Shown: positions 1 to 64,000 of the stretch, one piece after another | How the letters are laid out: each line of letters starts with the position of its first letter | How positions within the stretch are numbered: position 1 is the stretch's first letter | Source of the DNA: Alphaproteobacteria bacterium | Lineage (GTDB): Bacteria > Pseudomonadota > Alphaproteobacteria > Geminicoccales > Geminicoccaceae | Length of the DNA stretch: 64,000 nucleotides | Assembly (NCBI GenBank): GCA_027045875.1 | Contig: JALUAG010000076.1 | Location: forward strand, 62,001 to 126,000 | Direction: 5' to 3' | Program-made: the position numbers and the translations under genes | The notes under the pieces: generated by a model | Databases searched by the model: none | What the model saw: only the letters and a program-made list of their open reading frames with translations | Told to the model about the DNA's origin: nothing

Positions 1-369
1 GGGCGTTGAGGTAGCGCCGGCGGGCCTCGGTATCCTCGAGGGTGATCAGGATCTGGGCGGTCTCGAGGCCGGCCCGGCCGAGGCTCTGCTGCCAGGCCCG
101 GGCGAGGCGGATCTGGCCCACCGCGGCCGCCGCCTGCTTCTCCTCGAGGCGCATGGGCCGCCGCGGCAGCCGCAGGACCCGGCGCCCGAGGGCGATGGCG
201 CCGGAGGTGACGATGATCACCTGGCGTCCCGCCGCCCGCAGCGCCGCCACGTCCTCGGCCAGCGCGTCGAGCCAGGCGGTGCGCAGCTCGCCCTCCTCGT
301 CCACCAGCAGCGAGGAGCCGATCTTGACGACGAACCGCCTGGCCGCGAGCGCGCGTTCGAGGCGCTGCA

Positions 370-370
<1 letters not shown>
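1..370 (-). CDS. proB: glutamate 5-kinase, 5' part only
   Basis: Glutamate 5-kinase phosphorylates the gamma-carboxyl of glutamate, the first step of proline synthesis, in the cytoplasm. The ATG at 370-368 overlaps the obgE stop (ATGA), and the frame stays open to the window edge, giving about 123 N-terminal residues. Seen in the translation: [12 protein letters not shown] near residue 13, the [14 protein letters not shown] nucleotide-binding stretch, and the [11 protein letters not shown] motif typical of the amino acid kinase domain of ProB. The C-terminal part (including any PUA domain) lies outside the window. The order rplU-rpmA-obgE-proB is common in alphaproteobacteria. Confidence 0.93.
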
Positions 371-1446
<1,076 letters not shown>

Positions 1447-1710
1447 CTATTCGGCGGCCGCCTCCGGTACCACATGGACGAAGGTCTTGCCGAGCCGCTT
1501 CTTGAACTGCACCCGACCCGGCACCACGGCGTAGATCGTGTAGTCGCGGCCGAGCCCGACCCCGTTGCCGGGATGCCACTTGGTGCCGCGCTGGCGCAGG
1601 ATGATGTTGCCGGGCACCACCGCTTCGCCGCCGTACTTCTTGATGCCGAGGCGCTTGCCCGGGGAGTCGCGGCCGTTGCGCGAGCTGCCGCCTGCCTTCT
1701 TGTGCGCCAT
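1447..1710 (-). CDS. rpmA: 50S ribosomal protein L27
   Basis: L27 lies near the peptidyl transferase centre of the large subunit. The 87-residue product starts [16 protein letters not shown] and contains the [18 protein letters not shown] signature. The start is fixed by family alignment: the open frame extends upstream through rplU, but only the ATG at 1710 gives the canonical N-terminus. There is no cleavable Firmicutes-type N-terminal extension. It lies 20 bases after rplU in the same operon. Confidence 0.98.
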
Positions 1711-1730
1711 CTCCGAGCCCTCCTGCTCCG

Positions 1731-2042
1731 TCACGCCACCTGGATGTCCTGCACCCGCAGCACGGTGAGCTGCTGCCGGTGGCCGCGCTTGCGGCGGTAG
1801 TTCTTGCGGCGCTTCTTCTTGAAGATCACGATCTTCGGACCCTTGATCTGGTCGAGCACGGTGGCGGTGACCTTCGCCCCCTCCACCAGCGGCCGCCCGA
1901 CCCGGGTCTCCTCGCCGCCCACCAGCAGCACCTCCTCGAATTCGACCGTGCTGCCGGGTTCGGCCTCGATCTTCTCGATCCGGATGACCTCGTTCCTGGC
2001 GACACGATACTGCTTGCCGCCGGTGCGTATCACTGCGTACAT
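1731..2042 (-). CDS. rplU: 50S ribosomal protein L21
   Basis: L21 binds 23S rRNA in the large subunit. The 103-residue product begins [14 protein letters not shown] and ends with the basic [16 protein letters not shown] stretch and LTVLRVQDI, all typical of the family. The ATG at 2042 was chosen over upstream in-frame codons because it gives the canonical N-terminus. It is the first gene of the rplU-rpmA-obgE-proB operon and has a strong candidate promoter about 80 bases upstream. Confidence 0.98.
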
Positions 2043-2124
2043 GGATCTCACGCCGCGAAGGAGATGCGAGGGACCGAAGCGCACCGTTCCGTTCCGCCCG
2101 AGGCGCCCCGGCGAACCGGGCGCG

Positions 2125-2152
2125 AATATAGACCACCCGCCCCGCCTGTCAA
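2125..2152 (-). promoter_or_regulatory. sigma70-type promoter of rplU operon
   Basis: On the minus strand TTGACA (2152-2147), a 16-base spacer and TATATT (2130-2125): near-perfect sigma70 elements. Expected transcription start is about 2118, giving a leader of roughly 75 bases before rplU. Confidence 0.7.
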
Positions 2153-2282
2153 TCGCGCGCGGGCCCGGGGCACGGGATCGGGGAAGCCCCGCGCTCGGTC
2201 CTGCCGGCAGGGGCACGACGCGGTTGCGCGTATTCGGGCACCTGCCGGAGCACCCTGGTCGCCCTCGACCGCCCCTCGAGAG

Positions 2283-2307
2283 GATCGGTCGCCTGACCGC
2301 ACCGATC
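2283..2307 (-). terminator. hairpin downstream of tRNA-Phe
   Basis: GATCGGT at 2283-2289 pairs with ACCGATC at 2301-2307 (7 bp, 11-base loop), 20-45 bases after the tRNA 3' end. There is no T-run on the minus strand, so a terminator role is uncertain. Confidence 0.25.
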
Positions 2308-2329
2308 TGTCGGATGTTCCCGCATGACT

Positions 2330-2405
2330 TGGTGCCCAGGGACGGAATCGAACCGCCGACACAGGGATTTTCAGTCCCTTGCTCTACCGACTGAGCTACC
2401 TGGGC
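2330..2405 (-). tRNA. tRNA-Phe(GAA)
   Basis: A 76-base cloverleaf on the minus strand: acceptor GCCCAGG/CCTGGGC, D-arm GCTC/GAGC, anticodon loop CTGAAAA with anticodon GAA, T-arm with TTCGATT, discriminator A, and an encoded CCA at 2332-2330. All seven acceptor pairs are Watson-Crick. Confidence 0.97.
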
Positions 2406-2419
2406 AGGGGGCGAGCCGG

Positions 2420-2448
2420 GTTATAGGTTGAACCCCGGGGCCTGTCCA
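2420..2448 (-). promoter_or_regulatory. candidate tRNA-Phe promoter
   Basis: Minus strand TGGACA (2448-2443), 17-base spacer, TATAAC (2425-2420), ending 15 bases upstream of the tRNA 5' end. Good match to a sigma70 promoter at the expected position. Confidence 0.55.
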
Positions 2449-2492
2449 GAGGCAGAAGCGCGGCGCCTCGGACCGGCCGGCGGGGCCGCATC

Positions 2493-2738
2493 TCAGGGCC
2501 GCACCTCGGGACGGAGCGAGATCAGCCCCCGATCGAGGGCCCAGTCGAGCCCCAGGGTGAGGGCGCCCGCGAGCAGGGTGGCAGCCAGCGCCTTGAGCCA
2601 GAGACGCGGCCGCGCCGGCGCGCTCTCCACGGTTCCGGGTTCGGGCTCCCGCTCGGGCCGGGCGCCGAAAGGCAGCGCCATGAAGAAGAACAGCCACCAA
2701 GTGACGAAGAAGACGACGCTGGCGCCGACCGGGGTCAT
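2493..2738 (-). CDS. DUF1467 family membrane protein
   Basis: An 81-residue protein of unknown function. The N-terminal hydrophobic segment (about residues 5-22, VVFFVTWWLFFFMALPFG) is followed by a polar loop with a PARPRLWLKA motif and a second hydrophobic segment at about 47-63, so two membrane passes are likely. This matches the DUF1467 family, which in alphaproteobacteria regularly follows the methylmalonyl-CoA epimerase gene. Its ATG overlaps the mce stop (ATGA). In many relatives proS follows directly; here a tRNA-Phe follows and proS lies at 26.5 kb. Confidence 0.85.
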   Translation of the reverse strand: MTPVGASVVFFVTWWLFFFMALPFGARPEREPEPGTVESAPARPRLWLKALAATLLAGALTLGLDWALDRGLISLRPEVRP

Positions 2739-3139
2739 GCCTGCTCCAGCTCGATCAGGGTGCCGTGATGGTCCTTGGGGTGGAGAAAGAGGACGGGCCG
2801 GCCGTGGGCGCCGATCCTGGGCTCGCCGTCGCCCAGGATGCGCATGCCGCGGGCGAGGAGCGCGTCGCGGGCAGCCCGGATGTCCGCCACCTCGAAGCAG
2901 AGATGGTGGATGCCGCCTTCGGGATGGCGGGCGAGGAAGCCGGCGATGGGCGACGTCTCGCCGAGCACGCCCAGGAGCTCGATCTTGGTGTTGGGCAGGG
3001 TGACGAAGACGGTCCGCACACCGTGCTCCGGCTGGTCCTCGACGGCCGAGACCTCGGCCCCCAGCACCTCGCGGTAATGGCGCCGCGCCGCCTCGATGTC
3101 CGGCACCGCGATGGCCACGTGATTGAGACGCCCCAGCAT
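2735..3139 (-). CDS. mce: methylmalonyl-CoA epimerase
   Basis: Interconverts (2R)- and (2S)-methylmalonyl-CoA, linking propionyl-CoA carboxylation to the mutase that makes succinyl-CoA. The 134-residue product is a single vicinal-oxygen-chelate (glyoxalase fold) unit with LNHVAIAVPD at the start, GGIHHLCFEV near 75-84 and LIELEQA at the C-terminus. His7, His79 and Glu130 are the expected metal ligands. The ATG at 3139 gives the usual length; upstream in-frame sequence belongs to rnj. It begins two bases after the rnj stop and overlaps the DUF1467 gene, so it sits in a tight operon. Confidence 0.93.
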   Translation of the reverse strand: MLGRLNHVAIAVPDIEAARRHYREVLGAEVSAVEDQPEHGVRTVFVTLPNTKIELLGVLGETSPIAGFLARHPEGGIHHLCFEVADIRAARDALLARGMRILGDGEPRIGAHGRPVLFLHPKDHHGTLIELEQA

Positions 3140-3141
3140 CC

Positions 3142-4842
3142 TCAGCGCACTCCCACCGCGTCCTCCTCGAGGGCGGCCAGCGATTCGGGCGTCAGCCGCG
3201 TCACCTGTACCTCGATCACCGGTCGCTTGTGGCGCGACAGCCCGAGGGTCTGGCGCACCGTGACCCGGGCCGCCTCGCGCACCCGTTCGTCCTCGGTCAC
3301 CACCTCGTCCTCGAGCGCCTCCACCGCCCGCGTGAGGGCGTCCTCCAGCCGCTCGCGCAGCCGCTCGAAGCGCTCGGGCTCCACCGCCCCGATGTTGGCC
3401 ACCGCCGGCGGCGCGAGGACGCTGCCGTAACTGTCGAGCACCAGGCTCACGGCGAGGGTGCCGTGCTGCACGATGCGCCGCCGGGCGCGGAAGAGATCGT
3501 TGCCCTCGGGCACGAGGGTGCCGTTCTCGAGCGCCAGACGACCGACCGGCACCTCCTCCTCGAAGGCGGGACCCCCGGGGGCGATGCGCATCATGTGGCC
3601 GTTGCGGGTCAGCACCACCTCGGGCACCCCGAGTTCGCGGGCGAAGCGCAGATGGGCGTGGAGATGGCGGGCCTCGCCGTGGACGGGAATGGCGATGCGG
3701 GGCCGCACCCAGCGGTACATCTGCTCCATCTCCTCGCGGCAGGGATGGCCGGAGACATGGACGAAATGGTCCTCCTCGGTGATCACCTCGACCCCGAGAT
3801 CGACGAGCTGGTTGTGGAGGTTGAACAGGGTGCGCTCGTTGCCGGGGATGATCTTGGAGGAGAAGATCACCGTGTCGCCGGGCTCGAGACGCACCCGCGG
3901 ATGCTGCCCTGCGGCGATGCGCATGAGCGCCGAACGCGGCTCGCCCTGGCTGCCGGTGACCAGATAGAGCACCCGGTCGCGCGGCAGCGACTGCGCCTCG
4001 AGCTCGTCCCGCAAGGGGGGCAGATCGCGCAGATAGCCGCAGTGCCGGGCGGCCTCGATCATCCGCCACATGGAGCGGCCCACCACCACGATCTCGCGCC
4101 CCGCGTCGCGGCCGGCATGGGCGGCGGTCTCGAGGCGGGCCACGTTGGAGGCGAAGGTGGTGACCGCCACCCGGTGGGGCTTCTCGCGGATGAGGGCGGT
4201 CAGGCTGTCCCTGACCTCGGCCTCGGAACCGGCGGTCCCCGCCACCAGCACGTTGGTGCTGTCGCCGACGAGCGCCAGCACCCCCTCGGCGGCGAAGGAT
4301 TCGATTCCCGGCACGTCGGTGGCCTCGCCGACCAGCGGCTCGCGATCGAGCTTCCAGTCGCCGGTGTGGAGGATCCGGCCGTGGGCGGTCTCGATGGCCA
4401 GCGCGTTGGCCTCGGGGATGGAATGGGTGACGTGCAGCAGGCGGCAGGCGAAGGGACCGACCTCGAAGCGTTCGCCGGGCGCCACCACCCGGAGCGCCCC
4501 CGGATGCTCGCGCTGCATGTCGTCGAACTTGCGGCGCAGGACGGCGGCGGCGAAGGCGGTGCACCAGATCGGACAGCCGAGCTCGTGCCAGAGATAGGGC
4601 ACCGCCCCGAGATGGTCCTCGTGGGCGTGGGTGAGCACGAGGCCGGCGAGCCGTTCCCGCTGCTCGCGCAGGAAGGTGAGATCGGGCAGCAGGATCTCCG
4701 CCCCCGGCAGCCGGTCGTCGGCGAAGCCGATGCCGAGATCGACCATCATCCAGCGGCCGTCCTGGCCGTAGAGATAGCAGTTGAGGCCGATCTCCCCGAC
4801 CCCGCCCAGGGGCAGGAAGAGAAGGCGCTTGTCGTCGCTCAC
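3142..4842 (-). CDS. rnj: ribonuclease J
   Basis: Metallo-beta-lactamase/beta-CASP ribonuclease that processes and degrades RNA (endo- and 5'-exonuclease activity in the family). The 566-residue product has the zinc motif THAHEDHLGA (His72, His74, Asp76, His77), later VHGEARH in the beta-CASP part, and a C-terminal domain of about 110 residues. It starts with GTG at 4842, overlapping the coaX stop (GTGA), which indicates translational coupling. The order coaX-rnj-mce is widespread in alphaproteobacteria. Confidence 0.94.
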   Translation of the reverse strand: MSDDKRLLFLPLGGVGEIGLNCYLYGQDGRWMMVDLGIGFADDRLPGAEILLPDLTFLREQRERLAGLVLTHAHEDHLGAVPYLWHELGCPIWCTAFAAAVLRRKFDDMQREHPGALRVVAPGERFEVGPFACRLLHVTHSIPEANALAIETAHGRILHTGDWKLDREPLVGEATDVPGIESFAAEGVLALVGDSTNVLVAGTAGSEAEVRDSLTALIREKPHRVAVTTFASNVARLETAAHAGRDAGREIVVVGRSMWRMIEAARHCGYLRDLPPLRDELEAQSLPRDRVLYLVTGSQGEPRSALMRIAAGQHPRVRLEPGDTVIFSSKIIPGNERTLFNLHNQLVDLGVEVITEEDHFVHVSGHPCREEMEQMYRWVRPRIAIPVHGEARHLHAHLRFARELGVPEVVLTRNGHMMRIAPGGPAFEEEVPVGRLALENGTLVPEGNDLFRARRRIVQHGTLAVSLVLDSYGSVLAPPAVANIGAVEPERFERLRERLEDALTRAVEALEDEVVTEDERVREAARVTVRQTLGLSRHKRPVIEVQVTRLTPESLAALEEDAVGVR

Positions 4843-5636
4843 TCGGAGGACTCCTTGGCGGCGCGGATGAGGGTGCGGTAGCGGGTGTAGATCTCGAGCA
4901 ACCCGGCCATCGTCAGGTCCTGATCGACATGCTCGATCACCTCGCATCGCTCGGCGAACAGCGGCGCCAGACCGCCGGTGGCCACCACCGTCATGGGGCT
5001 CCCGCATTCCTCCCGGATGCGGCGCACGAGCCCCTCGATGAGGCCCACGTACCCCCAATATATGCCCGACTGCATGGCGGTCACGGTGCCCGTGCCCACC
5101 ACCGCCGGCGGCGGCTGCACGGCCACCCGCGGGAGCTGGGCGGCGGCCCGGTGCAGCGCCTCGAGGGAGAGGTTGATGCCCGGGGCGATGACGCCGCCGC
5201 AGTAGGCGCGCCCGGCATCCACCACGTCGAAGGTGGTGGCGGTGCCGAAGTCGAGGATCACGAGCGGCGGCTCGTAGCGGGCGAGCGCCCCCACCGCGTT
5301 GACGATGCGGTCGGCGCCCACCTCGCGGGGGTTCGGGAGGCGGATCTCGAGGGGGTATTCGAGATCCTCGCCGACCACGAAGGCGCGGCAGCGGAAGTAG
5401 TCGCGGCTCATCCAGCGGAGCGGCACCACCGCCTGCGGCACCACGCTCGCTATGATCACCGCGTTGACGTCCTCGCGGCCCACGCCGGCGAGGCCCATGA
5501 GCTGCAGCAGCAGCGCCGCATACTCCTCGGCGGTGCGCTCGCGGTTGGTGGACAGGCGCCACTGGCCCACCTGCTCGCGCTCGCGGTAGAGCGCGAATAC
5601 CGTGTTGGTGTTGCCGACGTCGACGGCGAGCAGCAT
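4839..5636 (-). CDS. coaX: type III pantothenate kinase
   Basis: Phosphorylates pantothenate, the first step of coenzyme A synthesis; the type III enzyme is not feedback-inhibited by CoA. The 265-residue product has the ASKHA phosphate-binding motif DVGNTNT at residues 6-12, PREVGADRIVNAVGA near the middle, DFGTATTFD (phosphate 2 region) and GGVIAPG. The ATG at 5636 places DVGNTNT at the normal distance from the N-terminus. It lies 46 bases after birA and overlaps rnj. Confidence 0.94.
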   Translation of the reverse strand: MLLAVDVGNTNTVFALYREREQVGQWRLSTNRERTAEEYAALLLQLMGLAGVGREDVNAVIIASVVPQAVVPLRWMSRDYFRCRAFVVGEDLEYPLEIRLPNPREVGADRIVNAVGALARYEPPLVILDFGTATTFDVVDAGRAYCGGVIAPGINLSLEALHRAAAQLPRVAVQPPPAVVGTGTVTAMQSGIYWGYVGLIEGLVRRIREECGSPMTVVATGGLAPLFAERCEVIEHVDQDLTMAGLLEIYTRYRTLIRAAKESSE

Positions 5637-5682
5637 GACGGTTCTCTCCCCCGTTGGGCCTGCGGTCGGCCGGCGGCGGCTG

Positions 5683-6438
5683 CTAGTCCGCGGCCGGCAG
5701 GCCCCTTTCGCGGCCCGCGAACAGGAGCTCGCCGGCCATGAAGCGGCGGCGGCACCCCGGTGCCAGCTCGAGCCACAGGGCGCCTTCGGCATCGACGTCG
5801 ACGAACCGCCCCTCGAGACGCTCGCCGCCGATCCGCAGCGAGGTCATGTCGCCGATGCCGTAGGCCGCCACCATCCACTCCCCCCGCTGGGCGGCGAAAC
5901 CGCCCCGCCGCCAGCGCCGGTAGCGGTCGGCGAAACGTTCGAGCAGCAGCGCCAACAATCGCTCGACGGTGACGGCGGAAACGCCGAGATCGTGCAAACA
6001 GACCGTCGGCCGCCCCGCCCCCTCGGGGGCCACCGCGATGTTGACACCGACCCCGACCACGATGGTGCCGGCCTCGGCCTCGCCCCGGCCCTCGAGCAGC
6101 ACGCCGCCCAGCTTGGCGTCGCCCGCGAGGATGTCGTTCGGCCATTTCAGGCCCAGCGTCCCTTCGGGAACGCCGGCGGCGATCAGCGCGTCGCGCACCG
6201 CGAGCCCGCCCACCAGCGACAGGCTGGCCGGCCCGACCGGCACGGCACCGGGCCGCAGCAGCCAGCTCGCATAGAGATTGCCCGGCGGCGACAGCCAGCG
6301 CCGCCCGTGGCGGCCGCGGCCCGCGGTCTGCTCCCGGGCGAGCACCACGAGCCCCTCCTCCGCCCCTTCGGCCGCCCGGCGCCACACCAGATCGCTGGTG
6401 CTGGTGACCGTTCCCGCCCGCTCGATCCGCCACCGCAC
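5683..6438 (-). CDS. birA: biotin--[acetyl-CoA-carboxylase] ligase
   Basis: Activates biotin with ATP and attaches it to the acetyl-CoA carboxylase carrier protein. The 251-residue protein has TSTSDLVWRRA near the N-terminus, the biotinyl-AMP loop GRGRHGRRW at 40-48, and KWPNDIL in the catalytic core. It has no N-terminal DNA-binding domain, so it is a monofunctional (group I) ligase rather than a biotin repressor. The GTG at 6438 is chosen; GAGAGG, right at the nuoN stop, is its ribosome-binding site. It immediately follows nuoN. Confidence 0.92.
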   Translation of the reverse strand: MRWRIERAGTVTSTSDLVWRRAAEGAEEGLVVLAREQTAGRGRHGRRWLSPPGNLYASWLLRPGAVPVGPASLSLVGGLAVRDALIAAGVPEGTLGLKWPNDILAGDAKLGGVLLEGRGEAEAGTIVVGVGVNIAVAPEGAGRPTVCLHDLGVSAVTVERLLALLLERFADRYRRWRRGGFAAQRGEWMVAAYGIGDMTSLRIGGERLEGRFVDVDAEGALWLELAPGCRRRFMAGELLFAGRERGLPAAD

Positions 6439-6450
6439 CGCCGCGGCCTC

Positions 6451-7905
6451 TCAGGGCAGCAGGGCCCGGGCGGCGGCCTCGGCGCTCGAGAGGAGCGGGC
6501 CCGGCAGCAGCAGGAAGCCGGCCACCAGCACCGCGGCGAGGACGGCTATACCGTGCAGCTCCGGCCGCGCCATGCTGTCGAAGGCCTCGGCCGGCTCGTC
6601 GAAATACATGATCTTGACGATGCGCAGATAGTAGTAGGCGCCGACCACGCTCGTCAGCACGCCGACGAGGGCCAGCCAGACGAGGCCGGCGTCGACGGCG
6701 GCGAGGAACACGTAGAGCTTGCCGAAGAAGCCCGCCGCCGGCGGGATCCCGGCCAGGGAGAACATCAGGATGCCGAGCGCGAGGGCCATGCCCGGCCGGC
6801 TGCGCGACAGGCCGGCGAGATCGGCGATCCCCTCCACGTAGCGCCCGTGCCGGCGCATCAGCAGGATGCAGGCGAAGGTGCCGAGGGTCATCACCACGTA
6901 GATCGCCATGTAGACCAGCACCGCATTGACCCCGGCCACGCCGCCGGCGGCGACGCCGACCAGCGCGTAACCGACGTGGCCGATGGCCGAATAGGCCATC
7001 AGCCGCTTGATGTTGGTCTGGCCGATGGCGGCGAAGGCGCCGAGGATCATGGAGGCCACCGAGACCAGGACGATGACCTGCTGCCACTGCGCCGCCCAGT
7101 CGCCGAAGGGCTGGAAGAGGAGGCGCAGCACGAGGCCCATGGCGGCCACCTTGGGCGCGGCGGCGAAGAAGGCGGTGACCGGCGTCGGCGCCCCCTCGTA
7201 GACGTCCGGGGTCCACATGTGGAAGGGCACCGCCGAGAGCTTGAAGGCCATGCCGGCGATGACGAAGACGAGCCCCACCACCGCCCCGGCCGGCAGTCCG
7301 GCGGCGCCTTCGCCGACGAGGAAGCGGCGGGCGAGGACCTCGAAGGAGAGGGTGCCGGTGAAGCCGTAGACGAGCGAGGCGCCGTAGAGCAGCATGCCCG
7401 AGGCCAGGGCACCGAGCACGAAGTACTTGAGACCGGCCTCGCTGGCGCGGGTGGAGTCCCGCTGGAAGGCGGCCATCACGTAGAGGGAGAGGCTCTGCAG
7501 CTCGAGACCCATGTAGAGGGCGAGCAGGCTGTTGGCGGAGACCATCATCCCCATGCCCAGGGTGGCGAACAGCGCCAGCACGGGGAATTCGAAGCGGCCC
7601 ATGCGCTCGTCGGCGAGGTAGGCCGGCGCCATCATCACGCCGAGGGCGGCGCTGACGTAGATCAGCACCTTGAGGAAGGCGGCGAAACCGTCGAACACGA
7701 AGTGACCGTCGAAGGCCACCACCGGCCCCTTGTCGATGCCGATGGTGAGCACCGCCGCCACCAGCAGCGTGAGCACCACGAGCGGGTTCACTATCGCGAG
7801 GCCGTCGCGCTCGCGGAACACGCCGAGGAAGAGGAGCACCAGTCCGGCGACGAACAGGAAGACTTCCGGCAGGGCGGGCACGAGGTCGGTCATCGCGGCG
7901 GTCAT
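6451..7905 (-). CDS. nuoN: NADH-quinone oxidoreductase subunit N
   Basis: Antiporter-like membrane subunit of complex I forming one of the proton channels. The product has about 484 residues, hydrophobic throughout (about 14 helices), with the Proton_antipo_M core. The ATG at 7905 (MTAAMTDLVP) lies 14 bases after the nuoM stop; an ATG 12 bases further in (7893) is an alternative start with a GGATGA ribosome-binding site. Last gene of the nuo operon. Confidence 0.95.
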   Translation of the reverse strand: MTAAMTDLVPALPEVFLFVAGLVLLFLGVFRERDGLAIVNPLVVLTLLVAAVLTIGIDKGPVVAFDGHFVFDGFAAFLKVLIYVSAALGVMMAPAYLADERMGRFEFPVLALFATLGMGMMVSANSLLALYMGLELQSLSLYVMAAFQRDSTRASEAGLKYFVLGALASGMLLYGASLVYGFTGTLSFEVLARRFLVGEGAAGLPAGAVVGLVFVIAGMAFKLSAVPFHMWTPDVYEGAPTPVTAFFAAAPKVAAMGLVLRLLFQPFGDWAAQWQQVIVLVSVASMILGAFAAIGQTNIKRLMAYSAIGHVGYALVGVAAGGVAGVNAVLVYMAIYVVMTLGTFACILLMRRHGRYVEGIADLAGLSRSRPGMALALGILMFSLAGIPPAAGFFGKLYVFLAAVDAGLVWLALVGVLTSVVGAYYYLRIVKIMYFDEPAEAFDSMARPELHGIAVLAAVLVAGFLLLPGPLLSSAEAAARALLP

Positions 7906-7918
7906 CCGGCTCACTGCC

Positions 7919-9418
7919 TCACTGCATGGCGAGTTGTTCGGCACCGGGGACGGTGCGTGCGAGGAGCTGGTCGATGGAGGCGGCCATGGGGTCGAGGAAG
8001 AACTGCGGGTAGATCCCCATCAGCAGCACGAGCACGACCAGCGGCGCGAAGGCGATCACCTCGTTGGCCCGCATGTCGCGGATGGCCTTGAGGGAATCCT
8101 TGGTGAGCGCGCCGAAGATCACCCGGCGATAGAGCCACAGCATGTAGGCGGCGCCGAGGATCATGCCGCTGGCGGCCAGCAGCGCGACCCAGCCGTTCAC
8201 GGAGAAGACGCCGACGATCACCAGGATCTCGCCGACGAAGCCCGAGGTGCCGGGCAGCCCCACCGAGGCCAGCATGAACAGCATGAACACGGTGGCGTAG
8301 ACCGGCATGCGCTCGGCGAGGCCGCCGTAGGCCGCGATCTCGCGGCTGTGGATGCGGTCGTAGACGACGCCCACGACCATGAACAGGGCGGCCGAGACCA
8401 GCCCGTGGGACAGCATCATGATGATGCTGCCGGCGATCCCGAGGGCGTTCGGGGTGAAGATGCCGATGGTGACGATGCCCATGTGCGCCACCGAACTGTA
8501 GGCGATGAGCTTCTTCATGTCGGTCTGCGCCAGCGCCACCAGGGAGGTGTAGATGATGGCGATCACCGACAGGGCGAAGACGAGCGGCGCGAAATACTCC
8601 GAGGCCTCGGGCAGCATCGGCAGCGAGAAGCGGAGAAAGGCGTAGCCGCCCACCTTCAGCAGGATGCCGGCGAGTACCACCGAACCGGCGGTGGGCGCCT
8701 CCACATGGGCGTCCGGCAGCCAGGTGTGGAACGGCCACATGGGCATCTTGACGGCGAAGGAGGCGAACATGGCGAGCCACAGCCAGCGCTGCAGCGAGGG
8801 ATCGAAATCGGCCGTCATCAGACGCGGGATCTCGGTGGTCCCGGTCTCGAAGTACATCACCAGAATGGCGATCAGGAACAGCACCGAGCCGGCCAGGGTG
8901 TAGAGGAAGAACTTGAAGGCGGCGTAGATGCGCCGCGGTCCGCCCCAGATGCCGATGATGAGGTACATCGGGATCAGGATGCCCTCGAAGAAGATGTAGA
9001 AGAGGACGATGTCGAGGGCGACGAACACGCCGACCATCAGCGTGGTCATCACCAGAAAGGCGATCATGTACTCCTTCACCCGCTCCTGCACCGAATGCCA
9101 GGAGCCGATGATGCAGATCAGGGTGAGCAGGGTGGAAAGGAGGACGAACCACAGGCTGATGCCGTCGACGCCGACGTAGTAGTTGACGCCGAGCCCCAGG
9201 AGCCAGGGGCTCTTCTCCACCATCTGGAAGCCCGGCTGGGCGGGATCGAAATTGGCCCAGACGAGGATCGACAGCAGAAAGGTGACGAGCGCGGTCCACA
9301 GCGCCACGCTGCGGCTGTTCTGGGCCACGATCTCGGGTTCGCCGCGGATGAAGAGGATGAAGGCGGCGCCCACCAGCGGCAGGAAGGTGACGAGGGAAAG
9401 AAGAGGCCAGTCGCTCAC
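7919..9418 (-). CDS. nuoM: NADH-quinone oxidoreductase subunit M
   Basis: Second antiporter-like proton-pumping subunit of complex I. The 499-residue product is highly hydrophobic and carries the family stretches SYSSVAHMG and [13 protein letters not shown], plus [19 protein letters not shown]. The start is GTG at 9418, a few bases after the nuoL stop. The length is normal. Confidence 0.97.
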
Positions 9419-9424
9419 GAGACC

Positions 9425-11347
9425 CTATCCCCGCAGGATGAACAGATACCAGCTCAGCAGCACGACGAGGCCGATCAGCATGGCGAAGGCGTAGTGGTAG
9501 ACGTAGCCCGTCTGCAGCCGGATCGCCCGCCGCGCCGAGGCCAGGGTCACCGCCGCCACCCCGTCGGGCCCGAACCGGTCGATCACCCCGAGATCGAAGC
9601 CCCGCCACAGGAACCGCCCGAAGGCGAGGGCCGGGCGCACGAACAGGGCGTCGTAGAGCTCGTCGAAATACCACTTGTGGGCAAGGAAGGTGTAGACGGG
9701 CCGCAGCGCCGCGACCAGGCGGTCGGGAAGGCCCGGCACCGCGATGTAGAACAGCCAGGCGAGGCCGAGGCCGAGGATCAGCGCCCCGAGCGGCGCGTAT
9801 TTCACGAGCGCCGGCACCGTCTCGATCTCCTCGAGCACCGTGTTGATGGGAGCGGTGAAGATGGCGCCGCTCCAGAACTCGCCCTCCGGTGCGATCAGCA
9901 CGAGACCGAACCAGCCGGCGAGGATGGCGCCTGCGGCCAGGAACAGGAGCGGCACCGTCATCACCGGTGGGCTCTCGTGGATGTGCGCCTGCACCTCGCG
10001 GCTCGCACGGCATTCGCCGTGGAAGGTCAGGAACATGAGCCGTCCGGAATAGAAGGCGGTCAGCACCGCCGCCGCCAGCAGAAGCCAGAAGGCGTAGCCG
10101 GCAAAGGCGTTCCCCGACACCCAGGCGGCCTCGATGATGGCGTCCTTGGAGAAGAAGCCGGCGGTGCCCGGAAAGCCGACGAGCGCCAGGGTGCCGATCC
10201 ACATGACGGCGTAGGTGATCGGCAGCTTGCGCCAGATGCCGCCCATCCGGCGCATGTCCTGCTCGTCCGACATGGCGTGGATGACCGACCCCGCACCCAG
10301 GAACAGGAGCGCCTTGAAGAAGGCGTGGGTGTAGAGGTGGAAGATGCCGGCGGCGTAGGCGCCCACACCGGCGGCGGCGAACATGTAGCCGAGCTGGGAA
10401 CAGGTGGAATAGGCGATCACCCGCTTGATGTCGTTCTGCACGAGCCCGACGGTGGCGGCGAAGAGGGCGGTGGAGGCGCCGATGAAGGTCACGAGCGCGA
10501 GGGCCGTGGGCGCGAACTCGTAGAGGGGCGAGAAGCGGGCCACCAGGAAGACGCCGGCGGTGACCATGGTGGCGGCGTGGATGAGCGCGGAGACCGGCGT
10601 CGGGCCCTCCATGGCGTCGGGCAGCCAGGTGTGGAGGCCGAGCTGGGCCGATTTGCCCATGGCGCCGATGAACAGCAGGATGCCGATCAGCGTCAGGGTG
10701 TCGAAGGAGGCGCCGAAGACGAACAGCTCCGTGTCGGCGAGCTTCGCCGTGTTGGCGAAGATGACGTCGTACTGGATGCTGTCGAACACGAACCAGGTGG
10801 CGGCGATGCCGAGCGCGAGACCGAAATCGCCCACCCGGTTGACGATGAAGGCCTTGATGGCGGCGGCACAGGCCGAGGGGCGGGTGTACCAGAAGCCGAT
10901 CAGCAGATAGGAGGCGACGCCGACCCCCTCCCAGCCGAAGTAGAGCTGGAGGAGGTTGTCGGAGGTCACCAGCATCAGCATGGCGAAGGTGAAGAAGGAG
11001 AGATAGGCGAAGAAGCGCGGGATGCTCGCGTCGTGTGCCATGTAGCCGATGGAGTAGACGTGGATGAGGAAGCTGATGCAGCTCACCACGAACATCATGA
11101 TCACGGAGAGCGCATCGATCCGGAGGCTCCATTCGGCGACGAAGCTGTCCACCGCCATCCAGGTGAAGAGCGGCACCTTGAAGGGTTCCTCGCCCAGGGT
11201 CGCGAGCGCGATGATGCTGGCGAGAGCGGAGACGCCCATCAGCCCGCAGGTGACGAGCTGGGAGGCCCGGTCGCCGATCAGGCGGCCGAACAGGCCGGCG
11301 ATGACGGCGCCCAGGATCGGCGAGAAGACGAGGAGGACGTACAGCAT
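9425..11347 (-). CDS. nuoL: NADH-quinone oxidoreductase subunit L
   Basis: Largest antiporter-like subunit, with the lateral helix that couples the proton channels of complex I. The 640-residue product has [17 protein letters not shown] near residue 135, [20 protein letters not shown] and [19 protein letters not shown]-terminal region after about residue 500 extends as the lateral helix and anchor helix. The ATG at 11347 is two bases after the nuoK stop. Confidence 0.97.
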
Positions 11348-11349
11348 CC

Positions 11350-11658
11350 TCAGCCCTTCATCAGGTTGATGTCCTCGACCTCGATGCTACCGCGGTTGCG
11401 GAAGTAGACGAGGACGATGGCGAGGCCGATGGCCGCCTCGGCGGCGGCCACGGTGAGCACGAAGATGGCGAAGATCTGGCCGGCGAGATCGCCCAGATAG
11501 GCGGAGAAGGCGACGAAGTTGATATTGACCGCCAGGAGCAGGAGCTCGATCGCCATCAGGATGACGATCACGTTCTTGCGGTTGACGAAGATCCCGAACA
11601 CGCCGATCGTGAACAGGATCGCCGCCAGGGTCAGATAGTGGGAAAGCGGAACCGGCAC
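11350..11658 (-). CDS. nuoK: NADH-quinone oxidoreductase subunit K
   Basis: Small membrane subunit of complex I (102 residues, three transmembrane helices). The two membrane glutamates needed for proton translocation are visible in [14 protein letters not shown] and [10 protein letters not shown]. It starts with GTG at 11658, supported by GGAGGA eight bases upstream. Confidence 0.97.
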
Positions 11659-11671
11659 TCCGGGATCCTCC

Positions 11672-12280
11672 TCAAATCCCCGTCCGCGGCGGAACCTTGC
11701 GGACCTCGAGGGTCTCGCTCCGCCGCCGCCGCACCTGGCGCCCGATGTCCTGCCGCTTGGCGTCGGGGCGGTGCCGCATGGTGAGGGTCATGGCACCGAT
11801 CATCGCCACCAGGAGAACGATGCCGGCGGCCTGGAAGAGATAGAAGTAGTCGGTGTAGAGCAGCCGACCGATGGCCTCGGTGTTGGTGGCCCCGCCGTCG
11901 GCGGCGACCCCCGCCGCCGCACCCAGCGCCGGCTCCAGGGCCATGCTGCCGAAGACGAGCCCGAGCTCCACCAGCAGGATGAGCCCCACGAGCGCCCCCA
12001 CCGGCAGATAGTGCAGAAAGCCCTCCCGGAGCTGGACGAAGTTGATGTCCAGCATCATCACCACGAAAAGGAACAGTACCGCCACCGCGCCGACGTAGAC
12101 GACCACGAGCAGCATGCCGAGGAACTCGGCGCCCAGCAGGATGAACAGCCCGGCCGAGTTGAAGAAGGCGAGAATGAGGAACAGCACCGAGTGGACCGGA
12201 TTCCTGGCGGCGATCACCATCACCGCCGCCGCCACCGTGACGAAGGCCAGGAGATAGAAGACGAGCTGGGCGAGGATCAT
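11672..12280 (-). CDS. nuoJ: NADH-quinone oxidoreductase subunit J
   Basis: Membrane subunit of complex I next to NuoK (202 residues, five helices). It has [19 protein letters not shown] and [18 protein letters not shown], the latter covering the helix that undergoes the pi-bulge transition. A hydrophilic loop around 125-145 is rich in Ala and Gly. The C-terminus is basic ([13 protein letters not shown]). Confidence 0.96.
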
Positions 12281-12328
12281 GGTCTGGTCGTCCGTTGGGC
12301 TGCCGGATGCCGGTCGCGCGGCGGGGAA

Positions 12329-12814
12329 TCAACGGTAGGGCGCATCGGCCTCGAGCCTCATGGCGATTTCCCGTTCCCAGCGCTCGCCGTTCTCGAGGAG
12401 CTTCTCCTTGGTGTAGAAGAGCTCCTCCCGCGTCTCGGCGGCGAACTCGAAGTTCGGCCCCTCGACGATGGCGTCCACCGGGCAGGCCTCCTCGCAGAAG
12501 CCGCAGTAGATGCATTTCGTCATGTCGATGTCGTAGCGGGTGGTGCGCCGGCTGCCGTCGGGCCGCGGTTCGCTCTCGATGGTGATCGCCTGGGCGGGGC
12601 AGATGGCCTCGCACAGCTTGCAGGCGATGCAGCGCTCCTCGCCGTTGGGGTAGCGTCTGAGCGCGTGCTCGCCGCGGAAACGCGGCGACAGCGGCCCCTT
12701 CTCGTAGGGATAGTTGAGGGTCACCTTGCGCCGGAACAGGTAGCGGAGCGTCAAGGAGAAACCCTTGACGAGCTCCTCCCAGAGAATGGTCCGTGCGAGC
12801 TGGTCGACCTGCAC
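12329..12814 (-). CDS. nuoI: NADH-quinone oxidoreductase subunit I
   Basis: Peripheral-arm ferredoxin-like subunit holding clusters N6a and N6b. The 161-residue product has two complete 4Fe-4S motifs, [12 protein letters not shown] and [12 protein letters not shown], and [18 protein letters not shown] just before them. The GTG at 12814 is supported by a strong GGAGGAG ribosome-binding site. The gap of 48 bases to nuoJ is one of the larger ones in the operon. Confidence 0.97.
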
Positions 12815-12839
12815 GATTGCTCCTCCCTCCGCCGCGGCC

Positions 12840-13853
12840 TCAGCCCGGCACCAGATCGAACGCCACCAGCACGCCGGCGGTCAGCACCAGCCAGCCGAAG
12901 GAGATCGGCAGCAGCACCTTCCAGCCGAGACGCATGAGCTGGTCGTAGCGGTAGCGGGGCAGGGTCGCCCGTGCCCAGATGTAGACGAACAGGACCGCGC
13001 AGATCTTGAGGATGAACCACAGCGGTCCCGGGATCCAAGTGAAGGGCGCCACATCGAAGGGCGGCAGCCAGCCGCCGAGGAAGAGGATGGTGGCCATCGC
13101 GCTCATCAGGATCATGTTGGCGTACTCGCCGAGGAAGAAGAGCGCGAAGGTCATCGAGGAATATTCGACGTTGTAGCCGGTAACGAGGCTCGCCTCGTCC
13201 TCCGGCAGGTCGAAGGGCAGCCGGTTGGTCTCGGCGAGGATCGAGACCAGGAAGATCATGAACATCGGGAAGTGCCAGATCACGTACCACCCCTGCTCCG
13301 CCTGGGCGCGCACGATGTCCGACAGGTTGAGGGATCCGGCGGTGAGCAGCACGCTGATGATGATCATCCCCATGGCGATCTCGTAGGAGATCATCTGGGC
13401 CGAGGAGCGCAGCGCGCCGAGGAAGGCGTAGCGCGAGTTGGAGGCCCAGCCGGCCATGATGATGCCGTAGACGCCGAGCGAGCTGACCGCGAACAGGTAG
13501 AGGATGCCGACGTTGATGTCGGCCAGCACGAGCCCGTCGCCGAAGGGAATGACGGCCCAGCCGATGAGCGCCAGGATGAAGGTCAGCATGGGGGCGATCA
13601 CGAACACGCCCTTGTTGGCGCGGCTCGGGATCACCGTTTCCTTGAAGAACAGCTTGACCCCGTCGGCCAGCGGCTGGAGCAGCCCGTAGGGCCCCACGAA
13701 CATCGGCCCCTGGCGGAGCTGCATGCCGCCGATGACCTTGCGCTCGGCGTAGGTCAGATAGGCCACCGCGACGAGCAGCGGCACGATGATGGCGAGCGTG
13801 TAGACCACCAGCAGGATGAGCGGCCAGATGGTGCCCCAGAAGATCTCAGCCAT
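12840..13853 (-). CDS. nuoH: NADH-quinone oxidoreductase subunit H
   Basis: Membrane subunit of complex I that forms much of the quinone-binding chamber. The 337-residue product has [17 protein letters not shown] and [15 protein letters not shown] near the N-terminus, [20 protein letters not shown] with the acidic quinone-site loop, and NVEYSSM. The ATG at 13853 overlaps the end of nuoG by eight bases. Confidence 0.97.
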
Positions 13854-15912
13854 GGGTTCCCGTCGCCTTCTCGGTAAGCGGCCGCAGGATCTCGCGGCTG
13901 CACTGCCGCATCACCTCGGATGCGCGCGCGATGGGGTTGGTGAGGTAGAAATCCTCGACCGGCGAGGCGAAGGGCGCCTTGGCGAGCCGCCCCCGCTTGC
14001 CGAACTTCCCCCATTCGGCCGGTGTCACCGTGTCGATCCGCGCGAGATGGGGCGCGAGCTCGGCCATCCGGGCGCGCACCGCGAAGATGGTGTCCAGGGG
14101 CACGGTGCGGCCGATTGCCTCCGAGGCCGCCCGCAGGATCTTCCAGTCCTCGCGCGCCTCGCCGGGCGGGAAGACGGCGAGCCGTCCGTGCTGCGGCCGA
14201 CCCTCGAGATTGACCCAGGTGGCGTTCTTCTCGGTGTAGGCGGCGCCGGGCAGGATCAGATCGGCGATCGGCGCCGCGCGGTCGCCGTGATGGCCCTGGT
14301 AGACGACGAAGGCGTTGGTGAGGCGAGAGACGTCGATTTCGTCGGCGCCCAAGAGCCAGACGAGCTCGATCTCGCCCGCCTCGACGCCTTCCAGAATGCC
14401 GGCCAGATCGCGCCCCCCCTCGCCCGGCAGCAGGCCGAGATCGAGCCCCGCCACGCGCCCGGCCGCGGTGTGCAGCAGGTTGTAGCCGTTCCAGTCCTCC
14501 TGCACGAGACCGAAACGCTCGGCGATGCGATGGGCGAGGGCCAGCACCGCCGCCCCGTCCTCGCGGGCCACGGCGCCGGCGCCGAGCACCAGCATCGGCC
14601 GTTCGGCCCGCTCGAGGGCCTCGCAGATCTCGTGCTTGCCCTCGGCCACCGCCCGCAGGGTCTCGGGCCCCTCGCCGATGTCCTCCACCGGATAGGTCAG
14701 GTCGAAGAGCGCGCCGACGCGGGCCACCCGGAAGCCGCCCATGCGCCAGCGCTTGCGCAGACGGGCGTTGACGAGCGGCGCCTCCCAGCGCGGATTGGTG
14801 CCGACCAGCAGACAGAAATCGGCCCGCTCGATGCCCGCGATGGTGGTGTTGAAGAGATACTCCGCCCGTACCCGGCCCTCGATCCGGGCGCCGTCCTGGC
14901 GGCAGTCGAGGTGCGGGCAGCCCAGCCGCTCGGCCAGCTCCCGCACCAGCACCATGCTCTCGGCATCCACCAGATCGCCCACGACGAAGGCCATGCGCTC
15001 GCCGGGAAGCGCCGCCATGCGGTCGGCCAGGCTGCGGAAGGCCTCGCGCCAGCTCGCCTCGACGAGCCGGCCGTCGCGCCGGACCATGGGCACGTCGAGC
15101 CGGCGGTACTTGAGCCCGTCGTAGGCGAAACGGCTCTTGTCGGAGATCCACTCCTCGTTGACGTCCTCGTGCAGGCGCGGAAGGATCCGCATCACCTCGT
15201 TGCCGCGGGCGTCGACGCGGATGTTGGAGCCCACCGCGTCCATGACGTCGACGGATTCCGTCTTCCGGAGCTCCCAAGTACGGGCGCGGTACTGGTAGGG
15301 CTTGGAATTGAGGGCGCCCACCGGACACAGGTCGATGATGTTGCCCTGCAGCTCGGAATGCAGCGCCTGCTCGATGTAGTTGGTGATCTCCATGTGCTCG
15401 CCCCGCCAGCAGCCCCCGAGCTCCGGCACCCCGGCGATCTCGGTCAGGAAGCGGATGCAGCGGGTGCAATGGATGCAGCGCGTCATGTGGGTGGCGAGGA
15501 GCGGCCCCAGATACTTGTCGGTCACCGCGCGCTTGTTCTCGCGGAAGCGGGAATGGTCGGGGCCGTAGAACAGGGTGAGGTCCTGCAGGTCGCACTCCCC
15601 GCCCTGATCGCAGATCGGGCAGTCGAGGGGGTGGTTGACGAGCAGGAACTCGAGCACCCCCTTGCGCGCCTTGTGGACGAGCGGGCTGTCGGTGTGGACC
15701 ACCATCCCGTCCGCTGCCGGCATGGCGCAGGAGGCCACCGGCTTCGGCGACTTCTCGATCTCGACGAGGCACATGCGGCAGTTGCCGGCGATGTTCAGTC
15801 GCGGATGGTAGCAGAAATGCGGGATCTCCTTGCCGGCGAGCTCGCAGGCCTGGAAGACCGTGTAGCCGGCCGGGACCTCGATCTCTTCGCCGTCGATGAC
15901 GAGTTTCGGCAT
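13846..15912 (-). CDS. nuoG: NADH-quinone oxidoreductase subunit G
   Basis: Largest peripheral-arm subunit, carrying several Fe-S clusters on the electron path from NADH. In the 688-residue product the N-terminal 2Fe-2S ligands are Cys34, Cys45, Cys48 and Cys62. They are followed by the [14 protein letters not shown] and [11 protein letters not shown] cluster motifs, and then a molybdopterin-oxidoreductase-like domain that binds no cofactor in complex I. The length matches the shorter alphaproteobacterial form rather than the E. coli form of about 900 residues. It overlaps nuoH by eight bases. Confidence 0.97.
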
Positions 15913-15940
15913 GCTCTCCGTCCGCTGTCCTCGCTTGCCC

Positions 15941-17230
15941 TCAGGCCGCCGCCCGGTCGCCGCCGCTCTTGCGCGCCACGATCCGCCGCTCGAGCTCGTC
16001 GCGGAAGTGGCGGATCAGCCCCTGCACCGGCCAGGCGGCCGCATCGCCCAGGGCGCAGATGGTGTGGCCCTCGATCTGCTTGGTGACGTCCCACAGAAGG
16101 TCGATCTCGGCGATGTCGGCGTCGCCCTCGGCGAGGCGGGTGACCATCCGCCACAGCCAGCCCGTGCCCTCGCGGCAGGGGGTGCACTGCCCGCAGGACT
16201 CGTGCATGTAGAACTTGGACAGGCGCGCGATCGCCCGCACGATGTCGGTGGACTTGTCCATCACGATCACGCCTGCCGTGCCGAGCCCGCTCTGGGCCTC
16301 GCGCAGGCTGTCGAAATCCATCCGCACCGCCTCGCAGACCGATTTCGGGATGAGCGGCACCGAGGAGCCGCCGGGGATGATCGCCAGGAGATTGTCCCAG
16401 CCGCCGCGCACGCCCCCCGCATGCTTCTCGATCAGCGTCTTGAGGGGGATGCCCATCTCCTCCTCGACGGTGCAGGGCTGGTTCACGTGGCCCGAGATGC
16501 AGAAGATCTTGGTGCCGGTGTTGTTCTGCCGGCCGAGGCCGGCGAACCAGGCCGCGCCGCGGCGCAGGATGGTGGGAACGACGGCGATGGTCTCGACGTT
16601 GTTGACGGTGGTGGGGCGCCCGTAGAGGCCGACCGCCGCCGGGAAGGGCGGCTTCAGACGTGGCTGGCCCTTCTTGCCCTCGAGGCTCTCGAGCAGCCCC
16701 GTCTCCTCGCCGCAGATGTAGGCACCGGCGCCGCGGTGGAGGCGGATCTCGATGTCGTAGCCCGACTTGCAGGCGTCGCGGCCGACGAGCCCGGCCTCGT
16801 AGGCCTCGGCGATGGCCGCCTCCAGGATCTGCGCCTCGCGCACGAACTCGCCGCGGATGTAGATGTAGCAGTGGGTGCAGCCCATGGCCGCCGAGGCGAG
16901 GACACAGCCCTCGATCAGCTTGTGCGGCTCGTTGCGGATGATCTCCCGGTCCTTGCAGGTGCCGGGCTCGGATTCGTCGGCGTTGACGACGAGATAGACC
17001 GGACCGCCGTCGCTCTGCTTGGGCATGAAGGACCATTTGAGGCCGGTCGGGAAGCCGGCCCCGCCCCGTCCCCGCAGGCCCGAATCCTTGATCTCCTGGA
17101 CGAGCGCCTCGCGCCCCCGGGCGATCAGCTCCTTGGTGCCGTCCCAGTCGCCGCGCTTCCTGGCCGCCTCGAGGCTCCAGGGCTGCTCGCCGTAGAGATT
17201 GGTGAAGATGCGGTCCCGGTCGTGGAGCAT
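15941..17230 (-). CDS. nuoF: NADH-quinone oxidoreductase subunit F
   Basis: NADH- and FMN-binding subunit of complex I with cluster N3. The 429-residue product has [19 protein letters not shown] (FMN/NADH site), [20 protein letters not shown], and the N3 motif [11 protein letters not shown] with a fourth cysteine further on (TICALGD). The ATG at 17230 ([14 protein letters not shown]) matches the family N-terminus and is five bases after the nuoE stop; the longer open frame upstream overlaps nuoE and is not coding. Confidence 0.97.
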
Positions 17231-17235
17231 GCCCG

Positions 17236-17847
17236 TCACTTCTCCTCGAACAGCAGCGTGGTCTTGCCGCCGGCCGGCATCGAGCCCTTGCGTCCGGACT
17301 GGGGGCCGGGCTTCGGCCGCTCGCCGCGCTGGAGCGCCTCGAGCACCGCCCTCGTGCGCTCGTAGTCGAGATCCTCGTAATAGTCCTCGTCCACCCACAG
17401 CACCGGCGCGTTGGCGCAGGCGCCGAGGCATTCGAACTCGCGCAGATAGAAGCGCCCGTCCGGCGTGGTCTCGCCGATCTCCACCCCGAGCACCTCCTTG
17501 CAGGCCCGCACCACCTCGTCCGAACCGCACAGCCAGCAGGGGGTGGTGGTGCAGACCCGCACCTGCACCCGGCCCACCGGCTCGGTGTTGAACATGTCGT
17601 AGAAGGTGGCGACCTCGTAGACGTTGATGCGCGGCATGCCCAGAAGCTCGGCCACATGGTCGAGCGCCGCCCGCGGCAGCCAGCCGCCGTGCTGTTCCTG
17701 GGCGAGATGCAGCAGCGGCAGAACCGCGCTCGCCCTCCGGTCCTCGGGATAGCGGGCGAGGATGTCGCGGATCCTGGCCCGGTTCTCCTCGCTGAAGGCG
17801 AAGGTCTCGACGTCCGGAGCCATGCCCTCGCCGACGCTGTCGCTCAT
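17236..17847 (-). CDS. nuoE: NADH-quinone oxidoreductase subunit E
   Basis: Thioredoxin-fold subunit of complex I carrying the 2Fe-2S cluster N1a. The 203-residue product contains [11 protein letters not shown] and the second ligand pair in [10 protein letters not shown], preceded by the helical [20 protein letters not shown] stretch. It has a Pro/Gly/Lys-rich C-terminal tail. Its ATG overlaps the nuoD stop (ATGA). Confidence 0.96.
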
Positions 17848-19022
17848 CTGTCGATCTCCCCGAAGACCACGTCGAGGGCACCGATGATGGCCACGATGTC
17901 GGCGAGCTGGTGCCCCCGCCCCATCATTTCCAGCGCCTGGAGATGGACGTAGGCCGGGGAGCGGATCTTGCAGCGGTAGGGCTTGTTGGTGCCGTCGGAT
18001 ACGAGATAGACGGCGAACTCGCCCTTGGGGTTCTCGGTCGCCACGTAGACCTCGCCCGCGGGCACGTGGATGCCCTCCGTGTAGAGTTTGAAATGGTGAA
18101 TGAGCGCCTCCATCGAGCGCTTCATCTCGGCGCGGGGTGGCGGCGTCACCTTGTGGTTCGGGGTGCGCACCGGCCCCTCGGGCATCTGCTCGATGCACTG
18201 GCGGATGATCTTGAGCGATTCGCGCATCTCCTGCATGCGCACGAGATAGCGGTCGTAGCAGTCGCCGTGCCTGCCCACCGGGATGTCGAAATCGAGCCGG
18301 TCGTAGACCTCGTAGGGCTGCGCCTTCCGAAGGTCCCAGGCCACCCCCGAGGCCCGCAGCATGGGCCCCGAGAAGCCCCAGGCGAGGGCGTCCTCGGCCG
18401 AGACCACGCCGATGTCCACCGTGCGCTGCTTGAAGATCCGGTTCTCGTTGAGCAGCGTCTCGATGTCGGCCATGAAATCCTCGAACTGGTCGCACCATTC
18501 GAGGATGCGCTCCTCCATGCCGGCGGGCATGTCCCTAGCCACCCCGCCGAAGCGGAAGTAGTTGGCGTGCATCCGCGCCCCCGACACCTCCTCGTAGAAC
18601 TCCATCAGCTTCTCGCGCTGCTCGAAGCCCCAGAGGAGCGGCGTCATCGCCCCGATGTCGAGGGCCATCGTGGTGATGTTGAGGAGGTGGTTGAGGATGC
18701 GGGTGATCTCGCAGAACAGCACCCGGATGTACTGGGCGCGGATCGGCACCTCGACGCCCAGCAGCTTCTCCACCGCCAGCACGAAGGAGTGCTCCTGGCA
18801 CATCATGGAGACGTAGTCGAGGCGATCGAAGTAGGGGATGCTCTGGAGATAGGGCCGGTATTCGATCAGCTTCTCGGTACCGCGATGCAGGAGCCCGATG
18901 TGGGGGTCGGCCCGTTCCACGACCTCGCCGTCCATCTCCAGCACGAGGCGCAGCACGCCGTGCGCCGCCGGATGCTGGGGGCCGAAATTGACGCTGAAGG
19001 TCTTGATCTCGGTCTCGACCAT
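17844..19022 (-). CDS. nuoD: NADH-quinone oxidoreductase subunit D
   Basis: 49-kDa-type subunit that, with NuoB, lines the quinone reduction site. The 392-residue product has [18 protein letters not shown] with the conserved quinone-site histidine region, [11 protein letters not shown], and [16 protein letters not shown]. An in-frame GTG directly before the ATG (19025) is an equally possible start. The 73-base gap to nuoC is the largest in the operon and holds a short GC hairpin (ACCCC/GGGGT near 19057-19072). Confidence 0.96.
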
Positions 19023-19095
19023 CACTCCGCTTCCAGGCTCGCCCGCGCACCACCCCGCCGCCGGGGTACCGTCTCGCGGGCCAAGATTCGATCCC

Positions 19096-19719
19096 CTAGC
19101 CCTGCGCCTTTTCGTCGCCCGGCAGCAGCCCGCTTCCTTCCCAGGGCGAGAGAAAGTCGAAGCTGCGGAAGTCCTGCCGCAGCTTCACCGGTTCGTAGAC
19201 CACGCGCTTCTGCTCGTCGTCGTAGCGCAGCTCGACATAGCCGGTGAGCGGGAAGTCCTTCCGCAGCGGATGACCGTCGAAGCCGTAGTCCGACAGCAGC
19301 CGCCGCAGGTCCGGGTGATCGGCGAACAGGATGCCGTACATGTCCCAGGCCTCGCGCTCGAACCAGCCGGCGGTGGGAAAGACCGAGACCACCGAGGGCA
19401 CCGGGGTGAACTCGTCGGTCCTGACCTTCACCCGGATGCGCTGGTTGTGGTGCAGCGAAAGGAGATGGTAGACGACGTCGAAGCGCTGTTCCCGCTCCGG
19501 CCAGTCGACGCCGCAGAGGTCCACGAGCTCCTTGAACAGGAGACCGGGATCGTCGCGCAGGAAGGTGAGCACGCGCACGATCTGCGATGCCGGCACGAGG
19601 ATCGTGAGCTCGCCGTGGGCGATCCGGCGCTCGATCAGCGTCTCGCCGAGTGCCGGCTCGATGATCGCCAGCATCTCCTCGAGACTGGCGATCATCTCCG
19701 GTCCGGTGTCGACGGTCAT
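19096..19719 (-). CDS. nuoC: NADH-quinone oxidoreductase subunit C
   Basis: 30-kDa-type peripheral subunit of complex I. The 207-residue product has the signature [20 protein letters not shown] and [18 protein letters not shown], ending with [20 protein letters not shown]. It is separate from nuoD here (not fused as in E. coli). The ATG at 19719 lies 13 bases after the nuoB stop. Confidence 0.97.
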
Positions 19720-19732
19720 CGCTTCCGTCTCC

Positions 19733-20272
19733 TCAGCGCTCGAGCGTGCCGGTGCGGCGGATCTTCTTCTGCAGCTGCAGGATGCCGTAGACCAGTGCCT
19801 CCGCCGTCGGCGGACAGCCCGGAACGTAGATGTCGACCGGCACGATGCGGTCGCAGCCGCGCACCACCGAATAGGAGAAGTGGTAGTAGCCGCCGCCGTT
19901 GGCGCAGCTGCCCATGGAGATGACGTAGCGCGGCTCGGCCATCTGGTCGTAGACCTTGCGCAGCGCCGGCGCCATCTTGTTGCAAAGGGTGCCGGCCACG
20001 ATCATCACGTCGCTCTGGCGCGGGCTCGGCCGGAACACGACGCCGAAACGGTCGAGGTCGTAGCGGCTGGCGGCGGCGTGCATCATCTCGACGGCACAGC
20101 AGGCGAGGCCGAAGGTCATCGGCCACAGGCTGCCCGAGCGCGCCCAGTTGACGAGATCGTTGAAGGTGGTGACGAAGAAGCCCTTGTCCCTGAGACCCTC
20201 GCCCACTTCGGCCAGGAGATCGCGGCGGCTCGCGGCGGCGGCGGTCGCCTCGCGGAGGCTGCTCACTCCCAT
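19733..20272 (-). CDS. nuoB: NADH-quinone oxidoreductase subunit B
   Basis: Carries cluster N2, the last Fe-S centre before quinone. The 179-residue product has the tandem cysteines in [11 protein letters not shown], then [10 protein letters not shown] and [12 protein letters not shown] for the remaining ligands. The ATG at 20272 gives the normal N-terminus and overlaps the end of nuoA by 10 bases; longer in-frame extensions are shadow sequence. Confidence 0.97.
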
Positions 20273-20628
20273 TCGAGCCCTCCCTTCTTCCACTCGTAGA
20301 CGAAGCCGACGGTGAGCACGAGCAGGAACACCATCATCGACCAGAAGCCGAACATGCCGATGTCGCCCAGACTCACCGCCCAGGGGAACAGGAAGGCCAC
20401 CTCGAGATCGAAGATGATGAACAGGATGGCGACCAGATAGAACCGCACGTCGAACCGGCCGCGGGCGTCGTCGAAGGGCTCGAAGCCGCATTCGTAGGCC
20501 GACAGTTTCTCCCGTTCGGGGTGCTGGGGGGCGATCACCATCGAGGCGAGGACGATGATCGCCGCCAGCGCGACGGCGATGCCGAGAAAGACGAGGATCG
20601 GCAGATACTCGGCGAGATAGGCCTGCAT
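20263..20628 (-). CDS. nuoA: NADH-quinone oxidoreductase subunit A
   Basis: Small membrane subunit of complex I (121 residues, three helices). It has the quinone-site loop with [20 protein letters not shown], followed by [21 protein letters not shown], both diagnostic. First gene of the nuo operon; a candidate promoter lies about 70 bases upstream. Confidence 0.97.
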
Positions 20629-20697
20629 GGGTCGGTCCCTTCACCGCGGCCGGACGGCCGTACGCTCCCGGCGGCACCCCGGCGGTCGCCGCGGCGC

Positions 20698-20727
20698 AAC
20701 ATAGGCGCAAAGCCGGCCGCTTGCCAA
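20698..20727 (-). promoter_or_regulatory. candidate nuo operon promoter
   Basis: Minus strand TTGGCA (20727-20722), 18-base spacer, TATGTT (20703-20698). The predicted start near 20691 would give a leader of about 63 bases before nuoA. No clear regulator site was seen beside it. Confidence 0.45.
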
Positions 20728-20847
20728 GCGCCACCGGACCGCAGAAATGTCACAGCCGCGTCGCGTGACGAACGTGCGAGCCGAAACGGCCGCAACCACC
20801 GGTAGCGCGCCGCGCGCCGCGTCTCGGTACGCGTTCGGGAAATCGGA

Positions 20848-20924
<77 letters not shown>

Positions 20925-20938
20925 TCGGGAACGAGGCG

Positions 20939-20967
20939 CATCTAATGGCCGCCACGGGGCCTGTCAA
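20939..20967 (-). promoter_or_regulatory. tRNA-Asp promoter inside rquA 3' end
   Basis: Minus strand TTGACA (20967-20962), 17-base spacer, TAGATG (20944-20939), 15 bases before the tRNA 5' end. The promoter lies within the last codons of the upstream gene, and its -10 element contains that gene's TAG stop. Confidence 0.6.
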
Positions 20968-21745
20968 GGGCGGCGGCCGCTCCCTCCGCCCGGTCCGCGG
21001 ACGCCGTCCGCCGGGCCACCACCATCTGGTAGAGGCCGCCGAAACAGGTGGTCTTGGACCAGCGGAAGCGGTCCGCCGTGGCGGGCGGTGCGAGCTCCCG
21101 CAATTCGCAGCGCCAGAGTTCCTCCGCGAACGGTTCGAGGCGCGCGAACAGGGTACGCATCGGCCAGCGCAGGGGATGCAGGGGACGCGGGCGATGATAG
21201 TCTACGAAGATCGCCTTGCCGCCCCGCCGCACCGCTCCGAGAAGGGCGGCCATGACCCGGCGCTTCCAGTCGGCGGGCAGCTCGTGCAGCAGGAAGAAGC
21301 ACAGCACGGCATCGTAACGGGCCGCCGTCGGCCGGGCGGCGTCGCGGCAGGCGAGCCGGCAGTTGGGAAAGCGCGCGAGCTTGCGCCGGCAGTTTTCGAC
21401 CTGGATCGGAGCCACGTCCCGGACCTCGAGCCGTCCCGCGGGTCCGAGCCGCTCCGCGATGCGGCGGGAAAAGCCACCGTACACGCAGGCCGGCTGGAGG
21501 ACCCGCGCACCGGGCGCCAGTTCGCGCGCCACCATCCGCCGCAGCCGCTCCATCTGGCCCCACAGGACGAGGGAGGCGACGAGATCGTGATCGAGTAGCG
21601 CGACCGAGGCCGGCCGCAGATAGGCCCAGCCGTACGTCTCTTCGAGATAGGCGGGAAGGATCGGCCCGTCCCGCGCGTCGTCGCCGGCGGCTGTCGGCGC
21701 CCGCTCGAGCTCCGAGACCGGCGGCCGCATCGCCGTTCCGTGCAC
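20942..21745 (-). CDS. rquA: RquA-type rhodoquinone biosynthesis methyltransferase-fold enzyme
   Basis: RquA converts ubiquinone to rhodoquinone, the low-potential quinone used for anaerobic fumarate reduction; known RquA is a class I methyltransferase-fold protein using SAM as an amino donor. The 267-residue product has the features I associate with RquA: LPAYLEETYGWAYLRPASV near residue 29, a VLWGQMERLRR stretch, LQPACVYGGFSRR in place of a standard SAM motif I, then FFLLHELP, FVDYHRPRPLHPLRWPM and LEPFAEELWR. The GTG at 21745 is supported by GGGGAGGG upstream. It lies 18 bases before tRNA-Asp and next to the nuo operon, with an FNR-like box upstream. A related UbiE/COQ5-type methyltransferase of other function is the main alternative. 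Confidence 0.78.
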   Translation of the reverse strand: MHGTAMRPPVSELERAPTAAGDDARDGPILPAYLEETYGWAYLRPASVALLDHDLVASLVLWGQMERLRRMVARELAPGARVLQPACVYGGFSRRIAERLGPAGRLEVRDVAPIQVENCRRKLARFPNCRLACRDAARPTAARYDAVLCFFLLHELPADWKRRVMAALLGAVRRGGKAIFVDYHRPRPLHPLRWPMRTLFARLEPFAEELWRCELRELAPPATADRFRWSKTTCFGGLYQMVVARRTASADRAEGAAAALDRPRGGH

Positions 21746-21856
21746 GTGTCCCTCCCCTGCGGCGCCGCGGCGCGCGCCCGCGACGGTCGACAGCCGCGGC
21801 CGGCGTGGGCCCGGCGACCACCCGCAGAGGCTCGCCCGAAGGCACCGGCCTCGCCC

Positions 21857-21870
21857 TGATCCAGGTCAAG
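21857..21870 (-). promoter_or_regulatory. FNR/FixK-like box upstream of rquA
   Basis: Minus strand TTGACCTGGATCAG, matching the FNR/CRP-family anaerobic consensus TTGAT-N4-ATCAA at 8 of 10 fixed positions (one mismatch per half). It lies in the 155-base gap between clpA and rquA, centred about 118 bases before the rquA GTG. No convincing -10 element was found at the spacing expected for a class II site. Confidence 0.5.
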
Positions 21871-21900
21871 GCGCGCGCCCGTGTCGCAGCGCGCCGGGGG

Positions 21901-24216
21901 TCAGATGGCCGGTTCGGAGATGTCCGTCTTCTCGACCGTCTTCTCGCCGCGCCTGCCGCCCCTGGGCTCGACGGGGCTGAAGCGGAAGGCCGGCCTGTCG
22001 TTCTCGATGGTGATCAGCACCTTGCCGCCCTTGGCGAGCTGGCCGAACAGCAGCTCGTCGGCGAGCGGACGCTTGATGTGCTCCTGGATCACCCGCGCGA
22101 GCGGCCGCGCCCCGTAAAGGGGATCGTAGCCGCGCTCGGCGAGCCAGCCGCGGGCCGCCTCGTCGACCTCGATGTGGACCCGCCGGTCGGCGAGCTGGGC
22201 CGCGAGCTCGCGCACGAACTTGTCGACGATCGCCCGCACGATCTCCGGCGACAGTGCCCGGAAGGGGATGATGGCGTCGAGGCGGTTGCGGAATTCGGGC
22301 GTGAACAGCCGCTTGATGGCCTCGCTGTCGTCCCCCTCGCGGGTGGAGCGACCGAAGCCCATCGCCGGCTTGCTCATGTCGGCGGCGCCGGCGTTGGTGG
22401 TCATGATCAGGATGACGTTGCGGAAGTCCACCGTCTTGCCGTTGTTGTCGGTGAGCTTTCCGTAATCCATCACCTGCAGGAGAATGTTGAAGACGTCCGG
22501 ATGGGCCTTCTCGATCTCGTCCAGCAGCAGCACCGCATGCGGATGCTGGTCGATGGCGTCGGTCAAAAGCCCGCCCTGGTCGAACCCGACGTAGCCGGGG
22601 GGGGCGCCGATCAGCCGTGAAACGGCATGGCGCTCCATGTACTCCGACATGTCGAAGCGCACGAGCTCGATCGCCATGATGCCGGCGAGCTGGCGTGCCA
22701 CTTCGGTCTTGCCGACTCCGGTCGGTCCCGAGAACAGGTAGCAGCCGATCGGCTTCTGCGGATCCCGGAGGCCCGCCCGGCTGAGCTTGATGGCGCTCGC
22801 GAGCGCGTCGATCGCCTGATCCTGGCCGAACACCACCGCCTTGAGATCGGCATCGAGGGTCTTGAGGGCCGCCTTGTCGCGGTGGTTGACGGCCTTGACC
22901 GGCACCCGCGCGATCTTGGAGACGATGTCCTCGACATCCTTGACGCCGATGGTCTTGCGCCGCAGGTGCTCGGGCCGCAGCATCTGCGCCGCCCCCACCT
23001 CGTCGATGATGTCGATCGCCTTGTCCGGCAGCTTGCGGTCGTGGATGTAGCGCACCGACAGCGCCACCGCCGCCTTGAGGGCGGCGTTGGTGTACTTGAC
23101 GCCGTGATGCTGCTCGAAGCTCGGCCGCAGCCCCTCGAGGATCTTGACCGCCTCCTCCTCGCTCGGTTCCGGGATGTCGATCTTCTGGAAGCGGCGCACC
23201 AGCGCCCGGTCCTTCTCGAAGTAGTTGCGGAACTCCTTGTAGGTGGTGGAGCCCACGCAGCGCAGGGTGCCGCTGGCCAGGGCCGGCTTCAGGATGTTGG
23301 AGGCATCGAGCGAGCCGCCGCTGGTCGCTCCGGCGCCGATCACGGTGTGGATCTCGTCGATGAACAGGATCGCGTCCTTGTCCGACTCGAGCTCCTGGAT
23401 CACCGCCTTGAGCCGTTCCTCGAAATCGCCGCGATAGCGGGTTCCGGCCAGGAGCGCCCCCATGTCGAGAGCGTAGATCACGGCGCTCTTGAGAACCTCG
23501 GGCACCTCGCCCCTGACGATCCGGAGCGCCAGCCCCTCGGCGATCGCCGTCTTGCCGACACCGGGATCGCCCACGAACAGCGGGTTGTTCTTGGAACGCC
23601 GGCACAGGATCTGGATCGTGCGCTCGATCTCCCGCTCGCGGCCGATCAGCACGTCCACCTTGCCCGCCCGCGCCTTGGCGTTGAGGTTGGTGCAGTAGGC
23701 GTTGAGGGCCTCGCCGCCCTCCCGCTTCTCCTCGCCGCCGCTCTCGTCGGCGCCGCGCACCCGTCGTTCCTCGCTCATGCCCGGTTTCTTGGCGATCCCG
23801 TGGGCGATGTAGTTGACGGCGTCCAGCCGCGACATGTGCTGTTCCTGGAGGAAATGGACGGCGTGGGATTCGCGCTCCGAGAACAGTGCCACCAGCACGT
23901 TGGCGCCGGTCACCTCGGAGCGTCCCGAGGACTGCACGTGGATGGCCGCGCGCTGGATCACCCGCTGGAAACCGGCGGTGGGCTTGGCGTCCACCACCCC
24001 GTCGACCACGAGGCCGGACAGTTCGTGGTCGAGGAAGTCGGTGAGCTGGGCCCGCAGGCGGTCGATCTCCACCGCGCAGGCGCGCAGCACCGCCACCGCG
24101 TCCTGGTCCTCGGTGAGGGCCAGCAGCAGATGCTCGAGGGTCGCGTATTCGTGCTGCCGGGCATTGGCGAGCGCCAGCGCCCGCCGCAGCGTCTTCTCGA
24201 GTGTGCGAGAAAGCAT
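21901..24216 (-). CDS. clpA: ATP-dependent Clp protease ATP-binding subunit ClpA
   Basis: AAA+ unfoldase that feeds ClpP and works with the adaptor ClpS. The 771-residue product has the double Clp N-domain (residues 1-145; [18 protein letters not shown]), AAA module 1 with Walker [11 protein letters not shown] and [13 protein letters not shown], and AAA module 2 with [15 protein letters not shown] and [12 protein letters not shown]. There is no long middle domain, so it is ClpA and not ClpB. The ATG at 24216 has GGAGG at the right distance; the ATG at 24222 and GTG at 24225 are too close to it. It follows clpS by 69 bases. Confidence 0.97.
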
Positions 24217-24285
24217 GGGCATCACCTCCGACCCTGGAACATCGTGCCGATCGCCGTCACCGTCTCCACCGACTTCCCGTTCACC

Positions 24286-24612
24286 CTACTCCTTTTCCAT
24301 CGTGCACTGTAGGGGATGTTGATGCTGGCGGGCATAATCGGTCACCTGGGCGACCTTGGTCTCGGCCACCTCGTAGGTGTAGACCCCGCACACTCCCACT
24401 CCGGTGTGATGGACATGCAGCATGATGCGCGTGGCATCCTCGCGGTCCTTGTTGAAAAACCGCTCCAGCACGTGGACCACGAACTCCATCGGCGTGAAGT
24501 CGTCGTTGAGCAGCAGCACCTTGTACATCGAGGGCCGCTGCGTCTCGGTGCGGGGCCTGGTAACGACGGATCCGCGGGTTCCATCATCGTCACGATAAGG
24601 ATCGCCGCTCAT
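24286..24612 (-). CDS. clpS: ATP-dependent Clp protease adaptor ClpS
   Basis: N-degron recognin that delivers substrates to ClpAP. The 108-residue product has the core [20 protein letters not shown] with the Asn-Asp-Asp substrate pocket, then [21 protein letters not shown]. The N-terminal 25 residues are polar and probably flexible, as usual for the part that contacts ClpA. The open frame runs far upstream, but the ATG at 24612 gives the expected size. Confidence 0.96.
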
Positions 24613-24957
24613 CTCCGTGGCACCTCTCACCTCGCCGGTTGTCCCGAGTCGATTCATAGAGCATTCCGACAACGCGACAAATCCCTTTCCGCCGTCTTTC
24701 GTACCCTCGTCGACCGGGATCGCCCGGCCGGTGCGGCCGGCCGTGCGTCCGGCGATCATCCTCGCTCGGTTTGCCCAACAATCGGTTAACGGAGGGGCCG
24801 CGACAAGGGGACCGGACCGTCGCGAGACTTCACAGCCACCCGATCGCCTCCTACAAGCAGGACGCCCGCCCGCCACCGGCAGGGGCGGAGCCGCGGGCGC
24901 GCCAACGACGGCAAGGACACCTCGGGAAGGCCACGGGGAAGGGAGCGAGGGCCGCGC
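24613..24957. other. 345-base divergent intergenic region
   Basis: It separates clpS (minus) from the antiporter gene (plus). I see the candidate clpS promoter near 24653-24680 and a short AT-richer patch near 24766-24790 (TTTGCCCAACAATCGGTTAA), but no gene, strong hairpin or repeat. Confidence 0.6.
24653..24680 (-). promoter_or_regulatory. candidate clpS-clpA promoter
   Basis: Minus strand TTGTCG (24680-24675), 16-base spacer, TATGAA (24658-24653), about 40 bases before the clpS ATG. Moderate match only. Confidence 0.35.
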
Positions 24958-26394
24958 ATGCTCGGTCGGAAGAACGCGCGCATCGGACGCGCACTGTCGG
25001 GAATCCTGCCCGCCGTCGCCCTGATTTCGCTGCTGCCCGCGGAAGCCCGCGCCGCGGTGTTCGACGGTGCGGATCTCAGCCTCTGGTGGTCGCTGCCCTT
25101 CGTCGGCATCCTCCTTTCGATCGCCATCTGGCCGCTGGTGGCGCCGGTCTTCTGGCACCACCATTTCGGCAAGATCAGCGCCGCCTGGGCGCTCGCCTTC
25201 CTCGTACCCTTCACCGCAACATACGGGCTCGAGCTCGCGGTCTACGAGCTCGTCCTCACGGCGCTGCACGAGTATCTGCCCTTCATCATCCTGCTCTTCT
25301 CCCTCTTCACGGTGACCGGCGGCATCCATCTCACCGGCGCCATCCGCGGTACGCCGGGCTTCAACACCGGCCTTCTCGCCCTCGGTACCCTGCTCGCGAG
25401 CTGGATGGGCACCACCGGCGCCGCCATGGCCCTCGTGCGGCCGATGCTCAAGGCCAACGCCTGGCGGCCGCGACGCACCCATGTGGTGGTCTTCTTCATC
25501 TTCCTCGTCGCCAACATCGGCGGCTCCCTGAGCCCGCTCGGCGATCCGCCGCTCTTTCTGGGCTTTCTCAAGGGGGTGCCCTTCTTCTGGCCGACCGTCC
25601 ACATGCTGTGGCCGATGCTGTTCCTGGCCAGCATCCTCCTGGTCGCCTTCTACCTCCTCGATCGCCACATGCTGGCCAGGGACGGCGTGACGCCGCCACC
25701 GATCGAGGGCGACGGCCGGCTGCGGGTCGAGGGCGCCTACAATTTCGTACTGCTGGCCGGGATCGTGGGCGCGGTGCTGATGAGCGGGCTGTGGCGGCCC
25801 GAGGTCAGCTTCCGGGTGCTCGGGGTGGAGGTCGAGCTGCAGAACCTCGTGCGCGATCTGCTGCTGCTGCTGCTCGCCGGCATCTCCTGGGTGATCACGC
25901 CCATGGAGACCCGCGAGGCCAACGAGTTCTCCTGGTTCCCGATCCAGGAGGTGGCGAAGCTGTTCGCCGGCATCTTCGTCACCATCATCCCCACCATCGC
26001 CATCCTCCGCGCCGGCACCGAGGGGGCGCTGGCGCCGGTGGTGGCGCTGGTGACGGACGCCAGCGGCGAACCCGTCAACGCCATGTATTTCTGGGCCACC
26101 GGCATCCTCTCGAGCTTCCTCGACAACGCCCCCACGTATCTCGTCTTCTTCAACACCGCCGGGGGCGACCCCGAGATCCTCACCGGCCCGCTCGCCACCA
26201 CGCTGCTCGCCATCTCGGCGGGGGCCGTGTTCATGGGCGCCAACACCTACATCGGCAACGCCCCCAACTTCATGGTCCGCGCCATCGCCGAGGAGAGCGG
26301 CGTCCGCATGCCGAGCTTCTTCGGCTACATGGTCTGGTCGGGCATCGTGCTGCTGCCGCTCTTCGTGCTCGTCACCCTGATCTGGTTCGTCTGA
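24958..26394 (+). CDS. NhaD/CitMHS-like ion transporter, putative Na+/H+ antiporter
   Basis: A 478-residue polytopic inner-membrane protein with about a dozen hydrophobic segments. The N-terminus has a hydrophobic segment ending in AEARA, possibly a signal peptide or first helix. Motifs [31 protein letters not shown] and [17 protein letters not shown] occur in two halves, as in the ion transporter superfamily (CitMHS/ArsB/NhaD type). I infer cation/proton exchange; the substrate cannot be read from the sequence. It starts with ATG at 24958 after a purine-rich GGGAGCGAGGG. The next gene proS is on the same strand but has its own candidate promoter. Confidence 0.75.
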
Positions 26395-26418
26395 GCGCCG
26401 GCCCCGGGGCGGGGCGCG

Positions 26419-26447
26419 TTGCCGCGACGGCGATCCGCGCCTAGATT
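26419..26447 (+). promoter_or_regulatory. candidate proS promoter
   Basis: TTGCCG (26419-26424), 17-base spacer, TAGATT (26442-26447), about 35 bases before the proS ATG. It lies in a loop between a perfect 10-bp inverted repeat (GGCGGGGCGC / GCGCCCCGCC) that may also act as a terminator for the antiporter gene. Confidence 0.4.
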
Positions 26448-26481
26448 GCGCCCCGCCAGTCGCCAACGGATGATCCGAGCC

Positions 26482-27771
26482 ATGCGTCTTTCCCGCTATT
26501 TCCTGCCCGTCCTCAAGGAAGATCCGGCCGAGGCCGAGATCGTCTCCCATCGGCTGATGCTGCGGGCGGGCATGATCCAGCAGCTCGCCGCCGGCATCTA
26601 CAACTGGCTGCCCCTCGGCTTCCGGGTGCTCAAGCGGGTCGAGCAGATCGTGCGCGAAGAGATGGACCGGGCGGGGGCCATCGAGTTCCTGATGCCCACC
26701 ATCCAGCCCGCGGACATCTGGAAGGAGAGCGGCCGCTACGAGGCCTACGGCCGGGAGATGCTGCGGATCCGCGACCGTCACGAGCGGGAGATGCTGTACG
26801 GCCCCACCAACGAGGAGAACGTCACCGACATCTTCCGCCGGCACGTCAAGAGCTACCGCCAGCTCCCCCTCAACCTCTACCACATCCAGTGGAAGTTCCG
26901 GGACGAGATCCGGCCGCGCTTCGGGGTCATGCGCGGCCGCGAGTTCCTGATGAAGGACGCCTACTCCTTCGACTACGACTTCGCCGGGGCGAGGCGCTCC
27001 TACGAAGCGATGTTCGTCGCCTATCTCAGGACCTTCCGGCGCATGGACCTGACCGCCATCCCGATGCAGGCGGAGAGCGGCCCCATCGGCGGCAGCATGA
27101 GCCACGAGTTCCAGATTCTGGCCTCCACCGGCGAAAGCGAGGTGTTCTACGACCAGGCCTTCGAGGAGCTCGATCTCTCCGGTACGGAGATCGACGTCGA
27201 ACGGCTGACGGCGCTTTATGCCGCCACCGACGACAAGCACGATCCGGCCCGCTGTCCGGTGCCGCCCGAGCGGCTGCGCCGCGCCCGCGGCATCGAGGTG
27301 GGGCACATCTTCTACTTCGGCACGAAATACTCGGAACCCATGGGCGCCACCGTGATGGGGCCGGACGGCCGGGAGGTGCCGGTGGAGATGGGCTCCTACG
27401 GCATCGGCGTCTCGCGGCTGGTGGGCGCCCTGATCGAGGCCTTCCACGACGAGAAGGGCATCGTCTGGCCGGAATCGGTGGCCCCCTTCCGGGTCGCCCT
27501 CGTGAGCCTGCGCCCCGACGATACCGCCTGCGCGCAGCTCGCCGACGATCTCTACGAGCGGCTGCGGACGGCCGGCATCGAGACCCTCTACGACGACACC
27601 GACGAGCGGGCCGGTGCCAAGTTCGCCACCATGGACCTGATCGGTCTCCCCTGGCAGGTCATCGTCGGCCCGCGGGGCGCCAAGGCCGGCCTCGTGGAGC
27701 TCAAGTCGCGGGCCAGCGGCGAGCGCTGGGAGCTCACCCCCGAAGCGCTCCTGAACAGGCTTTCGGCCTGA
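26482..27771 (+). CDS. proS: prolyl-tRNA synthetase, short type
   Basis: Charges tRNA-Pro with proline. The 429-residue product starts [19 protein letters not shown], then has the class II motif 2 region [21 protein letters not shown] and motif 3 [18 protein letters not shown], and a C-terminal anticodon-binding domain. It lacks the roughly 180-residue editing insertion of the E. coli-type enzyme, which is the normal alphaproteobacterial form. The ATG at 26482 gives the family N-terminus; an ATG 12 bases upstream is possible. Its TGA shares one base with the lolC ATG. Confidence 0.96.
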
Positions 27772-29015
27772 TGTTCGGCAAGGCCGAGCGGCTCGTCGCC
27801 TGGCGCTATCTGCGACCCACCCGGGGCGAGGGGTTCATCTCCTTCGTCGCCGCCTTCGCCCTCGTCGGCATCGCCCTCGGGGTCGGCACCCTGATCGTGG
27901 TGCTGGCGGTCATGAACGGCTTCCGCGCCGAGCTCCTCGGCCGCGTGCTGGGCTTCAACGGCCATGCCACGGTGGTGGCCGGACCCGAGGGATTGGCCGA
28001 CTGGGAGGATCTGGCCGCCCGGCTCGAACGGGTGTCCGGGGTGGTGCAGGCCATGCCTTATGTCGAAGGCCAGGTGCTGGTGAGCGCCAACGGCGTCGCC
28101 TCCGGCGCCATCGTGCGCGGCGTCCGTCCGGCCGATCTCGAACGGCGCGGCATCTTCCGCGACGGCATCCGGGCCGGCGATCTCGCGGCACTCGCGGATT
28201 CCGGCAACGCCATGATCGGCAGCCGCATGGCCCAGCGCATGGGACTCACCCTCGGCAGCCGCATCTCGCTCGTCTCGCCGCAGGGGGCGGTCACCGCCTT
28301 CGGCACCGTGCCGCGGATCAAGACCTTCCGCGTCGCCGCCATCTTCGAAGTCGGGATGTACACCTACGACAACGGATTCGTGTTCGTGCCGCTGGACGAC
28401 GCCCGCGCCTACTTCCAGCTCGGCGAGCGGGTCAACGCCATCGAGATCACGACCATCGATCCCGAGGCCATCGACCGTTTCGTCCCCGAGCTCCTGCGGC
28501 GCATCGGCGACCTCGGCCGGCTGGTCACCTGGCAACAGCTCAACGCCAATTTCTTCTCGGCCCTCGAGGTCGAGCGCAACGTCATGTTCCTGATCCTCAC
28601 CCTCATCATCCTGGTGGCCGCCTTCAACATCATCACCGGCCTCACGATGCTGGTGCGCAGCAAGGGGCGCGATATCGCCATCCTGCGCACCATGGGGGCG
28701 ACCCGCGGCGCGATCACCCGCATCTTCGTGCTGAGCGGCACCACCATCGGCGTCGTCGGCACCGCCCTCGGATTCGCCCTCGGCCTCGCCTTCTCCCTCA
28801 ACGTCGACGCCATCCGCCGTTTCCTCGAGACGTTCACCGGCTTCGAGCTGTGGAACGCCGAGATCCGTTTCCTCTCCCAGCTCCCGGCCAAGGTCGAGGC
28901 GGGCGACGTGGTGAACGTGGTGGCGATGGGCCTGCTGCTGTCGCTGCTGGCGACGATATATCCCGCCTGGCGGGCCGCCCGGCTCGATCCGGTCGAGGCC
29001 CTGCGCAATGAGTGA
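27771..29015 (+). CDS. lolC: lipoprotein-releasing system transmembrane protein LolC/LolE
   Basis: Permease of the ABC system that releases outer-membrane lipoproteins from the inner membrane to LolA. The 414-residue product has a first helix near 20-45, a periplasmic MacB-like domain, and three C-terminal helices ([21 protein letters not shown], then [18 protein letters not shown], then a last helix ending [15 protein letters not shown], the usual end of the family). As in most alphaproteobacteria a single LolC/E gene is present, probably working as a homodimer. It overlaps both proS (TGATG) and lolD (8 bases). Confidence 0.94.
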
Positions 29016-29727
29016 GGGGGGCGGGAACGAGGGTGTCGGCGCCGCTGCCGAACCGTCGGTCCTCGAGCTCGTCGGGCTCCACCGCAGCTTCCGCCAGGGC
29101 GACGTCCTCCTCGAGGTGCTGTGCGGCGTCGATCTCGAGGTGCCGGCGGGCACCCTGGTCGCCCTCACCGGCCCCTCCGGTTCCGGCAAGTCGACCCTGC
29201 TCCACATCGCCGGTCTCCTCGAACCGCCCACCTCGGGCAAGGTGCGCATCGAGGGCATCGACTGCGACATGCTCTCGGAGCGCGAACGCACCCGACTGCG
29301 TCGCGAGCGCATCGGCTTCGTCTATCAATACCACCACCTGCTCGCCGATTTCACGGCCCTCGAGAACGTGGTGCTTCCGCAGCTCCTGATGGGGCGTGCC
29401 CAGCGTCCCGCCCGTGCCCGTGCCGAGGAGCTCCTGGTCGGCCTCGGCCTCGCCGATCGCCTCCACCACCGGCCCGGTCGGCTGTCGGGCGGCGAACAGC
29501 AGCGGGTGGCGATCGCCCGGGCGCTGGCCAACGGACCGCGCCTCGTGCTGGCCGACGAGCCCACCGGCAATCTCGATCCCCATACTGCCGAGGAGGTCTT
29601 TTCGCTGCTCCTCGAGACGGTGCGCCGGACGGGAGCGGCAGCGCTGGTCGCCACCCACAATCTCGAGCTCGCCGCCCGCATGGACCGGGCACTGGCGCTG
29701 CGCGAGGGCCGGATCACGCCGGCGTGA
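29008..29727 (+). CDS. lolD: lipoprotein-releasing system ATP-binding protein LolD
   Basis: ATPase of the Lol release system. The 239-residue product has Walker [14 protein letters not shown]-loop VYQYHHLL, signature [15 protein letters not shown], Walker [13 protein letters not shown] and the switch histidine in ATHNLELA, all intact. The ATG overlaps the last codons of lolC. In many relatives dnaE follows lolD; here a metallohydrolase follows after 130 bases. Confidence 0.95.
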
Positions 29728-29777
29728 GCGGGCGGCCGCCGCCGGGCGGCCTTCCGGCTCTTGCCAGGATCCGAGCT

Positions 29778-29797
29778 TGAACGAATACTAATATAAG
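29778..29797 (+). promoter_or_regulatory. AT-rich element upstream of metallohydrolase gene
   Basis: The run TTGAACGAATACTAATATAA stands out in GC-rich sequence 60-80 bases before the start codon. It may hold a -10 element (TACTAA, 19 bases after TTGCCA at 29761) or an operator for an ArsR-type sulfide sensor (BigR/SqrR class), which often controls this family. Both readings are tentative. Confidence 0.3.
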
Positions 29798-29857
29798 CGA
29801 CCGGCGCGGAGACGCGGCTCGCGGGGGCGGCGCTCCGCCGAACAGGAGGGCAAGGGC

Positions 29858-30718
<861 letters not shown>

Positions 30719-30754
30719 GCTCGCGCCGATTTCGCTCCGGCCCGTGAAACCGCG

Positions 30755-30786
30755 GCACCGCCTCCCCATCTGAAGGGAGGCGGTGC
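30755..30786 (+). other. perfect 12-bp hairpin before the winged-helix/Rmf gene
   Basis: GCACCGCCTCCC (30755-30766), loop CATCTGAA, GGGAGGCGGTGC (30775-30786): 12 uninterrupted GC-rich pairs. CGCTCC (30733-30738) can pair with GGAGCG (30789-30794), an outer stem covering the probable ribosome-binding site of the gene at 30803. There is no U-run, so it may be a terminator, an RNA stability element or a translation switch. Confidence 0.55.
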
Positions 30787-30802
30787 AGGGAGCGAGCCGG
30801 CG

Positions 30803-31327
30803 ATGACCAGCGAGGAAGAGACCCTCCTCCACGATCCCGATCTGATGGTGGCGCTGCTGCGCACGGCTGGACCCGAAAGGGACGGCATCGAGCGCGCGAT
30901 CGCCCATCTCCGCCGCCTGCGGGAGGAGAGCGGCGAGCGTGGCCCCGTGGAATGGGAGGAGGTGCGACGGCGGCTCAAGCGCTGTGCCCTGCAGCTGGTG
31001 GCGGCCGGCGCGCTGGAGCCCGTGACGGGGAGTCGCTTCCGGCTCACGCAGCGGGGACGCGAGCTCCTGGCGGAAGCCGAACGGGGCATCGACGAGACCG
31101 TCCTGATGCGTTTTCCCGAGTACCGGGCGTTCCTCGCCCGGACGGGAGGTACGGAGGCCGCCGACGATCCCCGCCGGGATGCCTTCGTTGCGGGCATGGA
31201 GGCCTTCCAAGCCGGGCTGCCGCCTACCGCCAATCCGCATCCCTTCGACAGCGTCGACCATCTCGCCTGGGAGAACGGCTGGTTCACCGCCCGTGACGAG
31301 GCGGCATCCACGGACGGAGGCCGGTGA
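30803..31327 (+). CDS. winged-helix protein with C-terminal Rmf/CrpP-like domain
   Basis: A 174-residue protein I cannot assign to a named family. Residues about 28-95 look like a winged helix: helices around IERAIAHLRRL and VEWEEVRRRLKRCALQLVAAGAL, then the wing PVTGSRFRLTQRGRELL, as in Mrr-N/restriction-associated winged helices. Residues 126-165 resemble the ribosome modulation factor/CrpP fold: DAFVAGMEAFQAG, a NPHPF core, and WENGWFTARDE. The linker is Ala/Gly/Asp-rich. It is followed, with a one-base overlap (TGATG), by the DUF2905 gene, so translation is coupled. A function in ribosome or nucleic acid binding is only suggested. Confidence 0.6.
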   Translation: MTSEEETLLHDPDLMVALLRTAGPERDGIERAIAHLRRLREESGERGPVEWEEVRRRLKRCALQLVAAGALEPVTGSRFRLTQRGRELLAEAERGIDETVLMRFPEYRAFLARTGGTEAADDPRRDAFVAGMEAFQAGLPPTANPHPFDSVDHLAWENGWFTARDEAASTDGGR

Positions 31328-31527
31328 TGTCCAAGTTCCTGATCCTGCTCGGCATCCTGCTGATCGTGATCGGTGTGCTGTGGCCCTTCCTGGGCAAGCT
31401 CGGGCTCGGCCGGCTGCCCGGCGACATCGTCATCGAGCGGGACAACGTCCACGTCTACATCCCGATCACCACCTCGATCCTGGTCAGCATCCTCCTGAGC
31501 TTCGTCTTCTGGCTGTTCAACCGATGA
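31327..31527 (+). CDS. DUF2905 family small membrane protein
   Basis: A 66-residue inner-membrane protein of unknown function. Two hydrophobic segments (residues 4-22 and 45-64) flank GKLGLGRLPGDIVIERDNVHVYIPI, the hallmark of DUF2905. The ATG at 31327 overlaps the preceding stop; a GTG directly before it (31324) is in frame. Its own stop overlaps the next ATG (ATGA). Confidence 0.88.
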   Translation: MSKFLILLGILLIVIGVLWPFLGKLGLGRLPGDIVIERDNVHVYIPITTSILVSILLSFVFWLFNR

Positions 31528-31682
31528 CACGCACGCCCCGCAGAACGCCCACGAGGCCCGCGAAGACGCCGCCCGCGCGCGACCTGCGGCGCCGGCTGCG
31601 CCCCAACGCCCACATCGCCGCCCAGACGCGCAAACGCCTCGGCAAGCACTATCTCAACCGCTACGGCGTCGGCAGCCGCTGA
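31524..31682 (+). CDS. small basic protein, unknown
   Basis: A 52-residue, strongly basic product with an Arg/Pro/Thr-rich N-terminal half (TPRRTPTRPAKTPPARD) and a C-terminal half LRRRLRPNAHIAAQTRKRLG. I do not recognise it. The support for coding is positional: its ATG overlaps the DUF2905 stop (ATGA), and it ends six bases before the end of the opposing radical SAM gene. Composition suggests nucleic acid binding, nothing more. Confidence 0.5.
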   Translation: MTRTPRRTPTRPAKTPPARDLRRRLRPNAHIAAQTRKRLGKHYLNRYGVGSR

Positions 31683-31688
31683 GACAGG

Positions 31689-32729
31689 TCAGGAGACGGC
31701 GACCGTGTGTGCCGGTGCCGTCCGCGCGGCCCGGCGCGCGAGGAAGGCGTACCAGTCGACGAAGCGTTCGCTCGACCGCGCCAGCTGGGCGAAACAGGCC
31801 GCGAGAAACCGTTGCAGCCGCACCGCCCCTTCCTCCCGGAAGCGCCGCAGGTCCACCCGCCAGTTCCCCGCCAGACGGGCGAGGGTGAAATCCGGCGCGA
31901 GCCCGTAGACGAAGGGCACCGCTTCCCCGCGCTCGGTCACGATCAGCGGGTTGACCACCTCCGAAAGGGGGGTGCCCGCGGCGAGACCGTCGGCATGGGC
32001 CGGATCCAGCAGCCGATAGGCGTCCGCCGCCGCGCACAGGGCGCTTCGCGGATGGAGATCCACCTGCACCGCCACCCGCCCGGGCAGACGGTCCTCGAAC
32101 AGCCGACCGAGCAGGTAGAGGCGCGCCCGCGCCTCCTCGTCGAGGCCCAGTTCGGCCTCCACCTCCGCCCCCCGCCCGGTAGGGTCGAGGGGGTGGAGCT
32201 GGAGCAGCGAGGCCCCTTTCCGGCAGGCGAAGTCGGCGAGCCAGGGGAGGTGCGGGATCCCGGCCCGGGTCACGGTATGGATGACGCCGAAGGCGAGCTC
32301 CGCCTCCCGCAGCCGGTCGAGGGCCGCTTCGGCGCGCGCGAAGGCGCCGTTTCGGGCGCGCAGGCGGTCGTGCAGTTCCGGCGGGCCGTCGATGCTGACC
32401 GCCACCACCCCGATGCGCGGGGCCAGCGCCCCGAGGAGTCGTCCCCGGAGCAGCAGGCCGTTGGTGGTGAGGTTGACCCGATACCCCATCGCCAGGAGCG
32501 CGTCGGTGACCGCGAGCAGGGGCCGGTAGAGGAGCGGCTCGCCGCCCGAGAAGCTGACCGTCTCGTAGCCCTCCTCGCGCATCGCGGCGAAGAAGGGGAG
32601 CACCTCCTCCGCCGCCAGCCCGCCGCGTTTCCCGGGACCGGACCCGCTGTAGCAGTGGCGGCAGCGCAGGTTGCAGGCGAGCGTCGGGTGGAACTGGATC
32701 ACCCGACGCCCGAGGAAACCCGATCTCAC
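31689..32729 (-). CDS. radical SAM protein
   Basis: A 346-residue radical SAM enzyme. The cluster motif is CNLRCRHCYSG (CX3CX2C) near residue 19, followed by YETVSFSGGEPLLY (SAM-binding GGEP), LTTNGLLL and VAVSIDGPPELHD. The C-terminal third has only scattered cysteines (FACRKG, ALCAAAD, AACFAQL) and no clear SPASM or twitch cluster set. The substrate is unknown. It starts with GTG at 32729, overlapping the stop of the 111-residue upstream gene (GTGA), so the two are translationally coupled and probably act together. Confidence 0.8.
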   Translation of the reverse strand: MRSGFLGRRVIQFHPTLACNLRCRHCYSGSGPGKRGGLAAEEVLPFFAAMREEGYETVSFSGGEPLLYRPLLAVTDALLAMGYRVNLTTNGLLLRGRLLGALAPRIGVVAVSIDGPPELHDRLRARNGAFARAEAALDRLREAELAFGVIHTVTRAGIPHLPWLADFACRKGASLLQLHPLDPTGRGAEVEAELGLDEEARARLYLLGRLFEDRLPGRVAVQVDLHPRSALCAAADAYRLLDPAHADGLAAGTPLSEVVNPLIVTERGEAVPFVYGLAPDFTLARLAGNWRVDLRRFREEGAVRLQRFLAACFAQLARSSERFVDWYAFLARRAARTAPAHTVAVS

Positions 32730-33061
32730 CGCTGGCTCTCGATCAGCCCCGGCGAGGCCCCCGTCCGGGCATCCGAGATCACCTGCACCCGCCAGAGCTC
32801 GGGGACCGGAATGCCGAGCGGGAACACTTCCAGACGATCGGCCACCCGGAGCCGGTCGACGAGCTCGCGCAGGAAGCCGCCGATACGGCCCCTGGGCACC
32901 ACGTAGTCGAGGCAGATGCCGTAGATGCACCAGTCCACACGGGCCGGCGCGATGCGCAGGTCCTGGATGCGATCGGCGAGATCGAACACCGCCTTCTTGT
33001 CGAGCTGGCCGATGGCGATGGCCCGTTCGAGATGGGCTCCCAGCGTCTTGTCGTGGCTCAC
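32726..33061 (-). CDS. unknown 111-residue partner of radical SAM enzyme
   Basis: I do not recognise this family. The product has a helical N-terminal part (HLERAIAIGQLDKKAVFDLADRI), a central WCIYGICLDYVVPRG with two cysteines five residues apart, and a C-terminal FPLGIPVPELWRVQVISD. There is no signal peptide or membrane segment. The GTG at 33061 is strongly supported by AAGGAGGAG five or six bases upstream. It could be a substrate, chaperone or regulator of the coupled radical SAM enzyme; it is larger and less leader-like than most RiPP precursors. Confidence 0.72.
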   Translation of the reverse strand: MSHDKTLGAHLERAIAIGQLDKKAVFDLADRIQDLRIAPARVDWCIYGICLDYVVPRGRIGGFLRELVDRLRVADRLEVFPLGIPVPELWRVQVISDARTGASPGLIESQR

Positions 33062-33371
33062 CTGATCTCCTCCTTATCGGTTGGTCGGGTTGGTGCCGCC
33101 GCCGTGTTCCGTCACCCGCCGGCGACGACACGGAGGAGCATCGTTTCCTTATAGCCATCGAACGGCGCCGCGTCCCGTGATTTCGGCCACGAAAGCGCCG
33201 GAAGCCGGCATGCCGCCGGCCGGACGAGGGCCGATGGTGGAGGATCGGCGGGCTCGACGGGCGTCACCTGCGCCCGGCCCACTACGGAGTCGCGTTTCGC
33301 GTCTCGCCCGACGATGGGGGAGGGTGCCACGACCTCGGCCGCGTCGCCCGTGTTATCGATTTCGGTGGTAG
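33062..33371. other. 310-base region without a gene
   Basis: It lies between the radical SAM operon start and tRNA-Arg. A TATAAG element on the minus strand (33153-33148) could be the -10 of the operon promoter, but no good -35 is present. I see no gene, repeat or hairpin of note. A 9-codon frame with start at 33141 is too short to support. Confidence 0.5.
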
Positions 33372-33448
33372 TGGCGCGCCCGGGAGGACTCGAACCCCCA
33401 ACCTTCTGATCCGTAGTCAGATGCTCTATCCGATTGAGCTACGGGCGC
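33372..33448 (-). tRNA. tRNA-Arg(ACG)
   Basis: A 77-base cloverleaf on the minus strand: acceptor GCGCCCG/CGGGCGC fully paired, D-arm GCTC/GAGC, anticodon stem TCTGA/TCAGA with loop CTACGGA and anticodon ACG (read as ICG after deamination), T-loop TTCGAGT, discriminator G, and encoded CCA at 33374-33372. Confidence 0.97.
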
Positions 33449-33469
33449 GCATGCCGCGCGGGCGGCCGT

Positions 33470-33498
33470 CCTTTAGCCCCTCGCCGCAGGGATGGCAA
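33470..33498 (-). promoter_or_regulatory. candidate tRNA-Arg promoter
   Basis: Minus strand TTGCCA (33498-33493), 17-base spacer, TAAAGG (33475-33470), about 22 bases before the tRNA 5' end. Confidence 0.4.
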
Positions 33499-33523
33499 GC
33501 GCCGATCGGCGCCGGTGACGAGG

Positions 33524-33616
33524 CTACGGCAGCGCCCAGAAGATATAGCCCACCGCGGCCATGGCAATGGCCGACAGGGCGAACAGGAGGACGATCACCG
33601 AACCGTAGCGCCGCAT
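33524..33616 (-). CDS. possible 30-residue membrane peptide
   Basis: An ATG-started frame encoding 30 residues: a basic start (MRRYGS), one strongly hydrophobic helix (VIVLLFALSAIAMAAVGYIF), and the end WALP. The single-helix pattern and lack of polar residues are unlike out-of-frame sequence in this genome, but there is no good ribosome-binding site. The tRNA-Arg promoter begins about 25 bases after its stop. Confidence 0.35.
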   Translation of the reverse strand: MRRYGSVIVLLFALSAIAMAAVGYIFWALP

Positions 33617-33695
33617 CACCGGGTCCGCTGCTGGCTGGCGTCGAGATTGGATCAGCCGTGACCGCTCCGCCAGAGCGACCGCTTGCCGCAACCCC

Positions 33696-34640
33696 TCACG
33701 GGCGCGCGACCGCCGGTGCCGTGCCCGGCCGGTCGCGGGCGCCCCAGATGCTGCAGCCGGCGATCACCCCCGCCCCGATCCAGGTCCAGAGATCGAGTGG
33801 CTGGGCGTAGACCAGCCAGCCGAGCAGGGCCACGAACGGCAGGCGCAGATAGTCGAAGGGCAGGATGCGGCCGGCGTCGGTGCTGGCGAGGGCGCGGCTC
33901 ATGCAGTAGTGGCCGGTACTGCCGACGAGACCCAGCGCGAGGAAGGCCAGGAGCTCGCCGGCATCGGGCGTGCGCCAGACCGGCAGCGCCAGCAGCCCCG
34001 ACAGCGGGGTCAGCAGCAGCACCATCCAGGTGACGATGGCGGCCGGCGCCTCGGTGCGGCCGAGGAGCTTGACGAGCACCGTCGAGGCCCCCCAGACGAG
34101 CGCCGTGGCGAGCGCCACCAGCGCCGCCGGATCCAGCACCCGCGCCCCCGGCCGCAGGATGACGAGGGCCCCCAGGAAGGCGCCGGCGATGGCGGCGAGC
34201 CGGCGTCGAGAGAGGGTCTCGCCCAGAAACGGCACCGCCAGCAGGGTGGCGAAGATGGGGGCGGTGAAGCTGAGGGCCGTGGCCTCAGCCAGCGGCAGCA
34301 CCGAAAGGGTCCAGAACCACAGCGACATGGCGAGGAGGCCGAGCGCCGCCCGCAGGAAGTGGAGCCCCGGACGCCGGGTGCGCAGCACCTCGCCCCGGTG
34401 CCGGAGCACCCACGGCAGCATCACCAGAAGGCCGAAGAAGTTGCGGAAGAAGACGATCTCGAACACCGGCTGGCGGGTCGAGAGATGGCGCACGAGGGTG
34501 ATCATGACCGAGAAGGCGGCGGCCGCGGCCACCATCCAGAGGGCGCCGCGCAGCGAGGCGCCGGGCGCCGCGAGCCGGCCCGCGGATCCGCGCCGGGCGG
34601 TCGACCGCTTGCGCCTCCGTGAACCGCGGCGAGCCACCAT
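33696..34640 (-). CDS. EamA-family (DMT) transporter
   Basis: A 314-residue inner-membrane protein with about ten hydrophobic helices in two EamA repeats. The first repeat includes FFRNFFGLLVMLPWVL and SLWFWTLSVLPLAEATALSFTAPIFATLLA; the second ends LPFDYLRLPFVALLGWLVY. The N-terminal 30 residues are basic (ARRGSRRRKRSTARRG) and cytoplasmic. The substrate is unknown; family members export amino acids, nucleosides or other metabolites. The ATG at 34640 was chosen; a GTG at 34676 would add 12 residues. Confidence 0.85.
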   Translation of the reverse strand: MVARRGSRRRKRSTARRGSAGRLAAPGASLRGALWMVAAAAAFSVMITLVRHLSTRQPVFEIVFFRNFFGLLVMLPWVLRHRGEVLRTRRPGLHFLRAALGLLAMSLWFWTLSVLPLAEATALSFTAPIFATLLAVPFLGETLSRRRLAAIAGAFLGALVILRPGARVLDPAALVALATALVWGASTVLVKLLGRTEAPAAIVTWMVLLLTPLSGLLALPVWRTPDAGELLAFLALGLVGSTGHYCMSRALASTDAGRILPFDYLRLPFVALLGWLVYAQPLDLWTWIGAGVIAGCSIWGARDRPGTAPAVARP

Positions 34641-34739
34641 GCCGGCACCATAGGCGTGCGGCCCGCGACCGACCATCCTCCCTCGCGCATGGCGGCCATG
34701 CGCGGCGGGGGGAGCAGCCGCGGGCCGCCCCGGCGCCGG

Positions 34740-35981
34740 TCAGCAGAAGCGGCGGTCGGCGGCGTAGGGAGTAAGATCGAGGCCGGGATCGCGCCCCGCC
34801 GCCAGATCGGCCATGATGCGACCGGTGAGCGGCCCCAGGGTGAGCCCCAGATGCTGGTGGCCGAAGGCGAGCAGGAGATTGTCGACGTGCGGCGCGCGGC
34901 CGAGCACCGGCAGGCCGTCCGGAAGGGACGGGCGAAGGCCCAGCCATTCCCGCTCGATGCGGCCCGGCAGCCCGGGCAGCAGCCGCTGCGCCTTGGGCAC
35001 GAGGCGCCGCGGCCAGCGGTAGTCGGGCGGAGCCTCGGGGCTCGCGAGCTCGACCCCGGTGGTGAGGCGCACGGCGCCCTCGATGGGGGCCAGGAGAAAG
35101 CCCTCCTCGATGCCGTAGACGGGATGGGCGAGCGCGCAGCCGTTCCGCGCCAGCATCAGATGATAGCCGCGCTCGGCCTCGAGCGGCAGCGAAAGACCGA
35201 GGCCGGCGGCGAGGCCGCGGGAGAACACCCCCGCCGCCAGCACCACCAGATCGGCCGCCGTCTCCCCTTCCTCGGTGATCACCGCCGCGACGCGACGGCC
35301 CTGCCGTCGGAAGCCGGTCGCCCGGCGCGGCAGCCAGCGTCCGCCGCGGGCCTCGAAGGCGCGCAGGATGCCGCGGGTGTAGGCGAGCGGGCTCGCGACG
35401 TGACGGTCGGCGGTCAGCCAGAGGGCGCAGCGGACCTCGGGTGCGAGGGCGGGTTCAAGGGCCAGCAGTTCCTCGCGTGCCAGGATGCGGTAGGGCAGCG
35501 CGAACCGATCCAGCGCCTCCCGCTCCTCGGCGATCGCGCGTTCGAAGCGGTTCGGATCGCGCGCCACCTTGAGCCAGCCGGTGGTGCGCACGAGCTCGCC
35601 CAGCCCGCATTCCTCGATCACCCGGTCGTGGGCCTCGTCGGCCCGCCGGATCAGCGCCACCAGCGCCTCGGCGACCGCGCGTGCCCGCGCCGGCCGGGCG
35701 GCCAGGACGTAGCGCAGGAGCCAGGGAAGCAGCCGCGGCAGATACCGCCAGCGCAGCCGGAACGGCCCCTCGGGATCGAGCAGCATGGCGGGCGCCGCCC
35801 GCAGCAGCGACAGTCGGGCGAGCGGCAGGCAGCTCTCGACGCTCAGCACGCCGGCGTTGCCGGAGGAGGTGCCGCTGCCGGGTTCGCGGGGATCGAGCAG
35901 GAGCACCTCGTGCCCGTCGCGGGCGAGGAACCAGGCGCAGGAGGTGCCGACGATGCCGGCCCCGACGACGATCGCCTTCAT
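34740..35981 (-). CDS. FAD-dependent oxidoreductase, D-amino acid dehydrogenase-like
   Basis: A 413-residue flavoprotein of the DAO/DadA family. The N-terminal dinucleotide site VVGAGIVGTSCAWFLARDGH is followed by LLDPREPGSGTSSGNAGVLS, typical of DadA-like proteins. The C-terminal half has ERGYHLML, LTTGVEL and the FAD-closing GHQHLGLTLGPLTGR. The probable reaction is oxidative deamination of D-amino acids or related amines, feeding the quinone pool. Its ATG overlaps the stop of the LysR gene (ATGA). No alanine racemase is nearby, so D-alanine specificity is not supported. Confidence 0.8.
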   Translation of the reverse strand: MKAIVVGAGIVGTSCAWFLARDGHEVLLLDPREPGSGTSSGNAGVLSVESCLPLARLSLLRAAPAMLLDPEGPFRLRWRYLPRLLPWLLRYVLAARPARARAVAEALVALIRRADEAHDRVIEECGLGELVRTTGWLKVARDPNRFERAIAEEREALDRFALPYRILAREELLALEPALAPEVRCALWLTADRHVASPLAYTRGILRAFEARGGRWLPRRATGFRRQGRRVAAVITEEGETAADLVVLAAGVFSRGLAAGLGLSLPLEAERGYHLMLARNGCALAHPVYGIEEGFLLAPIEGAVRLTTGVELASPEAPPDYRWPRRLVPKAQRLLPGLPGRIEREWLGLRPSLPDGLPVLGRAPHVDNLLLAFGHQHLGLTLGPLTGRIMADLAAGRDPGLDLTPYAADRRFC

Positions 35982-36580
35982 GCGCCGATCTCCGCGCCGC
36001 CGGAGCGCCGGAAATGGGCCAGCAGCGCGTCGAGGAAGGCGCGCAGGGCGGGATTGGTCTGGCGGTGGGCGGGATGGACGGCGAAGACGCCGACCTCCTC
36101 GCCACCCCGGTCCGGAAGCAGGCTCTGGAGCGTGCCGTCTTCGAGCTCGCGGGCGATCATGAAGCTCGGCAGGCGGGCGATGCCGAGCCCGGCCCGGGCC
36201 GCCTCGCGCAGCAGATCGCCGTTGTTGGCCGCGAGCGACCCCTCGACGCGTACCGTCACCGTCTCCCCCCGCCGGGTGAACCGCCATTCGTCGGGCCGGC
36301 GGGTGTAGAGATAGCGGAGACAGTTGTGGCGGGCGAGATCGCGGGGATGGGCGGGGACACCGTGCCGCGCCGGACAGGCGGGAGCGGCGACGCAGCGGGA
36401 GGTGGCGCCACCCAGCCGCCGCGTGGTGCGGTGGAGGAGGCGCACGCCGAGCCGTTCCTCGAGGAGCCGCACCCGCTTGCTCACCGTCGATTTGGTGGTG
36501 CCGAGACGGCGCGCCGCGGCCGAGAAGCTGCCCCGCTCGGCCACCGCCAGAAAGGCCTCGATCGCCTGCAACCTGTCCAC
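35978..36580 (-). CDS. LysR-family regulator with large internal deletion
   Basis: Only 200 residues against about 300 for the family. Residues 1-58 are a normal LysR winged helix-turn-helix (AIEAFLAVAERGSFSAAARR, then TTKSTVSKRVRLLEERLG and LLHRTTRRLGG). The sequence then jumps to what is normally residue 155 or so of the effector domain (APACPARHGVPAHPRDLARHNC) and continues to a normal C-terminus (LAANNGDLLREAARAGLGI, AHRQTNPALRAFLDALLAHF). About 95 residues, the linker helix and the first half of effector subdomain I, are missing in frame. The start is GTG at 36580. It precedes and overlaps the oxidoreductase gene, a likely target. It may be non-functional or locked in one state. Confidence 0.8.
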   Translation of the reverse strand: MDRLQAIEAFLAVAERGSFSAAARRLGTTKSTVSKRVRLLEERLGVRLLHRTTRRLGGATSRCVAAPACPARHGVPAHPRDLARHNCLRYLYTRRPDEWRFTRRGETVTVRVEGSLAANNGDLLREAARAGLGIARLPSFMIARELEDGTLQSLLPDRGGEEVGVFAVHPAHRQTNPALRAFLDALLAHFRRSGGAEIGA

Positions 36581-36607
36581 CCGCCTGCGCCCCCCTCGCT
36601 CCGGCGA

Positions 36608-36635
36608 TTGCCGCCTCCCGAAAAACTCCTAAAGT
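36608..36635 (+). promoter_or_regulatory. candidate nadE promoter
   Basis: TTGCCG (36608-36613), 16-base spacer, TAAAGT (36630-36635), in the 112-base divergent gap between the LysR gene and nadE. Confidence 0.35.
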
Positions 36636-36692
36636 CGGGACGGCCGCGCCCCCGGCCCCTTGTAACGCCGCTCCGGTCGAAGGAAAGCACCC

Positions 36693-38408
36693 GTGACCGC
36701 CGAATTCACCATGGCCCTGGCCCAGATCGACACGCTGGTGGGGGATCTCGACGGCAATCTCGAACGGATGCGGAGCTGGCGCCGGCGGGCGGCCGAGGCC
36801 GGCGCACGCCTCGTGGTCTTTCCCGAACTGGCGCTCTGCGGCTACCCGCCCGAGGATCTGGTCCTCAAGCACGCCCTCACCGACTACGCGCGCGAGCTCG
36901 TCGACCGGTTCGCCGCCGAGACCGCAGACGGCGGTCCGGCGGTGGTCCTCGGCACTCCCTGGCGCGAGCCGGGCGCCGCCAAGCCCACCAACAGCGCCGT
37001 CGTGCTCGACGGCGGCCGCCTTCTCGCCCGCATCGACAAGCACGCCCTCCCCAACTACGGCGTGTTCGACGAGGTGCGGGTGTTCGAGGCCGGGCCGATC
37101 CCCGGCCCGGTGCGCCTGCCCCTCGATGGCGGCGCGGATGTCCGCCTCGGGATCATGATCTGCGAGGACATGTGGGTGGAGGACGTGGCGGAGGGGCTCG
37201 AGGAAAGCGCCGCCGAGCTGCTGCTCGTCATCAACGGCTCGCCCTTCGAACTGGACAAGCACGAGGTGCGGATCCAGCGGGCGGTGGCGCGCGTGACCGA
37301 AACCGGGCTGCCGCTCGCCTACGTCAACCAGGTGGGCGGCCAGGACGAGCTCGTGTTCGACGGCGGTTCCTTCCTCCTCGACGCCGACCGGCGGCTGCGC
37401 GCCCAGGGCCGCTTCTTCGAGGAGCATCTGCTGCTGCTGCGCTTCGCCTGGCAGGAGGCGGATGAGCGCTGGCGGCCGACCGGCGAGGCCGAGATCCACC
37501 GGCCGCCCGACCATTGCGAGCAGATCTACCGGGCGATGGTGCTGGGCCTTCGCGACTATGTCGACAAGAACGGCTTTCCGGGCGTCGTGCTCGGTCTCTC
37601 GGGGGGCATCGATTCCGCCCTCTCGGCGGCGGTGGCGGTCGATGCGCTGGGAGCAAAACGGGTGCGGGCGCTCATGATGCCGTCGCGCTACACCTCGAAG
37701 GCCAGCCTCGAGGATGCCGCCGAGGTGGCGCGCCGCCTCGGCATCCGCCTCGACGAGATCTCCATCGAGCCCGCCTACACCGCCTTTCTCGGCATGCTCG
37801 AACCGCTGTTCGACGATCTTCCGCCCGATACCACCGAGGAGAACATCCAGGCCCGCGCCCGCGCCGTCCTGCTGATGGCGGTCTCCAACAAGTTCGGGCC
37901 GATGCTGCTCACCACCGGCAACAAGTCGGAGATGTCGGTGGGCTACGCCACCCTCTACGGCGACATGTGCGGCGGCTTCTCGGTGCTGAAGGACGTCTAC
38001 AAGACCACCGTCTTCGCCCTCGCCCGCTGGCGCAACCGCACGCGCCCGCCGGGCGGCCTCGGCCCCGAAGGGGCGGTCATTCCCGAGCGGGTGATCGAGA
38101 AGCCGCCCTCGGCGGAGCTGCGTGCGGACCAGAAGGACGAGGACACGCTGCCCCCCTACGCGCTCCTCGACGAGATCCTCAAGGGCCTGATCGAGGAGGA
38201 TCTCTCGCCCGTCGATCTCGTGCGCCGGGGTTTCGATCCCGACACCGTGCGGCGCGTGTCCACCATGCTGGATCTCGCGGAATACAAGCGCCGCCAGGCG
38301 CCGCCCGGGGTCAAGATCACCGCCCGCGCCTTCGGCCGCGACCGCCGCTATCCGATCACCAACGCCTTCCGCCGCACCGGCATCGCCGCCCTTACCGGCG
38401 GCCGCTGA
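36693..38408 (+). CDS. nadE: glutamine-dependent NAD+ synthase
   Basis: Makes NAD+ from deamido-NAD+ and ATP using ammonia from glutamine. The 571-residue product has an N-terminal nitrilase-fold glutaminase with the catalytic triad in FPELALCGYPPEDL (Glu), KHALPNYGVFDE (Lys) and GIMICEDMW (Cys). The C-terminal synthetase domain has LGLSGGIDSALSAAV (P-loop) and LTTGNKSEMSVGYATLYGD. It starts with GTG at 36693, with AAGGAAAG upstream. The length is normal for the glutamine-dependent type. Confidence 0.96.
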   Translation: MTAEFTMALAQIDTLVGDLDGNLERMRSWRRRAAEAGARLVVFPELALCGYPPEDLVLKHALTDYARELVDRFAAETADGGPAVVLGTPWREPGAAKPTNSAVVLDGGRLLARIDKHALPNYGVFDEVRVFEAGPIPGPVRLPLDGGADVRLGIMICEDMWVEDVAEGLEESAAELLLVINGSPFELDKHEVRIQRAVARVTETGLPLAYVNQVGGQDELVFDGGSFLLDADRRLRAQGRFFEEHLLLLRFAWQEADERWRPTGEAEIHRPPDHCEQIYRAMVLGLRDYVDKNGFPGVVLGLSGGIDSALSAAVAVDALGAKRVRALMMPSRYTSKASLEDAAEVARRLGIRLDEISIEPAYTAFLGMLEPLFDDLPPDTTEENIQARARAVLLMAVSNKFGPMLLTTGNKSEMSVGYATLYGDMCGGFSVLKDVYKTTVFALARWRNRTRPPGGLGPEGAVIPERVIEKPPSAELRADQKDEDTLPPYALLDEILKGLIEEDLSPVDLVRRGFDPDTVRRVSTMLDLAEYKRRQAPPGVKITARAFGRDRRYPITNAFRRTGIAALTGGR

Positions 38409-38418
38409 GGCGCCGGCG

Positions 38419-38439
38419 GGGGCGCGGCGCGGCCGCCCC
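38419..38439 (+). terminator. possible terminator after nadE
   Basis: GGGGCG (38419-38424) pairs with CGCCCC (38434-38439) ten bases after the nadE stop, followed by TACCTC rather than a T-run. Weak. Confidence 0.25.
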
Positions 38440-38448
38440 TACCTCGCG

Positions 38449-38477
38449 TTGTATCGCTCGCCGAGCTGCTCTATATA
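38449..38477 (+). promoter_or_regulatory. candidate purC operon promoter
   Basis: TTGTAT (38449-38454), 17-base spacer, TATATA (38472-38477), about 67 bases before the purC ATG. Confidence 0.5.
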
Positions 38478-38543
38478 CCGGCCCGCAGACGGGCGACCGT
38501 GAGCCGCACCGCCCTTCCCTCTTTCCATGGAGCGACCATCCGC

Positions 38544-39308
38544 ATGGCCCGGCGAAGGCGCGTTTACGAGGGCAAGGCCAAGGTCCTGTTCGAAGGGCCG
38601 GAGCCGGGGACCCTGATCCAGTACTTCAAGGACGACGCGACGGCCTTCAACAAGAAGAAACACGCCATCATCACCGGCAAGGGAGTCCTCAACAACCGGA
38701 TCTCCGAGTATCTGATGCTGCGCCTCGGCGAGATCGGCATCCCGACCCATTTCATCCGCCGGCTCAACATGCGCGAGCAGCTGGTGCGGGAGGTGGAGAT
38801 CATCCCCGTCGAGGTGGTGGTGCGCAACTACGCCGCCGGTTCGCTGGCCGAGCGCTTCCGCATCGAGGAGGGCACGCTGCTGCCCCGCTCCATCGTCGAA
38901 TACTACTACAAGTCCGACGAGCTCGGCGATCCGCTGGTGACCGAGGAGCACATCACCGCCTTCGGCTGGGCGACCTACTCCGAGCTCGACGAGATCATGA
39001 ACCTGGCGCTCCGGATCAACGATTTCCTCGCCGGGCTGTTCATCGGCGTCGGTCTCAAGCTGATCGACTTCAAGGTGGAGTTCGGCCGCCTGTGGGAGGA
39101 CGAGGAGATGCGCATCGTCCTCGCCGACGAGATCAGCCCCGACAACTGCCGGCTGTGGGACGCCCGCACCAGCGAACGCTACGACAAGGATCGCTTCCGC
39201 CGCGATCTCGGCAACGTCGAGGAGGGCTACCAGGAGATCGCCCGCCGCCTCGGCATCCTGCCGGAGGCCGGGCCGCGCGACCTCAAGGGGCCGGAGACCC
39301 TGCAGTGA
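38544..39308 (+). CDS. purC: SAICAR synthetase
   Basis: Phosphoribosylaminoimidazole-succinocarboxamide synthase, joining CAIR and aspartate in purine synthesis. The 254-residue product starts [18 protein letters not shown], with the glycine-rich ATP loop, [27 protein letters not shown] (signature) and [23 protein letters not shown]. The ATG at 38544 was chosen over one 45 bases upstream because it gives the family N-terminus. Its stop overlaps the purS start. First of purC-purS-purQ-purL. Confidence 0.97.
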
Positions 39309-39550
39309 AGGCGCGGGTCGCCATCCGCTACCGCCCGGGCGTGCTCGACCCCGAGGCGCGGGCGATCGAGAAGGCGCTCGCCAACCTCGGCTTCACCGGC
39401 GTGCGCGGGGTGGCCCGCACCCGCATCATCGAGCTCGAGCTCGAGGCCGCCGATCGCGAGGCCGCGGAGGCGGAGGTGCGCCGCATGAGCGAGGAGCTGC
39501 TCGCCAATCCGGTGATCGAGACCTACAGCGTCACCATCGCCGACCGGTGA
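39305..39550 (+). CDS. purS: FGAM synthase subunit PurS
   Basis: Small subunit of the three-part formylglycinamidine ribonucleotide synthase. The 81-residue product has the PurS pattern: [41 protein letters not shown], and a C-terminal [11 protein letters not shown]. It starts with GTG at 39305, overlapping the purC stop (GTGA), and its TGA overlaps the purQ ATG (TGATG). Confidence 0.95.
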
Positions 39551-40212
39551 TGCGGGCGGCCGTCGTCACCTTTCCCGGATCGAACTGCGACCGCGATCTC
39601 CGGGTCGCCATGGAGCGGGTCTTCGACCGCCCGGTGGCGAGCCTGTGGCACGCCGAGACGGAGCTGCCGCCGCTCGATCTCGTGGGCCTTCCCGGCGGCT
39701 TTTCCTACGGCGACTATCTGCGCTGCGGGGCGATCGCCGCCCGCTCGCCGATCATGGGCGAGATCCGCAGACTCGCCCGCCGCGGGGTGGCGGTGCTCGG
39801 CATCTGCAACGGCTTCCAGATCCTCACCGAAGCGGGGCTCCTGCCCGGCGCCCTCGTGCGCAACATGCGCCTTTCCTTCGTCTGCCGGCCGGTGCGGATC
39901 GCGGTCGCCACCACCGCCTCCCCCTTCACCAACGCCTACGCGCAGGGGCAGGAGCTCACGCTGCCCGTCGCCCACCACGACGGCAACTACGTGATCGACC
40001 CGGAGGGGCTCGCCCGGCTCGAGGCGGAGGACCGGATCGCCTTCCGCTACCTCGACAATCCCAACGGATCGACCGCCGACATCGCCGGCGTGCTCGGGCC
40101 GCAGCGCAACGTGCTGGGCATGATGCCCCACCCGGAGCGGGCCTGCGACCCCCTGCTCGGCGGCGAGGACGGCGTTCTCCTCTTCCGTTCCCTGCTCGCC
40201 ATGCTGACCTGA
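39550..40212 (+). CDS. purQ: FGAM synthase glutaminase subunit PurQ
   Basis: Class I glutamine amidotransferase supplying ammonia to PurL. The 220-residue product has [15 protein letters not shown] at the N-terminus, the nucleophile Cys in [31 protein letters not shown] and the catalytic His/Glu in [16 protein letters not shown]. The ATG at 39550 is preferred; a GTG one codon earlier is also in frame. Confidence 0.96.
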
Positions 40213-40223
40213 AGGCGCCGCCC

Positions 40224-42442
<2,219 letters not shown>

Positions 42443-42452
<10 letters not shown>

Positions 42453-42688
42453 CGGCGAGCGAGATCGAACGCCTGATCAAGGACGCCTTCCCCGATGCCG
42501 AGGTGAAGATCGAGGATCTGGCGGGGGACGGCAACCATTACCGGGCGACGGTGGTCTCCGCCGCCTTCCGTGGCCGCACCCGCCTACAGCAGCACCAGAT
42601 GGTCTACAAGGCGCTCGGCGGCAGGATGGGCGGGGAGCTGCACGCCCTCGCCCTGCGTACCCTGACCCCGGCCGGCGAAGAGAACTGA
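42443..42688 (+). CDS. BolA-family protein
   Basis: An 81-residue BolA-like protein. It has [18 protein letters not shown], the [12 protein letters not shown] segment with the conserved His, [17 protein letters not shown] and LHALALRT, the usual short BolA pattern (IbaG/BolA2 type). Such proteins pair with CGFS glutaredoxins in Fe-S cluster handling, and that gene comes next. The ATG at 42443 lies within the end of purL, with GGAG eight bases upstream. Confidence 0.92.
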
Positions 42689-42723
42689 GCCCCGTCCGCA
42701 ATCACCAGTCCGAGGACATCGCG

Positions 42724-43062
42724 ATGAGCAATCCCGTGTTCGAGCGCATCCGGCAGCAGATCGAGGCCGACGACGTCGTGCTCTACATGAAGGGCACGCC
42801 GGTGTTCCCCCAGTGCGGCTTTTCCGCCGGTGCGGTGCAGGTGCTCAGCCATCTCGGCGTCAAGTTCCAGTCGTACAACATCCTCGAGGATCCCGAGCTG
42901 CGCCAAGGCCTCAAGGAGTTCGCCGACTGGCCGACCTTCCCCCAGCTCTATGTCAAGGGCGAGCTCCTGGGCGGCTTCGACATCCTGCGCGACATGTACG
43001 AGAGCGGGGAGCTGCAGGAGCACCTCCGCCAGAAGGGGATCGCCTTTTCGGAAGCCGCCTGA
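42724..43062 (+). CDS. grxD: monothiol CGFS glutaredoxin
   Basis: Glutaredoxin-4 type protein that binds and transfers 2Fe-2S clusters. The 112-residue product has VVLYMKGTPVFPQCGFSAGAV with the CGFS active site, then DWPTFPQLYVKGELLGG (TFP/GG glutathione-binding motifs). It follows the BolA gene by 35 bases, the standard functional pairing, and ends 26 bases before the opposing DUF3108 gene. Confidence 0.96.
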   Translation: MSNPVFERIRQQIEADDVVLYMKGTPVFPQCGFSAGAVQVLSHLGVKFQSYNILEDPELRQGLKEFADWPTFPQLYVKGELLGGFDILRDMYESGELQEHLRQKGIAFSEAA

Positions 43063-43088
43063 GGGACGGGGTGGGTCGCTTCGGCCGC

Positions 43089-43889
43089 TCACTCGAGCTC
43101 GACGACGGGCACCAGGCTGCGGCTGCGGCCGACGGCGCGGATCAGGATCGGCGAATCCCCGTCTGTCGTGAGCACGTCCAGCCACACCGGTTCCTGGTCC
43201 GGCCGGCCGACGAAGCCGAAGCCGTCGTCGAAGCCGAAGAGACCGGTGAGCCGCACCCGGAGCCGGTGGCCGGGCACCTCGCGGCCGCGGAACGCAACCG
43301 TCTCGGACGCGACGTAGACGGCCTCGAGATCGAGGCGCTTTCGCCCCTCGAAGACGCCGAGCAGGATCCGGTCGCCTTCCTTGCGCGGCGCCCGCAGCCA
43401 GTCCTGGAGCCGCACGAAGGCGGTCAGCGGGTCGATGGTCCCTTGCTGCAGCGGCGGCGGCACGTCGCTGCGCTTGGGACGGCCGTTCTTGACCAGACGG
43501 ACCGCGACCAGTTCCCCGGCCGCGTCGTATTCGATCCGGATCTCCCGCCGGCGATCGGGCTTCAGATAGAGCGCCGTGAACTCCACCGGCAGCGCCACGC
43601 CGTCGGCGGCGTTGACCGTCGAACGCATCTCGGTGCGGATGCGGGCGAACCAGGCGCTGATGCCGGTGTTGGTCATGTCGAGGGCGAGCCGCCGGTCCTC
43701 TCCCTTCCCGCGGATGACGAGTTCGAGCTTCGCCATCTCGGTTCCGCCCAGGGTCATCCGGTAGCCGTAGCGGTGTATGCCCTCGCTGTCCGGTGCGGCG
43801 GCGGGCGGGTCGCCTGACGCCATGAGCAGCGACACCGCCACCGCGGCGGCAGGGGCCAGGGAACGCATGACGAAGCGGCGACGCGCCAT
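43089..43889 (-). CDS. DUF3108 family periplasmic protein
   Basis: A 266-residue protein with an N-terminal signal peptide ([20 protein letters not shown], cleavage probably after PPAAA). The mature part has HRYGYRMTLGGTEMAKLELVI, FTALYLKPDRRREIRIEYDA, PPPLQQGTIDPLTAFVRL and a beta-rich C-terminus, matching DUF3108, of unknown function. The ATG at 43889 is preferred over 43868 because it supplies a basic n-region and a weak GGTGAGAG site. Its 5' end overlaps the divergent gene's 5' end by 23 bases. Confidence 0.8.
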   Translation of the reverse strand: MARRRFVMRSLAPAAAVAVSLLMASGDPPAAAPDSEGIHRYGYRMTLGGTEMAKLELVIRGKGEDRRLALDMTNTGISAWFARIRTEMRSTVNAADGVALPVEFTALYLKPDRRREIRIEYDAAGELVAVRLVKNGRPKRSDVPPPLQQGTIDPLTAFVRLQDWLRAPRKEGDRILLGVFEGRKRLDLEAVYVASETVAFRGREVPGHRLRVRLTGLFGFDDGFGFVGRPDQEPVWLDVLTTDGDSPILIRAVGRSRSLVPVVELE

Positions 43890-45093
43890 TCTCTCACCGA
43901 TACTCGGCTGGCTGTTCCTCTTCATGGGTCCGACGGCGCCGGCGGTCAACATCCCCTCCGCCGCCGCGGCCGGCGATCCCGTTCTCGCGCGCCCGGGCGA
44001 GGTGCTGTTCGTGCGCGAGGAGCGCCGGCGGGCCCTCGCCGCCATGGCGTCCGACCAACGCGAGCGCCTGTGCCGGGCGCCGGTGCGCAAGTGGCGCAGC
44101 ACCAAGGCGGTGACGACGATCCGCGCCACCCCGGGCTACGGCGGCGACAACCGCACCGAGCGCTTCGCCATGACCGTCATGCAGGCCGGGGCCACTGCCT
44201 TCGGCCTCGGCGACGGCAAGGCCACGGCCTTCGTCGCCCGCCTGCTCGATCGCTGGGCCAAGGGGCGGGCGATGACCAAGCTCGAGGATCCCGGAGACGC
44301 CGCGAGCTACTACGTGGTCGAGCGCACCCTGCTGCCGACCATCGTCACCTACTGGCTCACCGTGCGCGGCAACCCCGAGATTCCGCCAAAGCGGCGGCTG
44401 CGCATCGAGCGCTGGCTCGAGGGGCTCGTCGAACGCAGCCGGCAGCGGCGGCTCGCGCTGAGCTCGGCCGAGGTCTCGGCCCGCAACAACCACGCCTATC
44501 TGGCGGGCGGGGTGCTGATGGCCTGGGGCGGGCTGACCGGCGATCCCGGCCTCGTGGAGACGGCGCTCGAGATCTATCGCCGGGCCATCGCCGACATGCG
44601 GGCGGACGGCAGCTTCCCCCTCGAGACCATGCGCGGGGCGCGGGCGCTCTGGTACCAGCGCCACGCGGTGGCCTCGCTCGTCACCATCGCCGAGATGGCG
44701 GCGGTGCAGGGGATCGACCTCTACGGCTACCGGGTGGACGGGCGGGACATCCACCGCGCCGTCGGTTTCCTGCTCGATGCGGTGGACGATCCGCGGAAGG
44801 TGTGGCGCTACGCCGAGGCCAACATCAACCCCGGCCCGGCCCGGGACTACCGCCGTCAGGATCTCGGTTTCCTGCGCCGCCGCGCCCACGACCGCCACTA
44901 CATGGCCTGGGCGGAGATCTACATGGCGCGCTTTCCCGCCCGCGAGGAGAGCCGGCGGCTGGCCGGGCTGCTGGCCGAGGCGCAGCCCGATTTCCGGCCC
45001 ATGATCGACGAATACAGCGGCGGCAACACGAGCTGCTTCTTCTACGTCCCGCCCGGGACCGCCGCCTCGGTCAGCGGGAGTAGTACTCGATGA
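43867..45093 (+). CDS. alginate lyase family protein, exported
   Basis: A 408-residue protein with a signal peptide ([20 protein letters not shown], then an SAAAA cleavage region). The mature part follows the alginate_lyase (PL5-like) alpha/alpha-barrel pattern: [11 protein letters not shown] at the start, [19 protein letters not shown] with the NNH motif, and [18 protein letters not shown] followed by [14 protein letters not shown] and IDLYGY. Polymer specificity is uncertain. The ATG at 43867 has a good purine-rich site (CAGGGAAC). There are no alginate synthesis genes nearby. Its 3' end overlaps rpsD on the other strand by 23 bases. Confidence 0.78.
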
Positions 45094-45685
45094 CCAGATT
45101 GGGCTCCATCTGCACCGGGTAGGGCACCTCGGACAGTTTCGGAACCCGCACGAAGGTGGCCTTCAGCGCCCGATAGTCGACCTGGAGATATTCGGGCACC
45201 TCGCGCTCCGGCCGCTGCACGCTCTCCAGCACCATCGGGTGGTTCTTGGACTTCTCGCGGATCTCGACGACGTCGCCTTCGCGCAGCTGGTAGCTCGGAA
45301 TGTTGACCCGGCGGCCGTTGACCATCACGTGGCCGTGGTTGACGAGCTGGCGGGCGGCGAACATGGTGGGCGCGAAGTTGATGCGGAAGATCACCGCATC
45401 CAGCCGCCGCTCGAGGAGGCCGATCAGGTTCTCGGCGGTGTCGCCGCGCCGCTTGGAGGCGATCTGGTACATCCGCCGGAACTGCCGCTCCGTCATGTTG
45501 GCGTAGTAGTGCTTGAGCTTCTGCTTGGCCGCGAGCTGCTGGGCGTAGTCGGACAGCTTGCGCCGCTTCTGGCCGTGCTCGCCCGGGGCGTAGTCCCGGC
45601 GCGCGAGGGGGCTCTTGGGGCGGCCCCACAGATTGACGCCGAGACGGCGGCAGATCTTGGTCTTCGCCTGGATACGTTTGGTCAT
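45071..45685 (-). CDS. rpsD: 30S ribosomal protein S4
   Basis: S4 initiates 30S assembly on 16S rRNA. The 204-residue product starts [21 protein letters not shown], has [16 protein letters not shown], and the S4 domain [29 protein letters not shown] with [15 protein letters not shown]. It lacks the zinc-binding cysteine cluster (C-minus type). It stands alone with its own promoter rather than in the alpha operon, as is usual in alphaproteobacteria. Confidence 0.98.
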
Positions 45686-45752
45686 CGCTCCTCGAGGAAT
45701 CGGACGTCATGACGGTGGCGGCCGTGGAGCCGGCCGCGTTGGCGTTGGGCGG

Positions 45753-45780
45753 CTTATACTCCGCTGCCCCCGAATGTCAA
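45753..45780 (-). promoter_or_regulatory. rpsD promoter
   Basis: Minus strand TTGACA (45780-45775), 16-base spacer, TATAAG (45758-45753); a near-consensus sigma70 promoter about 70 bases before the rpsD ATG. The trmJ stop codon TGA (45779-45777) is part of the -35 element. Confidence 0.7.
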
Positions 45781-46553
45781 AGGTTGCGTGGCCGCGCACC
45801 GGCGGTCGCGAGCTGCTTGACGATGCCGTAGAGGAGGTTGAGCTCGGCGCGGGTCGGCCGGCGGCGCTCGAACATGACCTCGATCGCCCGCACGAGGCTG
45901 CGCCGCCGGGTGGGGCTGCGGAAGAAGCCGGTGCGGTCGAGCTCGGCCACCAGGAAGCCGAGGAAGCCGGCGAGCTCGGCCTTGGTCGCCGGCGGCTCGG
46001 CCGACGCCTCCCGCTGCACGGGCGGCGTGCGGTCGGCGGCCAGGAACCATTCGTAGGCGCAGAGCAGCACCGCCTGGGCGAGGTTGAGGGAGGAGAAGGC
46101 GGGGTTGAGGGGAATCGTCACGATGGCATCGGCGAGCGCCAGCTCGGCGTTCGAAAGCCCGCTGCGCTCGGGACCGAACAGGAACCCCACCCGCCGCCCC
46201 CCGCCCGCGAGGCGGCGCGCCTCGGCGGCCGCGCCCTCGGCGGTCATCACCGGCTTCTCCATCTCCCGCGGCCGGGCGGTGGTGGCGAAGAGATGGTGGA
46301 GATCGGCGCTCGCCTCCTCGAGGCTCGGGAAGATGCGCATCGCGTTGAGCACCGCATGGGCACCCGCCGCGGCGGCCACCGCCTTGGCGTTGGGCCAGCC
46401 GAAGCGGGGCCGCACGAGGCGCAGATCGGTGAGACCGAAATTGAGCATCGCCCGGGCCACCTGGCCCACGTTCTCGCCGAGCTGGGGCGCGAAGAGGAGG
46501 ATCGCCGGCCCGCCCTCGCCCGTCGCCCGCGCCGCCTTGGCGGTGAGCTTCAT
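45777..46553 (-). CDS. trmJ: TrmJ-like SPOUT RNA methyltransferase
   Basis: 2'-O-ribose methyltransferase of the TrmH/SpoU class; TrmJ modifies position 32 of tRNAs. The 258-residue product has ILLFAPQLGENVGQVARAML (motif 1 with the catalytic Arg/Asn region), RVGFLFGPERSGLSNAELAL (motif 2) and TIPLNPAFSSLNLAQAVLL (motif 3), forming the knot. The C-terminal helical region is longer than in TrmL, favouring TrmJ. The ATG overlaps the citramalate synthase stop (ATGA). Confidence 0.88.
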   Translation of the reverse strand: MKLTAKAARATGEGGPAILLFAPQLGENVGQVARAMLNFGLTDLRLVRPRFGWPNAKAVAAAAGAHAVLNAMRIFPSLEEASADLHHLFATTARPREMEKPVMTAEGAAAEARRLAGGGRRVGFLFGPERSGLSNAELALADAIVTIPLNPAFSSLNLAQAVLLCAYEWFLAADRTPPVQREASAEPPATKAELAGFLGFLVAELDRTGFFRSPTRRRSLVRAIEVMFERRRPTRAELNLLYGIVKQLATAGARPRNL

Positions 46554-48151
46554 GGATCCGGGGCGGCCGCCCCGTCGACGAACAGCTTGTAGGTGATGGC
46601 GTCGTGCAGGGCGTTGTAGGAGGCGTCGATGATGTTGCCGGACACGCCCATGGTCTGCCACACCCGCCCCTGGTCGTCGGCGCTCTCGATCATCACCCGG
46701 GTGACGGCGGCGGTGCCCGCTTCCGGGGTCAGGATGCGGACCTTGTAGTCGACCAGCTGCATGTGCTGGAGCCCAGGATATGTCGGGCTCAGGGCCTGGC
46801 GGAGGGCGTGATCGAGCGCGTTCACGGGCCCGTTGCCGTCGGCCACCGTGTAGAAACGGCGACTGCCCACCTCGAGCTTGATGGTCGCCTCGGAGATGGT
46901 GATCAGCTCGCCGCGGGCGTTGAAGCGCCGCTCGTCGATGACCCGGAAGCTCAGGAGCTCGAAATAGTCGGGGATCTGGCCGAGCGTCCGCCGCACCAGC
47001 AGCTCGAAGCTCGCCGAGGCGCCGTCGTAGGAATGGCCGCGCGCCTCCCGCTCCTTGATGGTGGCCAGAAGCGCCTCCAGCTGATCGCGGGGAACCTCGA
47101 TCCCGAGCCCCATCTCCTCGAGACGCCGCAGCAGATTGGAGCGCCCCGCCTGGTCGGAGACGAGGACGTCGCGGCTGTTGCCGACCAGCGCCGGATCGAT
47201 GTGCTCGTAGAAGGAGGGATCGCGCAGCACCGCCGAGGCGTGCAGCCCGCCCTTGTGGGCGAAGGCGCTGGCGCCCACGTAGGCGGCGTGGCGGTCGGGA
47301 ATGCGGTTGAGCTGCTCGTCGAAGGTGCGGGAGAGCTGGGTCAGCCGCCGCATGGCCTCGGCCGAGACCCCGGTCTCGAAGCCCATCTTGAGCATGAGCG
47401 TGGGAATGAGGCTCACCAGATTGGCGTTGCCGCAGCGCTCGCCGAGCCCGTTGAGGGTGCCCTGCACCTGCCGGCAGCCGGCGCGCACCGCGGCGAGCGT
47501 GTTGGCCACCGCGTTCTCGGTGTCGTTGTGGGCGTGGATCGCGAGCTGCCCGGGCGGAAACCGGGCGGCCACGCGGGAGACGATCCGCTCCACCTCGTGC
47601 GGCAGGGTGCCGCCGTTGGTATCGCACAGGACGAGCCAGCGGGCCCCGGCCTCGAAGGCCGCCTGCAGGCAGGCGAGGGCGTATTCCGGATCCTCCTTGA
47701 AGCCGTCGAAGAAATGCTCGGCGTCGAACATCACCTCGGGGACGCGGCGCCCCGCTTCGGCGATGCTGTCGGCGATCATCCGCAGGTTCTCCTCGCGATC
47801 GACGCCGAGGGCGCCTTCCGCCTGACGGGCGGAGCTCTTGCCCACCAGGGTGATCACCGGCGCCCCGCTGTCGAAGAGGGCCACGAGCCCGGGATCGTTG
47901 GCGGCGCTGCGACCGCTCCTGCGGGTCATGCCGAAGGCGCAGAGGCGCGCGTGCGCGAAGGGCGGCGGGTCGCGGAAGAAGGCATCATCGGTGGGATTGG
48001 CGCCGGGCCAGCCGCCCTCCACATAGTCGATCCCCAGCCGGTCGAGCTCGCGGGCGATGCGGCGCTTGTCCTCGGCACTGAAGCTCACGCCCTGGGTCTG
48101 CGCGCCGTCGCGCAGGGTGGTGTCGTAGAGATGGATCCGCTCGCCGCTCAT
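46550..48151 (-). CDS. cimA: (R)-citramalate synthase
   Basis: Condenses acetyl-CoA and pyruvate to citramalate, a threonine-independent entry to isoleucine. The 533-residue product has an HMGL-like TIM barrel starting YDTTLRDGAQTQGVSFSAED, with LVLCDTNGGTLPHEVERI and AIHAHNDTENAVANTL (metal-binding HxH), and GASAFAHKGGLHASAV. The C-terminal LeuA-type regulatory domain (about 400-530) indicates feedback control. Length and the early GWPGANPTDD stretch fit CimA rather than 2-isopropylmalate or homocitrate synthase. It overlaps cysS upstream and trmJ downstream. Confidence 0.87.
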   Translation of the reverse strand: MSGERIHLYDTTLRDGAQTQGVSFSAEDKRRIARELDRLGIDYVEGGWPGANPTDDAFFRDPPPFAHARLCAFGMTRRSGRSAANDPGLVALFDSGAPVITLVGKSSARQAEGALGVDREENLRMIADSIAEAGRRVPEVMFDAEHFFDGFKEDPEYALACLQAAFEAGARWLVLCDTNGGTLPHEVERIVSRVAARFPPGQLAIHAHNDTENAVANTLAAVRAGCRQVQGTLNGLGERCGNANLVSLIPTLMLKMGFETGVSAEAMRRLTQLSRTFDEQLNRIPDRHAAYVGASAFAHKGGLHASAVLRDPSFYEHIDPALVGNSRDVLVSDQAGRSNLLRRLEEMGLGIEVPRDQLEALLATIKEREARGHSYDGASASFELLVRRTLGQIPDYFELLSFRVIDERRFNARGELITISEATIKLEVGSRRFYTVADGNGPVNALDHALRQALSPTYPGLQHMQLVDYKVRILTPEAGTAAVTRVMIESADDQGRVWQTMGVSGNIIDASYNALHDAITYKLFVDGAAAPDP

Positions 48152-49512
48152 GTCCGTCGCCAGATGGTGCCCTGCGGCGTATCCTCGATGACGATGCCGG
48201 CGCGCGCAAGCTCGTCGCGGATGCGGTCGGCGGTGGCGAAATCGCGGGCCTTGCGGGCCGCCGCCCGCTCCGCCAGCAGAGCCTCGATCCGCGCCGCATC
48301 GAGCCCCCCTTCCCCGCCCCGCAGCCAGGCCGCGGGATCCTGGCCGAGCAGGCCCAAGAGCGCCGCCGAGGCGCGCAGGCGCCCGGCGAGTTCCCGCCTT
48401 TCCTCCTCCTCTTCCGCCCGGTGGAGGCGGTTCAGGAGATCGTGCAGCACGGCGAGCGCCCGGGGGGTGTTGAGATCGTCGGCCAGCGCCTCGAGCAAGG
48501 CGTCGTCCGGTTCGCCCTTCGCCGCCGGCACCTTCTCCAGCGCCAGATAGAAGCGGTCGAGAATGCGCTTGGCGCGCCGCAGCGCGTCTTCGGTGAAATC
48601 CAGCGGCGCCCGGTAGTGGGCGGTCAGGATCCAGAAGCGCACCGCCTCGCCCGGCGCCCGTTCCCGCGCCTCGGCCACCGTCAGGATGTTGCCGAGGGAT
48701 TTCGACATCTTCTCCTCGGCCATGGTGACGAAGCCGTTGTGCAGCCAGAAGCGGGCCATGGTGTCGAGGCCGTGGGCGCAGCAGGTCTGGGCGATCTCGT
48801 TCTCGTGGTGGGGGAAGACGAGATCGAGGCCGCCGCCGTGGATGTCGAAGGGCACCCCGAGATAGTGCTCGGCCATGGCCGAGCATTCGATGTGCCAGCC
48901 GGGCCGGCCCCGCCCCCAGGGGCTGTCCCAGCCCGGCTCGTCGGCGGCCGAGGGCTTCCACAGCACGAAGTCCGCGGGATCGCGCTTGTAGGGCGCGACC
49001 TCCACCCGCGCGCCGGCGATCTGGTCCTCCCGCGAGCGGCCGGAAAGCCGTCCGTAGGCGGGCATGGAGGGGACGTGGAAGAGCACGTGACCCTCGGCGG
49101 CATAGGCGCAGCCGCGGGCGATCAGGCGTTCCACCAGCCGGATCATGTCGTCGATGTGGCGGGTCGCCCGCGGCTCGTGGGTCGGCTCCAGGCAGCACAG
49201 CGCCCGGGCGTCCTCGTGGAAGGCGGCGATGGTGCGCTCGGTCAGCGCGTCGATGGGTTCGCCGTCGCGGCGCGCCTGAGCGATGATCTTGTCGTCGACG
49301 TCGGTGATGTTGCGCACGTAGGTGACGCGCGGGAACATCCGCCGCAGCAGCCGGAACAGCACGTCGAAGACGACCAGCGGGCGGGCGTTGCCGATGTGGA
49401 TGCGCTGGTAGACGGTGGGACCGCAGACGTACATCCGCACGTGCCCCGCCTCGAGCGGCGCGAACGGTTCCTTGCGACGCGTCAGCGTGTTGTGGAGCTG
49501 CAATGTCGGCAC
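48148..49512 (-). CDS. cysS: cysteinyl-tRNA synthetase
   Basis: Charges tRNA-Cys. The 454-residue class I enzyme has VCGPTVYQRIHIGNARP (zinc Cys plus the HIGN form of HIGH), ECSAMAEHYLG, DIHGGGLDLVFPHHENEIAQ (zinc ligands), and MSKSLGN as the KMSKS loop. The GTG at 49512 (VPTLQLHNTLTRRKE) gives the family N-terminus; the longer open frame overlaps gltX. It lies 31 bases after gltX and is coupled to cimA (ATGA). Confidence 0.95.
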   Translation of the reverse strand: MPTLQLHNTLTRRKEPFAPLEAGHVRMYVCGPTVYQRIHIGNARPLVVFDVLFRLLRRMFPRVTYVRNITDVDDKIIAQARRDGEPIDALTERTIAAFHEDARALCCLEPTHEPRATRHIDDMIRLVERLIARGCAYAAEGHVLFHVPSMPAYGRLSGRSREDQIAGARVEVAPYKRDPADFVLWKPSAADEPGWDSPWGRGRPGWHIECSAMAEHYLGVPFDIHGGGLDLVFPHHENEIAQTCCAHGLDTMARFWLHNGFVTMAEEKMSKSLGNILTVAEARERAPGEAVRFWILTAHYRAPLDFTEDALRRAKRILDRFYLALEKVPAAKGEPDDALLEALADDLNTPRALAVLHDLLNRLHRAEEEEERRELAGRLRASAALLGLLGQDPAAWLRGGEGGLDAARIEALLAERAAARKARDFATADRIRDELARAGIVIEDTPQGTIWRRT

Positions 49513-49543
49513 GATACGACCCGGCAACTGCGACGGTGCGGCT

Positions 49544-50878
49544 TCAGGCGCGCTGGCCCTCGAGCCGGGCACGGGCGCGCGCGGCGCCGAGGAGCGGTAG
49601 CAGACATTTGAGCTCCGGTCCATGTTCCTGCCCGGTCAGCGCGAGGCGCAGCGGCCGGTAGAGATCGCGGCCCCGCCGCCCGCTCGCCCGGGCCACGGCC
49701 GCGATCCAGGCGGCGGCCCGGTCGGCGTCCTCGATGCGCTCGGGCAGGAGCGCCGCCGCCTGCTCGAGGAACCCGGGGTCCTCGCGGACCGGCGACAGGG
49801 GCTCGCGGCAGATCCGCCACCAGTCGGCCACCTCCTCGAAACGCTCCAGATTGGGGCGCACGGCGCGCCAGAACCGCTCGTCGATCCCGCCGAGACCGAG
49901 CGCCCGCAGCCGCGGCGCCGCCTCGGCGAAGGACATGGAGCGCAGCATGCGGACGGAAAGACGCCGGATCTCGCGCGGGTCGAGGCGGGCCGGCGAACGG
50001 CCGTAGGCGGCGAGATCGAAATCCCGGCAGAGGGTGGTCCGATCGTCGCCGGGATCCGCCGGACGGCCGGTGCCCAGGCGGGCGAGCACCGCCACCACCG
50101 CCCGCGGCTCGACGCCCTCCTCGCGCAGCGCGGCGAGGGGCGGCGCGGCCCCGCGCTTGGCGAGCGGTCTTCCGTCGGGGCCGAGCAGCAGCGGCAGATG
50201 GGCGAAGGCCGGCGGCACGGCGCCCAGGGCCTCGAAGAGGGCGATCTGCACCCCGGTGTTGGCGAGATGATCCTCGCCCCGGATCACGTGGCTCGTACCG
50301 AGATCGAGATCGTCGGCCACCGAGGCGAAGAGGTAGGTCCAGCCGCCGTCGGCCCGCCGCACCACGGGATCGCCGAGCTCGGCCAGCGACTGCTCGCGCG
50401 CGCCGAAGACGAGATCCTGCCAGCGGATCCTCCCCTCCCCCAGCGCGAACCGCCAGTGGGGTGCCGTCGCGCCCTCGCGCGCCCGCCGCTCCGCTTCCGG
50501 CGGCCCGGTTCCGCGCCGGTAGCGGAAGGGTCGTCCGGCACGCCGCGCCGCCTCCCGCAGGGCGGCGAGCTCCTCCGGCGTCTCGTAGCAGGGGTAGACG
50601 CGGTCCCGCGCCCGCAGCCGCGCGAAGGCCGCCTCGTAGACGGCACCGCGCTCGCTCTGCCGGTATTCGCCGTCGCGGTCGAGGCCCAGCCAGTCCAGAT
50701 CCTCGCACACCGCCGCCAGATATCCGGGACGGCAGCGCTCGCGGTCGGTGTCGTCGAAACGCAGGAAGAATCGACCCCCGTGACAGCGGGCGAACAGCCA
50801 GTTGACGACCGCGATGCGGGCGTTGCCGAGATGGAGGCGGCCGGTGGGGCTCGGCGCGAAGCGGACACGGGGGGTCAT
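49544..50878 (-). CDS. gltX: glutamyl-tRNA synthetase, copy 1 (divergent)
   Basis: A 444-residue class I synthetase of the shorter alphaproteobacterial GluRS lineage. It has [16 protein letters not shown] (HLGN form of HIGH), RCRPGYLAAV, YPCYETPEELAAL and HVIRGEDHLANTGVQI. The usual KLSKR loop is PLAKRGAAPPL here: the Ser of the signature is Ala and the following Gly-Ala-Leu-Ser pattern is lost. In organisms with two GluRS enzymes one may charge tRNA-Gln for the transamidation route; which copy does so cannot be told here. It lies 58 bases after the tyrosine kinase gene. Confidence 0.9.
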   Translation of the reverse strand: MTPRVRFAPSPTGRLHLGNARIAVVNWLFARCHGGRFFLRFDDTDRERCRPGYLAAVCEDLDWLGLDRDGEYRQSERGAVYEAAFARLRARDRVYPCYETPEELAALREAARRAGRPFRYRRGTGPPEAERRAREGATAPHWRFALGEGRIRWQDLVFGAREQSLAELGDPVVRRADGGWTYLFASVADDLDLGTSHVIRGEDHLANTGVQIALFEALGAVPPAFAHLPLLLGPDGRPLAKRGAAPPLAALREEGVEPRAVVAVLARLGTGRPADPGDDRTTLCRDFDLAAYGRSPARLDPREIRRLSVRMLRSMSFAEAAPRLRALGLGGIDERFWRAVRPNLERFEEVADWWRICREPLSPVREDPGFLEQAAALLPERIEDADRAAAWIAAVARASGRRGRDLYRPLRLALTGQEHGPELKCLLPLLGAARARARLEGQRA

Positions 50879-50936
50879 GGGGGACGGCTTCCGGGGAAGC
50901 GATCCGGCGGCTGCGGTACCGGATCAGCGACGGCGA

Positions 50937-53102
50937 TCAGTCCGCATAATAGTCGGCCAGACGGCGCTTCGCCAGCAGGCCGTCGCCCTCCCCGTAGCGG
51001 GCCTGTTCGAGCAGATCGACCCGGGTCAGCACCGCACCCAGCAGCCGCTCGCGGGCGTCACCGAGGCGCGCCAGCCCCTGTTCGGCGGCCGCCCGGCTGG
51101 TGCGCCGCCAGCGCACCGCGAACAGCAGCCGATCGGCGAAGGGCAGCAGCAGTGCGGTGTCCGCCACCACCGCCAGAGGCGCCGTGTCGAGGATCACCAG
51201 ATCGTAGTTCTCGCGGGCGCCGGCGAGCAGGTTCTCGAACCCCTTGCGTCCCAGGATCCGCCCCGGCCGGCCGCGGCGCGGGCTGCCCGGCAGCAGGAAC
51301 ACCTCGGATGCGGGATCGCGCTTCAGCACCTCGCTCAGCGGCATGTCGCCCTCGAGAAAATCGGCGAGGCCGGCGCGGGTCTCGAGTCCCACCATCTCGT
51401 GCAGCCGCGGACGGCGCAGATCGGCGTCGATCAGCAGCACCCGCATGCCCTCGAAGGCGGCGAGACGGGCGAGGCTGAGGGCGAGCGTGCTCTTGCCCTC
51501 CTCGGGCAGGGTCGAGGTGACGAGCAGCGTCTCGCCCCGGCCGCCGCCGCGCAGGGTGAGGGCGGCCAGGATCTCCCGCAACGCCTCCGCATAGCGCGAA
51601 TGGGGCCGGTCCAGCACGTAGTCGGCCGGCACGCCGTCGGCGATCTCGCGGGCGCGCAGCCGCGGCAGTGCGGTGAGCGCCGGCACCCCGAGCTCGCGCC
51701 CCAGCGCCGAGAGGGTGCGGAAGCCGCGATCCAGCCGTTCGAGAAAATAGACCAAGGTCAGCCCGAGACCGAGGAAACCGCCGAAGGCGAGGGACAGGAC
51801 GATGCGCGGGTCGGGGCTCGCCGGCAGCCGCGGCGGCACCGCCTCGGAGATGATCCGGGCGTCGGGCTGGGCCATCTCCTCGCGATCGGAGACCGCCCGC
51901 AGCTTGCCCGCGAAGTTCTCGTAGAGGCGCCGGGCGAGCTCCACCTCGCGCTCCAGCTCGCGCTTTCTGGTCTCCGCCCGGCGGTAGGCGTCGGCCGCCT
52001 GCTTGATGCGGGCGAGCTCGCTTTCGAGACTGCCTTCCTTGGCCCGGAGCTCGCGCATGCGGGCCTCGAAGGCGGCCAGGATGTCGGCCTGCTCGCGGGC
52101 GATCTGCCGTTCGATGCCGGCCTTCTCCCGCCTCAGATCGACGATCGCGGGATGCTTCTCGCCGTAGAGACCGAGGAGTTCCGCCTCGCGGCGGATGAGC
52201 TCCGCCTTGAGCTTCTGCAGATCGCGCAACAGCGGCGTCGCCTGGCCGGTCAGCAGGACGGCGTCGACCCGACCGGTCTTCGCCGCCTCGCGCAGCTGGC
52301 GGTAGCGCGCCTCCATGGCCCGCCGCTCGGCGGTGGTCATGATCCGCTGGCGCTCGAGATCGGCCAGCCGGTCGGGAGCCGCCACCAGCGGCGTGCGGGC
52401 CCCGGCGGGCGCGGTCTCGCGGAAGGCGGCGAGCCGGCGTTCGGCCCCGCGCAGCTGGTCTTCGAGACCGCGCAGCCGGTCGTTGAGCCAGGCGGTGGCG
52501 CGCTTGGTGGTCTCGAACTTGGCCTCCAGCAGACCCACCAGATAGGTCTCGGCGATGGCGTTGGCGATGCGGGCCGCGGTCCCGGGATCCGTGCTGGCGT
52601 AGCGGACCGCGATCACCCGCGTCTTGCCCTGGCGCTCCACCCGCAGCCGGGAGAGGAAGGCATCCACCATCCGCTCGCGATCGGCGGCCCGCTCCGGCGC
52701 CGGCCCCGCCTCCGCCCCATCCCCGGACAGGAGGGTCAGCAGCCGCCTCCACGGATCGGGCTCCGGCCGAAGCTCGGGGCCGTCCTCAAGCCCGAGCCCG
52801 GCGATTACCCGCGCCGCCAGCGAGCGCGAGGCGAGGACCTCGACCTGGCTGTCGATGGTCACCGAATCGCGGTCCAGCACGCCGGGCACGCCGAGCCCTT
52901 CGGCATTCACTGCCTGCCGGGGCTCGATCAGGATCAGGGCTTCGGCGACATAGAGCTTGGGCAGCCAGGCGAGTACGCCCACCGCCGAGCCGAGCCCGAG
53001 CAGCGCCATGCCGAGGAGCAGCAGGCGACGGCGCCACAGCAACGCCAGCAGGTCGAGCAGCGAGAGGGACTCCTCGCCCGTCGCATCCGCCATGTTCGCC
53101 AC
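50937..53102 (-). CDS. Wzc/GumC-like polysaccharide co-polymerase with tyrosine kinase domain
   Basis: A 721-residue inner-membrane protein that controls export and chain length of surface polysaccharide. The order is: Wzz domain with the first helix (LLLLGMALLGLGSAVGVLAW), a long periplasmic coiled coil (about 190-400; many Arg/Glu/Leu heptads), the second helix near 425-450, and a cytoplasmic BY-kinase with Walker A TLPEEGKSTLALS, Walker A' LLIDADLRRP and Walker B LVILDTAPL. The C-terminal tyrosine tail is short (YGEGDG...ADYYAD). The GTG at 53102 is listed; the ATG at 53093 is an alternative. No glycosyltransferase, outer-membrane exporter or phosphatase gene is adjacent. Confidence 0.88.
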   Translation of the reverse strand: MANMADATGEESLSLLDLLALLWRRRLLLLGMALLGLGSAVGVLAWLPKLYVAEALILIEPRQAVNAEGLGVPGVLDRDSVTIDSQVEVLASRSLAARVIAGLGLEDGPELRPEPDPWRRLLTLLSGDGAEAGPAPERAADRERMVDAFLSRLRVERQGKTRVIAVRYASTDPGTAARIANAIAETYLVGLLEAKFETTKRATAWLNDRLRGLEDQLRGAERRLAAFRETAPAGARTPLVAAPDRLADLERQRIMTTAERRAMEARYRQLREAAKTGRVDAVLLTGQATPLLRDLQKLKAELIRREAELLGLYGEKHPAIVDLRREKAGIERQIAREQADILAAFEARMRELRAKEGSLESELARIKQAADAYRRAETRKRELEREVELARRLYENFAGKLRAVSDREEMAQPDARIISEAVPPRLPASPDPRIVLSLAFGGFLGLGLTLVYFLERLDRGFRTLSALGRELGVPALTALPRLRAREIADGVPADYVLDRPHSRYAEALREILAALTLRGGGRGETLLVTSTLPEEGKSTLALSLARLAAFEGMRVLLIDADLRRPRLHEMVGLETRAGLADFLEGDMPLSEVLKRDPASEVFLLPGSPRRGRPGRILGRKGFENLLAGARENYDLVILDTAPLAVVADTALLLPFADRLLFAVRWRRTSRAAAEQGLARLGDARERLLGAVLTRVDLLEQARYGEGDGLLAKRRLADYYAD

Positions 53103-53143
53103 GATCGCCCCGCCTCGCTCGCCATTCGTACGTGCTGCGAGGT

Positions 53144-53172
53144 AATTTAACCACAGGTTGAAATATCTGCAA
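53144..53172 (-). promoter_or_regulatory. candidate promoter of the Wzc-like gene
   Basis: Minus strand TTGCAG (53172-53167), 17-base spacer, TAAATT (53149-53144), about 40 bases before the start, inside an unusually AT-rich patch (53140-53170). Confidence 0.5.
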
Positions 53173-53189
53173 GCCGTTCCCGACCGATG

Positions 53190-55268
53190 TCAGCGCACCC
53201 AGGGCCGGTCGCCGCGTCGCTCGCGCACCGTCTCGACCGCGATCCGCCCCCCCTCGAGGCGGATGGCGAGCCCCTGGGCGCGGCGCAGCTCGCCGCCGCC
53301 GATCACCCGCACCCCGCTGTCGCAGGAGAACCGGGAGATGCCGGTGAGCACGAGATCGGCGAGGCGGCAGTCGCTCGCCAGCGCCCCGGCATCGAAGGCG
53401 AGGGCGATGCGCCTGCCGTCGAGGGTGACGACGCAGCCCAGCCGGTCGCAGGCCAGCGCCCCCCGGACCTCGCTCCCCTCCTCGGGAAAGGGCAGCAGGC
53501 GGTCGGCCACCAGCGCCCGCCGCCAGGCGCGGGCGAGATAGCGGTCGCGGCGCATCTCCCGCATCCGCACCTCGCCGTCCGGGAGCCGCACCGCCACCTG
53601 CTCGAGCCAGGGCGAGACCAGCATGTCGGGCGGTCGGGCGAGGAGGCCGAGCAGGATGCCGGCGGCCATCGGCAGCAGCCCGAGGAGGCGCCAGCGCCGG
53701 GTCCAGAGCGCGAGCCACAGTCCGCCGGCCACGAACAGCAGCAGGGCCGGGGCCGGCCAGGCGGCGAGATCGACGGCGGCACCCGGCAGGGCGGCGACCC
53801 GGCGGGCGACGGCGAGCAGGAGGCCGATGCCGGCGCCCATGAGGCGGAAGAACGGCTCGTCCAGCCCGAACGGCATGGTGATCAGGCCGGCGAGACCGGC
53901 GGGCATGATCCAGAAGGCGGTGAGGGGCACGGCGAGGAGGTTGGCGAGGACGCCGTAGCTGGCCGCCCGCTGGAAGTGGTAGGCGGCGAAGGGCAGGGTG
54001 ACGAGGCTGGCGATCAGGGTGGTGACCAGTACGATCCCGAGATAGTCGACGACCGGCCGCAGGGCGCCGCGTTCCGCCCGCGCCTCGTCGATGCGCTCGC
54101 GCGGCCGGCGCTCGAACCAGGCGACGAGGCCGATCACCGCGGCGAAGGACATCTGGAAGGAGACCGAGAGCAGGCTTTCCGGCTGCAGGGCGAGGACGAC
54201 GAGGGCGGCGAGGGCGACGAGCCGCATGGAGAAGGGATTGCGGTCGAGCATCACCGCGAGGAGGGCGAGGCCGACCATGACGAAGGCGCGCCGCGTCGGC
54301 ACCGGCGCCCCCGCCAGCAGCAGGTAGAAGAAGGCCCCGACGAGCGCCAGCAGGGCGGCCGCCTTGCGCGGCGTGACGCGCAGCGCGAAGGCGGGCCACA
54401 GGCTCAGCAGATAGCGCACGGCGAGGAACAGGGTGCCGGCCACGAGGCCCATGTGGAGGCCCGAGATGGCGAGGAGATGGGCGAGGCCGGAGGCCTGCAT
54501 CACCGACCACACCTCCTGCTCGACGCCGCCCCGCAGCCCCGTCAGCAGCGCCGCCGCCACCCCGCCCACGGTGCCCGGCAGCAATGCCGTCACCCGTTCC
54601 GCCACCGCCTGGCGCAGGGCGGCCACGGTCTCGGCCGGCCGGCCGCGGTCGGCGCGGCCGATGCGCTCCACCGGTCCGAGGGCGGAGCCGATGCCGCCCA
54701 GCCGTTCGAACCAGGCCCGGCGGGCGAAATCGAAGCCGCCGGGCCAGCTCGGCCCCGGCGGTGGCTGCAGCCGCGCCCGCAGACGCACCCGGTCGCCGGG
54801 CACCAGGGCGGGTTCGCCGCGGCGCATGCTGATGCGCACCCGGTAGGGAGTGCGTTCGGGAGCGAGCCCCTCGATGCGGAGGTCCTGGAGCAAGAGGCGC
54901 ATGCGACCGCCACGCGGCTCGGCGAGCACCACCCTGCCCTCGAGCATCCGGGTGCCGGGGCGCTCGATCACCGGCGCCGCCACCTGCGCCGTGCGCCACT
55001 GGGCGAGAGCGAACCCGGCGAGCAGGAGGACGAGCGCGGCCGCGGGATAGGGCGCCCAGGCGAGACCGCGACGCCCGCCCGCGATGCCGGCGAGCGCCAG
55101 GGCTGCCGCCGCGGCGAGCACGAGCGGCAGCAGGAAGGCGGGCGGTTCGGCGGGCAGGAGGAAGTAGAGGCCGATGCCGAGGCCCGCCGGCACCGGCGTC
55201 CACAGGAGCCAGCGGTCGCGTTCGGCGAGCAGCTGCTCGCGCGCCTGCCGCCAGCGGTCGCGGAGCAT
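53190..55268 (-). CDS. comEC: ComEC/Rec2-family DNA uptake channel
   Basis: A polytopic protein that carries single-stranded DNA across the inner membrane in natural transformation. It is 692 residues from the ATG at 55268; the frame is open to 55442, and an ATG at 55382 would add 38 residues but leave only 29 bases before gltX. Seen: two N-terminal helices, a DUF4131-like beta domain, then the Competence domain with [52 protein letters not shown] and [15 protein letters not shown]. The C-terminal metallo-beta-lactamase-like region lacks the HxHxDH zinc motif, as in many relatives. No other competence gene is in the window. Confidence 0.88.
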
Positions 55269-55411
55269 CGCCGGGATCGGCGGCGCGCGGGAGAACCGGG
55301 GGGGCTCCGCGGCGGTTGGCCCCAACGAGGAGGGGGACGGCTGCACAGCCAGCGTCACCTGTGCTAGAGGATCCCCGCCCATCTGATCAGAACCGCCCGA
55401 TCGGATCAACC

Positions 55412-56839
55412 ATGAGTGTCGTCGTCCGCTTCGCCCCGTCACCCACGGGGTATCTGCATATCGGGGGCGCCCGGACCGCGCTCTTCAACTGGCTCTACGC
55501 CCGTCACTGCGGCGGCCGCTACCTGTTGCGCATCGAGGACACCGATCGGGCGCGTTCCACCGAGGCCGCCATCCGGGCCATCTTCGAGGGGCTCGAATGG
55601 CTCGGGCTCGTGCCCGACGAACCGCCGGTCTTCCAGTCGCGGCGTATCGACCGGCACCGCGAGGTGGCAGAGCGCCTGCTCGCCGCGGGCGCGGCCTACC
55701 GCTGCTGGTGCACCCCCGAGGAGCTCGAGGAGATGCGGGCCCGGGCGCGGGCCGAGAAGCGGCCGGTGCGCTACGACCGGCGCTGTCGCGACCGCGATCC
55801 GGCGACGGTGCCGACCGACCGGCCCTTCGTGGTGCGGCTCAAGATGCCGACCGAGGGCGAGACGGTGATCGAGGATCTGGTGCAGGGCACGGTGCGGATC
55901 GCCAACGCCCAGCTCGACGACATGATCCTGCTCAGGAGCGACGGCACCCCCACCTACATGCTGTCGGTGGTGGTGGACGATCACGACATGGGCATCACCC
56001 ACGTCATCCGCGGCGACGACCATCTCACCAACGCCTTCCGCCAGTACCAGCTCTACCGGGCGATGGGCGTGGCGGTGCCGGCCTTCGCCCACATCCCCCT
56101 GATCCACGGTCCCGACGGTGCCAAGCTGTCGAAGCGCCACGGCGCGCTCAGTGTCACCGAATACCGCGAGATGGGCATCCTGCCGGAGGCGATGCGCAAC
56201 TATCTCGTGCGCCTCGGCTGGTCCTTGGGCGATCGCGAGATCCTCTCCACCGAGGAGATGGTCCGCCACTTCGACATCCGCGACGTGGGCCACTCCCCCG
56301 CGCGCTTCGACATGGACAAGCTCCTGTCCCTCAATGCCCACTATCTGCGGGAGCGGCCGGACCGGGAGCTCGTCGAGCTCCTGCTGCCGTTCCTCGAGGC
56401 CCGCGGTCTGCGGCCGGGCGAGCGCGAGCGCCGGCGTCTCGAGGCGGGCATGGCCGGTCTCAAGCTGCGGGCGCGCACCCTGGTCGAGCTGGCGGAGGCC
56501 GCCCGCATCTACGTGGCGCCACGCCCCCTGCCCCTCGCCCCCAAGGCGGCGCGGCTCCTCGACGAGGCGATGCGAAGGAACTTGGAGGAGCTCGGCCGCC
56601 GGCTCGCGGGGCTCGAACGCTGGGACGAGGGATCGCTCGAGAGCGCCTGCCGTGCCTTCGCCGAGGAACTCGGGGTCGGCTTCGGCAAGCTGGCGCAGCC
56701 GCTGCGCGCGGCGCTCACCGGCACCACCGTGTCGCCGGGTCTGTTCGAGGTGATGTGCGTGCTGGGACGGGAGGAGGTCCTGGCCCGCATCGAGGATGCT
56801 GCACGGGGCCGCAATCCCGCAGTGCAGCAAAGCCATTGA
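55412..56839 (+). CDS. gltX: glutamyl-tRNA synthetase, copy 2 (canonical)
   Basis: A 475-residue class I synthetase with canonical motifs: [21 protein letters not shown] (HIGG form of HIGH), [33 protein letters not shown], and the loop [13 protein letters not shown] intact. The C-terminal anticodon-binding helical domain is complete. The ATG at 55412 gives the family N-terminus. It is followed by gltA after 88 bases. Being the more conserved copy, it is likely the main GluRS. Confidence 0.94.
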
Positions 56840-56864
56840 TGGGATGCTGCGGCGCGGCTAAGCT
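56836..56864 (+). promoter_or_regulatory. candidate gltA promoter
   Basis: TTGATG (56836-56841), 17-base spacer, TAAGCT (56859-56864), about 57 bases before the gltA ATG; the -35 overlaps the gltX stop. Confidence 0.35.
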
Positions 56865-56927
56865 CGTCCGGAACCGGTGCAGCCGACCCCGCCCCGCGTC
56901 AGCCCCGTCCATCGAGAGGAGACACCG

Positions 56928-58226
56928 ATGAGCGAGACGAACAGCGTGCGACTGAGCGGTCCCGGCGGCATCGAGGCGGAGCTCCCGGTCCACGACGGCA
57001 CCCTCGGCCCGCGGGTGATGGACGTGCGCCGGCTCTACGCCCAGACCGGCATGTTCACCTACGATCCCGGCTTCACCTCGACGGCGAGCTGCCGCTCCGG
57101 CATCACCTACATCGACGGCGACGCCGGCATCCTCCTCTACCGCGGCTATCGCATCGAGGAGCTGGCGGAGAAGAGCGACTTCCTGGAGACCGCCTATCTC
57201 ATCCTCTTCGGCGAGCTGCCCAACGGCGCCCAGCGGCTCAAGTTCATTCACGACATCACCTACCACACCATGCTCCACGAGCAGGTGCAGTTCCTGTTCC
57301 GGGGCTTCCGCCGCGACGCCCATCCCATGGCCCTGATGATCGCCGTGGTGGGGGCACTGAGCGCCTTCTACCACGAGGATCTGGACGTCGAGGATCCGCA
57401 TCACCGGATGATCGCCACCTACCGGATGATCGCCAAGATGCCGACCATCGCGGCCTGGGCGTACAAGTATTCGATCGGTCAGCCCTTCGTCTATCCGCGC
57501 AACGATCTGGGCTACGCCGAGAACTTCATCCACATGATGTTCGCCACGCCCTGCGAGGAATACCGGGTCGATCCGGTGCTGGCCAAGGCCCTCGATCGCA
57601 TCTTCATCCTCCACGCCGATCACGAGCAGAACGCCTCCACCTCCACGGTGCGCCTCGTGGGTTCCACCGGCGCCTCCCCCTACGCCGCGATCGCCGCCGG
57701 CATCGCCTCCCTGTGGGGGCCGGCGCATGGCGGGGCCAACGAGGCGGTGGTGCTGATGCTGGACGAGATCGGCACGGTGGACCGCATCCCCGAGTTCCTG
57801 GCCCGTGCCAAGGACCGCAACGACCCCTTCCGGCTGATGGGCTTCGGCCACCGGGTCTACAAGAACTACGATCCCCGCGCTGCGGTGCTCAAGCAGAGCG
57901 CCGATCAGGTGCTGGCGACCCTCGGCCAGAAGCACAATCCGAAGCTCGAGATCGCCAAGGAACTGGAGAAGATCGCCCTCGAGGACGAGTACTTCCAGGA
58001 GCGCAAGCTGTTCCCCAACGTCGACTTCTATTCCGGCATCATCCTCGAGGCGATGGGCATCCCCACCAAGATGTTCACCGCCATCTTCGCCCTCGCCCGT
58101 ACCGTCGGCTGGATGGCGCAGTGGAACGAGATGATGCTCGATCCCGAGCAGAAGATCGGCCGCCCGCGCCAGCTCTACGTGGGCCCCGGGGAGCGTCCCT
58201 TCGTACCCCTCGAGGAGCGCCCCTGA
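56928..58226 (+). CDS. gltA: citrate synthase
   Basis: Condenses oxaloacetate and acetyl-CoA, the entry to the TCA cycle. The 432-residue type II (hexameric, NADH-sensitive class) enzyme has [41 protein letters not shown] with the first catalytic His, [12 protein letters not shown] with the second, and [15 protein letters not shown]; the catalytic Asp is in NVDFYSGII. The ATG at 56928 is supported by AGGAGA; an in-frame ATG-like extension to 56877 adds a non-conserved 17 residues. Confidence 0.96.
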
Positions 58227-58230
58227 GGTA

Positions 58231-58254
58231 CGGCCGCGAGGACGGGCGCGGCCG
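58231..58254. terminator. hairpin between convergent gltA and channel genes
   Basis: CGGCCGCG (58231-58238) and CGCGGCCG (58247-58254) form a perfect 8-bp stem with loop AGGACGGG, in the 45-base convergent gap. There is no T-run on either side; a bidirectional stop is plausible. Confidence 0.4.
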
Positions 58255-58271
58255 CGCGGTGCGACCGCCGC

Positions 58272-59465
58272 TCAGTCGGTGCCGTCGAGGGCGGCGGAGC
58301 GCTTGTGCGCCTCCTCGAGGATGTGCCGGCGCAGCTCCCCGTCGCCGGCCAGCAGCCGGTGGAAGTCGCGCGCCTGCAGCTCGAGCAGGCGGCAGGGCGT
58401 GAGGGTCACCACCGTGGCCCGGCGGGGACGTCCCTCGAGCAGGGCGAGCTCGCCGAAGAAGGCGCCCGAGCGCAGGGTGCGGCGGCGGCCGCGGCGCACC
58501 AGCACCTCCCCCTCGACCAGGAAGTACATGGCGTCGCCCCGCTCGCCGCGACGGATCAGCGTGTAGCCGGCCGGCACCTCGCGCGGTTTCAGCAGGCCGG
58601 CGAGCTCGGCCAGCTGGTGCGGTGCGACGTGGCGGAAGATCGGTACCCGGGCGATCAGGGTGGCGGCCGTGGCGAAATGGCGCTTCTGCAGCTCCTGCAT
58701 CAGCCCGGCACCGAGAATGGCCGTGGGCAGGGCGAACATGCCGATCCCGAGCATGGCGACGAAGGAAGCCACGAGACGGCCCGGGGAGGTCGCCGGCACC
58801 ACGTCGCCGTAGCCCACGGTCGTGAGCGTCGCCACCGCCCACCACATCGCCGCCGGAATGGAGCCGAAGGCCTCGGGCTGCACCGTGCCTTCCACCGCGT
58901 GCATGATGCTCGCCGAGATCAGCAGGAGCACCGCCATCACCCCGAGCGCCAGGCCGAGGGCGTGGCGCTCGTTGATCAGCACCACCTCGAAGATGGACAG
59001 GGTGCGCGAATAGCGCACGAGCTTGAGGATGCGCAGCACTCGCAGCAGCCGCAGCACGACGAGGCTGCCCGGCGACAGCAGGCTCAGATAGAAGGGGAGG
59101 ATGGCGATCAGATCGATCAGCGCCGCCGGCGTCACGGCATAGCGCAGCCGCCCCCAGAGGGGATGACAGAAGCGGCTGCCGCGGTCCTCGACGATCGCCC
59201 ACAGGCGGGCCAGATACTCGACCGTGAACAGCGCCACCGCCACGACCTCCAGATGGCGCAGCAACGCCCGCGACCAGGGCGGAATGCCCGGCAGACTCTC
59301 CACGACGGCGCCGGCCACACTCGCCAGGATGAGGAGCACGATGAGGCGGCGCAACCAGTAGCCGAGGCAGCCCTCCTCGCCGTCGTCGTCCATCAGGATC
59401 TCGAACACGCGGGCCCGGAGACCCGGCCGCGCATCGGAGGTCCGTACGCTCTCGCGGCCGCTCAC
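58272..59465 (-). CDS. voltage-gated-type K+ channel with cyclic-nucleotide-binding domain
   Basis: A 397-residue inner-membrane channel resembling the MlotiK1 class. It has six helices, with the voltage-sensor S4-like LRLLRVLRILKLVRYSRTL, pore helix and filter AVATLTTVGYGDVVP, then S6. The C-terminal cyclic-nucleotide-binding domain (about 275-390) has VPAGYTLIRRGERGDAMYFLVEG and GAFFGELALLEGRPRRATV, close to the phosphate-binding cassette. The start is uncertain; the GTG at 59465 is the first start after the preceding gene's stop. Confidence 0.85.
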   Translation of the reverse strand: MSGRESVRTSDARPGLRARVFEILMDDDGEEGCLGYWLRRLIVLLILASVAGAVVESLPGIPPWSRALLRHLEVVAVALFTVEYLARLWAIVEDRGSRFCHPLWGRLRYAVTPAALIDLIAILPFYLSLLSPGSLVVLRLLRVLRILKLVRYSRTLSIFEVVLINERHALGLALGVMAVLLLISASIMHAVEGTVQPEAFGSIPAAMWWAVATLTTVGYGDVVPATSPGRLVASFVAMLGIGMFALPTAILGAGLMQELQKRHFATAATLIARVPIFRHVAPHQLAELAGLLKPREVPAGYTLIRRGERGDAMYFLVEGEVLVRRGRRRTLRSGAFFGELALLEGRPRRATVVTLTPCRLLELQARDFHRLLAGDGELRRHILEEAHKRSAALDGTD

Positions 59466-59502
59466 GATCGCGACGTCCCACCCCGGCGCCCCGGTGGCCG
59501 GC

Positions 59503-61260
59503 TCATGCCTCCCGCCCCTCCTGCCGGGCGCGGCCGGCGGCTTCCGAGGAACGCGCGAGGCTCGGATGGCTGCGCAACGCGGCGAAGGCGCGTCGCCGCA
59601 GCATGTCGGCGATGTCTCGGGCGTCCGCCTCCGCCACGCCCATGTGACGGAGGGCAACCGCACCCAGGGTGATGGCGAGCTCCACCGCTTCCGGCACCGC
59701 CTCGCTGACGCCGGCCGCCAGCATGCGGTCGCGCATCTCGAGATCGCGGGCACGGGCGACGATGGGGATGTCGGGGAAGAAATTGCGCACCGCGGCGACG
59801 ACCCGTTCCGCCACCGCCGGATTGTCGATGGTGACCAGCACCAGCCCGGCGCGGCCGACGCCCGCGAGCTGCAGCACCTTGGAATCGGTGGCGTTGCCGT
59901 AGAGGAGCCGCTTGCCGGCTCGCCGCCCGGCCTCCACCCGTACCGGATCCTGGTCGATGGCGACGAAGGGGATCTCGAGGCTGTCGAGCATCATGCCCAC
60001 CGTACCGCCGACGCGGCCGTAGCCGCAGATCACCGCGTGCGCCTCCATGCCGGCGACCAGCTGTTCCACCGCCGGCAGCGGATGGGGCGGGCGCAGGCGG
60101 GCGGCGAGGCGGTCGCCGAGGCGCTGCAGCAGCGGCGACACCATCATCGAGCTGGAGACGAGCAGGACGGCGAGACTGTAGGTGTCCGGCGACAGGATGC
60201 CGCGGGCGGCGGCGGCGCCGAACAGCACGAACCCGAACTCGCCGCCCTGGGAGAGCAGGAGACCGCTGCGCAACGCCCCCGGCCGGTCGAGACGGAAGAG
60301 ACGGGCGAGGAGGAAGATGATGGCGGCCTTGAGCAGGATCAGGGCCAGCAGCAGCGGCAGGAGACGGGGGAGTTCCGCGAGCAGGGCGCCGAGATCGATG
60401 GTCATGCCGACGTCGATGAAGAAGAGCCCCAGGAGCAGCCCCTTGAAGGGGGCCACCTCGGCCTCGAGCTGGTAGTGATAGCGGCTGCGGGAGAGCAGCA
60501 GCCCCATCAGGAAGGCGCCGAGGGCCATCGACAGGCCGCTCAGATGCATCGCCCAGGCGGCCACCACCACGGCGAGGATGGCGAGGCCGGTGAAGGCCTC
60601 CATGTTGCGCTGGCGGGCGACGATGTCGAGGGCCCAGGGCAGCACGTGGCGGCCCGTCAGGTAGACCAGGAGGAGGGCCACCGAGACCATCGCCAGACGC
60701 AGCAGGAAGGCGCCCGGGTCGGCCACGAGCCCGCCTCCCGCCAGCAGCGGTACCAGCGCCAGCAGAGGGATGATGGCCAGATCCTGGAACAGCAGGATGG
60801 CGAAGGACCGCCGTCCCCAGTCGCTGTAGAGCTCGCCGCGTTCCTCCAGCATCTGGACGCACATGGCGGTGGAGGAGAGGGCGAGGCCGAAGCCGAGGAT
60901 GAAGGCCGCGGCCGGCGGCTGTCCGAAGCCGACGGCGAGAGCGGCCAGGAGAAGGCCGGTCACCAGCACCTGAAGGCCACCGAGGCCGAACACCGCCCGC
61001 CGCATGCCCCAGAGGGTTTCGGGCTGCATCTCGAGGCCGATCAGGAACAGCAGGAACACGACCCCGATCTCGGCCACTCCCTTGAGTTCCGTGCCGCCGG
61101 TGGCGAGCCCGAGCCCGTGCGGTCCGAGCACCATGCCCACGACGAGGAGCCCCAGCACCGAGCCGAAACCGAGGCGCCGGAACAGCACGAGGCCGGTGAC
61201 CCCCGCTCCGAGCAGGATCACCGTGGCGGTGAGGAGATCGCTCCCACCCGCCTCGTTCAC
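59503..61260 (-). CDS. CPA2-family cation/proton antiporter with TrkA-N domain (Kef-like)
   Basis: A 585-residue inner-membrane protein. Residues 1-380 form a Na+/H+ exchanger-type domain with 12-13 helices (VVFLLFLIGLEMQPETLWGM, GLALSSTAMCVQML, LLLSQGGEFGFVLFGA). Residues about 405-520 are a TrkA-N/RCK nucleotide-binding domain (AVICGYGRVGGTVGMML, then YGNATDSKVLQLAGV). This layout fits KefB/KefC-type K+ efflux or YbaL-like antiporters. It starts with GTG at 61260 and is followed by the K+ channel gene after 37 bases, suggesting a shared role in potassium balance. Confidence 0.87.
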   Translation of the reverse strand: MNEAGGSDLLTATVILLGAGVTGLVLFRRLGFGSVLGLLVVGMVLGPHGLGLATGGTELKGVAEIGVVFLLFLIGLEMQPETLWGMRRAVFGLGGLQVLVTGLLLAALAVGFGQPPAAAFILGFGLALSSTAMCVQMLEERGELYSDWGRRSFAILLFQDLAIIPLLALVPLLAGGGLVADPGAFLLRLAMVSVALLLVYLTGRHVLPWALDIVARQRNMEAFTGLAILAVVVAAWAMHLSGLSMALGAFLMGLLLSRSRYHYQLEAEVAPFKGLLLGLFFIDVGMTIDLGALLAELPRLLPLLLALILLKAAIIFLLARLFRLDRPGALRSGLLLSQGGEFGFVLFGAAAARGILSPDTYSLAVLLVSSSMMVSPLLQRLGDRLAARLRPPHPLPAVEQLVAGMEAHAVICGYGRVGGTVGMMLDSLEIPFVAIDQDPVRVEAGRRAGKRLLYGNATDSKVLQLAGVGRAGLVLVTIDNPAVAERVVAAVRNFFPDIPIVARARDLEMRDRMLAAGVSEAVPEAVELAITLGAVALRHMGVAEADARDIADMLRRRAFAALRSHPSLARSSEAAGRARQEGREA

Positions 61261-61311
61261 GTCGGGCCTCGCCGCTGCCGATCGTGCCGGCCGAACCCGT
61301 GGCCGACCACG

Positions 61312-62994
<1,683 letters not shown>

Positions 62995-63224
62995 GTCCGT
63001 CCTTCGTCGCTGCCGCGGGGAACCGGGCCGGGGCGGGAGGAGGCCGCGGGCGGGGTTCCGCTGCCGCCTATCTAGACCGGCCGCGCGGCGGAGACCATCC
63101 CCGAGCGGAGGGAGAGCGTCGTGCCGCGGAAGGGGGCGGAAGGGTCCGGGCATTAACGGAAAACTAACCGACGGCTGGCAGGATCGGCGCGGGCTGCAGA
63201 GCCAGCAAGAGGAGATCTGGCAAG

Positions 63225-63401
63225 ATGCATCTGATTCGCCGCGTTCTCTCCCTCCTCGCGCCGGTCGCCGCCGCGCCGGACCGGGCACCGGCGCCGGAAC
63301 CCGGGCGGCCGCAGGAGACCCCGCGGGACGATGTGCTGGCGAGCTTCATGCCGCGAGGCGAGGTCGTCAGGCTGGCCGACTATCGCAACGGACGGCAGTG
63401 A
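63225..63401 (+). CDS. small ORF upstream of cheA, unknown
   Basis: A 58-residue frame: amphipathic N-terminus [18 protein letters not shown], a Pro/Arg/Glu-rich middle, and the C-terminus [17 protein letters not shown] do not recognise it. AGGAG lies about ten bases before the ATG, and the gene ends five bases before the cheA ATG, so coding and co-translation are plausible. Confidence 0.5.
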
Positions 63402-63406
63402 TCACG

Positions 63407-64000
63407 ATGGACGACATTCTGGTCGAGTTCCTCGCCGAATGCGAGGAAGGCGTCACCAAGCTCGATCAGGAGCTGGTGGCACTGGAACAGGACCCGGGCA
63501 ACCTCGAGCGGGTGGCCGAGATCTTCCGGGTCATGCACACCATCAAGGGGACCAGCGGGTTTCTCGGTCTCGCCCGTCTCGAGCGCATCACCCACGCCGC
63601 CGAGACGGTGATGGGTGCGGTGCGCGACGGCTCGCTGCAGGTGACGCCGGAGATCGTCTCACTGCTGTTCAAGGCCCTCGATCGTACGAAGCTCGTGCTC
63701 GAGGGCCTCGCCGCCGACCAGCGCGAGCCGGAAGGCGATGACAGCGATCTCGTGCGCGAACTCGAACGGGTGGTCCAGGGTGACACCGGCGACGCGGGCG
63801 CGGCGGCCGGGTCGGCGGCCGTGGCCCCGGAACCGGCCGCGGAGGACGGCGGCGACGCCGCCGCGGAAGAAGGGGCCGGTGCGGAGGGGGCGTCGGGGAC
63901 GGCCGCCGGCGAGACGGCCACCACCGGGGAAGCGGCCGCCGAGGGGACCGCGCCGTCGGGGGCCGCACCGGAAGGGGGTGACGCCGACGGCGCGGTCCCC
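63407..64000 (+). CDS. cheA: chemotaxis histidine kinase CheA, 5' part only
   Basis: N-terminal 198 residues of a CheA-type kinase; the rest lies beyond the window. The Hpt (P1) domain has EFLAECEEGVTKLDQELVAL and IFRVMHTIKGTSGFLGLARL with the phosphorylated His44, then LVLEGLAADQREPEGDD. From about residue 125 the sequence becomes an Ala/Gly/Glu/Thr-rich linker of at least 70 residues, expected to lead to P2/P3. It may equally be a CheA-like kinase of another chemosensory pathway. Confidence 0.88.
   Translation, partial: MDDILVEFLAECEEGVTKLDQELVALEQDPGNLERVAEIFRVMHTIKGTSGFLGLARLERITHAAETVMGAVRDGSLQVTPEIVSLLFKALDRTKLVLEGLAADQREPEGDDSDLVRELERVVQGDTGDAGAAAGSAAVAPEPAAEDGGDAAAEEGAGAEGASGTAAGETATTGEAAAEGTAPSGAAPEGGDADGAVP

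Follow-up and report, generated by a model that had tools for sequence, protein, structure and literature searches.

A predicted rhodoquinone biosynthesis gene, rquA, upstream of and probably separate from the complex I operon in a genus of Geminicoccaceae

The 64,000-nucleotide stretch of DNA analysed here (the window) carries what sequence comparison identifies as a genuine rquA gene, next to a complete set of complex I genes. RquA converts ubiquinone (UQ) to rhodoquinone (RQ), an electron carrier for conditions of scarce oxygen, and the activity of the family is a transfer of an amino group onto UQ that depends on S-adenosylmethionine (SAM) and manganese. The explanation that we favor, with good confidence, is that this is a true rquA whose product would make RQ, that it would respond to oxygen together with ubiTUV and feed a chain from complex I through RQ to complex II, and that it is separate from nuo. 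Family membership, gene content, synteny and conserved sequence boxes come from tool-based analyses, and from these we infer catalysis (by way of the characterized Rhodospirillum rubrum enzyme), regulation, electron flow and the order of events.

The open reading frame that a first-pass annotation had drawn at 20942-21745 was recovered with its 267 residues and lies on the minus strand, for which the annotation had given no entry. All four stretches that it had quoted as RquA-like (TYGWAYLRP, VLWGQMERLRR, ACVYGGFS and VDYHRPRPLHPLRW) occur in the translation, and its identification of an RquA-type enzyme agrees with a curated model, a tree and the conserved residues. The NCBIfam equivalog NF038261 (rhodoquin_RquA) matched the protein with 286.9 bits (E 1e-85, cut-off 175) over the whole model, positions 1-218 of 218. 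The protein was the sole match above this cut-off in its own genome, where three others reached 22-31 bits.

A class I SAM methyltransferase from some other quinone or natural-product pathway, merely similar to RquA, would also show the generic Methyltransf_25 domain that is the Pfam-type assignment of the window protein, and might likewise yield a predicted model nearest to assorted SAM methyltransferases. The model is weak, however (four sequences, mean pLDDT 63.1, pTM 0.64), and its Foldseek matches represent the SAM-methyltransferase fold in general, with yeast Coq5 among them; a sequence search for a solved RquA structure returned none (best E 0.0081). Against such an origin stand the full-length equivalog match far above its cut-off, a runner-up NCBIfam family with 29.5 bits against a cut-off of 180, and the nested position of the protein within RquA in the tree described below, with UbiE outside, so that we regard it as highly improbable.

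Residue conservation points to an intact RquA. Of 59 homologous loci found, 58 were used for the count (L008, the frame-changed copy of the congener G016, was left out), and the list of positions with at least 90% conservation omitted 16 divergent rows (L037-L052), leaving 42 classical homologues. The window protein retains 54 of the 58 strongly conserved positions and departs from them at positions 57, 60, 64 and 174. SAM motif I is non-canonical (VLQPACVYGG, compared with LLDLAGGTGD in the UbiE of the same genome), and in its region Q84, A86, Y89 and G90 are found in 100% of the 42 homologues. The retained residues include D110 and D135 (100 and 98% conserved among the 42, respectively), Y38, W40, Y42, Q84, H154, E155, D182 and Y183. 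The YGG of the window protein (YGD in three relatives) was considered as a mark of a damaged site and rejected, as the position is outside the 58 conserved ones.

The RquA of R. rubrum (UniProt Q2RPC3, so named in PMC9814641) belongs to the same curated family and fold class and has an altered SAM motif I as well, in a host of a different lineage. PMC9814641 gives D118 and D143 as its SAM-site residues; D110 and D135 would correspond to these by a constant offset of 8, a match by position. UbiE/Coq5 proteins share the class I SAM-methyltransferase fold but differ in motif I and are separate in the tree. According to PMC13386864, one rquA of the class GWC2-55-46 produced no RQ in E. coli, so that sequence alone is no guarantee of activity. 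The window RquA is nevertheless real and probably works as an enzyme.

The tree against UbiE that the first-pass annotation had proposed was computed with 55 other RquA homologues and three outgroup rows, none of the rows being identified as R. rubrum. L008 was dropped from both this and a quicker tree, and L039, L051 and L052 were dropped from the careful tree for their long branches. The window protein falls within the RquA clade, and the UbiE and two other methyltransferases of its own genome split off outside (support 99/99). It pairs with the RquA of the congener G017 (100/99); these two group with the RquAs of two further Geminicoccaceae, G011 (GSL.Bin6, 55% identity to the window protein) and G027 (DLM2.Bin45, 51% identity), which belong to the same family (98/92), and the group of four is nested within an alphaproteobacterial RquA clade (95/90). 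These values should be read with the long outgroup branches in mind, and with the flagging of the window and G017 rows for odd letter composition. In the quicker tree the four were together at 87, not starred. Published work, too, describes RquA trees as scrambled and weakly supported (PMC5953543, PMC11707229).

Occurrence of the gene is sparse. It was found in 5 of 31 genomes of the family, namely in all three members of the genus (G000, G016 and G017) and in G011 and G027; the order-level search covered the same 31 genomes. With a threshold of E 1e-30, an even sample of the class had matches in 25 of 385 genomes, 23 of them exceeding the cut-off, and a phylum sample had matches in 75 of 398, of which 61 exceeded it. 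Loci of 30 of these 75 genomes entered the trees from the phylum sample, and the other 45, including all those below the cut-off, were present only if another search had contributed them. A degenerate-pattern scan of genome contigs was tight and gave four rquA loci, the broad set being derived from the class and phylum searches. Among plasmid records there were four matches, all below 60% identity and none covering 80% of the query. Two side observations were made in these samples. One alphaproteobacterial genome (G083) has two RquA genes over the cut-off (L034 and L053), both in the RquA clade of the window. The boundary of RquA is blurred in group f188 of the phylum sample, where RquA-like proteins score about 155-186 bits and straddle the cut-off of 175.

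Within the genus, rquA evolves faster than its neighbors. Between the window and G017, a Nei-Gojobori script gave dN 0.264 and dS 0.82 for rquA, as compared with dN 0.016 and dS 0.34 for clpA and dN 0.022 and dS 0.20 for nuoA. The dN/dS ratio was 0.32 for rquA versus 0.05-0.11 for clpA, nuoA, nuoC and nuoD; when the window and G017 were compared with G016 over the first part of rquA, it was about 0.41. The G016 copy (L010:4597-5500, contig 611) switches frame near codon 190 and carries the substitution Y42D at a residue that is invariant in the 58 others. Departures at the 58 conserved sites number 4 in the window, 3 in G017 and 14 in G016, the last figure being due in part to reading in the wrong frame past the frame change. 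The poor quality of the G016 assembly (660 contigs, 8% contamination) can hardly by itself account for the substitutions at conserved positions, and the copy is probably decaying. These rates and the lesions in G016 suggest that rquA evolves fast here, that some members may lose it, and that selection on it may be weak in this genus.

Taken further, the same data could mean that rquA is decaying or functionally relaxed throughout the genus and that the window copy, with its four changes at conserved sites and with raised dS, has little or no activity. The window copy is nevertheless a full-length open frame with 287 bits and the conserved sites described above, D110 and D135 included, its dN/dS is below 1, and the three species preserve an FNR-like box ahead of it, with 1 and 2 differences. 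We therefore hold decay or relaxation with such a loss of activity to be quite improbable and prefer a functional rquA.

The first-pass annotation had placed the gene beside a complete complex I operon, 300 bases from nuoA with only a tRNA-Asp between them. The operon is indeed complete (nuoA-N, 14 subunits in order and on one strand, ten assigned by NCBIfam, with nuoA under the cut-offs, and four by Pfam), and the spacing is 313 bases with the tRNA-Asp at 20848-20924 (Table 1). The gene upstream of rquA is presumably clpA, which we recognized from its sequence.

Table 1. Features of the rquA and nuo region, in window coordinates.
Feature	Coordinates	Strand	Basis or remark
clpA, upstream of rquA, outside the pathway	21901..24225	-	named from its sequence
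FNR-like box TTGACCTGGATCAG, begins 124 bases ahead of rquA start codon	21856..21869	-	one mismatch to TTGAY-N4-RTCAA
rquA, 267 aa, GTG start at 21745	20942..21745	-	NCBIfam NF038261, tree, conserved positions
tRNA-Asp (gtc), between rquA and nuoA	20848..20924	-	ARAGORN
promoter-like site TTGGCA-18-TATGTT ahead of nuoA	20698..20727	-	consensus scan, alignment
nuoA	20263..20628	-	128.6 bits at best with NCBIfam subunit A models (cut-off 155, not reached)
nuoB	19733..20299	-	NF005012 and TIGR01957 over cut-off
nuoC	19096..19719	-	NF004733 over cut-off
nuoD	17844..19025	-	NF004739 over cut-off
nuoE, start inferred inside longer open frame	17236..17853	-	Pfam PF01257
nuoF, start inferred	15941..17239	-	NF010120 over cut-off
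nuoG	13846..15912	-	TIGR01973 over cut-off
nuoH	12840..13853	-	NF004745 over cut-off
nuoI	12329..12814	-	NF004539 over cut-off
nuoJ	11672..12280	-	NF005164 over cut-off
nuoK	11350..11658	-	NF004323 over cut-off
nuoL	9425-11347	-	Pfam PF00361, PF00662, PF06455
nuoM	7919-9418	-	Pfam PF00361; M vs N assigned by order
nuoN	6451-7944	-	Pfam PF00361; M vs N assigned by order

This arrangement could reflect a single transcription unit in which rquA and nuo are co-regulated by design. The two are on the same strand a short distance apart, no terminator-like site was found in 20500-22000, and many genomes have rquA close to genes for respiratory complexes (Stairs et al., PMC5953543, section 8), a report by which the closeness itself is not new. 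Comparison across the family speaks for two units instead. The order clpA-rquA-tRNA-Asp-nuoA is identical in the three members of the genus. A nuoA match was obtained in 26 genomes of the family; of the 23 loci from outside the genus, 18 have a tRNA-Asp upstream of nuoA, and none of these has an adjoining rquA. By tblastn, clpA and rquA matched only at L103-L105 among the 26 nuoA loci, and neither was met at the 23 others, in flanks of up to about 1.5 kb, some of which ended with the contig. The clpA-rquA pair upstream of tRNA-Asp-nuoA is thus special to this genus among the genomes examined, and since tRNA-Asp-nuoA is common in the family without rquA, nearness to nuo is no evidence of a joint operon. 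In addition, a conserved promoter-like block directly precedes nuoA in three species; the alignment places in it the sigma-70-like site of Table 1, and a consensus scan found one such site, compared with a mean of 0.0 in shuffles. A shared unit is in our judgment unlikely, given also the intervening tRNA-Asp. The two are probably transcribed separately, with rquA regulated on its own outside the nuo operon. As a separate observation in the window, a frame at 31689-33158 (minus strand) resembles a radical SAM protein (CNLRCRHCYS stretch) and adjoins a tRNA-Arg (33372-33448).

Other members of the RquA clade have different surroundings. Unlike in the window, rquA of G011 is followed by an E. coli-type frdA and preceded by a START-type Polyketide_cyc gene, and in G027 rquA likewise has a START-domain gene ahead of it, with frdABCD located on a different contig. 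The START-type genes, which we take to be Coq10-like, are directly upstream of rquA at L011:5071-5604 (minus strand) in G011 and at L012:1126-2172 (minus strand) in G027, and their products are possible quinone-binding partners.

Evidence for the regulation of rquA comes from its putative FNR-like box. As the FNR consensus we take TTGAY-N4-RTCAA. The pattern TTGAY-N4-RTCA has a single match on the two strands of the 64 kb window, and this is the rquA box. Of all 13-mers in the clpA-rquA spacer, the first 13 bases of the box rank highest for conservation in the two congeners (1 and 2 differences); when the congener spacers were shuffled base by base 2000 times, no shuffle matched the conservation of this pre-chosen 13-mer. 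The stricter pattern was used because matches with two mismatches are scattered along the window (15 versus 4.38 expected). Elsewhere, FNR-like boxes ahead of rquA are no general rule. Among 60 rquA loci, 6 have one upstream with up to one mismatch and 3 have one downstream (1.76 expected), a weak overall enrichment, and the searched sequence preceding rquA of G011 and G027 contained none. Such a box occurs in 5 of 11 members of the tree clade of the window, a subset picked post hoc, and one of these five (L032) has a downstream box as well. A perfect TTGAY-N4-RTCAA box (TTGACCTCGGTCAA) precedes ubiT in the genome of the window, which also encodes a Crp/Fnr-family regulator (L129) with CX2CX7C near the N-terminus; its best model is FnrL, under the cut-off (191 of 300). 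FNR control has been reported for ubiTUV in PMC11707229, whose FNR statements, in the text available, concern those genes.

For a UQ supply, also without oxygen, the search covered UbiU, UbiT, UbiV and UbiE and found them all. UbiU, UbiT and UbiV exceed their cut-offs, their genes being adjacent, and a UbiE subfamily model is over its cut-off as well. A U32 pair of the UbiU/UbiV type was found in all five rquA-positive genomes of the family, whereas of the 26 rquA-negative ones three had such a pair and one a single match (Fisher p 0.0007 for 5/5 versus 4/26, uncorrected for kinship). This agrees with the ubiTUV-type association in 73 of 84 RquA genomes given in PMC11707229. Among the menaquinone markers, MenB over the cut-off was found in none of the five rquA-positive genomes (weak MenB-like matches occur in all five, the best with 152 bits against a cut-off of 342.7), and MqnA/D in none of them either, which suggests RQ as the only low-potential quinone within the reach of these searches.

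The first-pass annotation had also advised looking for succinate dehydrogenase or fumarate reductase genes elsewhere in the genome. A canonical SdhA is over its cut-off, and contig C37 (L098:3724-8499, minus strand) holds a second complex II-like set (FeS subunit, two Sdh_cyt proteins and a flavoprotein) in one cluster with the alpha and beta subunits of a class I fumarase. Two SdhA/FrdA-like flavoproteins were found in this genome at E <= 1e-60, among the 40 of 54 candidates that were scored, and neither of them is an E. coli-type FrdA; in G011 and G027, FrdA is over its cut-off. The second flavoprotein reaches none of the family cut-offs compared, TfrA being the best (485.9 of 718). Flavoprotein matches with similar scores (235-252 bits) exist in all three genus members, and such matches exist in rquA-negative genomes too. 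The second complex II set beside fumarase would be the likely electron outlet. That it, in place of FrdABCD, is the RQ-linked fumarate reductase of the genus, in a single fumarase cluster forming a malate-to-succinate module that an FnrL-like regulator would co-induce with rquA and ubiTUV, is a tentative proposal, which as a whole we find rather doubtful. Of the terminal oxidases, a cbb3 heme-copper oxidase is over its cut-off, an aa3-like one is just under it on a partial sequence, and a third heme-copper oxidase had no family at the threshold used.

Together, these observations are consistent with the following course of events. As oxygen falls, an Fnr/FnrL-like regulator would induce ubiTUV, for an oxygen-independent UQ supply, and rquA. 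RquA would then swap a methoxy group of UQ for an amino group from SAM, using Mn2+, to form RQ. Complex I would reduce RQ, and RQH2 would be reoxidized by complex II acting as fumarate reductase, probably the second set beside class I fumarase. With oxygen present, UQ would serve together with the aa3-like and cbb3 oxidases. The nearness of rquA to nuo would come from its position, together with clpA, ahead of a tRNA-Asp-nuoA pair that is probably older, and the two would be transcribed separately. A genetic potential for RQ-linked anaerobic respiration is thus supported at the level of predicted gene content. The first-pass annotation had deduced that the organism can run such a respiration with the adjoining Nuo complex; RquA, complex I, UbiTUV, UbiE, the Fnr-like regulator, the second complex II-like set beside fumarase and the negative outcome for both menaquinone markers fit this, but the closeness of rquA to nuo does not serve as a sign of a joint operon, and of the two complex II flavoproteins found none is FrdA-type. 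Our literature search returned no report of RQ in Geminicoccaceae.

Three points are new, if modest: the conserved putative FNR-like box ahead of rquA, the probably genus-specific position of the gene upstream of what is probably an older tRNA-Asp-nuoA pair, and the non-canonical second complex II with fumarase as the putative electron outlet. The differing neighborhoods inside one rquA clade indicate that a gene can lie close to complex I without belonging to its operon. The conserved box offers a testable link from oxygen sensing to a switch from UQ to RQ, a kind of link that PMC11707229, in its available text, reports for ubiTUV and not for rquA. By genome content, one genus of Geminicoccaceae would join the sparsely spread bacteria with a capacity for rhodoquinone.
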